From Mesostigma viride (Eukaryota > Streptophyta > Mesostigmatophyceae > Mesostigmatales > Mesostigmataceae): a stretch of 64,000 bases of DNA. A program made the translations under genes and the position numbers. The notes under the pieces were generated by a model, which saw only the letters and a program-made list of their open reading frames with translations, was not told where the DNA came from and did not search any database. Positions 1 to 64,000 of the stretch are shown here, one piece after another; position 1 is the first letter of the stretch, and each line of letters starts with the position of its first letter. The stretch spans positions 3,698,251-3,762,250 of the forward strand of contig RPFO01000080.1 in assembly GCA_009746045.1 (NCBI GenBank). The letters run 5' to 3'.

Positions 1-640
1 ATAAAAAAAATGATGAGGATTCAGGCTCCCATGGTGTCATCATGGCCCGTCTACGTACATGGTTGGCATTTATGTAATTAATGATGAGGATTCAGGCTCC
101 CATGGTGTCATCATGGCCTGTCTACGTACATGGATGGCATGTATGTATTTAATGATGAGGATTCAGGCTCCCATGGTGTCATCATGGCTGGCCTACGTAC
201 ATGGATGTCTCAGAAAAAAAATGTGGAGGATTCAGGCTCCCATGGTGTCATCATGGCTGGCCTACGTACATGGATGTCTCATAAAATAAATGATGAGGAT
301 TCAGGCTCCCGTGGTGTCATTATGGCCCGTCTACGTGTTGTTGGCATGTATGAAATTAATGATGAGGATTCAGGCTCCCATAGTGTCATCATGGCTGGCC
401 TACGTACATGGTTGGCATTTATGTATTTAATGATGAGGATTCAGGCTCCCATGGTGTCATCATGGCTTGTCTATGTACATGGTTGGCATTTATGTAATTA
501 ATGATGAGGATTCAGGCTCCATTGGTGTCATCATGGCCCGTCTACGTACATGGGTGGCATTTATGTATTTAATGATGAGGATTTAGGCTCCCATGGGGTC
601 ATCATGGCTTGTCTACGTACATGGAGTCATATTGATTCAT
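1..640 (+). repeat. ~70-bp tandem satellite, forward orientation (left edge truncated)
   Basis: About nine head-to-tail units of 68-71 bp. Each contains a conserved stretch reading GATGAGGATTCAGGCTCCC, then CATGGTGTCATCATGG and CTACGTACATGG, joined by variable AT-rich linkers. The same satellite occurs forward at 15043-16080 and inverted at about 10141-15015. The conserved half includes short palindromes (CCATGG, TACGTA). Open frames through it exist only because the unit lacks stops in one phase; I do not regard them as genes. Confidence 0.95.
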
Positions 641-870
641 GGAACAATGAGATACCATTCTTAATTGAAAATTGTTCTTGATACTTTCACATGCATGCCC
701 GGAATCGTGAATTTGTGCGGGTTTCCATGATGACAATCCTCATTGAATTCTTGAGCACACAATATTGAGCAATTTAGGGGCACTTCGGCAATGTTGACCA
801 TTTTCATTCATGATCAATAAAATTAACATTTAATGCAATAAATACATATTCCACTCATTTTAATAAACCA
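641..870 (+). repeat. AT-rich segment bordering the satellite, four copies in window
   Basis: AT-rich sequence running from the satellite edge to the minisatellite. Recognisable relatives lie at 16080-16325 (direct), about 9890-10140 (inverted) and 34270-34545 (direct, diverged). Shared landmarks are GAGATACCATT, TTTCACATGCATGCCC, ATTTAGGGGCACTT and TTCATTCATGAT. It is therefore part of a dispersed repeat and not just filler between satellites. No coding potential is seen. Confidence 0.8.
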
Positions 871-896
871 TGCAAAAACTTTACAAGCACGCTCAA

Positions 897-1690
897 GCTA
901 GGGGTGGGCTGGCATGCACGCGTGGGTGTGGGGGTGGGCTGGCATGCATGCGTGGGTGTGGGGGTGGGCTGGCATGCACGTGTGGGTGTGGGGGTGGGCT
1001 GGCATGCATGCGTGGGTGTGGGGTTGGGCTAGCCTGCATGCGTGGGTGTGGGGGGGGGCTGGCATGCATGCGTGGGTGTGTGTGGGGGGCTAGCATGCAT
1101 GCGTAAGTGTGGGGGGGGGCTGGCATGCATGCGTGGGTGTGGGGGGGGGCTGGCATGCATGCGTGGGTGTGTGTGGGGGGCTAGCATGCATGCGTAAGTG
1201 TGGGGGGGGGCTGGCATGCATGCGTGGGTGTGTATGGGGGCTGGCATGCATGCGTGGGTGTGTGTGGGGGGCTAGCATGCATGCGTGGGTGTGTGGGGGG
1301 GCTGTCATGCATGCGTGGGTGTGTGTGGGGGCTGGCATCCATGCGTGGGTGTGTGGGGGGGCTAGCATGCATGCGTGGGTGTGGGGGTGGGCTAGCATGC
1401 ATGCGTGGGTGTGGGGGGGGGCGGTCATGCATGCGTGGGTGTGTGGGGGGGCTGGCATGCATGCGTGGGTGTGTGGGGGGGCTAGCATGCATGCGTGGGT
1501 GTGGGGGTGGGCTAGCATGCATGCGTGGGTGTGAGTGTGGGCTAGCATGCATGCGTGGGTGTGGGGGGGGGCTAGCATGCATGCGTGGGTGTGGGGGGGC
1601 CGGGGCCGGGGCTAGCATGCATGCGTGGGTGTGGGGGTGGGCTAGCATGCATGCGTGGGTGTGGGGGGGGGCTAGCACGCCCCACCCCTC
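897..1690 (+). repeat. 30-bp GC-rich minisatellite
   Basis: Roughly 26 units of about 30 bp with the pattern GGGCTAGCATGCATGCGTGG followed by GTGTGGGGGT. GCATGC/CATGCATG palindromes recur once per unit, and the G-rich half is a potential G-quadruplex former. The second copy is at about 16355-17133. A heavily decayed inverted version is at about 8745-9860. His/Pro- or Gly/Trp-rich open frames on both strands are products of the repeat. Confidence 0.93.
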
Positions 1691-3484
1691 CATCGGCACA
1701 GCCAGCCTTGTGAGTCTACCCTTAACAACAAGGCTGGTAGGACGACACGCCTGAGCAGCATATGTCATGCCTATCTCAGGCTAATAATGTGTGATTTTGT
1801 GCCAACAACCAAGTTGTTCCACCCAACAACACATTATAAACCCTCTTCCAAAATGCCCAACAAGCCGGACACGTGGAGGACCACACACGCAGTATATAAA
1901 GAGAAAATAAGCTGACTTTTTATCCAGCCAACCTGTGGCTAGCTGCTCTGGTTAGCATGACAAATGCTAACATTTACTCAGTGGGAAAGGTGAAGAGACC
2001 ATTGGAACAGCCTACCTGACGCATGTGCCACCAAAGCATTGTGTCCCGCAAAATGCACACTGCCTCCTTTCTAACAAGCACGAGCCGCTCTCTTTAGGAG
2101 ACAGGTGCCAGCTCGTCAGTGTCTGGGGAAAATGATGCCGCTGCTTAGGAAGACCGCGTGAATTTCCTCGAACACAACTGTCTATAAAGCAAAAGAAATT
2201 TCAGAGAAGCATGGAAATAAAAGCATTACACCTTCCCGACAGGTTGTGGGCCACGCGCTGCAGCAAGCCAGCCACGTCACAGACGAACTTGCTTAAAAAC
2301 ATCCAGGAATCCAGCGATGCAGCGCCAGGACCCGCAACTTCATGGCTGCATCTGGCCGGAAAGAAGGCAAAAAGCTTACGCTCAACGAGGTAAGAAAGCA
2401 GGAAAGCGCTATCTTAGGACGTTTAATACAAGAACGTACCATAACGGGCATTTATTCGTGCCCAGGCGCACAAGAAAGGCCACCCTTTCATGGAGAGGTC
2501 GGGCGCGCATGGCGCAGGCCTAATGTTATCTTACCGCAAAATGACGGGAAAGGTAAAGATAGCAGCGGGAATTTTTACGGCTTTAGAAACATCATTAAAC
2601 TAGCTTCCATTAGGACCATCAAAACTGGCAACAATCGACAATCACACCTGCAGGCATCAATTATACTTTATTCATCCCGACAGAAATTCAGGCCGGACCC
2701 CCCTGCCGATGGTAAAGAAAAAGAGCCCGCGACATTATAGATCGCAACTATCCCACCATAAATTAGAATCAGTAACTAATTTTCTCCAAGAATCGAGCAT
2801 TTTTTCTGCTTTCCGCGAGCCAGATTTGTCACGTTTCGTCTAAAAGCAGTCGCCATGGCCACTTCCGCAAGGGGTGCGCGCACCGTGCACCCACTTTTCA
2901 CGGTACGGAGGGTACCGCGGAATTTTTTTGGCGCGGAAAATATTCGCCGCCAAAAATTAACCATGCATGCATGCCCGTCGTCTCCAAACATTGCATTACA
3001 TGCACGTGACGGCGTGTTCCCTCGGTCATGGTGCGCGGCGGTGCCAGCTGGACTGATGTCATGCCCTCCACGTAGGCTCGTTCTACATTTCAAAACTGAT
3101 CCATGGCGCATAATTAGAATTTTGGAAGGTAGAATCAGGTTCTGAAGGTTCTACATAGTAGCCTAGTAAGGGTACACTAACATGTAGCCCAGTAGTTACT
3201 AATCCTGCGATCATGACGGAATATACATGTAGTGATACTAATCGATACATGTAGTACACATGGTTGGCGCACAGAATGTTGTACAACCTGCCCTACATGT
3301 CGGAAAAACGCACACTCTGACAAACGTGATTGAAATATATTGTACAACATCATCACTAACGCTACATCCGGAACTGTTCTAGTGAATAGCATTACAATGT
3401 ACTCCCCCGGCAGGTGTGGGTGCCCGAGTACTTGGGAGTCTGAACACGCAGTGTCGACTCCTATTGGTGCAAAAAGTCGTTTGG
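1691..3484. other. Internal segment of the 7-kb repeated unit, no defensible gene
   Basis: Single-copy-looking sequence within each unit; the second copy is at 17134-18956, differing mainly by single-base indels. Near 2317-2390 a short open stretch ends at a good donor (ACGAG followed by GTAAGA), so an exon is possible. The encoded peptide is unremarkable and no partner exon can be tied to it. An inverted, old copy of the part up to about 2880 lies at 7235-8740. I see nothing else of note here. Confidence 0.5.
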
Positions 3485-4069
3485 TGTGAAACGACTGGTC
3501 CAACCTAAAAAAATTTTGAATTTTTGCCGTGTCCAGTAACGGTCCTAGGTTGCACCCGCGGGACGTTCCGGCAGCTGTACAGAATAGATCAGAAAGATAC
3601 GCCGCGGAATGACGCCAGTGCCCGGCAAATGTGAGTCGGGAACTGAACAGTCACTACAAACGTCGAAAATCTATTGCTCCACCCCCCCAAAAAAAGCGTT
3701 CCGGAACTGTTCGAAGCGAATAGCACTGACAGGATTCGAACCTGCGTCCAGAGTGAGGTTGCGGAGTGAGGGAGGCCAGCCATCATGGTCCGCACACAAA
3801 TCTGGCTCGGGTCCGATCCCTGTCAGTGCTCTTCGCTTCGAACAGGTCCGGAACGCTTTTTTGTGGGGATGGAGCAATAAATACTCGACATTTGCAGTGA
3901 CTGTTCAGTTCCGGGCTCACAAATGATTTGCCGGGCACAGGCGTCGTTGCGCGGCGTATCTTTGTGATCTTTTCTGTACAGCTGTCGGAACGTCCCGCGG
4001 GTGCAACCTAGGACCGTTACTGGACACGGCAAAAATTTAAAATTTTTCAGGTTGGACCAGTCGTTTCAC
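3485..4069. mobile_element. Foldback (long inverted-repeat) element
   Basis: Two arms of about 260 bp (3485-3745 and 3813-4069) are inverted copies of each other with scattered differences and a ~67-bp spacer, so the single strand folds into a very long hairpin. The outer edge of the left arm is itself a small palindrome (AGTCGTTT and AAACGACT around six bases). The inner ends carry a tRNA T-arm-like stretch (on the minus strand, CAGGTTCGAATCCTGTCAG). The second copy is 18957-19547. No transposase is encoded. Target duplications are not obvious. Confidence 0.8.
3731..3760 (-). other. tRNA T-arm-like sequence at the foldback centre
   Basis: On the minus strand a T-stem/T-loop-like stretch (GGTTCGAATCC) is followed by CAGTGC, which could be an acceptor-strand remnant. 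Upstream sequence does not fold into a proper anticodon arm, and the matching 5' side is simply the other arm of the inverted repeat. At most this is a tRNA-derived internal-promoter relic, not a tRNA gene. Confidence 0.3.
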
Positions 4070-4279
4070 ATGATTCGTCGTACGTACGCACATATCCTCG
4101 CATGCCATGTCGACGCTGCACTGACACACACCAGGGACTTTGGAAGGTGCGCACCCAGCCCGCCCAGGTAATTGATGCGGTGTTTTGCAGGCGCGCACCG
4201 CCGGATGCGCCCACCACGCCCGCCACCGCACGTCCAGTGACCGACTGTGGTCCACGTTCTTTTTCGCCTGCGGGTGCAG

Positions 4280-5079
4280 CCCCCATAATGCGTACGAGCA
4301 GCTTCACGGCTTTCTTCTTTGGAAATCAAGAACAACGGGCCTGACAACAACAACAACGACAGCAGCATCAGCTCCAACAAGAGTGAGTTGCGGGATTTTA
4401 CGTACGTGGTTTTTCTATTTTTTTTTTCACCTGGCATGTTGAGTATTCATCCCATTTTGCGTCATGACGGCTTCCTGAACGACGACTCTCTCTCCCTCTC
4501 CCTCTCCCCCCCTCTCCCTCTTATTTTTCACCAGGTTTTTCATGCCGATTTTAAATCCCTTTTGCGTCATGCTCCTTGTAGCGTGATGTCGTCAATTGTC
4601 ACTCACAACAATACTATCATTGTGGTTCGTTCTTTTTCGCCTGCGGGTGCAGGTCACGAGCGTTGCGTACGAGCAGCACTTACATCATTAAATCAAGAAC
4701 AACGGGCCTGACAACAAGAACAACGACAGCAGCATCAGCAACAACAAGAGTGAGTTGCGGGATTTTATGTACGTTGTTTTTCTCATGTTTTTTCACCTGT
4801 CATGTTGAGTATTCATCCCATTTTGCGTCATGCCGGCTTCCTGAACGACGACTCTCTCTCCCTCTCCCTCTCCCCCCCTCTCCCTCTTATTTTTCACCAG
4901 GTTTTTCATGCCGATTTTTAATCCCTTTTGCGTCATGCTCCTTGTAGCGTGATGTCGTCAATTGTCACTCACAACCATGCTATCATTGTGGTTCGTTCTT
5001 TTTCGCCTGCGGGTGCAGGTCACGAGCGTTGCGTGCGGTGCGTCATCAATCCAAGAACAAAACACGATGTGGCTAAACC
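4280..5079 (+). repeat. ~370-bp exon/intron-like module repeated three times
   Basis: Three tandem modules begin at 4280, 4653 and 5019, each directly after a candidate acceptor (GCCTGCGGGTGCAG). In the first two, about 100 bp of exon-like sequence ends at AACAAGA followed by GTGAGT (4382 and 4749). An intron-like region follows, with a CTCTCCCTCTCC pyrimidine tract and CACCAG. The third module runs straight into the giant CCCTCT array. The putative exons are short and polar (many Asn/Ser codons) and suggest no function. The second unit copy is at about 19755-20570. Confidence 0.65.
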
Positions 5080-5190
5080 CTCCCTCTCCCTCTCCCTCTC
5101 CCTCTCCCTCTCCCTCTCCCTCTCCCTCTCCCTCTCCCTCTCCCTCTCTCCCTCTCCCTCTCCCTCTCCCTCTCCCTCCCTCCCTCCCTC

Positions 5191-5283
<93 letters not shown>

Positions 5284-5671
5284 CCTCTCCCTCTCCTCTC
5301 CCTCTCCCTCTCCCTCTCCCTCTCCCTCTCCCTCTCCCTCTCCCTCTCCCTCTCCCTCTCCCTCTCCCTCTCCCTCTCCCTCTCCCTCTCCCTCTCCCTC
5401 TCCCTCTCCCTCTCCCTCTCCCTCTCCCTCTCCCTCTCCCTCCCTCCCTCCCTCCCTCCCTCCCTCCCTCCTCTCCTCCTCCCTCCCTCCCTCCTCCCTC
5501 CCTCCCTCCCTCCCTCCCTCCCTCCCTCCCTCCCTCCCTCCTCCCTCCCTCCCTCCCTCCTCCCTCCTCCCTCCCTCCCTCCCTCCCTCCCTCCTCCCCT
5601 CCCCCCCCTCCCTCCCTCCTCCTCCCTCCATCCATCCCTCCCTCCCTCCCTCCCTCCATCCCTCCATCCCT
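5080..5671 (+). repeat. CCCTCT / CTCC / CT satellite, first block
   Basis: Almost pure pyrimidine on the plus strand: CCCTCT hexamers, then a CT-dinucleotide run near 5190-5280, hexamers again, and CTCC tetramers to 5671. It starts inside the third copy of the exon/intron-like module. Very long open frames on both strands (Ser-Pro, Gly-Glu, Arg-Gly repeats) are artefacts of a six-base period. Confidence 0.97.
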
Positions 5672-6130
5672 CTTACGGTTACGCTTACGCTTACGGTTAC
5701 GCTTACGGTTACGCTTACGCTTACGGTTACGCTTACGCTTACGCTTACGCTTACGCTTACGCTTACGCTTACGCTTACGCTTACGCTTACGCTTACGCTT
5801 ACGCTTACGCTTACGCTTACGCTTACGCTTACGCTTACGCTTACGCTTACGCTTACGCTTACGCTTACGCTTACGCTTACGCTTACGCTTACGCTTACGC
5901 TTACGCTTACGCTTACGCTTACGCTTACGCTTACGCTTACGCTTACGCTTACGCTTACGCTTACGCTTACGCTTACGCTTACGCTTACGCTTACGCTTAC
6001 GCTTACGCTTACGCTTACGCTTACGCTTACGCCCTCCCTCTCCCTACGGTTACGCTTACGCTTACGGTTATGCTTACGCTTAGGTTTACGCTTACGCTTA
6101 CGCTTAGGCTTACGCTTACGCTTACGCCCT
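5672..6130 (+). repeat. TTACGC hexamer array
   Basis: About 70 copies of TTACGC with TTACGG variants clustered at both edges, bounded on each side by CCCTCT satellite and interrupted briefly near 6030-6045. It resembles a telomere-type hexamer in length and strand asymmetry but is not a known telomere repeat. The second copy is at about 21183-21645, with many indels. Confidence 0.95.
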
Positions 6131-6822
6131 CCCTCTCCCTCTCCCTCTCCCTCTCCCTCTCCGTCTCCCTCTCCCTCTCCCTCTCCCTCTCCGCTTACGC
6201 CCTCCCTCTCCCTCTCCCTCTCCCTCTCCCTCTCCCTCTCCCTCTCCCTCTCCCTCTCCCTCTCCCTCTCCCTCTCCCTCTCCCTCTCCCTCTCCCTCTC
6301 CTCTCCCTCTCCCTCTCCCTCTCCCTCTCCCTCTCCCTCTCCCTCTCCCTCTCCCTCTCCCTCTCCCTCTCCCTCTCCCTCTCCCTCTCCCTCTCCCTCT
6401 CCCTCTCCCTCTCCCTCTCCCTCTCCCTCTCCCTCTCCCTCTCCCTCTCCCTCTCCCTCTCCCTCTCCTCTCCCTCTCCCTCTCCCTCTCCCTCTCCCTC
6501 TCCCTCTCCCTCTCCCTCTCCCTCTCCCTCTCCCTCTCCCTCTCCCTCTCCCTCTCCCTCTCCCTCTCCCTCTCCCTCTCCCTCTCCCTCTCCCTCTCCC
6601 TCTCCCTCTCCCTCTCCCTCTCCCTCTCCCTCTCCCTCCCTCTCCTCTCCTCTCCCTCTCCCTCTCCCTCTCCTCTCCCTCTCCCTCTCCCTCTCCCTCT
6701 CCCTCTCCCTCTCCCTCTCCCTCTCCCTCTCCCTCTCCCTCTCCCTCTCCCTCTCCCTCTCCCTCTCCTCTCCCTCCTCTCCCTCTCCCTCTCCTCTCCT
6801 CTCCTCTCCTCTCCCTCTCCGC
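6131..6822 (+). repeat. CCCTCT satellite, second block
   Basis: About 690 bp of CCCTCT hexamers with occasional CTCCT shifts. It ends abruptly at the unique sequence beginning GCGATTGGCTC. In the second unit the corresponding array is longer and contains the assembly gap. Confidence 0.97.
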
Positions 6823-7234
6823 GATTGGCTCTTTAATTATGTCTCTTTTGGAGACGACTGAGCATGCATCCTGATTGGTCAGATTCAATTCCCCTGTCCA
6901 GTTTCTCGGACAGTGTCTCAAGTCCGGTTGCTTGATCCAGGATTGAAACGTGGCTCGAGGCCTGGCCACTCTTGTGCGGTGCGCCGCGCTATGTGCTGTC
7001 TGCGCCCAGAACCTGACCATGGCCATTAGAAGGCGGGGCGAATGCAAGAATTCATTGTTATATCCTGATCCGTCCTGGGATTAGGTCCTGGGCGTATGGC
7101 AGATTAATATTACCCTCGTTTATGGCAACCTAACATGCGGTGCCGATCCTATTCAATACATAATCCGTCTGAGACTGGACGGTACGGACCAATATTTCGG
7201 TGCAAGATTGAGTTTGCCTCAAAGCTATGTCGGC
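6823..7234. other. Unique spacer between forward and inverted halves
   Basis: About 410 bp linking the pyrimidine satellite to the inverted diverged copy. It has no counterpart after the second satellite at 22838. No open frame of interest, no repeat and no RNA gene is seen. Confidence 0.6.
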
Positions 7235-10140
7235 ATTGGTGCGCGCACCCTTGCGGTAAAGGGGACATGGCGACTGGCCTTTAGCTCAAACGTGACAAAT
7301 TCTGGCATCGCGGAAAGCAGGTAAATCACGTATGTTGTTTGGGAGAGCTAATTAGTTATTCTTTTTTATCTGATTTTATTTTTATGCGCCGGGATGCGTT
7401 TGCGATTCTTGTATTAATTGTCGCGTGGGCTTTTTTTCTTTGCCAGTCGTTCAGGGGGCGGTCGCCTGAATTTCTGTCGGCGATGCTATGAATGTATATG
7501 GATGCCTGCGCGGTTGATTGAGTTTCGATTTGTTTGTCGAGTTGTTTGTTATGTGTCGATAGGAAAGCTAGTTTTATTGAATGTTTCTTAAAGCTCTAAG
7601 ATTTCCCGCTTTGCTATCTTTTTAACCTTTTTCCCGTTTCATATTTGCGGTAAAGGTATAACAATTAGCGCTTGCCGGCTGCGATGCGTACTGCCAGACC
7701 AATCCATGAAAGGTGTGTACTTTCTTTTTGGCGCTGCCTGCACGAATAAAATGGCCTTTCGTTCATGGGTACGTTCTTGGATAGGTTAATCTTCGTGTTA
7801 TCTTGTCTTTAAGCTTTTGCGTTTCTCCTTGCTTTTCTGGACCTCTACGTGAGCGTATAGCGTGTTTGTTGGCCTGGTCTTTCCGGCTTCAGATGCAGCC
7901 AGTAAAGTTGCAGGGTTTCTTGGCGCGCATTTTTTCGCTGGATTCCTGGGTGTTCTTTTAGCTATTGTTAATGCGTCTGATTGACGTGGCTTGTGCTTTC
8001 TGCAGCGCGTGCGTCAACACCTTCAAGGTGTTATTATGTCTTTTTATTCTCTTCATGCTTTCTCTTGATTTAAGTTTTCTTTTTGCTTTATAGACTTTAG
8101 TTGTGTTCGACTTGGAAAGGTTCACGTGCGGTCTTCCTAAGTCATTGTTCTTGTGCATCATTTTTCTTTTGTTCCCAGACACGACTGAGCTTGTGCACCT
8201 GTCTTCTAAAGAGAGCGGTTTTTTCTCGTTGCTTAGTTATGATAAGGAGGCAGGGCATTTTGCTGGACACAGTATATGCTTTGGTGGCACATTGTGCGTT
8301 CTAGGTTTTAGGTCTGTCTCATGGTTCTTCTCTTCATCCTTTCCCAGCTTGAGTAATGTTAGCATTTTGTCTTATGGCTATTATCCTAGAGCAGCTAGGC
8401 TTACATGGCTTGGTAAAAATTGTCGCTATTTTTCTCTTTATATACTTGTGCGGTGTGTGGTCTCACACGTGTCCGGCTTGTGGGATTTCATTTTTTGGAA
8501 GAGCGGTTTTTTATAATAGTGTCTTGTGGGTCGTTGGGTGGAACAACTTAGGTTGTTTGGTCCACATTAAATTCACACATTTTAGCCTGTAGTATAGGCA
8601 GACTATATTGCTTGCTGCAGTGCGTGTCGTCCTATATCTTTTTTTTTCCTTAGCCTGTTGTTTAAAGGGTAGACTCACAAGGCTTTGCTGTGCGAGGCAG
8701 GGGTGGTGAGCGCTGCTACTGCCCCTTTCGCGCTTGGCGACCATCCCCACTTTCGCATGCATGCTAGCCCACTTCCCCATTCTACTATCTGTTTTGCTCG
8801 TTTTCTGTTGTCCCACCATGCATGCTAGCCTCCTTCCACCCGGCCCCCCACATCTTTTTCTCTTTTTCCCACGGCATGGCATGCTTAGGCCCCCCCCACA
8901 CCCCACCGCAGGCTGCTAGCACGACGTCAACCACCCCACGCTGCATGCTAGCCCCCCCCACGACCCACTGTCATTGCATGCTTAGCCCCCCACATTCATC
9001 CTTCACTATGCAATGCATGCCAGCCCCCCCACACACCCACAGCATGGGCATGACCGCTTCTTACGCCCACACGCCAGCTGCTTTCTGCATTGTCTCTTAT
9101 GTCTACCTATCTCCCCATCACCTCTATCGCTTAATTGCATGCTTAGCGCCGTGTTTCCCCACTATTTGTTTTTTTCCTTCTATCATTGGTCATTGAGTGC
9201 CTGCCTTCTACACATGTCTGTTTTGTTTTCACCATGCATTAGCATGGCGACCCCTCCTCTAGCCCGCCGGTCATGCATGTAACCCTTCTTTATCCTATCT
9301 ATTTTTCACACCCACATTTGTCATTAGTGCATCAGCTGCCCATGATCACACTTCCATCTTGCATTGCATGCCTATGCCCTCGCCCCCTACACTTATGCAT
9401 TGCGATGCTAGCCCCTCACACACTACCTTCATCTGCAGTGCGATGCCAGTCTCTCCTCCCCCCACATCCTTCACTTGTCTAATGCATGCCAGCGGCTTTT
9501 CCCGTTTTCTGTTATCTTATCTGCTCGCTGTCCGTTGCGCGGCGTCCGGCACACCTGTACGCATGGCATGCTAGCTCCCGCATCTTATTCACCCGACTAA
9601 CTGGCAGCTGCGTGGGTGCATGCCAGCCCCTTCCTCACACCCCCACTGCATGCAGGCTAGTCTCCAACCCCAAACCACGAGGAATCACGCATGGCATGCA
9701 GCTCCAGCGCCCACCACCACACGTTGCAAATGCCTTCCAGCCCACCTTCCCACATTGTTTGAGTTCCTTTTTCTTGTGGTGCTGCCCACGCATAGCATGC
9801 CAGCTTTCACTCTCGCCACAGTCCACGTGCATCGCCAGCTCTGCCACTCGCTGCGGTTGAGCGTTGTGGCTTGCTAAAGTTTTTGCAGTTAATTAAAATG
9901 AGTGGAATATGTATTTATTTGGGGCATTTATTATATTTTATATGTTATTGGATTTCATTTGAATGAAAATGGTCAACAATTGCCGATTAGTGCGGCCTAA
10001 AATTGCTCAATACTTGTGTGCTCCAAGAATTCAATGAGGATTGTCATCATGGAAACCGCACAAATTCACGATTTCCGGGCATGGCATGTGGAAAGTATCA
10101 AAGAACATATTTCTAATTAAGAATGTATCTTCATTGTTGC
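7235..10140 (-). repeat. Old inverted copy of unit positions ~641-2880
   Basis: Read on the minus strand, this segment follows the forward unit in order. For example 7235-7330 matches the complement of about 2815-2880 (GTGCGCGCACCC, CATGGCGACTG, ACGTGACAAAT). 7740-7800 matches the region near 2400-2470. 8745-9860 is a decayed version of the 30-bp minisatellite, and 9890-10140 matches 641-870. Divergence is substitutional and extensive, so this copy is much older than the direct duplication. Weak open frames inside it are not conserved in the forward copies, and I call no gene. Confidence 0.8.
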
Positions 10141-13100
10141 ATGATCATATGACCTCCATGTATACGTAGACTAGGCCATGATGACCCCGATGGGAGCCGT
10201 GGAATCCTCAATCAATTAAATACATAAATGCTCCCCATTGTACGTTAAAGACGGGCCATGAATGACACCATGGAAGCCATGAATCCTCATCATTATTACA
10301 TAAATGCCAACCATGTACATACACGGTGATTGATGATCCAATGGGAGCCTGATATCTCTCATTAATTACATAAATGCTCAACGATGTACGTTAGGCCAGC
10401 CATGGATTGTATCTACTGTGGGAGCCTGCAATCTCTCATTCATTATAATTCGTATACATGGTCCCAACATAATACGAACGGGTCTCAATAATGACACCAC
10501 GGGAGCCTGAACTCCTGAATCAGTTTTTTTTCATTTAACATCCATGTACGTAGGCCAGCATGTATTGACATCCAGGGAGCCTGAATCCTCAATCATTTTT
10601 TTTCTGAAGACATCCATGTACGTAGGCCAGCCATGATGACACCATGGGAGACTGAATCGCGTCATCATTTTTTTTTCTGAGACAGTCCATCGTACGTAGG
10701 CCAGCCATGATGACACGCGGATGCGGAGCCTGAATCCTATCATTAAATATCATACATGCCCACCCATGACGTAGACAGGTTCCATGACAAGGTCTGAACC
10801 ATCAGCTCTGAATCCAATCATCTATGTACTATTCCTTGGACATGCAATGTACGTAGCGGCCATGATTATGAACACACATGTGGGAGCCTGAATCTCCTTC
10901 TTATTTGTTTTATTGCTTTGAACTCCAATGTACTATACGTAGTCCAGCATGATGACACCAAATGGAGGCCTGAAGTCTCCTTATCATTAATTTACATACA
11001 TATATATGCCATGTACATCGAATTGACCGCATGGGAGCTTCTGATTCCTCTTATCATTAAATACATAAATGCACGACGTGTCTTCATGTATCGTGAGACG
11101 TGGTCCATGGAGAACGCATATGGAGCCGAAATTCCTTCATTCAATAATTACATAAATGCCCAACCATTGTTATCATTACACGGGCAAATGGATTTGATCA
11201 CCATGGAGCCCTGAATCCTCATCATTAATTATCATAAATGCTCAACTCATGGTACGTAAGGCCAGCTCTATTACTGACACTATGGAGCCTGGAATCCTCA
11301 TGCTTGTCATATGTCATACATGACCATACGATATCAACGTAGATCGGCTCATAATTGAGACCGACGGGATTATTTAATTTGCTTTCTTGTGACTAATCCT
11401 CATCATATTTTTTTCTTTGACATCCATCGTACGTAGGCCAGCCATGATGACACCATAGGGAGGCCTGAATCCTCATCCATTTTTATTACTGAAATCAATT
11501 CCATGTACGTAGGCCAGCCATGGAGACACCAATGGGAGCTGGAATCCTCATCATTAAAGATTACATACATTGCCAACAATGTTACGTGTAGACCAAGGCC
11601 ATGATGACAACATATGGGAGCCTGAATACTCATCTATTTACTTTATGCTGACATCCATGTACGTAGACCGAGCCATGATGACAACCATGGGAGCCTGAAA
11701 TCCTCGACATTTTTTTTTTCTTTGAACATCCATGTACGTAGGCCAGCCATGATGTTAACCATGGGAGCCTGAATTCCCCTCAATTAATTAATAGAAATGC
11801 CAGGTCCATGTACGTAGACAGGCCATGAATCGTACACATGGGGAGCCTATATCCTCTTATCCATTTACTATTCGACTAATGCCATCCGAATGTACGTAGA
11901 CGGGCCCATGATTGACACCATGGGAGCCTGATAATCCTCAATCATTTTTATCCTTGACATCCATGTACATCGTTAGGCCAGCCATATGAGGAACTCCATG
12001 TGGATGCCTCGAATCCTCATATCATTTAATTAATACATAAATGCCAAACCGATGTTACATAACGGGGAGCATGATGTAAACCATGGAGCCTGAATCCTCA
12101 TCATTAATGGTACATAATGCAATCCATGTACAGTAGATTCGGGCCATTGATGAACACGCTATGGGAGCGCTGAATCCTCATCAATTTTTGTACTTTCTTG
12201 ACATCCAATGTACTCGTAGGCCAGCCGATGAGACACCAATTGGGAGCCTGAATCCTCAACATTAATTAGCATACATATGCCTACCATGTACGTTTAGACA
12301 TAGCCATATGTAACATTGGGAGCCTGAATCCTCATCATTTTTTTGACACTGTACTAGCCAGCGATGACACATGGGAGCCTATCTCAACTAACATATGCAC
12401 CTGTACGTAGACAGGCCATGATGACCCATGAGCCTGAATCCTCACAATTTACTATTCCTTGACTCCGATGTACGTAGACGTGGCCATGAGACACCATGGA
12501 TAGCCTGAATCCTCTCAATATTATTCTAAATTGCATCCATGGTACGATAAGTAGGCCAGCCAATGATGACCACCATGAGCCTGAATCTCATCTAATTACA
12601 TACATGGCCATCCATGTACGTAGACAGGCCATGATAACACCATGGGAGCCTGAATGCGCTCATCATTGACTATTCCTTGACATCCATGTACGTAGGCCGC
12701 CATGGAGACACCATGGGAGCCTGAATCCTCCTCATTAATTACATAATCCAACTCATGTACTAGACGAAGCCATGATGACCCCAATGGGAGCCTGAATCCT
12801 CATCAATTAATTACATAAATGCCATCCATGTAATAGAGACGGGCATGATGACACCATGGAGCCTGATCCTCATCATTATTACATAAAATCCAAGCGCATG
12901 TACGGTACAACCATATATCACAACCAATGACCGTGAATCCTCATCATTAATTACATAAAATGCCATCCAGTAAGTAGACGGCATGAACCCATGGGAGCCT
13001 ACCTCATCAATTATTACATAAATGCCAACCATGTACGTAGGCCAGCCATGGAGACAACCAATGGAGGCCTGAATCCTCATCATTAATTACATACATGCCA

Positions 13101-15015
13101 ATCAATGTAGGTAGACAAGCCATGATGACACCATGGGAGCCTGAATCCTCATCATTATTATTATGAGACATCCATGTACGTAGGCCAGCCATGATGACAC
13201 CATGGGAGCATGAATCTCATCATTTCTTTTTCTTTGACATCCATGTACGTAGGCCAAGCCATGATGACACCATGGGAGCCTGAATCCTCCTCATTAATTA
13301 CATACAATGCCATCCATGTACGTACACGGCCAGAATGGACACCATGGGAGCCTGATCCTCATCATTTATACTATTCCTTGACATCCATGTACATACGTAG
13401 GCCAGCTGGAGACACCATGGGAGCCTGAATCCTCATCATTAATTACATAAAATGCCAACATGTACGTAGACAAAGCCATGATGACACCATGGGAGCCTGA
13501 ATCCTCCTCATCATTACATAAATGCCAACCAATGTACGTAGAACAAGCCATGATGGACACATGGGAGCCTGGGAATCCTCATCATTAATTTACATACATG
13601 CCATCCATGTACGTAGACAGCCATGATGACACCAATGGGAGTGAATCCTCATCATTTTACTATTCTTGACATCCATGTACGTAGGCAGCCATGGAGACAC
13701 CATGGGAGCCTGAATCCTCCTCATTATTACATAAATGCCAACCATGTACGTAGACAAGAGCCATGGATGACCTCTATGGGAGCCCTGAATCCTCATCATT
13801 TACTAATTCCTTGACATCCATGTACGTAGACCGAGCTATGATGACACCAAAATGGGAGCCTGAATCCTCTCATCTAATTAACATAAATGCCAACCATGTA
13901 CGAGACGGGCCTGAATCGACCCCCATGGAGCCTGAATCCTCAATCATTTTTTGTATGAACATCCATGTCGTAAGGCCAGCCATGATGACACCATGGGAAG
14001 CCTGAATCCTCATCATTTTTTTTTCTTTGACATCCATGTACGTAGACGGGCCATGATGACACCATGGAGCCTGAATCCTCATCATTAATTACATACATGC
14101 ATCCATGGTACGTACACGGGCCATGATGACACCATGGGAGCCTGAATCCTCATCATTTACTATTCCTTGACATCCATGTACGTAAGGCCAGCCATGGAGA
14201 CACCATGGGAGCCCTGAATCCTCCTCGTTAATTACATAACATGCCAAACCATGTACGTAGACAAGCATGATGACCCCATGGGAAGCCTGAATCCTCATCA
14301 TTAATTACATAAATGCCATTCATGTACGGTAGGCCAGCCATGGAGACACCATGGGAGCCTGAATCCTCATCATTATTACATCATGCCAAACAATGTAGGT
14401 AGACCAAGCCATGATGACACCATGGGAGCCTGAATCCTCATCATTATTTATAGAGCAGTCCAATGTATAGCAGCCATGATGACACCATGGGAGCCCTGAA
14501 TCCTCATCATTTCTTTTTCTTTGACATCCATGTACGTAGGCCAGCCATGATGACACCATACTGGGAGCCCTGAATCTCCTCATTAATTACATACCATGCC
14601 ATCCCATTACGTTACACGGGCCATGATGACACCAATGGGAGCCTGAAATCCTCCTCATTTACTATTCCTTGACATCCATTGTACGTAGGCCAGCCATGGA
14701 GAACCATGGGAGCCTGAATCCTCAATCATTAATTACATAAATGCCAACATGTACGTAGACAAGCCATGATGACACCATGGGAGCCTGAATCCTCCTCAAT
14801 TAATTACATAAATGCCAACCATGTACGTAGAACAGCCATGATGACACCAATGGGAGCCTGAAATCCTCATCATTAATTACATACATGCCATCCATGTACG
14901 TAGACAGGCCATGATGACAACCATGGGAGCCTGAATCCTCATCATTTACTATTCCTTGACATCCATGTACGTAGGCCAGCCATGGAGACACATGGGAGCC
15001 TGATCCTCAATCATT
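10141..15015 (-). repeat. ~70-bp satellite, inverted orientation, noisy
   Basis: About 4.9 kb of the same satellite as at 1-640, reversed: GGGAGCCTGAATCCTCATCATT, then ACATAAATGCC, then CATGTACGTAGG. Between roughly 10150 and 14700 nearly every unit carries scattered single-base insertions and deletions, while units beyond 15043 are clean. This pattern fits poorly polished long-read consensus better than biological divergence. No genes are present. Confidence 0.92.
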
Positions 15016-15042
15016 AAATACATAAATGCCATCCATGTAATT
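15016..15042. other. Palindromic junction of inverted and forward satellite
   Basis: The inverted array ends in ...CCTCAATCATT. A 27-bp spacer (15016-15042) follows, and the forward array then starts AATGATGAGGATTC. The satellites on both sides are thus mirror images across a tiny spacer. This is either a true palindromic rearrangement or a foldback chimera created during sequencing or assembly. Confidence 0.85.
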
Positions 15043-16080
15043 AATGATGAGGATTCAGGCTCCCATGGTGTCATCATGGCCCGTCTACGTACATGGATGT
15101 CAAGGAATAGTAAATGATGAGGATTCAGGCTCCCATGGTGTCATCATGGCTTGTCTACGTACATGGTTGGCATTTATGTAATTAACGAGGAGGATTCAGG
15201 CTCCCATAATGTCTCCATGGCTGGCCTACGTACATGGATGTCAAGGAATAGTAAATGATGAGGATTCAGCTCCCATGGTGTCATCATGGCCCGTCTACGT
15301 ACATGGATGGCAATGTATGTAATTAATGATGAGGATTCAGGCTCCCATGGTGTCATCATGGCCCGTCTACGTATATGGATGTCAAAGAAAAAAAATGACG
15401 AGGATTCAGGCTCCCATGGTGTCATCTGGCTGGCCTACGTACATGGATGTCTCATAAAAAAAATGATGAGGATTCAGGCTCCCATGGTGTCATCATGGCC
15501 CGTCTACGTACATGGTTGGCATTTATGTAATTAATGAATGAGGATTCAGGCTCCCATGGTGTCATCATGGCCTGTCTCGTACATGGATGGCATGTATGTT
15601 ATTTAATGATGAGGATCAGGCTCCATGGTGTCATCATGGCTGGCCTACGTACATGGATGTCTCAGAAAAAAAATGTGGAGGATTCAGGCTCCCATGGTGT
15701 ATCATGCTGGCCTACGTACATGGATGTCCTCATAAAATAAATGATGAGGATTCAGCTCTCCCGTGGTGTATTATGGCCCGTCTTCGTGTTGTTGGCATGT
15801 ATAAGAATTAATGATGAGGATTCAGGCTCCCATAGTGTCATCATGGCTGGCCTACGTACATGGTTGGCATTTATGTATTTAATGATGAGGATTCAGGCTC
15901 CCATGGTGTCATCATGGCTTGTCTATGTACATGGTTGGCATTTATGTAATTAATGATGAGGATTCAGGCTCCATTGGTGTCATCATGGCCCGTCTACGTA
16001 CATGGGTGGCATTTTGTATTTTAATGATGAGGATTTAGGCTCCCATGGGGTCATCATGGCTTTGTCTACGTACATGGAGT
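15043..16080 (+). repeat. ~70-bp satellite, forward orientation, second unit
   Basis: About 15 units equivalent to those at 1-640. The last nine or so match the left-edge units in order, including the variant with GTGGAGGATTC and the one with CGTGTTGTTGGCATG. This places the direct duplication inside the satellite and sets the register of the 7-kb unit copies. Confidence 0.93.
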
Positions 16081-19000
16081 CATATTGATTCATGGAACAA
16101 TGAGATACCATTCTTAATTGAAAATTGTTCTTGATACTTTCACATGCATGCCCGGAAATCGTTGAATTTGTGCGGGTTTCCATGATGACATCCTCATTGA
16201 ATTCTTGAGCACACAATATTGAGCAAATTTAGGGGCACTTCGGCAATGTTGACCTTTTCATTCATGATCAATAAAATTAACATTTAATGCAATAAATACA
16301 TATTCTCACTCATTTTTAATAAACCATGCAAAAACTTTACAAGCACGCTCAAGCTGGGGTGGGCTGGCAATGCACGCGTGGGTGTGGGGTGGGCTGGCAT
16401 GCATGCGTGGGTGTGGGGGTGGCTGGCATGCACGTGTGGGTGTGGGGGTGGGCTGGCATGCATCGTGGGGTGTGGGGTTGGGCTAGCCTGCATGCGTGGG
16501 TGTGGGGGGGGCTGGCATGCATGCGTGGGTGTGTGTGGGGGGCTAGCAATGCATGCGTAAGTGTGGGGGGGCTGGCATGCATGCGTGGGTGTGGGGGGGG
16601 GCTGCATGCATGCGTGGTGTGTGTGGGGGGCTAGCATGCATGCGTAAGTGTGGGGGGGGGCTGGCATGCATGCGTGGGTGTGTATGGGGGCTGGCATGCA
16701 TGCGTGGGTTGTGTGTGGGGGGCTAGCATGCATGCGTGGGTGTGTGTGGGGGGGGGCTGTCATTCATGCGTGGGTGTGTGTGGGGGCTGGCATCCATGCG
16801 TGGGGTGTGTGGGGGGCTAGCATGCATGCGTGGGTGTGGGGGTGGGCTAGCATGCATGCGTGGGTGTGGGGGGGCGGTCATGCATGCGTGGGTGTGTGGG
16901 GGGGCTGGCATGCATGCGTGGGTGTGTGGGGGGGCTAGCATGCATGCGTGGGTGTGGGGGTGGGCTAGCATGCATGCGTGGGTGTGAGTGTGGGCTAGCA
17001 TGCATGCGTGGGTGTGGGGGGGGGCTAGCATGCATGCGTGGGTGTGGGGGGCGCGGGGCCGGGGCTAGCATGCATGCGTGGGTGTGGGGGTGGGCTAGCA
17101 TGCATGCGTGGGGTGTGGGGGGGGGCTAGCACGCCCCACCCCTCCATCGGCACAGCCGCCTTGGTGAGTCTACCCTTAACAAACAAGGCTGGTAGGACGA
17201 CACGCCTGAGCAGCATATGTCATGCCTATCTCAGGCTATAATGTGTGATTTTGTGCCAACAACCAAGTTGTTCCACCCAACAACACATTATAAACCCTCT
17301 TCCAAAATGCCAACAAGCCGGACACGTGGAGGACCACACACGCAGTATATAAAGAGAAAATAAGCTGACTTTTTATCCAGCCAACCTGTGGCTAGCTGCT
17401 CTGGTTAGCATGACAAATGCTAACATTTACTCAGTGGGAAAGGTGAAGAGACCATTGGAACAGCCTACCTGACGCATGTGCCACCAAAGCATTGTGTCCC
17501 GCAAAATGCACACTGCCTCCTTTCTAACAAGCACGAGCCGCTCTCTTTAGGAGACAGGTGCCAGCTCGTCAGTGTCTGGGGAAAATGATGCCGCTGCTTA
17601 GGAAACCGCGTGAATTTCTCGAACACAACTGTCTATAAAGCAAAAAGAAATTTCAAGAGAAGCATGGAAATAAAAGCATTACACCTTCCCGACAGGTTGT
17701 GGGCCACGCGCTGCAGCAAGCCAGCCACGTCACAGACGAACTTGCTTAAAAACATCCAGGAATCCAGCGATGCAGCGCCAGGACCCGCAACTTCATGGCT
17801 GCATCTGGCCGGAAAGAAGGCAAAAAGCTTACGCTCAACGAGGTAAGAAGCAGGAAAGCGCTATCTTAGGACGTTTAATACAAGAACGTACCATAACGGG
17901 CATTTATTCGTGCCCAGGCCGCCACAAGAAAGGCCACCCTTTTCATGGAGAGGTCGGGCGCGCATGGCGCAGGCCTAATGTTATCTTACCGCAAAATGAC
18001 GGAAAAGGTAAAGATAGCAAGCGGGAATTTTTACGGCTTTTAGAAAACATCATTAAACTAGCTTCCATTAGGACCATCAAAACTGGCAACAAATCGACAA
18101 TCAACACCTGCAGGCATCAAATTATACTTTATTCATCCCGACAGAAATTCAGGCCGGACCCCCTGCCGATGGTAAAGAAAAAGAGCCCGCGACATTATAG
18201 ATCGCAACTATCCCACCATAAATTAGAATCAGTAACTAATTTTCTCCAAGAATCGAGCATTTTTTTTCTGCTTTCCGCGAGGCCAGATTTGTCACGTTTC
18301 GTCTAAAAAGCAGTCGCCATGGCCACTTCCGCAAGGGGTGCGCGCACCGTGCACCCACTTTTTTCACGGTACGGGAGGGTACCGCGGGAATTTTTTGGCG
18401 CGGAAAATATTGCCGCCAAAAATTAACCATGCATGCATGCCCCGTCGTCTCCAAACTTTGCATTACATGCACGTGACGGCGTGTTCCCTCGGTCATGGTG
18501 CGCGGCGGTGCCAGCTGGACTGATGTCATGCCCTCCACGTAGGCTCGTTCTACACTTTCAAAACTGATCCATTGGCGCAAATTAGAGATATTGGAAAGGT
18601 AGAATCAGGTTCTGAAGGTTTACATAGTAGCCTAGTAAGGGTACACTAACATGTAGCCCAGTAGTTACTAATCCCTGCGATCATGACGGAATATACATGT
18701 AGTGATACTAATCGATACATGTAGTACACCATGGTTGGCGCACAGAATGTTGTACAACCTGCCCTACATGTCGGAAAAACGCACACTCTGACAACACGTG
18801 ATTGAATATTGTGTACAACATCATCACTAACGCTACATCCGGAAACTGTTCTAGTGAATAGCATTACAATGTACTCCCCGGCAGGTGTGGGTGCCCGAGT
18901 ACTTGGGAGTCTGAACACGCAGTGTCGACTCCTATTGGTGCAAAAAGTCGTTTGGTGTGAAACGACTGGTCCAACCTAAAAAAATTTTGAATTTTTTGCC

Positions 19001-20570
19001 GTGTCCAGTAACGGTCCTAGGTTGCCAACCCGCGGGAACGTTCCGGCAGCTGTACAGAATAGATCAGAAAGATACGCCGCGGAATGACGCCAGTGCCCGG
19101 CAAATGTGAGTCGGGAACTGAACAGTCACTACAAACGTCGAAAATCTATTGCCTTCCCCCCCCCAAAAAAGCGTTCCGGAACTGTTCGAAGCGAATAGCA
19201 CTGACAGGACCGAACCTGCGTCCAGAGTGAGGTTGCGGAGTGAGGGAGGCCAGCCATCATGGTCCGCACAACAAATCTGGCTCGGGTCCGATCCCTGTCA
19301 GTGCTCTTCGCTTCGAACAGGTCCGGAACGCTTTTTTGTGGGGGATGGAGCAATAAATACTCGACATTTGCAGTGACTGTTCAGTTCCGGGCTCACAAAT
19401 GATTTGCCGGGCACAGGCGTCGTTGCGCGGCGTATCTTCTTGTGATCTTTTCTGTACAGCTGTCGGAACGTCCCGCGGGTGCAACCTAGGACCGTTACTG
19501 GACACGGCAAAAATTTAAAATTTTTCAGGTTGGACCAGTCGTTTCACATGATTCGTCGTACGTACGCACATATCCTCGCCATGCCATGTCGACGCTGCAC
19601 TGACACACACCAGGGACTTTGGAAGGTGCGCACCCAGCCCGCCCAGGTAAATTGATGCGGTGTTTTGCAGGCGCGCACCGCCGGATGCGCCCACCACGCC
19701 GCGCCACCGCACGTCCATGACCGACTGTGGTCCACGTTCTTTTTCGCCTGCGGTGCAGCCCCCATAATGCGTACGAGCAGCTTCACGGCTTTCTTCTTTG
19801 GAAATCAAGAACAACGGGCCTGACAACAACAACAGCAACGACAGCAGCATCAGCTCCAACAAGAGTGAGTTGCGGGATTTTACGTACGTGGTTTTTTTTT
19901 TTTTTTCACCCTGGCATGTTGAGTATTCATCCCATTTTGCGTCATGACGGCTTCCCTGAACGACGACTCTCTCTCCCTCTCCCTCTCCCCCCCTCTCCTC
20001 CTTTATTTTTCACCAGGTTTTTTCATGCCGATTTTAAATCCCTTTTGCGTCATGCTCCTTGTAGCGTGATGTCGTCAATTGTCACTCACAAACAATACTA
20101 TCATTGTGGTTCGTTCTTTTTCGCCTGCGGGTGCAGGTCACGAGCGTTGCGTACGAGCAGCACTTACATCATTAAATCAAGAACAACGGGCCTGACAACA
20201 AGAAAACGACAGCAGCATCAAGCAACAACAAGAGTGAGTTGCGGGATTTTATGTACGTTGTTTTTCTCATGTTTTTTCACCTGTCATGTTGAGTATATTC
20301 ATCCCATTTTGCGTCATGCCGGCTTCCTGAACGACGACTCTTCTCTCCCTCTCCCTCTCCCCCCCCTCTCCCTCTTATTTTTCACCAGGTTTTTCATGCC
20401 GATTTTTAATCCCTTTTGCGTCATGCTCTCCTTGTAGCGTGATGTCGTCAATTGTCACTCACAACCAATGCTATCATTGTGGTTCGTTCTTTTTTCGCCT
20501 GCGGGTGCAGGTCACGAGCGTTGCGTGCGGTGCGTCATCAATCCAAGAACAAAACACGATGTGGCTAAAC
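16081..20570 (+). repeat. Second direct copy of the 7-kb unit (non-satellite part)
   Basis: Colinear with 641-5079 throughout: AT-rich edge (16081-16325), minisatellite (~16355-17133), internal segment (17134-18956), foldback element (18957-19547) and triplicated exon-like module (~19755-20570). Differences are mostly one-base gains or losses, often in homopolymers. Open frames here are shifted relative to the first copy, which is further reason not to treat them as genes. Confidence 0.9.
18957..19547. mobile_element. Foldback element, second copy
   Basis: Same structure as 3485-4069: arms 18957-19217 and about 19287-19547 around a short spacer, bounded by the same AGTCGTTT/AAACGACT palindrome. 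It lies at the same relative place, so it was carried by the duplication and did not insert independently. Confidence 0.78.
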
Positions 20571-22838
<2,268 letters not shown>

Positions 22839-22896
22839 CCCCCCTTTTACAAACACCATAATTCTGCCAACGTCACTCTTCCTGGACCGTGTGATA

Positions 22897-23300
22897 GTTA
22901 CGCCCGCCGTCGTTTCTTGTCTTACTGGAAGAGCACATGACCAACATTGGTTGTGCTAGTTACGCCCGCCGTCGTTTCTTTTGCCTTTTCGATGTCGAAA
23001 TATATCTCGGGAAAGATGCACCCCCGTCAGTTAACTTGTCATCTTGTAAGCTCAATCTTTCCATGATAGTTACGCCCGCCGTCGTTTCTTTTGCATCTTC
23101 GATGTCGAAGTGTTTGTCGTGAAAGTTGCATCCCCGTCAGCTTCTTGTAAGATCAATGTTTCATGATAGTTACGCCCGCCGTCGTTTCTTTTTTATTTTC
23201 GATGTCGAAGAATATGTCGTGAAAGTTGCAGCGCGTTCGTGTCCATTGTGATCTTGTGATATCAAAGTTTCCCATGATAGTTACGCCCGCCGTCGTTTCT
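22897..23300 (+). repeat. Five-copy array of the GC-rich dyad motif upstream of the gene island
   Basis: Copies of a motif whose core reads ACGCCCGCCGTCGT, preceded by GTT and followed by TTCT, start at 22897, 22959, 23069, 23169 and 23280. From the third copy the repeat period is 100-111 bp, and the units share extra sequence (TTCGATGTCGAA palindrome, CGTGAAAGTTGCA, CATGATA before the motif). The array ends 126 bp before the first small gene. Related motifs follow through the island to 32751. It may be a leader intron, a promoter array or a small mobile repeat; the sequence alone does not decide. Confidence 0.8.
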
Positions 23301-23425
23301 GTTGCTTCTCGTTCGTTTAAAATATCTAATGAAGTTTTTACCATCGTTCACCTAAAACAAATTACTTTAAATCTGCACCCGTTAAACCACACCCCCCTCG
23401 AAATGACTCCATGGTTGCAGAACAA

Positions 23426-23650
23426 ATGTCAGAAGAAGAACAAAAAAAATGCTTCGGAAACCACAAGCGCAAAAGGAAAGCCGATGACAATTTAGAGACC
23501 CTCTCGGAGGATGTGCCGGAGTTGGTTTCTTCGGATGACGAGTTTGAATACTCAAAAACATCAGGGGGACAAGTTCTTGAGAAAGCATGGAAGGTGTTTG
23601 TGACAAACGCGTTTGTGGAATGGATAAAAAAAAACTATTCCGAGGAATAG
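23426..23650 (+). CDS. Small acidic/basic protein, 74 aa, unknown function
   Basis: First open frame of the island. I choose the ATG at 23426 over the one at 23411 because GGTTGCAG directly before AACAAATG looks like a splice acceptor, as at the other genes of the cluster. The protein opens acidic (MSEEEQKK), has a lysine/arginine-rich stretch (KRKRKADD) that could act as a nuclear localisation signal, a Ser/Asp/Glu middle, and ends in an aromatic helix-like segment (VFVTNAFVEWIKKNY). I recognise no family. It is followed 68 bp later by the MYND gene on the same strand. Its short length and lack of homology leave it uncertain. Confidence 0.5.
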   Translation: MSEEEQKKCFGNHKRKRKADDNLETLSEDVPELVSSDDEFEYSKTSGGQVLEKAWKVFVTNAFVEWIKKNYSEE

Positions 23651-23718
23651 TAACTTGTTATTATAAAATAATAAATTAATGTTTATGAATTTTTTTGTTC
23701 GTTTTTTCCCTGAAAAAG

Positions 23719-24474
23719 ATGGAGTCCGAGATCGTGAATGAAGTCTACGGAAGCGTCCTTCAAAACGTTTTCAAACAAGTTCGCTTTCTGTCGCGTGTCA
23801 TATTCGAGGAAGTTCGAGTCGCGCAGGAGAGGACAGGCCGCCACTTGGCCGTTTTATTGGCGTTTGATTCGTTCAGCCAAATGGAGAGAATTATGTACGC
23901 CCAGCTAGCTGATATGAACTTCTGTATTCAAGAGGGTTTTTTCAGACCACAGATGGATCTAAGAGTGCCCATAGACCCAAGGACGGAGTTCCGCCTTTTG
24001 GTGTCGTTCATTACAAAGGGGCCAAAGATAGAGTTGGGGGAAGAGGAAGGGGCTCAGCTTGGGTGCACCTACGGGCGCGCATTTTACCCGAATGTTACGC
24101 ATTCTCTGCGCGTGAGGGCTGATGCATGTGTAGGGGCAGTACCCCTCAACATGAACTTTTTCTTGCTCTCTGACCCGATCGTGAGGGATGGGGATCGCAT
24201 GCGTAGTACGCGAAAGTGCTCCAAGGAGGGGTGTGGGTGCGAAACAGGACCTCATATCAAGTGGTGTAGAGGATGTAGGGATGCCAGATATTGCAGTGAG
24301 GAGTGCCAGCGTGCGGACTGGAGTAGGCATAAGGATAGATGCGAACGTCTGAGGCAAGCGAGGGAGGTGCTGGCAGGGGTGAAGTGGGGGGTTAACGTGA
24401 CGACGATACTGGATAAAACTATGGGGTCTGATGTCGACTTCTCCTTCAACTTCCACGACGGCTCTGCCTCTTAG
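23719..24474 (+). CDS. MYND zinc-finger protein, 251 aa
   Basis: The C-terminal third (about residues 157-199) shows the MYND pattern: C-x4-C, then WCRGC, RYCSEEC, and W-x2-H-x3-C. These are the cysteines and histidine that bind two zinc ions in MYND domains, which usually mediate protein-protein contacts in chromatin and transcription factors. The first ~150 residues are helical and unfamiliar. The ATG at 23719 follows AAAAAG directly, so a spliced or trimmed 5' end is possible. No dyad motif separates it from either neighbour. The MYND assignment is firm; the role is unknown. Confidence 0.8.
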   Translation: MESEIVNEVYGSVLQNVFKQVRFLSRVIFEEVRVAQERTGRHLAVLLAFDSFSQMERIMYAQLADMNFCIQEGFFRPQMDLRVPIDPRTEFRLLVSFITKGPKIELGEEEGAQLGCTYGRAFYPNVTHSLRVRADACVGAVPLNMNFFLLSDPIVRDGDRMRSTRKCSKEGCGCETGPHIKWCRGCRDARYCSEECQRADWSRHKDRCERLRQAREVLAGVKWGVNVTTILDKTMGSDVDFSFNFHDGSAS

Positions 24475-24575
24475 AAAAACTTGAAATGTAGAGTAATAAC
24501 TTGTTTATATGATGTTATATTTAATGTTTAATGTTTAATGTTTATAACGTATCATTTTCCTCCTACGCGCAGGAA

Positions 24576-24776
24576 ATGGTGGAGGTTAAGGAGAGTTTGG
24601 CCAAAAGGCAAAGGACCGACACACTTCGACATAATGGAAGGAGTCTTCCATTGTACATCAAAAAAATAGTCGAGGATTACTGGCTCGCTTCCGACTCGAC
24701 TCCTCGTCCGAGTCCGGTGATACCGGACAGTGTCAAAGTCTGGAAGGTTTCAGCACATCAATCGCACATTGAATAG
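24576..24776 (+). CDS. Small protein, 66 aa, unknown function
   Basis: The frame starts at the ATG three bases after an acceptor-like CGCGCAG. It encodes a basic N-terminal half (LAKRQRTDTLRH) and a Pro/Ser-rich C-terminal half, with no recognised domain. Upstream, 24479-24560 is AT-rich with repeated TTTAATG. Downstream, a dyad motif sits at 24810-24830, 34 bp after the stop. It is as well supported as the 74-aa neighbour: by position and acceptor, not by homology. Confidence 0.42.
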   Translation: MVEVKESLAKRQRTDTLRHNGRSLPLYIKKIVEDYWLASDSTPRPSPVIPDSVKVWKVSAHQSHIE

Positions 24777-24809
24777 ATAATGTTTTATCGCCATATTGCT
24801 GTTCGACAA

Positions 24810-24830
24810 GTTGCGCCTTGGGGCGTTTCT
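24810..24830 (+). promoter_or_regulatory. GC-rich dyad motif after the 66-aa gene
   Basis: Core GCGCCTTGGGGCGT within GTT...TTCT. The first and last five bases pair (one G-T), and the core differs in sequence from other copies while keeping pairing. It lies 34 bp after a stop and 111 bp before the next ATG. Hairpin terminator, processing signal or binding site are all possible. Confidence 0.65.
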
Positions 24831-24910
24831 TTGCGCCAAATTTAAACCTTCGTATTAATAAACAAGTACAATAAAAAAATTTCAAAACGTTTTTTGAATT
24901 TTATTTTCCG

Positions 24911-24940
24911 GGGCCGGTATGTTATCGTAACTTGTCGCAG
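24911..24940 (+). promoter_or_regulatory. Conserved leader immediately before the 24941 gene
   Basis: The segment GGCCGGTATGTT...TCGCAG runs straight into the ATG. Nearly the same segment (GCGGCCGGTATGTTCTGGTT, then TCGCAG) precedes the 26088 gene, and both coding regions start ATGTCC. A poly-T/AT-rich stretch precedes each. This suggests shared promoter and/or splice-acceptor function. Confidence 0.55.
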
Positions 24941-25807
24941 ATGTCCGGTTCGACGGAAGATTCGTCCGATTCGTCTAGTCACCTCCTGATGGAGGATTGG
25001 CAACGACTTCAACAACACCAAGCGGTTGCCACTGTCATTCAGAGTGTTGCTCGCTCAATAGGGGCGCCGCGCAAGTGTGATGTGTCCACTTGCAAGAAAA
25101 CCGCTCTCGGATTTGACTTGTATTGCCGAAAGCACGAAGAACATTCTCGTCACATCGAAAATGCCCTCAGTCGCGGACTTGGAATGGCGGGCGCCCTCGG
25201 ACCTGGATTGGCGGGGGGGGCCCTGCGACTTCGCCTGGACATGACTGTCGGAGAGGTCGTGGGTGTAAATTTTGATTTCACCAGGGGAGACGAGTACTTC
25301 CTTGAAGATTGGATAGTCAAAGACTCCGCGACAGGTGCGGACTTGGCAAAGGGAGGCTACGTTGCCGGCGCCCAAGAAAATGGTTGGAGTAGCTTGAGAT
25401 GCTTTTTGATGACGACACCTTTTGCCGACTCGCGTGACACGGATGTAAGCGAACTTTATCGGCGTATGTGTTTTGCACTCGCCGACATTCCGCTGATAAC
25501 TCAACGAGAGTTCGATTTTCGCGTGGAAACAAAAGCCAAAGCGATTGTATCCGGCGTGAAGGCGATTGTGGAGGAGGAGCAGGATTCTCTGTGTGCAGAG
25601 TATTTGGAGAGAGTGGCCCCGATGAAGACGAGGAGGTCCGAAATCTATCCTGACACCGGCAACAAGGAGGCAAAGTTGGTGGCCGCCAAAGAAGAGATGT
25701 TCGCTCGTGTCGATGAAATGGCGGCGAAAGAGGTTCCGAGAGTTCGCTCGATCGGTTGTTGCAAAACCTGCAGAGAGTGGAACGAGTCGCGGGACAGTCT
25801 ATATTGA
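24941..25807 (+). CDS. Cys/His zinc-site protein, 288 aa, unknown role
   Basis: The ATG follows TCGCAG directly, as in the neighbouring genes. After a Ser/Asp-rich start, residues ~45-68 carry C-x4-C-x11-C-x2-H (CDVSTC ... YCRKH), a spacing like the small zinc fingers of WRKY19-type and other eukaryotic CxnC...CxxH proteins. A second cysteine cluster (CCKTC) lies at the C terminus. The middle has a Gly/Ala/Leu-rich low-complexity run (GMAGALGPGLAGGALR). It is probably a diverged paralogue of the 26088 product, sharing the zinc site, size range and leader. Function cannot be stated. Confidence 0.72.
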   Translation: MSGSTEDSSDSSSHLLMEDWQRLQQHQAVATVIQSVARSIGAPRKCDVSTCKKTALGFDLYCRKHEEHSRHIENALSRGLGMAGALGPGLAGGALRLRLDMTVGEVVGVNFDFTRGDEYFLEDWIVKDSATGADLAKGGYVAGAQENGWSSLRCFLMTTPFADSRDTDVSELYRRMCFALADIPLITQREFDFRVETKAKAIVSGVKAIVEEEQDSLCAEYLERVAPMKTRRSEIYPDTGNKEAKLVAAKEEMFARVDEMAAKEVPRVRSIGCCKTCREWNESRDSLY

Positions 25808-25812
25808 TATGA

Positions 25813-25973
25813 GTTGCGCCCGCCGGCGTTTCTCTGGTCTTGAATGCCCCCCCTCTACATACACATTATATTGTCTGGACATTCGTATGTAGTGACAATC
25901 GTAGTCGATGTGATTGCCATTCGTTTGTACGTAGAAAGTGGTTGTTGAGGAAGTTGCGCCCCAGGGCGTTTCT
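25813..25973 (+). promoter_or_regulatory. Two GC-rich dyad motifs between the zinc-site genes
   Basis: Copies at 25813-25833 (core GCGCCCGCCGGCGT, six bases after the stop) and 25953-25973 (core GCGCCCCAGGGCGT). The second is an almost perfect hairpin with a two-base loop. The two cores differ exactly in the central bases and retain arm pairing. The intervening sequence is plain AT-rich spacer. Confidence 0.68.
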
Positions 25974-26060
25974 TTGTTGCATTTTCTTCAAATTTTAGCT
26001 CGCATAAATAGATGAAGATGACTTAATAAATGCCAGTTTTTTTTAATAATATAAACTACT

Positions 26061-26087
26061 CGCGGCCGGTATGTTCTGGTTTCGCAG
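26061..26087 (+). promoter_or_regulatory. Conserved leader immediately before the 26088 gene
   Basis: Counterpart of 24911-24940: GCGGCCGGTATGTTCTGGTT, then TCGCAG, abutting ATGTCC. GTATGT...CAG resembles the two ends of a miniature intron but spans fewer than 30 bases, too short for normal splicing. It is more likely a conserved acceptor region or promoter element. Confidence 0.5.
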
Positions 26088-26822
26088 ATGTCCAGTCTGA
26101 CGGTCGACATAAGGGGACGTCCATATCAGGACGCTGTTTTCCGGATTTTTGAGAAGGATCCCGAAAAGAAGTGCCGGGATAGGAAATGTAAAAAGCTGTC
26201 AATTACCGACATGGGTCTGTGTGGGGAACACATCGTAGCTTTTGGAAAGGACATGATTTCCCGTCATTTGCAACAATACGTTGACAACAATTGTGTGGGA
26301 GGGGCGCAGATGGACGTCCTTCTTGAGGATGGAGTGGACGGAGCCAAAAGGGCTGTAATTCGGCTGTCGGAAATGGATGATGACAAAGAGGACGTGAACA
26401 TTCGCCTTAAGAGGCACGACGATAACACGGCCGATTGTGTGTTTGGGTCTCGAGGAGTGGCGGATGAGAGGCAGGTCTTCCATGATGCCGCGGAGAAGGT
26501 GGTGGAATGGATGATGGGTTGGTCAAATCTTGACGTTCGCATATTCAACCGTCTGACGTCTGATTTCCTTCTCCGGGGAAGTTTCAAGATGGTTGACCGT
26601 GCAAGGCAGTCCAGGAACCAGGTATCCGTTTCCATGGCCAGTCCGATCGCACGCATGATTGAGGGGGGCCCTCTTCCGCGCAACCTTGCCTCGAGATTTC
26701 GAAAATACCGTGAAGGGCTCGACCGAAAATCAGCAGCGATTTCCCATTCGCGAACCACTTATGGGTCGACGGAGGTGGTAACGGAATTTTTTTGCATTTC
26801 CTTGCCAATTGATTCTTTATGA
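26088..26822 (+). CDS. Cys/His zinc-site protein, 244 aa, unknown role
   Basis: Residues ~28-46 contain C-x3-C-x10-C-x2-H (KCRDRKC ... LCGEH), matching the arrangement in the 24941 product. The rest is acidic and helical (EMDDDKEDVNIRLKR) without a recognised domain, ending in a Ser/Thr-rich tail. The start abuts TCGCAG. A dyad motif follows 41 bp after the stop. Near the C terminus, GAGGTGGTAACG could be a donor giving an alternative end, but nothing supports its use. The pairing with the upstream gene suggests local duplication. Confidence 0.7.
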   Translation: MSSLTVDIRGRPYQDAVFRIFEKDPEKKCRDRKCKKLSITDMGLCGEHIVAFGKDMISRHLQQYVDNNCVGGAQMDVLLEDGVDGAKRAVIRLSEMDDDKEDVNIRLKRHDDNTADCVFGSRGVADERQVFHDAAEKVVEWMMGWSNLDVRIFNRLTSDFLLRGSFKMVDRARQSRNQVSVSMASPIARMIEGGPLPRNLASRFRKYREGLDRKSAAISHSRTTYGSTEVVTEFFCISLPIDSL

Positions 26823-26862
26823 GGGACATAGAGTTGTTTGTATAGAGAGTGAATTGACGAAA

Positions 26863-26996
26863 GTTGCGACGGCGGTCGCATCTTTTAGTGCGTCGTTCTC
26901 TTGTTATGAATCTCTGTTCATTCTGAATTATAACGTTGTTTGTACCTTGACATAATGATGCATTTTTTGTATTGAGTTGCGACGTGGGGCGCATCT
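26863..26996 (+). promoter_or_regulatory. Two GC-rich dyad motifs upstream of the large island gene
   Basis: Copies at 26863-26883 (core GCGACGGCGGTCGC) and 26976-26996 (core GCGACGTGGGGCGC). In the first, the arms GCGAC and GTCGC pair perfectly. Relative to the GCGCC...GGCGT versions both arms have changed together, which is evidence for selection on pairing. The second copy ends 48 bp before the ATG at 27045. Confidence 0.68.
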
Positions 26997-27044
26997 TCCT
27001 GCTGACTCGTATGTTTTTTCCAATTTTTTTGTTTTGTGTTGCAG

Positions 27045-30000
27045 ATGGAAAAGGGCGGCCCTACATCGCAGGTGGTCGGCGACTCTCCCCCTAGGGGGGA
27101 AGGGTCAGAAGGGCAACCAGTTCAGGCCCAAGGCGCCTCCCCACAACAGCCTCCTCACAAGCGTGCAAGGGAGGGCACGCCGCCCCCAATGGTGGAATCT
27201 GGTGTCAGCTTTGCCGCGGTCACTGGGAAGGATGAGTACCACGGTGGTCTTGAGATGGTGGACGATCCGGTTAAGCGGATTCAGATTGAGCGGTTTGAGC
27301 GACTCGCGAATGGCACTCGTGAACAGCAATTCGCGCTGTACCAAGACATCCTTAATGACAAACCTGAAGTCGCCAAGGTGCCTTATACCTCCAAGCGCAC
27401 ATTCATGCCTCGTTTCGAAACCCTGCTCCAGCAGGAGCTAAGGTTGCGTCGGTTGGCTCAGAATGCGCCAGAGACAGTAGCCGCCGCGCCCTCCCATGCC
27501 GCGCCTGCCGCAGTAGCCCAAAAGAGGGGGGAGAGTGTGCACGAGTCGGCCGCAGTGCCCTCAACCGCAAGGGATCCCCCCGCGACTTCCAAGCCGGTCG
27601 CGACGGGCGATATGCCCCCGCCGCGGCAGAGGGGAAGGGGGAAGGGGGTCGATGGAGGGGAAGTCCTCGATGTTTTCGATATGACGCTGGGCAATTTGGA
27701 AGGTGGCGGGCCGATCTTCGTAAGTCTCCGCCCATTAAATTGATGTCGTGAAATACAATACGCATTTTTTTGCAATATTCGCCAGACATGTCATTTCCGA
27801 CAACTAAGCGGATTTTTACTTTCCGTTGAAATGTTCGCAGGGCCGGCAAGAGGATGTTGGTGCAAGAGAAGCCCGCTCAATGGCGGGAAGCACCCAGGTA
27901 CATGAGTGCGTCAGATTCCTCTCCGGTTTACTTGTATTGAAAAGGTTTGCGTGCGTATATCCTTGTTTATTTTTGTAGTAATTTTTTTCTTGTGAATGGA
28001 CAATCGCGTTTGCTATTTTTACAGGGAAGTCCGTTCGAGCAGCAAGAGGGCGGTGACAGGAGGGGAAGTGGATCTTACGGTGGTTCCACTGCAGAGGGGG
28101 GAAGGGTAAGTTACCGTTGACTTACAAATTGAAAGTTTAGGTTCGTCCTCAATTGACAGAGTTACGACGGCCGGCGTTTCTCTACACTTTTCTTACATTA
28201 AAAATCTTCCGTTGATAATGTTCTTGCAGGAAGCCGGTCGTCAGGGTGGGGCAAATCTCCAGGGAGAGGGGGCTATCGCTGTCGGTGAGCCTGTGTCAGA
28301 GGGCGCGGGTGGAAGCGACGGCGATACTGCGAAAATGACACGCTTTAAGGAGCAAGCGGATGCTTATCAACTGAAGAAGTTGGCAAAGTGGGTTGTGGCC
28401 GAGGTGAGAACGGAAACAGCCCCACCTGAGGTACGGAACCAGATGATGACTCTCCATCAAGTCGCTGAGTTGATCGTGAAGAATGCGTGCGCGCCCGATG
28501 GCGCCACACAGCCTGAGGAGATCCCGAGCGCCAAGGCCTTGATAAAGTGGATGGAGGAGAACCTGTTCGAGGGCAAAGGGAAGGAGAGGAAGTGTAAACT
28601 GAAGACGGTGACGATGGCGGACGCCAAGACTCTGATCAAGATGTTGAAGGAACACGATGCCCGCCGGGACAAGTCTCCGAAGATCGCGAAGGGGTCGAAG
28701 AAAGCGGCTGAAGCAGCAGCGGTTGAGGGGAATGAGGTAAGTCTACCTCTGTTGTGAGGGGGGCTTTGTTCTTGAGGTCCAGGTTTCATGTAGGTTGCGA
28801 CGGCCGGCGTTTCTCAAGTGTGACACTTACTTCCTTTTGACTAACACTTACTTCCTTTCCTGATTTCGCATCGTTGAGGGAAATGAGCCAAGTGTACCTC
28901 TGTTGTGAGGGGGGCTCTGATCTTGAGGTTTAGGTTTCATCTAGGTTGCGACGGCCGGCGTTTCTCAAGTGTGACATTTACTTTATTCCTTTCGGTTATG
29001 CTTTCCTGATTTTTTCATATCATTGTTAAGGGGAACGAGGTAAGTATACCTCTGTCGTGAGGGGGGCTTTGATGTTGAGGTTCAGGTTTCATGTAGGTTG
29101 CGACGGCCGGCGTTTCTCAATCGGCATTTACTTTATTCCTTTTGGTTATGCTTTCCTGATTTTTTCGCATCAACGCAGTACGTGCAGGCCGAGAGGGCGA
29201 CCCACGCGGCCATCCTGTACTCAATCAGCCTCGACCAGCACGCGCGCCGCGAGAACATGAAAATAGATAGTACGTGGACTGCTGCCGTCGACGAACACCA
29301 GAAGGGACTCTCCGAAGCACTTGCGACCTACAAGGGGAAGGCGCTGAAGGGAAAGGGGAAAGGAAAGGAGGTGGAGGTTGCGGATGCTCCCGTGTCTCTG
29401 CTTGAGAAATGGGAGAAGTCCCCGGTGTCGCAGGATGATGATGACATCCTGGATGTGAACGATGAGATCGCGAAGGGCAAACGGTTGCGGAAGCAGCTTG
29501 CCGTTCAGCCTCGGGACCTCGATGAGATGTCCAAAGCCTTGGTGCATCGAAATCGGGTGTGGACAAGGAACCTGTTCGTGGGGCCTCAGAAGCTCCTCGC
29601 ACGAGACTTGCATCTGTCTAGAGCCGAGCAGAACGCCACCATTTTTGCAAACTCGGAGTCCGACTACGGCCACGACAAGCTGGTGATTCCTGTGTGGCGG
29701 TACTCGTTCCAGTTTTTGGCTGACCGGTGCCCCAACAGTTTTCATGACTGGATGAAAAAGGAAGGCACCCAGCGTCAGCTCGCGCAACTCTTCGGGGAGA
29801 TGGGGGGGCACGGACAATGAAGGCTGGCTACGCTCGCGCAATGACTGACAAAGAGATTGATATCTACCTGCGAACGAGCTCGGCCAAGGGAATGGCCGAA
29901 GCTGCTTCCACCGCGGTTCTGACAGGACCGGCCGATATTCTGGACTCACTTAAGCCCGTGGACGTGAGAAAGGCCGCGCTTTTGGACAGTTTGTGCAAGT

Positions 30001-32155
30001 CCGCCTGGGAGATGGCTCCACTCGAGAAGAAGACACCGTTGCCGCCAGCCATTTGCGGCTTTCTCGTGCTGGACGGGAACCACTTTACCACACTCATCAA
30101 ATCGGTGAAATTCGAACTGGTCACCGACAATATGACGGTGGACCAAAGATCTGTGTGGTACCAGGCAATGCTGAATGGTTTCATGAAGGCGGAAAAGCTC
30201 AGGGTCGTTGCGCGGGGAGGGAAGGAGCAGGAGGTCACGAAGACCGTGGCCGCGGCGAAGCTGGAGGAGTGGGCAACTGATTGGACGAATTTCGGGGGGT
30301 GGACGTGCAGATGCTCAAGGGTGAGACCATCCTGCCGACCTGGTGGCAGATCCGTGAACAGAAGGTAAGCCAGGTTGCGACCGCCGGCGTTTCTATAAGT
30401 GGTTTTCTTGTGTTAATTTCAGTATGCCATTAGTTCGGTCAAGATGCGACCGCCGGCGTTTCTATAAGGGGTTTTCATGTTCCACCTTAGCATGCCATAT
30501 TTTGGTCAAGATGCGACCGCCGGCGTTTCTGTCAGTCGTATTCTTGTTCTCAGTTGAGTTGTGCTTATTTGGGAGGACTGTCGATGTGTCTCTGCGCGTT
30601 GTTGCCCTACGGGGATGCAGGTTACCGAACAAGTCGGCAAGATGATCGAAGTTGTCAGGCAGCTCGGGAACGCCATGAACGCCGAGGACACAGCCCAAGC
30701 CAAGGCAACGTGGGGCTCAGCGCTGGGGGATGTGCACCGGGCCTACCAGGCATATGGACCCGTCAAGAGAGGGAAGGGCGTGTCTCTCCCAACTCCTCTG
30801 TACGGCAAGATCTGGGCGATTGTGAAGCCCTTTTGGCAGAAAGGAGAGCAAGCCAAGGCCGAAGGGGACGGCGCAGGCGACAAGGCAGGAGGGGCTGAAG
30901 AGACGGACAAGTGGGGGCCGGACCAGAAGAACTTCATGCAGCGCTGGCTGTTCTGGTGTGAGGACCCTTTGAAGCCCGCTGTCGACGGCAAGCCGGCGAT
31001 CGCACAGGATATCGCGGCTCGGCAAGACTTCCTTGACACGCGCCCTAAAGACAAGGCGCACGAACTGTCCATTTTCACCGCGCATCGGGAACTTGCGAGT
31101 TTCCAGTACTTCGACAGCCTGATCCAAGCGCCGATCATGTCCTGTGAGGCCCCTCCCAGCAACCTGATAAAAATAATGGAAGTCGCCAAGAATTTGATAG
31201 AGGCGGCAAAGCAATTCGCCCACATCAAGTTCCTGGAGAACCCCGAGCTGATGGCCGCTTGCAAACAACTAAACGGGACTTTCGACCCCGTATTGGTGAG
31301 GGAGCACGTGTTTGGCGTGAAGCTGAAGGGCACCGTCGCCACGGACCTCGACAAGTTCATCGCCGACTGCCGCCTGACCAGAGACTTTTGGCGGGTGATC
31401 GTCACGGCCACGAGGGCGATCATTCTCACGCTGAGGGACCTTCCGCCGGCTAAAAGGAAAGTGGTCGACCAGAAGGACTGGAAGTTCCCGAGAGGGCTGC
31501 TCGCTTCCCACCCCCGTCATTTGTATGACGATTTGGGGGTGAAGACCAAACATCTGCTGGGTGTGCCACAGCAGGAGGCGGCGGCGGAGGAGGAGGTGCA
31601 GGCGGCGGCTAAGGAGGAGGGGACTGCCAAGGCCAAGAGGGGGTGGTGGGACAGGCTGGAAGCCTTCACCTATTGGGACGGGGTGAAGATGGGACCCGAC
31701 TGGATCGCATACAGGACAATGACATGGAAGGAAAACGAAAAAAGAAAGGATCTGGTGGTGACGAAGGTGGTGGACGAGTTGTACACGGGGTCTGAAGACC
31801 TTCCTGGGAAGCTGAAGGACCAGGCGTTTGCTGTGCTGGACCTGACAGCTGACAGCAACGAGAAGTGGAGGAACCTGCGCGAGTGGGATCAAGACTGTAT
31901 TCCGGTCGACAGCCAGATACCCTTACCCTCCTCCCGTTTGAGGTATGCCGCGTGGGATGTGGTTGACCAGATCACCAAGGCCCTGTTGAAGGGACCCTCC
32001 AGAGTTCTGCTGGTGTTCGGGTTACCCGCCCATATCCGCCGGTGGAAGCGCCTGGTCCGACTTATCAAATATCGGCTTCTTGAAGATGGGTGGCAAGACG
32101 TCGACATGGACTTTGCCGTGGTCGTGGACGACGAAGACGACGGGGATCATCATTC

Positions 32156-32211
<56 letters not shown>

Positions 32212-34061
32212 GCTCGGAGAAGGAAGAGGTTTACGAGGAGGAAGAGGGGGAGGAGGAAGAGGGGGAGGAGGATATTGCTGAGGGGCACCCGCCCGGGGTG
32301 GGTGGGGGGCAGGCGGAGGGGGAGAAAGGGGATGGGGATGGGGAGGAGGGAGGAGGGGGGAGGGGGAGAGGGACGGGGGAGGAGATGGAAGGGGAGGGAA
32401 AAAGCGCAGTCGGGATGATGGAGGCTCGCGGGAGGAGACAATGGGGGGGATGAAGACAAAAGGGGGGGAGGTAAGCGCCAGCGTGCTGGTGAAGGAGACT
32501 CGAGGCCTGTCGTTGGAAACGCCGGCGGGCGTATCTGTGATGAGGAGGGGGATCGCCAGCGGGAGGGAGGCTCGCGGCCTGTTACTGGAAACGCCGGCGG
32601 GCGTATCTGTGATGAGGAGGGGGATCGCCAGCAGGAAGGAGGCTCGCGGCCTGTTACTGGAAACGCCGGCGGGCGTATCTGTGATGAGGATGGGGATCGC
32701 CAGCAGGAAGCAGGCTCGCGGCCTGTTACTGGTAGCGCCGGCGGGCGTTCCCGATTTACGGGAGGCGGTCGTGTCCAACAGGTGGGAATGAGGCCTCGTC
32801 AGGATTCATGGGGACCCCCGGTTGAGGGGACCCCCGCCCTCGCCTCGGTTTCTTTGGGTCTGGGTGACGATCCCGTACCGTCGTCAGGAAGGACGGTTGT
32901 GATGACTTTGCCCCCCCGCTCGACGGGGATGGAGCAATGCCCGAACACGATACTGCTGAATGAGGATGACGATCCGGAGCCGTCGGCTGACACGGATTTT
33001 GTTGCGAGCACCCCACTGCAGAAGAGGGTATTGGAGGCTCGTAACGTGGAGGGTCCGCCGAAAGTCTCAGGTGGAGGGCCGGCGTTTGCCGGATTGATGC
33101 GCCCGACTGAGGTGGTCGATGTTGAGGCGCCGCCAGGGACATCGGCCGGACACTATACCGCATTGATGGAGCCCTTCGATCGACCAAGGATGCCCTTCCA
33201 CGCTCCAACGGTACATTCGGCCGGTAAATTTCATTTTCAATAAACGAGTTTAATAAGTACCTTAATATATATTTCTACATAAGTTTTTTTGCATCAGTCC
33301 ATGGCTTCATTGATTTCTCACACGACCCTTCCGTATTCATGTTAATTGGCATGTGCTTACGTGCAGGGAAAGGCGAAGAAGAAACTCCAGTTCGGTTTCC
33401 CCGTGGATCCGCGTCTGGGACTGTGTCCAGAGAGGCCGGCCGTGTTGTTGGCCAGGCCGCGGTCGGCGAACCAGTTGCACAACCGGGGGCGGGAGGGGAC
33501 GAGCTCCCACCCAACGCACCAACTCACGCACCAGCCTTACCGTGCGGTCAGCCAGAAAAAACGTACGAAGAGTTGATGGCAGAGGCGGCGGCTGCGCAGG
33601 GGCAGAAGGCAAAACGTCGGGGAGGGGGCAGGCGAGGGGCGGGGCAGGAGACGGAGGGTGCCGACGAACCTGCACAGCCGCAGAAGGGTGGTGGTCAGGG
33701 CAGAGATGCGACGGCCGAAAACCGAATCAGGGACGTTCGGCCGGACGTCCGGATGCGCTTTATGGATGGCGCGAAACTGAGTCGCGGAGGTTGGAGTTCG
33801 AAATGGGTAGACGAGGTGTGCATAAACTGGGAGCACAAGTACCCCAAGAAGGAAGATTTTCCGCTCTTTGGCACCCTCCTGGGCAAAGAGAGGGAGAAGG
33901 TGGTGTTCAGATGGTTTGATGAAGGGCACGACCTCGGTTGGAGTAATGAGTGCGAGCAAAAGTTTCGTTTCCCTCTGAAGTTCGCTAGAGAACATGTTAC
34001 TCTCCTGAAGGAAGGCGCCAGCTGGGACAACATTCCTTCATATCGACCTGGCAAGCGATGA
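27045..34061 (+). CDS. Large eight-exon gene, ~1831 aa, unknown function, with three single-G frame breaks
   Basis: Exons by splice sites and phase: 27045-27719, 27841-27897, 28025-28105, 28230-28736, 29179-30364, 30621-32470, 32782-33223 and 33367-34061 (stop TGA). All introns are GT-AG, and phases agree across every junction only if one G is added in each of three G runs (29802-29808, ~30295-30300, 32443-32449). The product is rich in Pro/Gln/Gly near the start (exons 1-4). Exons 5-6 are globular and helical, and exon 6 ends in a run of about 18 Asp followed by Glu-rich sequence. The last exon is basic, then ends in a compact domain with many aromatic residues (WVDEVCINWEHKY, VVFRWFDEGHDLGW). 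I recognise no family. The ATG directly follows TTGCAG. Introns 3, 4, 5 and 6 carry dyad motifs. Alternatively exons 1-4 and 5-8 could be separate genes. Confidence 0.7.
28161..28181 (+). other. Dyad motif in intron 3 of the large gene
   Basis: Core ACGACGGCCGGCGT within GTT...TTCT, 55 bp after the donor at 28106. The outer pair is A-T here against G-T or G-C in other copies, so the pair is kept while the bases change. Confidence 0.65.
28737..29178 (+). repeat. Intron 4 made of three tandem copies, each with a dyad motif
   Basis: Three units of about 150 bp, each running from a donor-like AATGAGGTAAGT (second copy AATGAGCCAAGT) through TACCTCTGT, TGTGAGGGGGGCT, a dyad motif (28794, 28945, 29097) and TTTCCTGATTTTTTC to the next unit. 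The final unit ends at the acceptor CAACGCAG. The repeated unit includes the last bases of the preceding exon, so the duplication created extra donor sites that may be used alternatively. Confidence 0.75.
29802..29808 (+). other. Frame break at a seven-G run in exon 5
   Basis: The frame of exon 5 stops at 29818-29820 just after this run, and the next frame opens with an overlapping ATGA. One extra G joins the two frames smoothly. With one more G near 30300, exon 5 becomes a whole number of codons matching both neighbours. A homopolymer under-call is the simplest explanation. Confidence 0.7.
30365..30620 (+). repeat. Intron 5 with three dyad motifs in near-tandem copies
   Basis: Motif copies at 30374-30394, 30443-30463 and 30510-30530 (core GCGACCGCCGGCGT), 67-69 bp apart. 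The flanks are shared between copies (CGGTCAAGAT before, TATAAG and TTTTC after). The first begins ten bases after the donor. The intron ends at GGGGATGCAG. Confidence 0.72.
32471..32781 (-). repeat. Intron 6: 72-bp tandem repeat carrying the dyad motif in reverse orientation
   Basis: Four units of 72 bp with motif cores at about 32516, 32588, 32660 and 32732, here read as ACGCCGGCGGGCGT on the plus strand, the reverse complement of the usual form. The unit also holds GCTCGCGGCCTGTTACTGG and GATGAGGAGGGGGATCGCCAG. Because 72 is a multiple of three, the intron is open on both strands, so retention would add a repetitive peptide in frame. The donor GAGGTAAGC and acceptor CCAACAG give matching phase when it is spliced out. 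Confidence 0.7.
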
Positions 34062-34269
34062 TGGGCGAGGACTTTGCACGAAATCGCGTTTTGCACGTAA
34101 TTGCCCACCGCAACGTGGAGAAATGCAGATGTACATAGTAGTTGGATCAGTTACCGTGACTTTGGGCAGTTTAGTAGTTGGGGTGACGTGTCCAATGTAT
34201 ATATGGTGGGGCGCGTCCAAGGGGGTCCACGCTGATTGAGCACTTGCATGTGTTCTTTCAACATATTCG
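34062..34269. other. 3' flank of the large gene, nothing recognised
   Basis: Short AT-moderate stretch after the stop at 34059-34061, ending where the dispersed AT-rich repeat begins. No motif copy and no open frame is seen. Confidence 0.5.
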
Positions 34270-34545
34270 GACATGTATGAAATGAATAAATTGTTTGGAC
34301 GATTGCAAATTGATTGATTGAAGAATGAGATACCATTAATAATTGAAAAATGTAAAACCTCATTGTGAATTTGTACTTCAAACTTTCACATGCATGCCCC
34401 AAATTGTGCATTTGTGCAGGTTTTAATTATGAGAAGTAGCATTTCTCTACAAATATTGAGAAATTTAGGGGCACTTGGGGTTGTTGGCCATGTTCATTCA
34501 TGATAAAATGGACTTTTTATGCTGTAAAATCATATTCCACTAGTC
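34270..34545 (+). repeat. Fourth, diverged copy of the satellite-border repeat
   Basis: Shares order and landmarks with 641-870 (GAGATACCATT, TTTCACATGCATGCCC, ATTTAGGGGCACTT, GTTCATTCATGAT) but is far diverged and not attached to satellite. It ends against the truncated LINE copy at about 34546, so this border repeat is mobile or was moved by recombination. Confidence 0.7.
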
Positions 34546-35202
34546 CAAAACGCTGCTTTCATGACGTCAAAAGTACCAGCAATGGCCCTAGGTTGGAGCA
34601 GTAGATGTTGGGGACGCCCAGCATTGTGCGAAAACTGTGTTGCCAGGCCGCTGGTCCGAGGTGGTTGCGACGACAGCAGAAGGCGGTTGCAGATGTCTCG
34701 GAAGAGCAGCATAACACCTGCGTCCTCAAATTCGGCTGCAAGTTTTACAACTGCGCCAGGAATCTCGTCAGAGCCGGTGGCTGCGTCATATAACCGGCAG
34801 GCGCTGGACCGCCTCCGTGACCTCGCGAGAGGTGAATAAAAGGAGGCATCTCAGACGGGTCGCCAAGTGGGCCGACCAGCGGGGGGACTAGGTGGTCCGC
34901 CGCTGACCTAGGCGGGGCCGGGGGCCCAGCGGGGCCGGCCAGGGCGGCCGGGCGGGCGGCGGCGGCTGGGAGCAGGGGCGGGGGCGGCGCAGCTGTCCCC
35001 ACGACCTCGGCCGTGGCCGTGGCCCAGGTACGAAGCCGCTTGGCTGGGGCGCCGGGGACGTCGTGGCGGTGGGGCCGGCCGAGGCCGTCCGGGTGCCCGA
35101 GGCGCTTGTACCAGAACCAGGCCCCCTTGCCGTCGTGCTTCTGCTGGCAGCTGCGCAGGTCCTTGACCATCTGCTGAGCATCTGCCTTCTCAGCCTAGCT
35201 CC

Positions 35203-36384
35203 TCATAGGCGGGGCCGCAGAGCTGCTTGCAGCCCAGGTTTGGCGATCGGATCCCTGTTGCGGCGGAGCATCTGCCTGGTGGCGACCACTGTCGGTGCGT
35301 GACGGTGGACAGCAAGCTGTCGGCGCGGAGGCAAGGTGGGGAGGGTGCGGGCAGCCAGGCGATACTTGGCAGCGACACCGCGGAGGATCACTGAAATATC
35401 ACCCGGCGGCGGAGAGGCGTGTAACTGCTGTCGGCTGCCCCGGGCGTCGAATACGGCCAGGAAATCATCCCTGTGCGACATAGCGGCCTGCTCTGCTGCT
35501 GACATCTTGTCGGCATCCTTCAGCACAATCCGGAGCACCTTCAGATCTGGCTGAGGCGCCAGCTGTCGCGACGGTTTCACCCCAGGAAACCGCAATCTGA
35601 TGCGAGCGAGCACGAGACGGTGATCAGATTTCACCATGCTAACAGAATCTTGTAGGACGCGAGCATCGACAACTGAGGGGCGCCGAGCCCGACGTACGCA
35701 GATATAGTCAAGGCACACCACCCGATCCGACGGCCCAAAAAAGGTGGCCAGCTGCTCAGCGGGGCGTGCGAAAGAAGCATAATTTGCATGCAACCAGCGC
35801 AGATTCTGACAGCAGATTCGCAAATAAAGGCGTGTTACCGTTCATGGCTGTCGTGTTGGTTGGGGAGTACTGAGCGCCCCCAGTGCCAACTGGCAGCGTG
35901 GCGTTGGCGTCGAGCAGCATAACCAGGAAGTGCCGAGCTGGGATGTTGGCCTCCTCCTCCTTGAGGGCGTCGAAGAAGGCCTCACGTTCCGCCTGAGCTC
36001 GACCCGCATGTGGTGCATATCCCACGATTACGGTTAGCGTGTGGTGTGAATGGCCCTCAGTGGCCGAAAAAGTGGCCACTATAGCACACGCGGGGACCGC
36101 AGCACGATGGACTGGAGCTGCTCTGATGCTGCCGGCGAGCACAAGAGGCCCACACCACCTTGACCCGGCGCGTCGCCGCCACCATAGTGGAACCGCCAGC
36201 CCGCACGCAGGTCGTCGACCAGCAGACCGTTGACCCCGTGCTGAGGGTCAACTGTGCGTCGGTGCTCGTGCTGGACCCCGAGGACAGCGATCTTGTTGTC
36301 GGCGCACAGGGCGATCAGCTCGTCGACGCGTTGGCGTGCTGGGGTGCCGCCGCTCGTAGAAGGATCTGCAGGGAGGGTGCGCAC
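35203..36384 (-). pseudogene. LINE endonuclease domain, frameshifted
   Basis: Three overlapping frames carry an exonuclease-endonuclease-phosphatase type domain: an N-terminal part (ADNKIAVLGVQHEHRRT), a middle (HTLTVIVGYAPHAGR ... LVMLLDANATLP, where GDFN-like is LDANA) and the end (VKSDHRLV, the catalytic SDH). Such domains nick target DNA to prime reverse transcription. The usual Glu of the LQE motif appears as VQHEH. Confidence 0.68.
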
Positions 36385-36424
36385 ATTAAAGCTTGCAATA
36401 CCAAGAATGGGCCGTTGCCCTATT

Positions 36425-36535
36425 AGCGGGGGGGTGGGGGTGGGGGTGGGGGTGGAGAAGGGTAGTGCTGGAGGTGGGGGTGGGGGTGGGTGGGGGTGGG
36501 GGTGGGGGGGGGGGGAGGGGGAGGGTGGCGATTGG
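36425..36535 (+). repeat. G-rich tract inside LINE copy A
   Basis: GGGGGT repeats with runs of up to 12 G, lying between ORF1 and the endonuclease of copy A on the opposite strand. It is a strong potential G-quadruplex on the plus strand and a likely place for sequence error. Confidence 0.85.
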
Positions 36536-36820
36536 GGTTAATGCTTGTCAACGCATGGAGTCTTTCTTTCAGGGCGGATATGCGTCGTCTCCGTCCTGGC
36601 TGGGGTCGCCGGCGTGTCGACAGGGCCTCATCCCGCTCAAGGCGGGCCAAGAGGCGTTTGTGGCTGGTAAATTGGCGGGAAGGTTGACCGTGGCGTGCCT
36701 GGCCACCTTGCATCCTAATCATGCTCGCACGGTGCGACATGAGGATGGAAAGGGGCTTGTCTTGGAAAGTAGGCTATGCCCAAAGCCTATCGTACCGCGA
36801 GGCCGCGATCGGGTGTGCCC

Positions 36821-38175
36821 TTACCGGGCGCCATCCATACCCGGGACGTGCGTAGACGATGATGATGCAGCTGGGGCGTGCCTGGTACGGCCCGGCTTGT
36901 GCCGCTTGTTAGGAGCCTGCACATCCGTGCGCTGACCGTTGATGAAGAGCACGGGGGTATCGTTGACGAGGCGGACGTAGACCTTGCGGATGCCATCGCG
37001 CCTGGCCTTGACCGCCACGTCGCTGCCCAGCAAGCCGTTCTTGAAGACGAGCTGGGCCGGGGAGAGTAGGTCGTCGAGGCTCGGCGCGTTTCTCCCGCCC
37101 AGGAGCTTGCGGGCCTGGAGTACCTTAACCTTGCTGGCCACATTCGCGAAGGTCACCCGGATGGGGCCAGGCTGGCCCGCCATCCAGGCGGCCGACTCAA
37201 TGCAGATGCGTTCGTTGCCCAGATGCAGCCGGCCCACGATGAGGCTGTGGTACAGGCGTTGCGCTAGCATCAGGTCCGTTTCGCCGGCTGCTGCGCGACC
37301 TCGAAATACCGGACCACTATACTGCGTGAGCGCTGGTCCTCCTCGACAGCAGTCTTGTGGGCTGCAGCCCCCCTGCGTGCGGCATCTTCCATCATGCAGG
37401 TTGGCAATGTCCGTCTGTTTCACCATGTTAGCGTAGCTGGTGGGTGCGGGGGCGGCTCAGGGCTGGGGGCCGAGATGGTCAGGGTGGCCTTGACCTCGGC
37501 AATGCTGGAGTGGAGCTCAGCAGTGTCTTGACAGATAGCGGTGGACAAGGCGCCGAGTTGGGCATCCATGTCTGCGACTTTCTTATTGAGCTTGTGCAGG
37601 TCTGCTTCCGGTGAAGCATCGGGGGTTGGCGGTGCCGTGCTCGGCGTCCTCGAAAGCGGCAAAGAGTGCCCGGAGGCCCAAGGGGCCTGCGCGTGGCTCA
37701 GTAAAACAGAAACGAAGCTGTGGCTCATCCATGGCGGCGAGCTCGTCCACTGAAATGGTCTCGCCAAGCGTGCTAGGAAAATAGATCGGAGTTTTGTTGT
37801 CGTTCATGAGGTGCATGCAGGATAGCCTGCGCCTGCTCGGCGGTCAGCGAAAAGAACCGGTGCTCGGCGACAGCCTCGCCAGGCATGAAGTCTGCTGGGT
37901 TAAACTCAGCGTCGTCGTCGTCGTCGTCAAGGGGGTCGTCCTCACGGATATCCTCGCTGGAAAAAGGAGCCTCGGGAAGGCGGAGGGATCTGGCTGTCCA
38001 TCTCGTCGGCTGGGCCGACGCAATGCCGCTTAGACGAGACGTTAATGGCGGCTTCAGCAGGCGGTGGCTGGGTCGCAATGGTGTCCACAGCGTCGACTAG
38101 TTGCGTAATGGTATGAGGCGCTGAATCCTCCCCATCGGCGGGGGAGCAGGAGGCTGCGGATGGTGATTCCGCCAT
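36821..38175 (-). pseudogene. LINE ORF1 (RNA-binding, coiled coil), frameshifted
   Basis: Fragments 38175-37942, 38078-37773, 37816-37583, 37767-37420 and 37426-36821 follow one another in successive frames. The last (201 aa) resembles the central and C-terminal domains of L1-type ORF1 proteins, which coat element RNA as trimers. Heptad-like leucines and charged residues near 37640-37500 could form the trimer coil. At least three frame changes mean no intact protein. Confidence 0.65.
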
Positions 38176-38399
38176 GGCTAGATTCCAGAAAATACGATCC
38201 CTGCCTGCGCTGCGTTTTATGATATTGCGCTAAATCTTGGGCGATGGCGGCTGAAAATTATATCATCGTGTTCGTCATCAAAAGATGCTTCTACTGCAAT
38301 TTACTCGACCAAATTTCATGCCCGGATGTAAAAGTTATGAGCATTCTCGGCATCCATAGCTCGCCACACCGTAAACGCACCTTGCCATATCCGGGGTAG

Positions 38400-40523
38400 G
38401 GCCGGGGTTGCTCCATCAGCGGCGGTGGTCATGGAGGTGCGCCCACGCCATGCCGATCCGTGTCGTCAGGTCGTCCTCGCAGTCGGGAAGCCAACTGCCG
38501 AGCAGCTTGAAGCGGCCTGAAGGAAGGAGGGTAGGGGACCTCGGTGTCGTCTAAGAGGCGGAGTGTGGGTGGGGGCCCGGCCAGCCATGCCGAGGGCCAG
38601 GGCCTCCGTTTTGGGGCTGATTTCTAGACCAACCGCCCGAGCCTCGAGCGCCAGGCAGTCCAGCCAAAGTTGGGTAGACTCCGGCTTCTCGATGAGCGTG
38701 ATGTCGTCGGCATAAATGAGGTCAGCTAGTAAATTCTGCTTGTTAGTCGGCCCCCCTTCTCCAAGCTCGTTCGTGATCGCTAGGCCGGGGGCACGGCCTG
38801 CAATGCTAGCAAAGCGAGCACGTGCCTGGCGCATAACATAATCCACTACAATAATAAACAGGTACGGTGACAGGACGCAACCCTGCCAGACGCCGGTCTG
38901 CAGCGGGCATGGCGGGGTAAAGCCGTGTTGAGTGCGCACCGAAGTGGTCGACCCCTCATACAACGTGCGGATGACGGTAATCAGGGGAGTGGGGACGCGA
39001 GCGCGAGCAAGTACAGCCCATAGAGCGTCCCAGAGGACAGAATCAAAAGCCTTGATGAAGTCGACGAAGATCAGGATGGCGGGAAACTTGCCAGGTTGCA
39101 GGAGAGCGATTTCCTCGAAGAGGCGACGCGCGACGAAGATGGCCATGACGGTGTTGCGCCCAGGACGAAAGCCCATTTGACTTTTTCCTAGGTGACAGTC
39201 GAGAGCAGAACGAAGGCGGTTGAGGATCATGCGCATGAATAACTTGAGTGCGGCGCTCTGGATGTAGACTCGATCCTCGGTAGTTGGCGGGGTCGTCAGG
39301 GGAACCTTTGCTTTTGTACAGCATAATACGGTAGCTGTGCTGCCACTCAGGAACTCGGCGGCGCGTCGGCAAGCAGGATCCGGTTGCAGACGTCAAGCAG
39401 GAACCCCGTGAGCGCCGTCAGCTTAATCACCGGGGCTGGGAGCTGGTCAGGTCCAACGGCGGCGTATAGAAGCGGAGTTGCTTGGCGGCGGCACCTGCTC
39501 AGCTCGAGCTCGGAGAACGGCAGTAGCTCGTTGGGGTCGGCCAGGGGTTCAGTCAGGGCTGGGTACGTGTAGTCCTGCTCAGCGGCGGGCGGCGTGGGCG
39601 GCGCAGGGACGTCCGCAGGCGCTACTGCCAGGCGTGCGGCCGCCAGAGGGCCAAGCGGCGGAGGCGGCGGGGGGGCGCTGAGCAGCCGGGACTGGGAGGA
39701 ATACCACGGGTCGAGCTGCTGCTGCGGAGAGCCAGAGAGCGTCCGCGGCGCCGGCTGCGCGCCGCCGGCGGGCCGTTGGGCGTGACGCAGGCGGGTCCAG
39801 GCGTACTTGCCGTGCTGGTCCTTGAGGTGGGCGAAGTAGTCGCGGACATGAAGGTCCTCCTGCTCCTTGGTCGCCTGCCGGATGGCCGAGTGGTAATCGG
39901 CTTTGAGGCGGGCGTAGCGGGCGGGGTCGCGGTTGTCGCGCAGGGCTTGCCGGGCCTGGATGACGGCGGGGAGCCGGTGCAGGCTGGTGAAGCGGGGCGG
40001 GCGGCGGGGGGGCAGCAGGGTCCCGGCCGCGGGCAGCTTGCCAGCGAGGTGCCGAAGGGCCGAAGCCGGGCCGGCAGCGAACCGGCTGGGCGTGGCTGGC
40101 CGGGATGTCCAGCGCGTCGACGAACGCCTCTGCCGCGCGCTTGTGGGCGCGTTTTTCAGGGAGGTCCTCCAGAGCGTCGTCAGATTTCTCAAGCAACTGC
40201 AGTGTGCGCAAATCAGCTGGTGCCACGTGCTTATGAAAGGGCGAGGGGAATCGCAGGCGGATGCGGGCGGTGACGATGCGATGATCGGAGCGCACCAGGG
40301 GGATCACGTGCGAGCGAGCAGCTAGTACAGATCCTTGATGACGCTTGCGCATTACAACACAGTCGATGCAGCGTTCAGTGCCAGTTGGCGAGGTGTGTGT
40401 GACCAAAGCATCTGGACTATGTGGAAAGCGGGTGTTGGCAGTGACCAAATCGCATGTCGTAAGCAAATCAGCAAAAAGTTCAGAGGTGGCATTGGAGACC
40501 GTACTGTTGGGGGCGTGCTGAGG
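38400..40523 (-). mobile_element. LINE copy B: endonuclease end + linker + reverse transcriptase
   Basis: Read on the minus strand: the endonuclease C-terminal part (40530-40230, with LVRSDHRIVTARIRLRF, nearly the same as copy A), a Pro/Ala/Arg-rich linker (40192-39347), then reverse transcriptase (39236-38466). RT landmarks are QMGFRPGRNTV, ILIFVDFIKAFDSVLW, GCVLSPYLF and the catalytic LIYADDITLI. Just past the stop at 38466 another frame continues (LLGSWLPDCEDDL) to about 38400. The element lacks ORF1 and the endonuclease start. It lies immediately upstream of copy A on the same strand, so A and B may be remnants of a tandem or recombined pair. Confidence 0.82.
38466..39236 (-). pseudogene. 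Reverse transcriptase fragment of LINE copy B
   Basis: 256-aa frame containing the RT fingers and palm blocks up to and past YADD, which supplies the two catalytic aspartates. It begins at an internal Met, because the preceding RT start (SYRIMLYKSKGSPDDPANYRG) lies in another frame (39396-39300). It ends early relative to full LINE RTs, with no C-terminal zinc knuckle. Non-functional as it stands. Confidence 0.82.
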
Positions 40524-40856
40524 ACAGCCCATAGAGCGGCCTAGAGGACAGAATCAAAAGCCTTCCTGAAGTCGACGAAGATCAGGATGGCGGGAAACTC
40601 ACCAGGTTGCAGGAGAGCGATTTGCTCAAAGAGGCGGCGCGCGACAAAGATGGCAATGACGGTGATGCGCCCAGGACGAAAGCCCATTTGACTTCCCCCT
40701 AGGTGACGGTCGAGTGCATAACGAAGGCGGTTGAGGATCGTAGGCATGAACAACTTGAGTGCGGCGCTCTGGATGCAGACTCCTCGGTAGTTGGCGGGGT
40801 AGTCAGGGGAACCTTTGTGTTTGTAAAGCATAATATGGTAGCTATGCTGCCACTCT
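40524..40856 (-). mobile_element. LINE copy C: 5' fragment of the RT domain
   Basis: 96-aa open frame (40831-40541) with MLYKHKGSPDYPANYRGVC and FVDFRKAFDSVL, closely similar to copy B. It is cut on the left at the shared ACAGCCCATAGAG and joined directly to copy B's endonuclease, and on the right at about 40856. Two copies of the same family have been joined within a few bases of shared sequence. Confidence 0.75.
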
Positions 40857-41433
40857 TATTGATATGTTATCTCATGTCATTGATATGTTGCATTTGCCAA
40901 TGTCACGACAGCCTTATGACCTCACCTTCCATGGCCGCATAAGCACCTGGCCCCCCCATGTCCGTGTCTTGCTGCTCACACAGAGTGCGTGGGCCCCGCT
41001 GACGTTGTGCGTTCTCTGCCGGGCCTCCCCAGGTAAAGAGGTGCCGGGAAGGTCGCAGCCCCGCACTAGCTAGGGACCCGGGATGTATCTACCTGGTTAG
41101 TGCGTGCTAGTGGTGATCTACGTTGCTTAACACAATTCTAGAAATCAACGGCATGCCCAAGTATAATTTCTCCAAGCGCACACGCGCGGCGTACGCACGT
41201 ACCCACCCCTGAAGATCTACCATGACATACGTGTTCACGACAGTGTGCCATCCAGCCTAGCTTCGAGCGTGGCCGTAATAGTTCATGTCTCTGCCCCATA
41301 GACGAGGACGGGGACGACAAAAACTTGACGAAATCCTATTTCTGGAGCACGCGCAGGGGCTGGCGCCACAGGGTAGCCACTTCATGCACCCAGCTAGCTG
41401 GACATCACTCTGCTCCCACAGCCTGCGATGCAC
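40857..41433. other. Spacer / 3' flank of hydrolase gene, nothing recognised
   Basis: Holds the presumed 3' untranslated region of the minus-strand hydrolase gene. No clear polyadenylation hexamer, repeat or RNA gene is seen. Confidence 0.4.
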
Positions 41434-44400
41434 CTAGCTAGAGGGCACATTCTCCTTGAGGAACGACGCCACCGCTGCCAAGGCTTGCTCAATGTGGGCA
41501 GGGTCGCTGATGGCGTGGTTGGCTCCAGCAAGAAACGCTGAGCTCGCGCCGCCCATCGCCGCTTGGAGCCTGCCAGGCATTTGGCAGCCATTCAATTGAA
41601 CGCAGATGCAACGAGGAGGCCGGACACCGTAGTCATACAACGGAAAAATGTGCATCTGTTTGTGCAGATCCTAAATAATGTGCCATATATTTGAGAGCAT
41701 TCACTTCTCTTTTTTTTTGGGGGGGGGGGGCGCTGGAGGGGCTACAAAAGTGCAAAGGGTAACAAAATGAAGGTTGAATAGCCAGATCCCTGCTGGTCAT
41801 CGCGAACCCCACCACTTCTTGCCAAAAAAAACAGGGCCCTGCATGAACAGTTAATTCGCTGATAGCTTGGAGTAAGACATTTTTCTGATGTATTTTTCAC
41901 AGTACGAATTTATAGCTATTCCCCTCAACAAAGGGCCATCAGCGCACCTGGACGATGCAGGGGCTGATGGTGACCCAAGAGAATGGTCAGGAGGTGCCTA
42001 AAAAAGCCGGAAAGGGGGAGAAAAGGTAGTTAACAAGTGCCAGCCAAAAAATTATATTCATTATGAATAGGGTTGAAAAGCAGAAAAAGCGGAGAAAAGG
42101 AGAGAAAAGGAGAGAAAAGTTCCATTTCACAATTGCCATCATGGGCTTTGGCATAAACATTGGTATCTAGAGCACTGTTGGTGAGCCTGTACAAGCTCAG
42201 CTGGCATCTCGTTCAGACGCCCCGTAGAAACACAGAAATGTGTCGAGGACAACGTTCCCACAAATTCATGGTGATTCGTGAGCCCTCCGTTGCCACTTCG
42301 CCAAGCCTAACACAAGCCATTTCCCGGTCACGAGCCCACCCTTGCCTAACACAGGCCACTCACCCGTCATCACCCCTTTGTTGCCAATGACTACAATAGA
42401 CCACTCACCGGCCCACAAGCTTGGCTTTGTCCACGAATGACGGCACGTATTCATCTTCCATAGAGAAGAGGATCTGTTCCGGATGCCCGGTTTATACAGT
42501 GGGCAAGATTAGGGGCAGAGCATGGAGACGAGCAGAACCAAAAAAGAGCAGAGGGTTAGGGGTTGGCAGTGTTGGGGGCAAAGCAAGGGAGGGGCAGTGT
42601 TGGGGGCAGGGCAAGGCTTTAGCATTCGACTGTGTTGGGGCCATGGCGAGTTCAACGAAAAGGGGCAGTGTTGGGGGCAGGGAAAAGTGAAAAAGTTAAC
42701 CAGTGTTTGGGCACGGCGCCATATAAATCAGCAACTCTCTCAATGCAGTCCGTGACACGGACATCCCCTCTGTTGCAAAATCCAGTCAAACCAAACACCA
42801 GACAATGAGTACGGAGGATAAATATATATTTGCAATCCGGAGGGTTCCTCCGGTGCCAGTAAGTGATTTCCGTGACAACCCCCTTCGTTCACGCCGGCGG
42901 CGTACCTGTTTCCTTGCCCGAATTTTTGGCATGCCCCTCCGCCTGCCAGTCTGCCCGCTTCCCTCTATCCGTCTTTTCCGCCCCCCCCTCCCCCCCTTGT
43001 CCAATTTCAATCTTATTCCCTTAACATCGTCATGACTGTGCATTCTGCACGGGCCGCAGGGCTAGTAGCTTTGGGGGTGCCCCTGTTATTACAGTTAATT
43101 AATTAATTAATCAATTAAAATCATAGCTCCGTTGGGAGCATATGTAACACATAGCCCTGAGAAAGGGACATATTACAGTTAAGCGAGTGAAATCCCTGTG
43201 GTTGGACAAGATATTGTTGCTTGGCTTAGTTAGTCATGTAGTGTACAGATTACGTTATAGATACTGCCAGCACAGCCGCGTGGACAGTGCCAGCAGCCGC
43301 CCCATGCCCACAATGTCCAACCATTTCAACGCCCTGTCATGTGGATATTGTAGCATTGCGACTACAGGAACTTTCTGGCATGCACTGATGGTCTCATTGC
43401 AGTTTGCCTAGTAAGGCTTTTGGCACGCGTCAGACGTCGGGTGCGCCATGCACCCTTGGCGGCACGGCGGACACCTGACGCGGCGCCATTGCCGTAGGAC
43501 CCCAGCCAGCCGTGGTGGGACCTCAACTAGAAACTGAAGTTTGGGTATACAGGCTTTCAGTCCAACTCAGTACGATGAAGTACCCAGGTGCAGGCATGGT
43601 GTGGCGTCTGGAGGCTGATGCGGCGAGCCTGCGGCCTAAAACCACATCAAGTACATCTGATGCATCAAGACTTGGTGCGCGCTAGACATTTGATGCGCAG
43701 CTCTAAAATTTACATATCAGCCGCCATGCCCGGTGCTGACTTCCGGATGCACGATGCACCCGACACTGATGTGACGAACTCGGATGCATGCATCATGTTG
43801 CTGGACACCCTGGACACCCTGTCTCATTGATACTAGTACAAAAATTACAGTCAGCACCGCTTAGCAGCCGGTGGGTATCAGCCCCGTATGCCCCCTCCAC
43901 TTCCCGCATGCTTGTTCTGGACATGCATACTCCCACATGCATATTCGGGGTACCACCGCTCCAATACTACAATACATGCCGTAGTATGGGCACCAAACTA
44001 TGCGCAGGTTGTCTCGTTGATACTTCAGGAGTCCACATACTGTGCTACTACTACTCCACTATAACCACGATTGCCTCATACCAACACTAAAATGTATGCC
44101 CTAGTATTCAATATAGTGTGCTACTACTACACTTCATCCACGATTGCCTCATACCAGCGTGGGCACGGCGGCCATATGCCCCACACGCTCCTTCAACTCG
44201 GCATCGGAAAAGTCGGAGCTGAACAGATCATCATCGCCCAAACGTGCGACCAGCGAGTGGTACCTGCGCGCACACGTCACCAGTTGAGCGCGCACGATGA
44301 TGAGTGCAGGGAATTATGTGCCCCTCACTGGTGGCGCGTTTGCAACCTATCCACTAATTGATTCCAAGGAGGGTTCCACTTCCGCTACTATGATGAAAAC

Positions 44401-47400
44401 TGCTTCAATGAGGGTACCACTTGCTAGTTTGGAACCCAATAAACTTACAGGGAAAATTTTCACAATCCAACCCTCACGGGATTGCCTTGCCAAGATGTAG
44501 GCCACTTGCGGGTGGCGCATTTGCCACCTTTTGAGTCATTCGTTTTAATGAGGGGAATGGTCGCAAACATGCCAGCCACGCGTGGTACCTGTTCTAAGGT
44601 TTAGGTTTAGGTTTGAGGTTTAGGGTTTAGGTTTGAGGTTTCGGTACAACCCAAGTAATCCCATTGACACTATTACCATTAGGCTCAGGTATCATGGAGG
44701 AATAAGGAGGATGCAAAGACCGATGCGAAAGGAGGACACCAAGGGGGTTGTCTCCTTGATACCAAGGGCCCACGCTGCGAGAGCACCTTTGCCGCTCCAC
44801 AAACCACCCATCGGGTGCAGCCATAACTTGAAGAGTGAAGAGCATGCAACCACACAACTGGCATTGAAGCTATGCCGGAACTATGCCGGAACGGCACGTG
44901 CGGCTTGTCATCACCAATGAAACGCTGACCTAGGACCGTGCATTCCGCCGAAACAAAAGGAGCCTGCAACCAACACGTCCATGCCATGGAAAGAACAAAC
45001 CCAACTCCTTACCAAAAAAACATTTCACAAGATCATCGCAGCTTTTTCACAAAGATACCGAAGGAATAACTGCAGTTCTTTCTCTTTTTCTTTTTCTCCG
45101 CTGGAAGGGAGACACATTCTTTGTAAAAAGCGGGAAGAAGCCGACGCACCGGTATGCGGTGACAGGTACCGCGGTGGGTGACGTCCGTGGCAACAAATCG
45201 TGCGGCCTGCCCTCAGCGATCAGCCGCGTCGCGAGCGCCAGCCGGGCGTTTGACCCCATCACGTCCGGTTCATCCACGCCCGTGGCCTGGCTGGTGAAGT
45301 ACTCGCGGTCACTCACGGGGGCCTGTTCGCAGAGAATGGGGGGGGGGACAGAGAAGGGGGGGGCAGGGGGGAGCGGGGGCATGTGAGTTGGCATCCATAA
45401 ATGGGTTCATGCGCACTAGGACAAAGGGAGGTGAGGGGGTGGGGGGCAGGGGGTGAAAAAGGGGCAGAAGGGCCCTGGGGGGGGGGGCGGGCAGTCAAGG
45501 AAAGGGGCAGAAGGGCCCCGGGGGGGGGGGGGGGGGGGGCGGGATAGGAAAGGGGCAGAAGGGCCCCAGGGGCCGGGGGGCGGGGCAGTCGCCAGGGGGA
45601 GCAAGGCCAGGGCCAGCGAGGTTTGTGCGGGGACATGCCACAAAGGCGTCAAGGGGATGGGGTGGGGGTGGGGTGGGGTGGGTGGGTGGGGTGGGGTGGG
45701 GTGGGGTGGGTGGGGTGGGGTGGGGTGGGTGGGGTGGGGTGGGTGGGGGGGTGGGGTGGGGTGGGCGGGGTGGGGTGGGTGGGTGGGGCAGGGTGGGGCA
45801 GGGCGGGGCAGGGCGGGGCGGGGTGGGGCGGGGTGGGGCGGGGTGGGGCGGGGTGGGGCGGGGTGGGGCGGGGTGGGCGGGGTGGGGCGGGGTGGGTTGG
45901 TTTGGTTTGGTTTGGTTTGGTTTGGTTTGGTTTGGTTTGGTTTGGTTTGGTTTGGTTTGGTTTGGTTTGGTTTGGTTTGGTTTGGTTTGGTTTGGGGGTT
46001 GGGGGGTGGGGTGGGGTGGGGTGGGGTGGGGGTGGGGTGGGGGGGGGGGTGGGGGGGGGGGCAGCGATTGGGGGGTGGGGGGGTGGGAGGACCATGTGGT
46101 GCCATCCATGCAGGGGCATACCGCATATGTGACACCTATCTAAATTCTGAATTCGCAGCTATTCTGGCGTGTCGCCTCTTTCATCTCTAACAAAGTGCGT
46201 CCAGCGAGTGAGTGAGTACATGGGTGAGGAAATAGGTGCGTGAGTTCGCCGATATCCATCAGCGGATGGGCGTGCGCCCGCACGGACATCTGGTCAGCTC
46301 CCCAGTCGTTCTCCTGAGCAGCGTGAAGAGGGTTGATCTCCTGTTACTAGCACGAATATGGAAGGAAAGTGTGGAACCAAACACGGAAGGTGCGTGTCCA
46401 CTGTACATGCAGGACCGCCTAGCGTTCCCCCCAGTCCTTGATAGTATACTTCCAATCTGTTTACAATCTACTTACAATCTGCGCCCTCATCAACACGCCT
46501 ACCTGCAGGACGGCGCCCACCACGCAGCGCCGCACGTCTCCATCCGCGTGCTTTAGAAAGTAGACCACGTCCTGGGACCCTGTGCTGTGGCCGATCAGGA
46601 TCGCGCGCTGTGGCGGTGATGCAGGCACGCAATGTGTTGTGGGCTCACTCTGGGGTTATAAAAGGATTTACTGTAACATACACACTATCCGTTTAAGTGG
46701 TGTACTATAACATATAGCACCGGTATAAGCCGGAGCCGTGCTGGTGGACAGGACCGTGCGCTGCAAAAGCGGCCAAGTGTGGATGTGTGGTAGAAAGTGG
46801 TAGGGGATATCGGTAGAAATGTCGTCCATAATTCCATACAGGTGAGGCAGATGAAAGCATCGCGCGTAAGACGTGTGGCAGATGAAAGCATCGCGCATAC
46901 GTGTGGCAGATGAAAGCATCGCACGTAAGACGTGTGGCAGATGAAAGCATCGCGCATAAGACGTGTGGCAGATGAAAGCATTGCGCATAAGACGTGTGGC
47001 AGATGAAAGCATCGCTCACAAGACCTAGACATGTGCCAGATGCCAAATATGGACAGGGTTGTCAAAAGTGGTGGTGATACATATGTGGAAAACGCTGGTC
47101 ACAGATAACAGCGGTGGTCCTAACCCAGATGAATGGGATGCCGGTAAGCAAAGGTTGCCAGTGAAAGAGTTTGTAGAGAGGAAGCTCGAGGTCTCACTGT
47201 GAACGATGCGCAACTCTCAACTGCTAATGTCTTGCCGCCCAGTGAAAAAAGGGACATTTAATCCCAAGACAAGGACTCTTCATACCTCAAGCCCAAATCC
47301 ATTTCATTCGCTATGCCAACTCCACTTATACCTCACATCGATGACGTGAGTTATTGACCGCCCTCAGCCACCGTGAGTTGGTTGCCTCCACGCTTGCTAA

Positions 47401-49035
47401 ACATCCCTGTTAGAAGGTGACATTGTTGCTGTTTCCACCCGCCACCCACGTTCAGCTACGAAAAATATACAATGCTCCACTCACTCTTCGCGCTACCAAC
47501 ACCAGCAGCACTGTCTCAACAGTCCTCCCCCATCTGTTGGCCGCAAGGGGAAATTTTTCTGGCCTCGAAAGGTTATCTTTCTGGCCTCGGAAGTTTTTCG
47601 TGTCTGCTGTCTGCTACAAAGGACGTTTATACTTTAGTGTTACAACTTGGCTACAGTGCTGTCATCTGCACCCACCCTTATTTTCGCCTGTGCTGCGTTC
47701 AGCACTAAACTAGAACCGGCCCTTCACCGCCCACCTTGGGCTTCACTGTCCGAAGCAGCGCGCAAAGATCCTCCGAATCCTCGCGCAGGCTGCCCACCCC
47801 GTAGCCGCCGTACGAGGACCGCAGGAGCGGCTGCACGAGCGACCATCCCATTTCGTCCAGGGTGGCGGCCAGGCCGGGCACAAAGGGGCACGCCAGCAGA
47901 CCATCGGAGAGGCCTCCAATGAAGATGGCGACGTTATCCGGGTGGTCTCCTGAACGGAACGCCGCCAGCTGGTGGGGTGGGGATGTAAACAGAGAGCGCC
48001 CCGGGTAGGTTTTAGCGTCAGTACACTGCATCGTTGTCTGCTGGGGAAAAGCAAATGGCGAAAATTGCTGGGGAAAAGCGAATAGGATAGTTTCGGGGAG
48101 GGTGAGATAGATCACCAGCTATTGCCAGCTGGGGGGAGGGAGAAGAGGAGCTTAAGATCGTGGTAGGCGGCAGAGGCGGGGAAGCAGGCACAGATGTTTC
48201 GTGGCACAATAGCGATTGGGACAAGTGCATTATGGGGAAAATGCTATCGATGCTGGCGATGTGTTCCAGGTCGGGGAAGTAGACAGAAATATTAGGGAGC
48301 GAATTTTTTTAAACTCACGGAAACTTAATTGGTACGACGAACAACATAATAAAACGTACTTAAATCATCAAACCGTGATTAAATCACATGACTGTGACGC
48401 ATGGGAGCGTGGCAGGTGGCGACGGCAGCGCCAGGTCTGCGAACAGAGGTTACCTTACCAAGCCATTGAATGCTGCGGCGGATTTTTCTGTCAATAGGCT
48501 GCGTTGTCTTTGCTGCCATTCCGTGACAGGCTAGGCCTAGACATGTGTTATCCTAGAAAAAATGGGGTTCACCCCCAGTCAGCCTCCTGGCCTACATCTG
48601 TAATCTGGAGGCAGATGACCCGCAAGGAGCAGTGGCACGGGGTCATGAAAGACACCACCCCCGCCTCGGTGGGGAGACGCGGGTAACTAGATTTGGCAAT
48701 TTATATTGTGAATCGTCGTACTATAATTCGCTGCATGTTTTATCACTTAAGTCTAGAGCGATCATAAAAACTTGGCAAGGGGACAAGCGTGCAGCCAAAG
48801 CTTGTTATTGTCCGTACAATCTGCACAGTTAGCCAAGCTTACGTGAACGTTGATGCGGAGGGCCGAAGGCACGGCACGAGACAGCTAATAGTAGAATGTG
48901 GCCTGCGAAATGCAAAAGGCCCACAGAGCTACCCTAGTGATGGCCCTGGCGCCTGCGAAGAGAGCTTACCGCGTGGCCCTGCCCGTCGCTGTACTCAAAC
49001 AGAACACCCTTCATTTCACGAGCAGCAGGCGCCAT
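41434..49035 (-). CDS. DUF1749/UPF0613 alpha/beta-hydrolase, 7 exons, 295 aa
   Basis: Exons on the minus strand: 49035-48970 (start MAPAAREMKGVLFEY), 47968-47735, 46607-46503, 45322-45150, 44263-44155, 42473-42409 and 41569-41434 (stop TAG). All donors are GT and acceptors AG, and every junction keeps phase, giving 888 bases. Landmarks in order: VAIFIGGLSDGLLA (strand and oxyanion loop), the nucleophile elbow ILIGHSTGSQD with the catalytic Ser, the conserved LQAPVSDREY, DDDLFSSDFSD, SMEDEYVP (likely catalytic Asp) and GANHAISDP (catalytic His). The family is found in plants and fungi; the fungal siderophore esterase SidJ belongs to it, but the substrate here is unknown. Probably cytosolic: no signal peptide is visible. 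Introns of 0.8-1.7 kb are packed with repeats. This is the most secure host gene in the window. Confidence 0.93.
42541..42690 (+). repeat. GTTGGGGGCA-type short repeats in hydrolase intron 5
   Basis: Four spaced copies of AGTGTTGGGGGCA-like sequence with GGGGCAG spacers, just upstream of the sixth exon's acceptor. No coding meaning. Confidence 0.6.
43087..43182 (-). mobile_element. 72-bp retroposon 3'-end insertion with 12-bp target duplication
   Basis: TATTACAGTTAA occurs at 43087-43098 and 43171-43182 and brackets 72 bp that begin with a TTAA-type tail and contain CTCCGTTGGGAG and TGTAACACATA. On the minus strand this is the last part of a retroposon ending in TAAT repeats, severely 5'-truncated. 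Relatives lie at about 61735-61800 and 63645-63715. The insertion is within an intron of the hydrolase gene. Confidence 0.78.
44594..44643 (+). repeat. Short TTTAGGG-like tract
   Basis: AGGTTTAGGTTTAGGTTTGAGG followed by further TTTAGGG/TTTAGGT/TTTGAGG variants over about 50 bp in a hydrolase intron. It resembles degenerate plant-type telomere repeat. It is too short to be a telomere remnant with certainty. Confidence 0.55.
45420..46090 (+). repeat. G-rich GGGGT and GGTTT arrays in hydrolase intron 3
   Basis: Runs of up to 18 G near 45520-45540, GTGGG/GGGGT repeats at 45656-45895, about 20 copies of GGTTT at 45895-45993, then G runs to about 46090. It lies wholly between exons 3 and 4 of the minus-strand hydrolase, so the pre-mRNA strand is C-rich (AACCA, CCCCA). 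A potential quadruplex on the non-transcribed-product strand. Long frames on both strands are repeat artefacts. Confidence 0.92.
46846..47028 (+). repeat. ~30-bp minisatellite in hydrolase intron 2
   Basis: Six units of GTGTGGCAGATGAAAGCATC followed by GCGCATAAGAC (one unit is five bases shorter). They lie between exons 2 and 3 of the hydrolase gene. Confidence 0.88.
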
Positions 49036-49471
49036 GTGGGGAGTAGATGTGAGACGCTGACCGCAGGGCCTGGCGGGGAAATGGCGTCCAGATAAACAGA
49101 ATTCAAGCGAGCGTCCTGCAAATTTGGGACCTGCTGGACGCGCTGTGGGCGGACGCGATGTCGCCCCGGTGGCCGCAAAATAAATGGTACAAAGTGGTCT
49201 GTTTCGGAAATGGTTCGTGAAGAACCTCGATGCTCTAGTGATGCTTCGATGCGAACAAGCAGGAGTTGCGATACACTCGAGCTGACAGGGGGTAAATGCC
49301 GGCGTTTGAGACGGAGCACTCGGATGCATACGATCACAAACCTCTACGCTGCGTCACACGAGGGCCGTTGGCGACGTTCATCGTGTTTTCGCCCTTACTA
49401 AGTCACCTGAATTCGATGTGGATTCTTTCCGGAAAGGCATTTTTTACCTCGTAACCTGCTCGCAATTATCA
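49036..49471 (-). other. Upstream region of the hydrolase gene
   Basis: Presumed promoter and 5' untranslated region of the minus-strand hydrolase. I see no TATA-type box at a convincing distance and no other gene. It ends at the inverted-repeat element cluster. Confidence 0.4.
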
Positions 49472-49973
49472 GGCGGAGCCAATTTTCGGAAGAACCGTCA
49501 GGTTCGCCAGAATTGGCGAAGCTTATCAGGCGGAGCCAATTTTCGGAAGAACCGTCAGGTTCGCCAGAATTGGCGAAGCTTATAAGGCCGTACACGTGAG
49601 AAAACATAGGAATAGGGGATGAAAATCCGTCAATCCATCCATACATACATCCATCCATACATACATCCACCGAATTTGTCCCGAATTTGCAAGCATAAGG
49701 GTGAGGTTCTTCCGAAAATTGGCTCCGCCGTAGAGTTTCAACGGGCAAGTTGCAAACACGCACGTTACTTGATAAGGCCGTACACGTGAGAAAACATAGG
49801 AATAGGGGATGAAAATCCGTCAATCCATCCATACATACATCCATCCATACATACATCCACCGAATTTGTCCCGAATTTGCAAGCATAAGGGTGAGGTTCT
49901 TCCGAAAATTGGCTCCGCCGTAGAGTTTCAACGGGCAAGTTGCAAACACGCACGTTACTTGATACAATAATCT
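49472..49973. mobile_element. Terminal-inverted-repeat element copy (MITE-like) with tandem duplication
   Basis: A 201-bp element at 49529-49729 has perfect 25-bp inverted ends, starting GGCGGAGCCAATTTTCGGAA and closing with its complement. Inside are TTCGCCAGAATTGGCGAA (a palindrome) and a CATCCATA/CATCCATC tract. A 57-bp partial left end precedes it (49472-49528). The segment 49584-49773, including the right end and 44 bp of flank, is repeated exactly at 49774-49963. No coding capacity, so non-autonomous. Confidence 0.8.
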
Positions 49974-50150
49974 GGCGGAGCCAATTTTCGGAAGAACCGT
50001 TAGGTTCGCCAGAATTGGCGAAGCTTATAAGGCCGTACACGTGAGAAAACATAGGAATAGGGGATGAAAATCCGACAATCCATCCATCCATCCATCCATC
50101 CATCCACCGAATTTGTCCCGAATTTGCAACCATAAGGTCTTCCGAAAATT
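49974..50150. mobile_element. Left part of a third MITE copy, interrupted by the LINE
   Basis: Begins with the same inverted end at 49974 and runs to CATAAGGTCTTCCGAAAATT at 50150, where the LINE begins. The remaining 9 bp of the right end plus flank are found at 55283-55335 after the LINE. Rejoining the two parts across one copy of the target duplication gives an uninterrupted element. Confidence 0.8.
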
Positions 50151-50273
50151 TTTTCGGGGAAATGGGTATATTTTATTAGCCAATTATGGACCAAAGAGGT
50201 GAGAGGGGAAATGAGTATCAGCGAATCCTAATGAAGGTGGGCACACACACGTGTGGCGGTGACAGGTGAAAGG

Positions 50274-53200
50274 CTAATGGGGCGCGTTATTAGACCAGGG
50301 AAGCCATTGGACCTGAGTAATGTCGCCATGAGGCATACTGGTGAATACCTGATTACGGCCCAGTAGATCATGAAAGAGCTCGAGCGGGCTGGGCTTGTCG
50401 TTATTGGGCCCTGGGTCCCACACCCTGTGTTGTTCCTGAGCTAACAGCCAGTAGCGGCGCATAGCCGCATTCCATAGGTATATAAAGCGCCGGACTACGC
50501 CGCCGCGGGTATACTCCTCGCGGACCTTAAAGACTGTCTCGTTGCGTATGGTCCAGATCGCGTATAGCATAGTAGTGCGTAGCCATATCCATTCTGCTTG
50601 GGAAACTGAAAGCTCGGTCCCTGGTGTGCCAGCAATACCGAAAATGATGGTACGCACGCTGATTGGGAGAGTGGGTGGCGATGCCGTCCATGCGGCCCAG
50701 ATGTTAATGAGCCACGTCCAAACCCCAGGGAGATTACAGTAAAGAAACCTGTGCTCAATGGTTTCACTAGGGTGCGTGCACAGGCATGATGCATCATGAC
50801 CAAAACGCTCGTGGAGCGTAGCGCAGACCCCTATCGCCCTATGCATCAAAAGATGTTGTACATCAGTGGCCCTGCGGTCCACGAGAGGGTGGTCTACCGC
50901 CAGGGTAATCATCTTAACCCAAGTGTAGCCCGGCCAATGTATTCCCCAGCGGGCTCGGCCCGGATGGGGCTGATGGTACGTATGCAACAAGATATCATAA
51001 CCCCAATCTGCGGTGTACTCAAAGATACATTTGCTGGTTCTGATGTCCCCCTTGGTTAAGACCCATCCAAATTCAACCGGGTCCAGATGTAGTAGATCGA
51101 GCCGTGTGTTGCCCACGTGTAGCCATGTAATGCTCTCAACCGGGGATAATGGGTCCGGCTGGATCATGCAAGATCTTGGCACAGACCATGGGACTACGCG
51201 TATGCGGTGACACTGGGAAGCTGGCGTGTACGCATATAAGGTGGATAGTTGATACAGACACCCATTGTGGCCAGAAATAGCGTCCAGCAGTTGTAGTTGG
51301 AGCCCCTCATGTGGCAGAACCGTCACGACTAAACCCTTGCACGCAGGCGTGACTCCGTCGGCGTAGAAGCTAACCCAGTCGCCGGTTATAATTGGCTTGC
51401 GTGGGGCAGTCATCAATGCATGCCACGCCGCTGGTATCGCACTTATAAGAGTTTGCCACGCTTGCAGGGAGGGCATGTGGGAGACCCAAGTGCTGACCTC
51501 GTCGTAGCTGAGCCGTCGATACGCAGCGCCGTGCCCCAGGTAGAGGTCCAGCACCCTGACAATCGGCGGTGACGCGCGCAGAAAGCCATCATACGGGTTG
51601 TGTCCGTGGAGAGTGCCCAGGGGCTTGTTAGTAGCGTCTGTGATTAAGTCATTAAAAAAGAGTGGCTGCCGTGCCACCTCCTCTCTAGTAGTAGGAAAGA
51701 CTAGGCGACCCGGCTTGAGCTTATTGTAACCTGTCCATATGCGCTGCCAATACCATGGGAGTCCTTTGTACGAAATAAGGGTGCTGCCCAGTATGCCCGC
51801 CCCCAGTTGCCACGAGGTGCCACTAGCATGGGTGGAAAGAGAGGCTAGCGTTTCACGTGCAAGCATGCAGCCAGGGTGTGTGTTAACGCCCATAAAAACG
51901 GATATCACTTGTTTAGCATACAGCGACCACAGACGCCATTGTATGTTGTGGAGCCCGAGGCCCCCGTGCACCCATGACATGAAGGACATCTCTCTGTTGA
52001 TCCATCCGTGGACCGTGTGGGAGATTAAGCCTTTCTGTTTCCAGACAAAATTGCTGCCAAGGCGTTGGATGAGCTGTGTGGTGGCATCATTGGGTGGGTG
52101 TGCTTGGCAATAATACAAGACCTTAGAGAACAACAGTTGGTTGACGATCAGGGTTCGCCCTCGTAGGCTCATGCGGTGGACGGCCCCCCAGCGCCCTGCG
52201 GTAAGGAGAACGCCTGCAAGCTTGCCCACGTGGTTGGTTTCATCATACATGAAAGAACGTTGTTCAGCCAAGCGTCCCTCGGGTGTGCAGCCGATGGGAC
52301 AATTGTGCAAAAGGTGGTGATCCCCCGGCTTGACCCAGGTCACAGCCAGGTTGGGGAGGGCGTAGCGTAGGGTGTTGGTTTTGCCGATATGCAGTCCCGT
52401 GGACTTGAGCACATTGCATCGTTGTTGTGTGGCAACAGAATAGGTAGTGATATTATCCATGACAGCATGCACTTCAGGCAGAGAGATACAAACATTTGTT
52501 GTGTCATCCACATAAGCCGTTTGGAATATACCTTTACCGTTACCTGTCGGGAAGCCCCGAATGCGAGGATCGTTCTGGTGTAGCCAGTAGAGTCCTGCGT
52601 GGGCCAAGAGAAATAGAATAGGGGACATGCAATCTCCTTGTGGTAGCGATCGTGAGCTAGCGCCGGTCGCTGACTTGTGTCCGTCTATTAGTAAATACCA
52701 AGCCAGGGATTTGATCATACCCATAATGACGGTCATGAGTTGTGGGCCAAATCCTAGTGCGGTTAGAATGTGTTCTAGGTATTCCCAGCACATACGGTCA
52801 AAGGCTTTTTCAAAATCCCAAAACAATATGAAACCCTCTATATCGTCGCGCCAGGCTTTTTCCACAATGTCCATGATGAGGGTAATGCTGTCGTTGATGT
52901 GGAGATTGGCCCTAAAGCCCACTTGCTCCGGACCAATGAGGAAGTCTAGGACGGTGTATAAGCGTCGTTGGATTATTTTACTGATGATTTTGTACGCTAC
53001 CGTAAGGAGACGGATTGGGCGGTAGTTTTTCCATAGAGTCTTGTCTCCTTTTTTGTACAGTAAGATAAGCGCAGATTCAGCCCATCTGCCGCTCACCTTA
53101 CCGTGCCGCCAAATTTCAAGAATACATTCGTAAAATCTATGTGTAGAAGGGACCAGAACGTTTTCCAGAATTCAATAGGCAGACCGTCGACCCCGGGGGC

Positions 53201-53800
53201 GCTACCGGTTTTGATGTGTTCCATAGCTGTTGTGGCCTCTTCCATGGAGGGGATTTGATCGAGTTCCTGCTGTTGAGCTGGTGTAAGGCGACGGGGAATG
53301 GCATGTAGGATTTTTTGCATGGCTGCAGATGAGTCAGGATGGGGTTCGTTTAGAAAGAGAGCTGAGTAGTAACGGTGACCACTCTGTAGTATGGAGGTGA
53401 TGTCTCGGTGGCTGCCGTGTTCGTCTTGGATTTCCGTGATAGAGGAGTGAGCTTTAGGGGTAGGAATCAGAGCAAAGAACTCTTTGGTCATTCTTTCTCC
53501 TACCTGGTGCCACCACAGATTTTCTGAGTCTAGTGCTAATGTGTGACGCTCGAAACGTAGTTTGTCAAGTTCGGTCTGAGCTCTTTGAAGTTTTGTTAGT
53601 TCCGATTGATACAGGGTAGGCTTCGCTTGGAGTTTATTCACTATGCGTTGGTAGTACCGATAGTCCTGTCCTTTCTGGCGGCGGATATTTTGTGAATACA
53701 GTTGGGAAAATTCTAGAATGTTAGCTAGGCCCTCCTGCATCCAGCTGCAGCAGTCTGTGTAGCTACCCTTGCTGGCTCTCCACGACTGCCAGCGTGTCAT
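50274..53800 (-). pseudogene. LINE reverse transcriptase with C-terminal zinc knuckle (two frame breaks)
   Basis: The 53800-53093 frame holds the linker and RT block 0 (TGSAPGVDGLPIEFWK). 53096-50274 continues with ALILLYKKGDK, YRPIRLLTVAYK, GFRANLHINDS, FWDFEKAFDRM, LPQGDCMSPILF and AYVDDTTNV, the catalytic YxDD box being YVDD. The long C-terminal region ends with a zf-RVT-like knuckle (CLCTHPSETIEHRFLYC). The endonuclease and linker frames meet in an ATGA overlap at 53797-53800. The linker and RT frames meet at GGTGAGCGG (53093-53096), where the second frame has no ATG. Reinitiation is conceivable, but single-base indels are simpler. Confidence 0.88.
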
Positions 53801-54779
53801 GATCTCAAGTAGTACTTATCGTCCGCGAGTAGGTGTTTGTTTAAGCGGGGAATGCCGGGGCCCCGGGCGGAGTTGGTGTGATGGGCAAGGGTAACGATGA
53901 GTGGGTAGTGATCAGAAAAATTAACAGAACGGTCGACCGATGCGTAGCAAACTAGGTCCGCCCATGCGGGTGTGATGTAGATTTTATCAAGACGACGAGT
54001 AGTGCGTACATTTAAACGTGTGGCCAGCCAAGTGGGCCCGTGGTCTCGTGAGCGGATGACATCCTGTAAGTTCAGGTCCATGATCTGTTTACTGAAGGCC
54101 GCTGTGCGTATAGGGGGGTGTTCATCCAGGTCTATATTGAAATCGCCCATCAACGCAATTTCGAACCCCTGTGAGATAAGGTCAGCGGCCATTTTGAAAG
54201 GGAAGGGTAGAATGAGGCTTGATCCGTTGGCTCGGTTGGGGCATATACACTAATAATGTATCCCTTATTTCCTGCCCATGTAATGGACTGCCGCGTCCAA
54301 CGGCCCTGCCATCTAGCCTCCGCTGTGTCGGTAGCTATAGCCCAGTCCTGGCATGTCAGCGTAGGGTTGGGAGGTTTACGGTATTGAATGAGGGCAGTGC
54401 CCCCTTGTGTACCGCGTGCCCATGCCCAACGGTGAACTGTCCTAGGTGCAAGTGCTCTAGCAGCTCTAAGGGCGGTGCGTGTGGCAGCTTCTTGGATTTT
54501 ATGTTCCTGCAGTCCTATCCAAATTTCATGCGAGGGGCCCACGTAGCGCTCGAGCAAGTTGTGTAATGCATTTGCTAATTCTCGTGTGCGAGGTATTCGC
54601 TGTCCCTGCCCTGGTGTGTGTGACCCGTATGTGTTCAGCCCCCTGACATTCCACGATACCAGTGTTAGTTGACTCATGTCATTGCAGGGCTCCAGCGGAC
54701 CAGGCCGGGTAGGTTCCGTGTAGGTCCCCATGGCGTGGTGAGATTGGACCTGCGAAAGGTGAAAGACACGGCACAACAT
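53797..54779 (-). pseudogene. LINE endonuclease domain (one frame break)
   Basis: Residues follow the exonuclease-endonuclease-phosphatase order: LVSWNVRGLN, IGLQEHKI (catalytic Glu), GTALIQYR, IISVYAPT, then after a frame change at CAAAATGG near 54190, ALMGDFNIDLDE, RLDKIYITPAW and FSDHYPLIV (catalytic Asp-His). One additional A in the A run restores the frame. The first Met at 54779 gives a short leader before the domain. It lies upstream of RT on the same strand, as expected of ORF2. Confidence 0.85.
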
Positions 54780-55263
54780 GCACAGGGCGTGGGCGTGAGA
54801 TAGTCATTAAAAGAGAGACCTACTGTGCAGTGTGCTGTGAGCAGAACCAAAGCGATTGGAAAGGCTGCATTACACCCACGTTTGGGTAATGGCAGCAGGT
54901 ATTGAGAAAAGTCGTTATGGAGGTGTCTTGGTGATAGCGGATCACCTAGTGTGGCGATAACTATTCCATAGTCATTGCGCCGGTAAAAGGGTAACCGAGG
55001 GTACAGGAGGTCACGCTCCAAGGAGACTACTCGCCCACCCAGGTGGAGGGGCCCAGGCCAAGTCCATCCTGCCGATGGGTTTTCGAATCCGAGCCGTGGC
55101 TCACTGACCGAATGCCATAATGGGGTAGCCGTCACTAGAAACAGTGAGGCGAGGGGCGGACTTACGAATTTCGTAAGGCCTGCTCCTTCTACCCACACGT
55201 TTCAAGTGACGGCTAGCTTTTCCGCCCCTCAAAAGAGATGGCTAGACGTACCTTTTCGTGCTG

Positions 55264-55335
55264 ATAAGGTCTTCCGAAAATTGGCTCCGCCGTAGAGTTT
55301 CAACGGGCAAGTTGCAAACACGCACGTTACTTGAT
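55264..55335. mobile_element. Right remainder of the LINE-interrupted MITE copy and its flank
   Basis: Target duplication 55264-55282, then TTGGCTCCGCC completing the inverted end to 55291, then the same 44-bp flank (GTAGAGTTTCAACGGG ... TACTTGATA) that follows the copies at 49730 and 49920. Confidence 0.8.
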
Positions 55336-55679
55336 ATTTAAGATACTGGTAGTATCATAGTGGTCAAAATCGGGATATTTTGCGTCCCTTTGGCCCTCCC
55401 GCGCATTTTTCCATCCCTTGCAGCCGTACAGACATCCTTCAAAGGAATTCTGATACTTCGTCCTACTTTCATATCTCCATGTGCGGCGTGGGATACAACT
55501 GACTGACTGACTTTCATATCGCGACTTCCCTCCACCAGAAAGGTGAGAGCGGTGAGATATCTATTTCCGGTGAACGGGTGTTATTACTGAAGCGGTGAGA
55601 TCTCGATATCTATCAGGTGAGGTGTTACACCGGCGCGGGAATAAACTCACCTCAACTCAACTCCACCACAGTGATCATA
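55336..55679. other. Spacer with an AACTC-tailed repeat
   Basis: No gene. Contains CACCGGCGCGGGAATAAACTCA followed by CTCAACTCAACTC at about 55630-55665. A related copy is at about 56568-56605 and an inverted one at about 56665-56690, so this is the tail of a small dispersed element. Confidence 0.45.
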
Positions 55680-56138
55680 TACACCCTCCGCATTGGTAGT
55701 TTTACTAAATAATTATGAGGCTGGGCGCCGGCCAGCTGCAAACGATAAATAAAACAAAAGAATTTTAATTAACTAATTCCCGAGTGTACTGACCTGTAGT
55801 TTTTGAAGCTACCAAACAAATAAAGAAAGTGTAAATAAATAATTTGACTGCCAAGAGCGCTTCTTTTGCGGTAAAAAACAAAGAAATATTAAATCTCTGG
55901 CTGAAAAATGTGCTTTTACTAGCCGTAAGAGCAGTGCATCCGGCTGGGTTATACAAAACAAACAAAGAATTATTAAATTTCGCAGCCGGTTTAACGGTTG
56001 TTCGGTAACCAAACAAACAAACTAATAATTAATTAATTGGGCGGACACAGTAACACTTTCAACCAATAAAACGCTAATGTCTAATTCCGAAGGGCCTTTT
56101 GGCTGAACTGAATTAAAACTACCAATGCGGGGGGTGTA
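55680..56138. mobile_element. MITE, ~459 bp, 25-bp terminal inverted repeats
   Basis: Left end 55680-55704 and right end 56114-56138 are inverted copies with one mismatch (TACACCCTCCGCATTGGTAG versus the complement carrying CCCCCC). Reading the ends as CACCC...GGGTG leaves TA on both sides, consistent with a TA target duplication as in Tc1/mariner-like elements. The interior is AT-rich with no usable frame. Confidence 0.75.
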
Positions 56139-57722
56139 CGAAGGCAAAATGAAAAAAGTTAAAACGTTAGCCTCCGACAATCTGGAGCGTCCGATGATGG
56201 ATCCAACGGCCGCGATAAACCCGCTAAGTTAGCGGCTCGGGTCGTCCGTCCAAAAGACTACAAAATACTACACATAAACAACCAATACAAAACAAGCAAA
56301 CTACGGAACCACATAGACGCGACGCGAGGGATTGGGGCCGTCGGATGGTGGAGGCGTTGTCCCCAACCCGAGGGGCGACGGGTTGGCGTTCCGCACTAGC
56401 AATCGCTCGTGCCATGCCACGCTGTGGGCGTTAGCCGCGTAGCTAGGCCTAGTCTATGTAGGGGTCAAACGGTCAAGTATCTCACCGCTCTCACCTTGTT
56501 TGCCACCCCATAAGGCAGGACCAGCCGTTGGATCCACTACATTAATAACCCATTAACCCTGTCGGTTCACCGGCGCGGGAACAAACTCAACTCAACTCAA
56601 CTCATGCCACGCTGGCTTCAGGTTTGCCGGTGCCGTGTGCCCGCAACAATTGCACTGGTGGTGACTTGAGTTGAGTTTATTCCCGCTTGGTGGTGACGCT
56701 TGGTGGTGACTTGATGAGACAACGAGGTTCAGGAATTTATTATTATTGCACATTTCCCTGTCATCAGTCATCAATCTCACAATTTCGCTCAGTCTTGTGG
56801 CAATTAAGTAGGTTGACCCCATAGTCCATGCCTTGCTTCTTATGAAAAGGGCGATTTCCCCATGATTTCCCAGTCATGAGTCTTGACTAGAAGTTTGACT
56901 CGCCGTCTCTAATACACCACGAAAGAAAACGCCACTTGCAGCTTCCGTTTTTCGAGAATTCACAGCCGCTGTCCACTTTGTGTAGATGCATCTTCCCGGG
57001 GCCAGGTGCGTATTTGCATGCTTACGTGCCATGGGATGACAATTGGCATATGCTTACGACGTGAGCCAAACTTTCGCTGCCGTGCTGGATTTCTTCCTGC
57101 CGCTTGCAGGACCTGCCTCGTCAGTTCTGAGTGTTAACTGGTCGCCGTGTTCGGTTTTCTTTTCGGATGCTAACTTCGCTTGCTAATTAGAAAGAAGCCT
57201 GTTAATTTCCTCTAAAGAGAAGTATTCGCTTATTCGCGACAGTAGATGCCTGGCCCTCCACGATCTGACTGAAATAGAATATTTTCTCTTCGTTTTCCTG
57301 ATATTGATCAGAACTGATCACCAGCCGTCGACCACGGTTTAGAGTAAGAGAACGTAGTGATAGCACGGTGCTCAGCTGCCTTTGTTCTGCACTTGTAAAA
57401 ATGGTATCTCTATGCATGCACTCTACAGGTGTTCCAGCGGTGAAGTTCGGCCAAGGTGTCAACAACCGATGGCTGCCCTCTCGATCGATCGCAGCGGCCC
57501 CTTGAATTGATCCAGAATTGAGCTTGCGGAGGGCGACCGTGAACCCGTAAGTGCCAGAAGCTGCAAGCGGCGAATTTTGACCAGCAGGTTCCTATGATGC
57601 TTGACGTGCCCTCGGTCTCGCACGGCTGAGAGCAAACTTGCTCTCAATTGCCAGAATAGTTAAGTTTCCAGTAGGGCTTCCCCAAACCTTCTTCTATTTT
57701 TGCGCATCTCCAGGGCTTCCCC
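56139..57722. other. Intergenic region before the U-box-like gene
   Basis: No gene I can support. It includes AACTC-tailed repeat copies (56568-56605 and, inverted, 56665-56690) that could fold on each other. Just before the gene an acceptor-like TTTGCGCATCTCCAG (to 57712) precedes the ATG by ten bases, so a 5' untranslated exon may lie here. Confidence 0.4.
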
Positions 57723-58754
57723 ATGGCCGGAGGCCCTCCCTGGGGTGGCATGCTCACTGGCCTCCGCAACGCGCTCGTCCGCGCGGTCTGCTTTGTCGCG
57801 ACTCACTTCGGCGCCGCTCTGCTCTCCGGTTTCGTCTCCGATGCCATCGTGAAGCTCCGGCCATCCTTAAACGATGGCCAGAAGTCGCTCCTCAACCAGC
57901 ACGTCCAGGCGGCGCTCTCGGCCTTTTTCGAGGGCCGCGCGGACATCACCCAGTCCCTCCGCGGCCTCCTGGCCATCATTTTTTACGACATGTCGCCCGA
58001 GGATCAGGTGCTGTTGCTAGACCAGATCGTGTCCCTCCTCCAGAGCTTCTATGTGAACGCCGACTCGTCCGCTGCTAATTCCAGCACACGCGCGACCACC
58101 CCGGGCCTCTCCTTACCTGGCCAGCAACGGCCCCCTCCTCAACAACAGCAACAACAACGGCAACAGCAGCAACAACAACAGCAACAACCTAGGCCGGGAG
58201 GCCCCCCGCCGTCAGGCCCCTCCTCTTGGCCCTTTGCCGGCCCAAGTCGGCCCACTCAGCCCCCCCTGCAAGCGCGCCCGGCGCCTGATTACACCCCCTC
58301 GGCCCCCGGTGCGTTTGATGCGGAGCTCGTCCAGGTGCGCGGCGTGGCCAGGGACACCCTGGCGCGCCTCCCCTTGGCCGCGCGGGAGGCCCTCGCGAAC
58401 GAGTTGTCCAGGGACCCCCCGCCGACCTGCAGCATCACGATGGATGACGTGTTGGATGGGAGAGGGCGCGTCCGGCCGGGCGTGGTGGCGCTGGTACAGT
58501 TCAGCCAGCCCGCGGCTTCCTCGTCCTCATCGCGCCCATCCTCCTCGGCTCTTTTCCCTTCCTCCTCTTTTCCTTCTTCTGCAAATGCATCGTCCTCGTC
58601 ATCGGCATCCGCGGCGGGCGGTGCCACCACGCGGGCGCATGTCTTCGTGTACAACAAGCGCGCGCTGGACGAGTGGTTTGCAGTGGGGGGGACGGTGAAC
58701 CCGATGACGCGTGAGCGGGTGGACGTGCGCAGCCAGCTGTTCGCCATCTCGTGA
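57723..58754 (+). CDS. U-box-like C-terminal domain protein, 343 aa, single exon
   Basis: The N-terminal ~115 residues are helical with hydrophobic faces (LRNALVRAVCFVATHFGAALL). A Pro/Gln-rich linker follows, with a Gln run near residues 139-155. A helical segment (RDTLARLPLAAREALANEL) comes next, and finally a domain opening CSITMDDVLDGRGRVRPGVV, split by a Ser-rich insert, and closing with HVFVYNKRALDEWFAVGGT and NPMTRERV. The Cys-x-Ile start and the aLxxWf...NPmTR ending are the signature of U-box/RING-like folds used by ubiquitin ligases. Ligase activity is inference. The ATG at 57723 is the first in frame after an acceptor-like site. The Ser-rich insert is unusual for a U-box. Confidence 0.72.
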   Translation: MAGGPPWGGMLTGLRNALVRAVCFVATHFGAALLSGFVSDAIVKLRPSLNDGQKSLLNQHVQAALSAFFEGRADITQSLRGLLAIIFYDMSPEDQVLLLDQIVSLLQSFYVNADSSAANSSTRATTPGLSLPGQQRPPPQQQQQQRQQQQQQQQQPRPGGPPPSGPSSWPFAGPSRPTQPPLQARPAPDYTPSAPGAFDAELVQVRGVARDTLARLPLAAREALANELSRDPPPTCSITMDDVLDGRGRVRPGVVALVQFSQPAASSSSSRPSSSALFPSSSFPSSANASSSSSASAAGGATTRAHVFVYNKRALDEWFAVGGTVNPMTRERVDVRSQLFAIS

Positions 58755-58759
58755 ACAAG

Positions 58760-58925
58760 GTCGCGCAAGCCGCAAGGGGCGTCAGGGTTGCGCAGGAGGC
58801 TTCAAGGTGGCGCAGGAGGCGTCAGGGTGGTGCAAGAGGGGTCACGGTGTTTTACATACGTCACTTTGTAAATACCGTGACGTGTGGCAGGTGTGGCAGG
58901 TGTGGCAGGTGTGGCAGGTGGGCCA
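58760..58925 (+). repeat. Short tandem repeats after the U-box-like gene
   Basis: Imperfect ~24-27 bp repeats of CAGGAGGCGTCAGGGTGGCG type (58760-58850), then five copies of the nonamer GTGTGGCAG (58881-58921). No gene meaning. Confidence 0.8.
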
Positions 58926-59764
58926 GGGGGGGAACTAAAGTGGGAGCTTTCTCCTCTACCGGCAGGGGGAGGAGAAAAAGGAAGCCACAAGGCACAACTA
59001 TTGTTCACAGCCAGCCCGTCGCTATCTCGTGATGCGGAGGGGGATGGAGGCCGAAAAGGACACGTTATTTCCGATGGCCCGGGTGAAGGCAATGGCCTTG
59101 CAAGGCAGCCCCTCAGGTGCTTGGAGATTGATTCTACTATAGGCCACCTTGCTTGTCATCGCCTCGCCAGGGAGACTCCCCTTGGGTGCTTGGATTCCCA
59201 TGGTGCTGGGGGTGGGGTAGGGGAGAGAGGAGAGGGCAACATTTTGAGAGGAGAAGGGTGTTGCCTTGCGAGGCCGTAGGGGATGCATGGGCACTGAGCC
59301 CCGTCCTCTGGGGTTTTCCGTGGGTGGAGGCAGCTGTTACGACCCGGTTCTCCGCTTCCCCACCACGACCACGTGTGAACCAATGCTGTCCTCGACTAAC
59401 CTGTCCTAGGCTAACTAATCTGGTAGAAGGAGACACTAACTTCTGTGCAAAAGATCTCGGAGCTGCTGAGTTCAATGCACTTCTGTAAGACTTCGCGAAC
59501 TGTGCCATGAACAAGTATAACTTACGACGTCGATATGTGACAATTAAACACAACCATGAGCCCAATGATCGAGGTTATAAAACCATAACACGAGCAGAGA
59601 TGATGAAAACGGTAAGAAGACGCATAAATGACCAACGTCTTTGTGCATGCTCGGGCCGCCAAGCAATAAACAGGGCCCGTACGATCACCGGTAGGGGCCT
59701 AGATCTCTGCAGAATAACACACTTGTGCCACGCATGACGGCACTAGCCCAGAACACCAACGGTC
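58926..59764. other. Intergenic, nothing recognised
   Basis: Open frames on both strands show no domain, splice pattern or repeat that I can support. Confidence 0.35.
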
Positions 59765-61625
59765 TTAAGGCACTAATCCGACTTCCGATCCGTCAAATCT
59801 CATCGACCGGGTTTCGAAACAACCCAAGAACGCCGTAGATGCATGGGCCCCATCGATCCGCGTCCTCGCACTTGATGGTGGAGTGGGGAAAGACCGACCG
59901 AACCATGGCACACACCACCCGGAGGAGCTAGAGCGGTATGGAGATAGAGGAACCAGTTCTGGTTCTGCTGGCCACCCATGCACGCGATGTAGTGCGCCCC
60001 AGTTGAGTATCCAGAGCAAGCCCGCAGCTGCCGCAGGACGCACCCGACGTGATGAGAGGTTGCGGGGCAAAGAGCTGGTGGCGGAGAGCGATGCATGGCG
60101 TAAAGGGCCGGAACCAGCGTGAACAAAGGGCTCATATATATATATGGGGAGGGCGCGCAGGAATGCGGAACCCACGCTCCCCTCAAGGGAAACAGACTGA
60201 AGCCAAGCCTTCCCCTGATCGTTCAAGCTCGCATGCATGCAGACCCATCTAGTCGGCACAGTGTAGTATACCCGCGTAGGTCTTTTGTTGTTTTTTATGA
60301 ACGCAGGCAGGGAAGACACTAGGGCTGACGACAGTGGACACGCCGGGCGTGCCCCGGGGCAGGCGACGGTGGACGGCCTGAGCGGGGCGGACTGGGACGA
60401 GGTCGCAAGCCTGCTGGATCCCGAGGTATAAGAATCCTGCACAGCCTGCAAAGGGGAAGGGGGATGGGGTGACCTAGTCGGGTTTGCGCTGACGGCGCTG
60501 GGGACCAACCGGCAGATCTCCGCCCAGGCCTGAGCAACAGAGCCAAGGAAGGCGGCGGGGGCGAGGCGGGCGGCGCGGGTGAGCCCACACCCACCCATGC
60601 GGCAGGGGAGGGTGGCCAAGCGCATGGAGTGAGCTGGCAGGCTAGGGCCGGGGAGGAGCACCTTCAAGGTGGCCTGAATGCGCTCGTCATGGCCTTCCGC
60701 GGCAAGCCGCAATGAGTGGGGGGGAGCGCCACAGAGCCAGTGAACCACCCGCGGGTGGGCGCAAAACCACAGGAGGAGCCCTTTGGTCTGGGGGTCCTTG
60801 AGGCGCGCCCAAGTCTCGAGGACATGGGTGCGCTGTTCCACGGTGGCCCGGAGCTCCTCTTCGACGTAGTCAGGGTCACCCACAGGGACGCCCAGGCACG
60901 AGAAACCACGCGCCCGCGCCAATGCCCCCGGGATAGCCGCGGGGAAGCCAGAGCAGTCCACCTGGGGCGAAAAGACTGCACACTTGGGGGAGGGTGAGCC
61001 GAAGGTTGATGGCCGCCATGGCCACTTCAAGGGCAGCCAGGGCGGCAACCACAGCGTCGGCTGGGCCAAGGGCATGGATATCGTCCATATAGGCGAGGAG
61101 CACGACATCCGGGTGCGCATGTAGCGTGGACACCTTGGAGAGCCTTGTGCAGCGGGGCAGACAGGTAAAAGGGGCCGAGGGGGTCACCTTGCTGGGTTCC
61201 CGTGCAGGAAGCGACGTCGGCGAACGTCCCATCCTCCATGAGGAAGGAGAGTTGAGTGGGTTCGCCGTACGTAGCAGGCTGCTGTCCACGCAAGAAGGTC
61301 AGGGAACGCCTCGCCGACGGCCTCAAAGATGCTAGCCTTGGTGACAGCATTGAACGTGCATTGTGGCAATCCACCTTCAGCGCCACATGCGTCGGATGCG
61401 TCTCGAGGTAGGCCTGAACTGTGTGCACGATGATGTCGCTGCCCCCTTTGGTGGCGACGCCAAGCTGGGCCGCGACGGACTCCTCAGTATCACTCCGGTT
61501 GGGGCAGAAGTAGGCGCGAAACTCAGGGGCCTTTGGGGCGACAAACGACCTTATACTCACCAGAGTGTCTGATCAGATTATACTCACCAGCTTGCGTAGG
61601 ACCTCGCCGCAAGCAATGGGACAAA
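59765..61625 (-). pseudogene. Reverse transcriptase of a second type, C-terminal portion, broken
   Basis: Minus-strand frames 61620-61560 (PIACGEVLRKLV), 61560-61027, 61369-61184 and 61120-59765 together give RT order: VALKVDCHNA/FNAVTKASIFEAV, YGEPTQLSFLMEDG, SCTGTQQGDPLGPFYLSAPL, the catalytic LLAYMDDIHALG, then FSCLGVPVGDP and a long region (TKGLLLWFCAHPRVVHWL ... LPCRMGGCGL). This matches a family of mobile RTs common in protists, with YMDD and GVPVG, distinct from both LINE families to the left. A 29-bp region near 61550-61590 contains a direct duplication (CTGGTGAGTATAA) that breaks the frame. Non-functional. Confidence 0.75.
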
Positions 61626-61734
61626 GCTCAGCCTGGCCGGCACCTCCTGACGTGGGCTGCATGGGCCCCGTAATGTTAGACGCCGCAAGGCCCGCACCTA
61701 CAAAGAACAGCTAGTAGAGGACATGGGGGGCCTA

Positions 61735-61800
61735 AAATTAAATTAAATTAAATTATAACAGGACTCCGTTGGGAGATCATGTAGCACATATTCCCGTGGA
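61735..61800 (-). repeat. Retroposon 3'-end copy nested in the insertion
   Basis: AAATTAAATTAAATTATAACAG followed by GACTCCGTTGGGAGATCATG and TAGCACATATTCC. Same family as the tagged insertion at 43099-43170, with an AAATT tail. Target duplication not clear. Confidence 0.6.
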
Positions 61801-62448
61801 TGGATGTAGGGGGGACAAAGCCGCGAAACCGAACTAATCTAACTCTAATCTAATCTAATCTAGAAAACCCTACCTATTCTACTCAGCAAAGCGCCCCTTC
61901 CGCTTGGGGGGAGGGGGCTTGCCCACAGGGAGGGGCGTATGAGCCTGGACAATGGTCTTCCACCTCTTCTTGTCCTGCATAGCAGTCCAAGCAAGAGAGA
62001 GGGAGTGAATGCGATGTTCAAACTGCGCTGGGACCACTACGTCAGCCATCAACTGCTGTGGGTAGGTCATGACATGTTTGCCTACCTTCATAGGAATGTC
62101 CTTGGGGCCAGGCCAGGTCAGGATATGCCGTCCTGGCTGGCCAAGCCGCTGGGGGCTGGCCAGACTGAGGGCGGTGTCTACCTGGCTGGTGCGAGCAAGA
62201 TGTCCTACGAAGGGGGCCTATAGGCCTCTCCGTGATTTGGAAAAAGATGATGGAAAAGGCCAGGTCATAGAGGACAACAAGCCCCCCGTGTGGGGAAGCG
62301 CGTGTGCAAACCCACGGGAGGCACGCCAGACAGCTCCCCTAGGGTAGCGTGACGCTGTTTAGATAGATGTTGTAGTTAGTGATGTTGTTAGATAGATGTT
62401 GTAGGTAGCTGATGTAGATAGATTAGATCAGAAGGACTGTTTGCACCC

Positions 62449-63011
62449 ATCCATCCATCCATCCATCCATCCATCCATCCATCCATCCATCCATCCATCC
62501 ATCCATCCATCCATCCATCCATCCATCCATCCATCCATCCATCCATCCATCCATCCATCCATCCATCCATCCATCCATCCATCCATCCATCCATCCATCC
62601 ATCCATCCATCCATCCATCCATCCATCCATCCATCCATCCATCCATCCATCCATCCATCCATCCATCCATCCATCCATCCATCCATCCATCCATCCATCC
62701 ATCCATCCATCCATCCATCCATCCATCCATCCATCCATCCATCCATCCATCCATCCATCCATCCATCCATCCATCCATCCATCCATCCATCCATCCATCC
62801 ATCCATCCATCCATCCATCCATCCATCCATCCATCCATCCATCCATCCATCCATCCATCCATCCATCCATCCATCCATCCATCCATCCATCCATCCATCC
62901 ATCCATCCATCCATCCATCCATCCATCCATCCATCCATCCATCCATCCATCCATCCATCCATCCATCCATCCATCCATCCATCCATCCATCCATCCATCC
63001 ATCCATCCATC
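62449..63011 (+). repeat. Perfect ATCC tetranucleotide microsatellite, ~140 copies
   Basis: About 560 bp of uninterrupted ATCC (minus strand GGAT). All frames are open because a four-base period gives a Trp-Met-Asp-Gly or His-Pro-Ser-Ile cycle. These are not proteins. Perfection over this length implies a young or still mutable array, or assembler smoothing. Confidence 0.97.
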
Positions 63012-63389
63012 GGGGTTAATGCTCCGTGACTCCCCAACGGGAGCACGAGCTAGTATCAAGGAGACAACCAGTATCAAGGAGACAACCAGCGCAGGCCAGA
63101 AATCGGGAGAATCCGGACCATGGTAGCTCGAGCCTGCCGTTATCTTGTCCGCGTGTTCGAGTCGTTCAGGATGATGAAGATGAATGGTGATGGAAATGTG
63201 TATCCTTGTGCATTGAAATTATGGCTGGCTTACGTGTAGAGCGACTAGATGACCTAGACGGTGGGGCCGGAAACAGCATGCTTGATCAGGGCGTGTGTTT
63301 CGAGCCTAACTGGCCGGGAGTGTCTAGTGGTGAGCACCATTGCTGCGATCGCTCTCCCACCAGTATAATTAATTAATTAATGGGACAAA

Positions 63390-63644
63390 CGCGGCCAGCA
63401 GGCGGGGGGACGTCGTCTTTCGTGAACCGGAGGGCAATGAGGCGTGCCCCAGCCAGCCAAGGGCGCGCCGCGGGGGCCAGGGACCCCGCGGCCAAGTCGG
63501 CGGCAGCGTCAAAGAGTGTGGTCGCCCCGCCATGGCCCGCCATCACGGAGAGGTGCTCGTAGCGCCAGCCTGAGGGGCCGGTGGATGAGGCGTTCGGCAG
63601 ATCCTTGAGCACAGCTGTGAAGAATCCAGGCATATGCTATATAT
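63390..63644 (-). pseudogene. Reverse transcriptase of the second type, N-terminal portion
   Basis: The minus-strand frame 63633-63390 encodes LPNASSTGPSGWRYEHL, a run of Ala/Leu helices, and ARLIALRFTKDD, the typical opening blocks of this RT family. It reaches GRVCPI exactly at the insertion boundary. It is cut on its 5' side near 63645 by another CTCCCAACGGAG-type element. Confidence 0.7.
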
Positions 63645-63720
63645 ACTCCCAACGGAGTTATGTCCTAATTAATTAATGCCTCCGTTGGGGGTTCACGTAG
63701 CACACATTCCATGGACTGAT
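63645..63720. repeat. Two opposed copies of the CTCCGTTGGGAG retroposon tail
   Basis: ACTCCCAACGGAGTTATGTCC and a TAATTAATTAAT tail in plus orientation, immediately followed by GCCTCCGTTGGGGGTTCACG and TAGCACACATTCC in minus orientation. The two share the AATT tail as a mirror point. Confidence 0.65.
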
Positions 63721-63950
63721 GGGGGTGATCGAGCAAAGCACGTGTACTGGTTTGGCAAAAGTAAATTTTATTTGCAACGTTCAATGGCTTGATAGCATCC
63801 ATGTCAGTCTGAGGTGGTAATGAACATCATCGCTCATTTTTCATCAGCTAGCACAAAGCTGTGTTTTTACATAGACGAAGCTTTACATATATTTATGACT
63901 CCAGTCATTTAAGACAACAGTCATTCCCATGTACAATCTTCGAAGGGCAT

Positions 63951-64000
63951 TTACTTTTTGACAAAGGCAACACCCTGCTCGATGCTGGCCAGGAGCTCAT
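63951..64000 (-). CDS. Possible C-terminal end of a minus-strand gene (partial)
   Basis: On the minus strand, the right edge reads in one frame ELLASIEQGVAFVKK and then TAA (63951-63953). The peptide looks like a genuine protein terminus, and downstream (63860-63890) are two TGTAA signals of the kind used for polyadenylation in green algae. Only 16 codons are visible, so family and even coding status are uncertain. Confidence 0.35.
   Translation of the reverse strand, partial: ELLASIEQGVAFVKK

Follow-up and report, generated by a model that had tools for sequence, protein, structure and literature searches.

Short non-coding motifs by which a transposon is recognised by its own anti-silencing protein are known from the VANDAL elements of Arabidopsis. 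VANC21 binds the motif YAGTATTAY in introns, intergenic DNA and terminal non-coding DNA of VANDAL21, and the motif multiplies through tandem repeats (PMC5735166, PMC10398659). VANDAL elements are of the Mutator type, and the range of target-site duplications (TSDs) given for MULEs is 7-12 bp (PMC10741241). Repeated sites are likewise found in Spm/En and other large CACTA transposons with TNPA subterminal repeats; TNPA binds these motifs and is required for Spm/En transposition (PMC2613891). Sola elements have 4-bp TSDs (PMC10741241, PMC3627910), and giant DNA transposons with accessory genes, including a Sola-1 in a brown alga, are already known from algae (PMC12477816).

The locus described here, in Mesostigma viride, resembles the VANDAL/VANC system in that a short motif is confined to non-coding DNA, has been multiplied in tandem and is spread over a transposon. 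The differences are substantial – the VANC motif has nine bases and the site here is a 20-bp two-fold symmetric one; the element is 24-110 kb long; its TSD is 4 bp, outside the Mutator range; a VANC-like protein was not found, and anti-silencing is here something we infer. Compared to Spm/En, the sites are spread over the arms, the ends begin GGGCG rather than CACTA, and the TSD is 4 bp rather than 3 bp. The element is like Sola in its terminal inverted repeats (TIRs) and 4-bp TSD (12 of 15 pairs), but its transposase-like protein has no Pfam or PDB match. It is also larger than the known Sola and giant algal transposons, for which the available sections of PMC10741241, PMC3627910 and PMC12477816 do not mention a dyad tag. 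We found no report of the dyad in the literature searched on Mesostigma transposable elements or terminal inverted repeats, a search of partly available texts with supplements and subscription papers outside its scope.

The window, meaning the whole 64-kb stretch of DNA that was analysed, is C1106:3698251-3762250 in a genome of 439.9 Mb in 2,243 contigs. Its features are as follows.

1..22832, no strand: interior of the transposon, with satellites of 71-bp and 30-bp units, arrays of CTCCCT and of CTTACG, and segments that are repeated
22897..23299, +: five dyads upstream of the first gene (at 22897, 22959, 23069, 23169 and 23280), by motif search
23719..24474, +: gene encoding a MYND zinc finger (zf-MYND in Pfam: 2.3e-07; 31.2 bits against a cut-off of 22.7)
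24810..24829, +: dyad between genes, by motif search
24941..25807, +: cysteine-rich ORF of a family without a match (no Pfam or PDB match)
25813..25832, +: dyad between genes, by motif search
25953..25972, +: dyad between genes, by motif search
26088..26822, +: ORF of a family without a match, cysteine-rich like the ORF at 24941..25807
26863..26882, +: dyad between genes, by motif search
26976..26995, +: dyad between genes, by motif search
27045..34061, +: large spliced gene region without a family match (Mesvir1 exon matches 28218-34058; earlier exons by eye)
28161..28180, +: intronic dyad, by motif search
28794..29116, +: three dyads (28794, 28945, 29097) in the 151-bp tandem repeats of an intron
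30374..30529, +: three dyads (30374, 30443, 30510) in 67-bp tandem repeats, intron 30365-30620
32516..32751, -: four dyads (32516, 32588, 32660, 32732) in 72-bp tandem repeats, probably intronic
34593..34619, +: terminal inverted repeat at the right transposon end, 27 bp in common with the transposase arm
34620..34623, no strand: target-site duplication AGCA, the same four bases as at C1106:3684875-3684878, before the left end

The dyad has the consensus GWWRCGMC-NNNN-GKCGYWWC, 20 bp made up of two inverted half-sites and a 4-bp centre. The consensus was built from both arms of the transposon, and the counts cover sites with up to one mismatch. At one mismatch or fewer from GWWRCGMCNNNNGKCGYWWC, the window contains 21 dyads (20 exact), where 0.16 were expected (100 shuffles, maximum 2). 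All of them are inside 22897-32751 and the rest of the window has none, so the repeated dyad that the preliminary description placed in this interval is real. Its count of at least 19 copies is right for the dyad and wrong for the literal form given, GTT followed by a 14-base core and TTCT, since the other eight dyads start with GAT, GAA or GTA or finish with CATC, TATC or TTCC. The literal form matches 17 times in the window (5.64 expected); 13 matches are the dyad motif, and those at 8030, 8147, 23125 and 38669 are not dyads.

The gene island that holds the dyads is, with near certainty, an arm of a giant DNA transposon, the one that carries the passenger genes; the element has TIRs and 4-bp target duplications. 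In the window the dyads are restricted to the island, as had been stated, because it is such an arm. The window copy and copies A, C and D stop at the same base and then run into unrelated flanks, and island copies on contig C1 have their dyad sites in the same order. A second type of place, referred to as X, has a transposase-like gene and ends in the same 27 bases as the island arm, which it faces across satellite arrays. Blocks of the inner part in the window also sit between the two arms in other copies. The transposase arm bears the same 20-bp dyad at nine sites, 5' of the gene or in introns. The ends of the element begin GGGCGTCCCC, and a 21-mer of the terminal repeat is present 543 times genome-wide, compared to 0 for the control. 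Some ends are not part of a complete element – at C1:8336820, 1.3 kb of arm is followed by other sequence. As a separate case, at L068:1-40 the end of a transposase arm is bordered by the inner part of another copy, a nested self-insertion.

Four composites on C1, of 34,173, 110,132, 77,595 and 62,640 bp, all have a 4-bp TSD (AGAT, CGAT, TGGC and AACA), as do seven of ten further facing pairs. With the window copy, the duplication is found in 12 of 15 element copies of 24-110 kb, a count that leaves out a facing pair on C366. The pairs that lack it are C2:5535062/5576208, C156 and C190, and the right flank of the last resembles another element copy. The shortest TSD-flanked composites are about 24 kb (C113, C224). 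The left end of the window copy was located with the TSD of this copy, placed next to the terminal repeat, as the query. This combination is found at eight places genome-wide, two of them on the window contig, and one is correctly oriented 13.4 kb left of the window, at C1106:3684879. With its right end at window position 34619, the copy is 47,991 bp long, so that more than half of the window is a single 48-kb mobile element. A phage origin was considered and rejected: the island has no megablast match in the phage collection, and the transposase model was not found in viral contigs with six peptide patterns.

Genome-wide there are 6,851 exact dyads, against 23 for the control pattern read backwards. 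All 57 distinct dyads among the matches listed (C1 to 2.93 Mb) fall in copies of this one element family: 29 and 22 in two TSD-flanked giant elements and six in a further transposase-arm copy. Host factors are used by many transposons, and the dyads could be host transcription factor sites that the element captured. This is quite improbable, as the confinement of every listed dyad to element copies gives no sign of a host regulon using the full dyad. The same 57 sites, all in element copies, do not fit an introner element, copies of which sit as introns in many unrelated host genes, and with 10 of the 21 window dyads outside the introns that could be placed, they tell against the small intron-spreading element that had been proposed. 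Another repeat, GTTACGACGTCGTATGCTTCT, recurs at many listed places on C1 (e.g. 1574802, 1630064 and 4037177); it has a palindromic core, is distinct from the dyad and belongs to another repeat family.

The dyads are conserved well above their surroundings. When copies A, C and D are compared with the window, differences are seen at 6 of 1,040 dyad positions, as opposed to 449 of 9,392 other non-coding positions (Fisher p 4e-14) and 733 of 21,066 coding positions (p 2e-9); as the copies compared are related, these p-values are a guide only. Dyads are thus about eight-fold less divergent between copies than other non-coding DNA. The six differences represent four distinct positions, all at degenerate places and all with letters that the consensus allows (chance about 0.012). 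In decayed tandem arrays the dyads are 90-100% identical and their flanks 54-81%, the latter lowered because flank windows partly overrun the repeat unit.

None of the 21 dyads overlaps an exon, while coding sequence makes up 66% of the arm. The exon borders come from matches to gene models, which are predictions, for positions from 28218 onwards, and from ORFs and splice sites by eye for earlier positions. An open frame spans the block 32491-32748, but its peptide is absent from the 41 gene models (P0001-P0041), so the block was treated as intronic. In the transposase arm, gene model P0001 lacks the two stretches that contain the three intronic dyads. Seven of the 21 dyads follow an exon end at a distance of 5-59 bp, which does not bear out the earlier statement that most copies come within 6-60 bases of a preceding stop codon or splice donor; the others are later members of arrays or are 5' of the first gene. 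Relative to the genes, 18 of 20 site groups are alike in polarity, one is opposite and one could not be assigned; the first three dyads of the 72-bp array (block 32516-32679) have the opposite polarity.

Two of these features, the polarity with respect to transcription that is shared in both arms and the seven dyads that follow exon ends, are what could be cited for a dyad that works at the RNA level, as a hairpin in processing, splicing or termination, the leading option of the preliminary description. Predicted RNA folds agree in part: three of five cores fold at about -7 kcal/mol (z is below -1.8 in two of these), but the other two hardly fold. The true pairing of the arms outscores pairings slid by 1-3 columns, as it would in any dyad. 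The covariation expected of a structured hairpin is missing. Among 20 distinct site forms, 73.8% of paired cells were paired compared to a shuffled mean of 75.5% (441 of 500 shuffles equal or higher), and the covariation score was 0.136 against 0.154 in shuffles (408 of 500 as high), so that the compensating arm changes reported earlier do not stand. In 18 forms picked by hand from the site groups for the mirror and pairing test, positions 7 and 14 are paired in nine and mismatched in nine, with no association (Fisher p 0.61). Copy D has a C>A change at 25819 that would disrupt a pair of the stem and is uncompensated. The reversed block 32516-32679 and the lack of any Rfam family at gathering scores also speak against an RNA hairpin, which we consider improbable.

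The variation is instead that of double-stranded DNA. Half-site degeneracy is mirror-symmetric in the 18 forms (left WW, R, M; right K, Y, WW), and in 264 kb searched at gaps of 0-20, 93 of 94 inverted half-site pairs have a gap of 4 bp, with no everted or direct pairs. The dyad is conserved DNA of two inverted half-sites, which vary independently of each other and have a fixed spacing of 4 bp. Mirrored half-sites of this kind indicate a double-stranded site that would be read by a protein dimer, and from its sequence the dyad is probably the binding site of one. Of the options in the preliminary description, it is the protein-binding dyad that this symmetry, spacing and conservation favour.

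The proteins of the element give few clues to the putative binder. In a Pfam search of 17 proteins, nothing was above the cut-off except the MYND finger and an RVT_1 domain in a LINE outside the element, and neither the transposase nor the candidate binders had a credible PDB match. The transposase-like protein has only one homologue and what we take to be a D/D/D-like pattern; among 63 scored of 1,485 candidates, the identity of its core exon (residues 214-467) is 98-99%. The cysteine-rich ORF 24941..25807 is a candidate DNA-binding protein. Relatives of ORF 26088..26822 are 16 Mesostigma gene models and one entry from Prorocentrum lima (P0042, 89% identical over 61% of the ORF), for which contamination of the dataset is likelier than transfer. 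One element protein matches a gene model of Mesostigma viride (Mesvir1) at 99% identity over 87% of the portion used in the search. Genes of the element are listed like any other genes in a Mesostigma gene set, that of the Mesvir1 models.

The dyad could also be the target of an enzyme that the element encodes, whether nuclease, recombinase or DNA methyltransferase. Dyads with a 4-bp centre resemble homing-endonuclease sites, and the size and centre of the dyad would suit such a target. A Sola-1 gene of Ectocarpus has ParB-like and DNA methyltransferase domains (PMC12477816). But no such domain was found by Pfam in 16 element segments, and thousands of intact sites coexist; a target of this kind is very improbable.

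The reading to which we give a little better than an even chance, by analogy, is that a regulator encoded by the element binds the dyads, which would work like VANC anti-silencing motifs. The binder would be made by the element, since the dyad is limited to one element family and present in two otherwise unrelated arms, and it would bind each dyad as a dimer. As the sites are in the 5' region, introns and intergenic gaps and in no placed exon, the effect is likely one on chromatin or transcription over the whole element. It would keep the genes of the element expressed although the host acts to silence them, which is what VANC proteins achieve for VANDAL elements; for this effect taken by itself the analogy gives somewhat less than an even chance. 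The dyad would be an address tag by which the element recognises itself, with tandem duplication multiplying the sites and selection preserving the dyad.

Several observations count against the regulatory reading. The polarity shared by 18 of 20 groups is not needed by a symmetric site, though it may be explained by descent via duplication. Only the MYND finger is a recognised DNA-binding domain in the element proteins, and lone half-sites are only slightly denser in the arms (0.52 per kb) than outside (0.31 per kb). An epigenetic role is further weakened by a CpG observed/expected ratio of 0.94 in the arm, which, with CpG-type transitions making up 53 of the 449 non-coding changes, gives no sign of methylation pressure in the DNA.

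The main rival is that the dyads are sites for a transposase or accessory protein required in transposition, TNPA-like, with effects on expression being secondary. The precedent of TNPA and the presence of dyads in both arms are in its favour, and the TIR tip GGGGACGCCC contains the half-site core ACGCC, possibly by chance. The dyads of the island arm, however, are 1.9-11.7 kb from the transposon end, in introns and gene gaps, and do not cluster subterminally, which makes sites for transposition an unlikely explanation, if the one to be taken most seriously after the regulatory reading.

A bolder form of the regulatory reading is that the element has a sequence-specific anti-silencing system of its own, with an element-made dimer and about 20 dyads in one arm and nine in the other, all in non-coding DNA and the arms being otherwise unrelated, and that this system evolved independently of VANC. 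From analogy this is tentative, possible rather than probable. If it is true, self-recognition by short non-coding tags is not peculiar to the VANDAL elements of Arabidopsis, and large transposons found this solution more than once, in this case in a streptophyte that branched off early. The dyads, with 6,851 sites, would then be a handle on how passenger genes that span tens of kilobases of an element are kept active.

Other features of the window are incidental. There is a 25-N assembly gap inside the CTCCCT array (22125-22149), and a perfect CCAT microsatellite of 141 copies is found at 62447-63011. The RVT_1 domain (3.1e-21) is in a reverse transcriptase ORF at 50277-53096 (-), part of the LINE-type element outside the transposon. 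Next to the right transposon end, 34306-34541 shows about 70% similarity to 628-855 and 16081-16310, two segments beside the inner satellite arrays, and is perhaps an older end.
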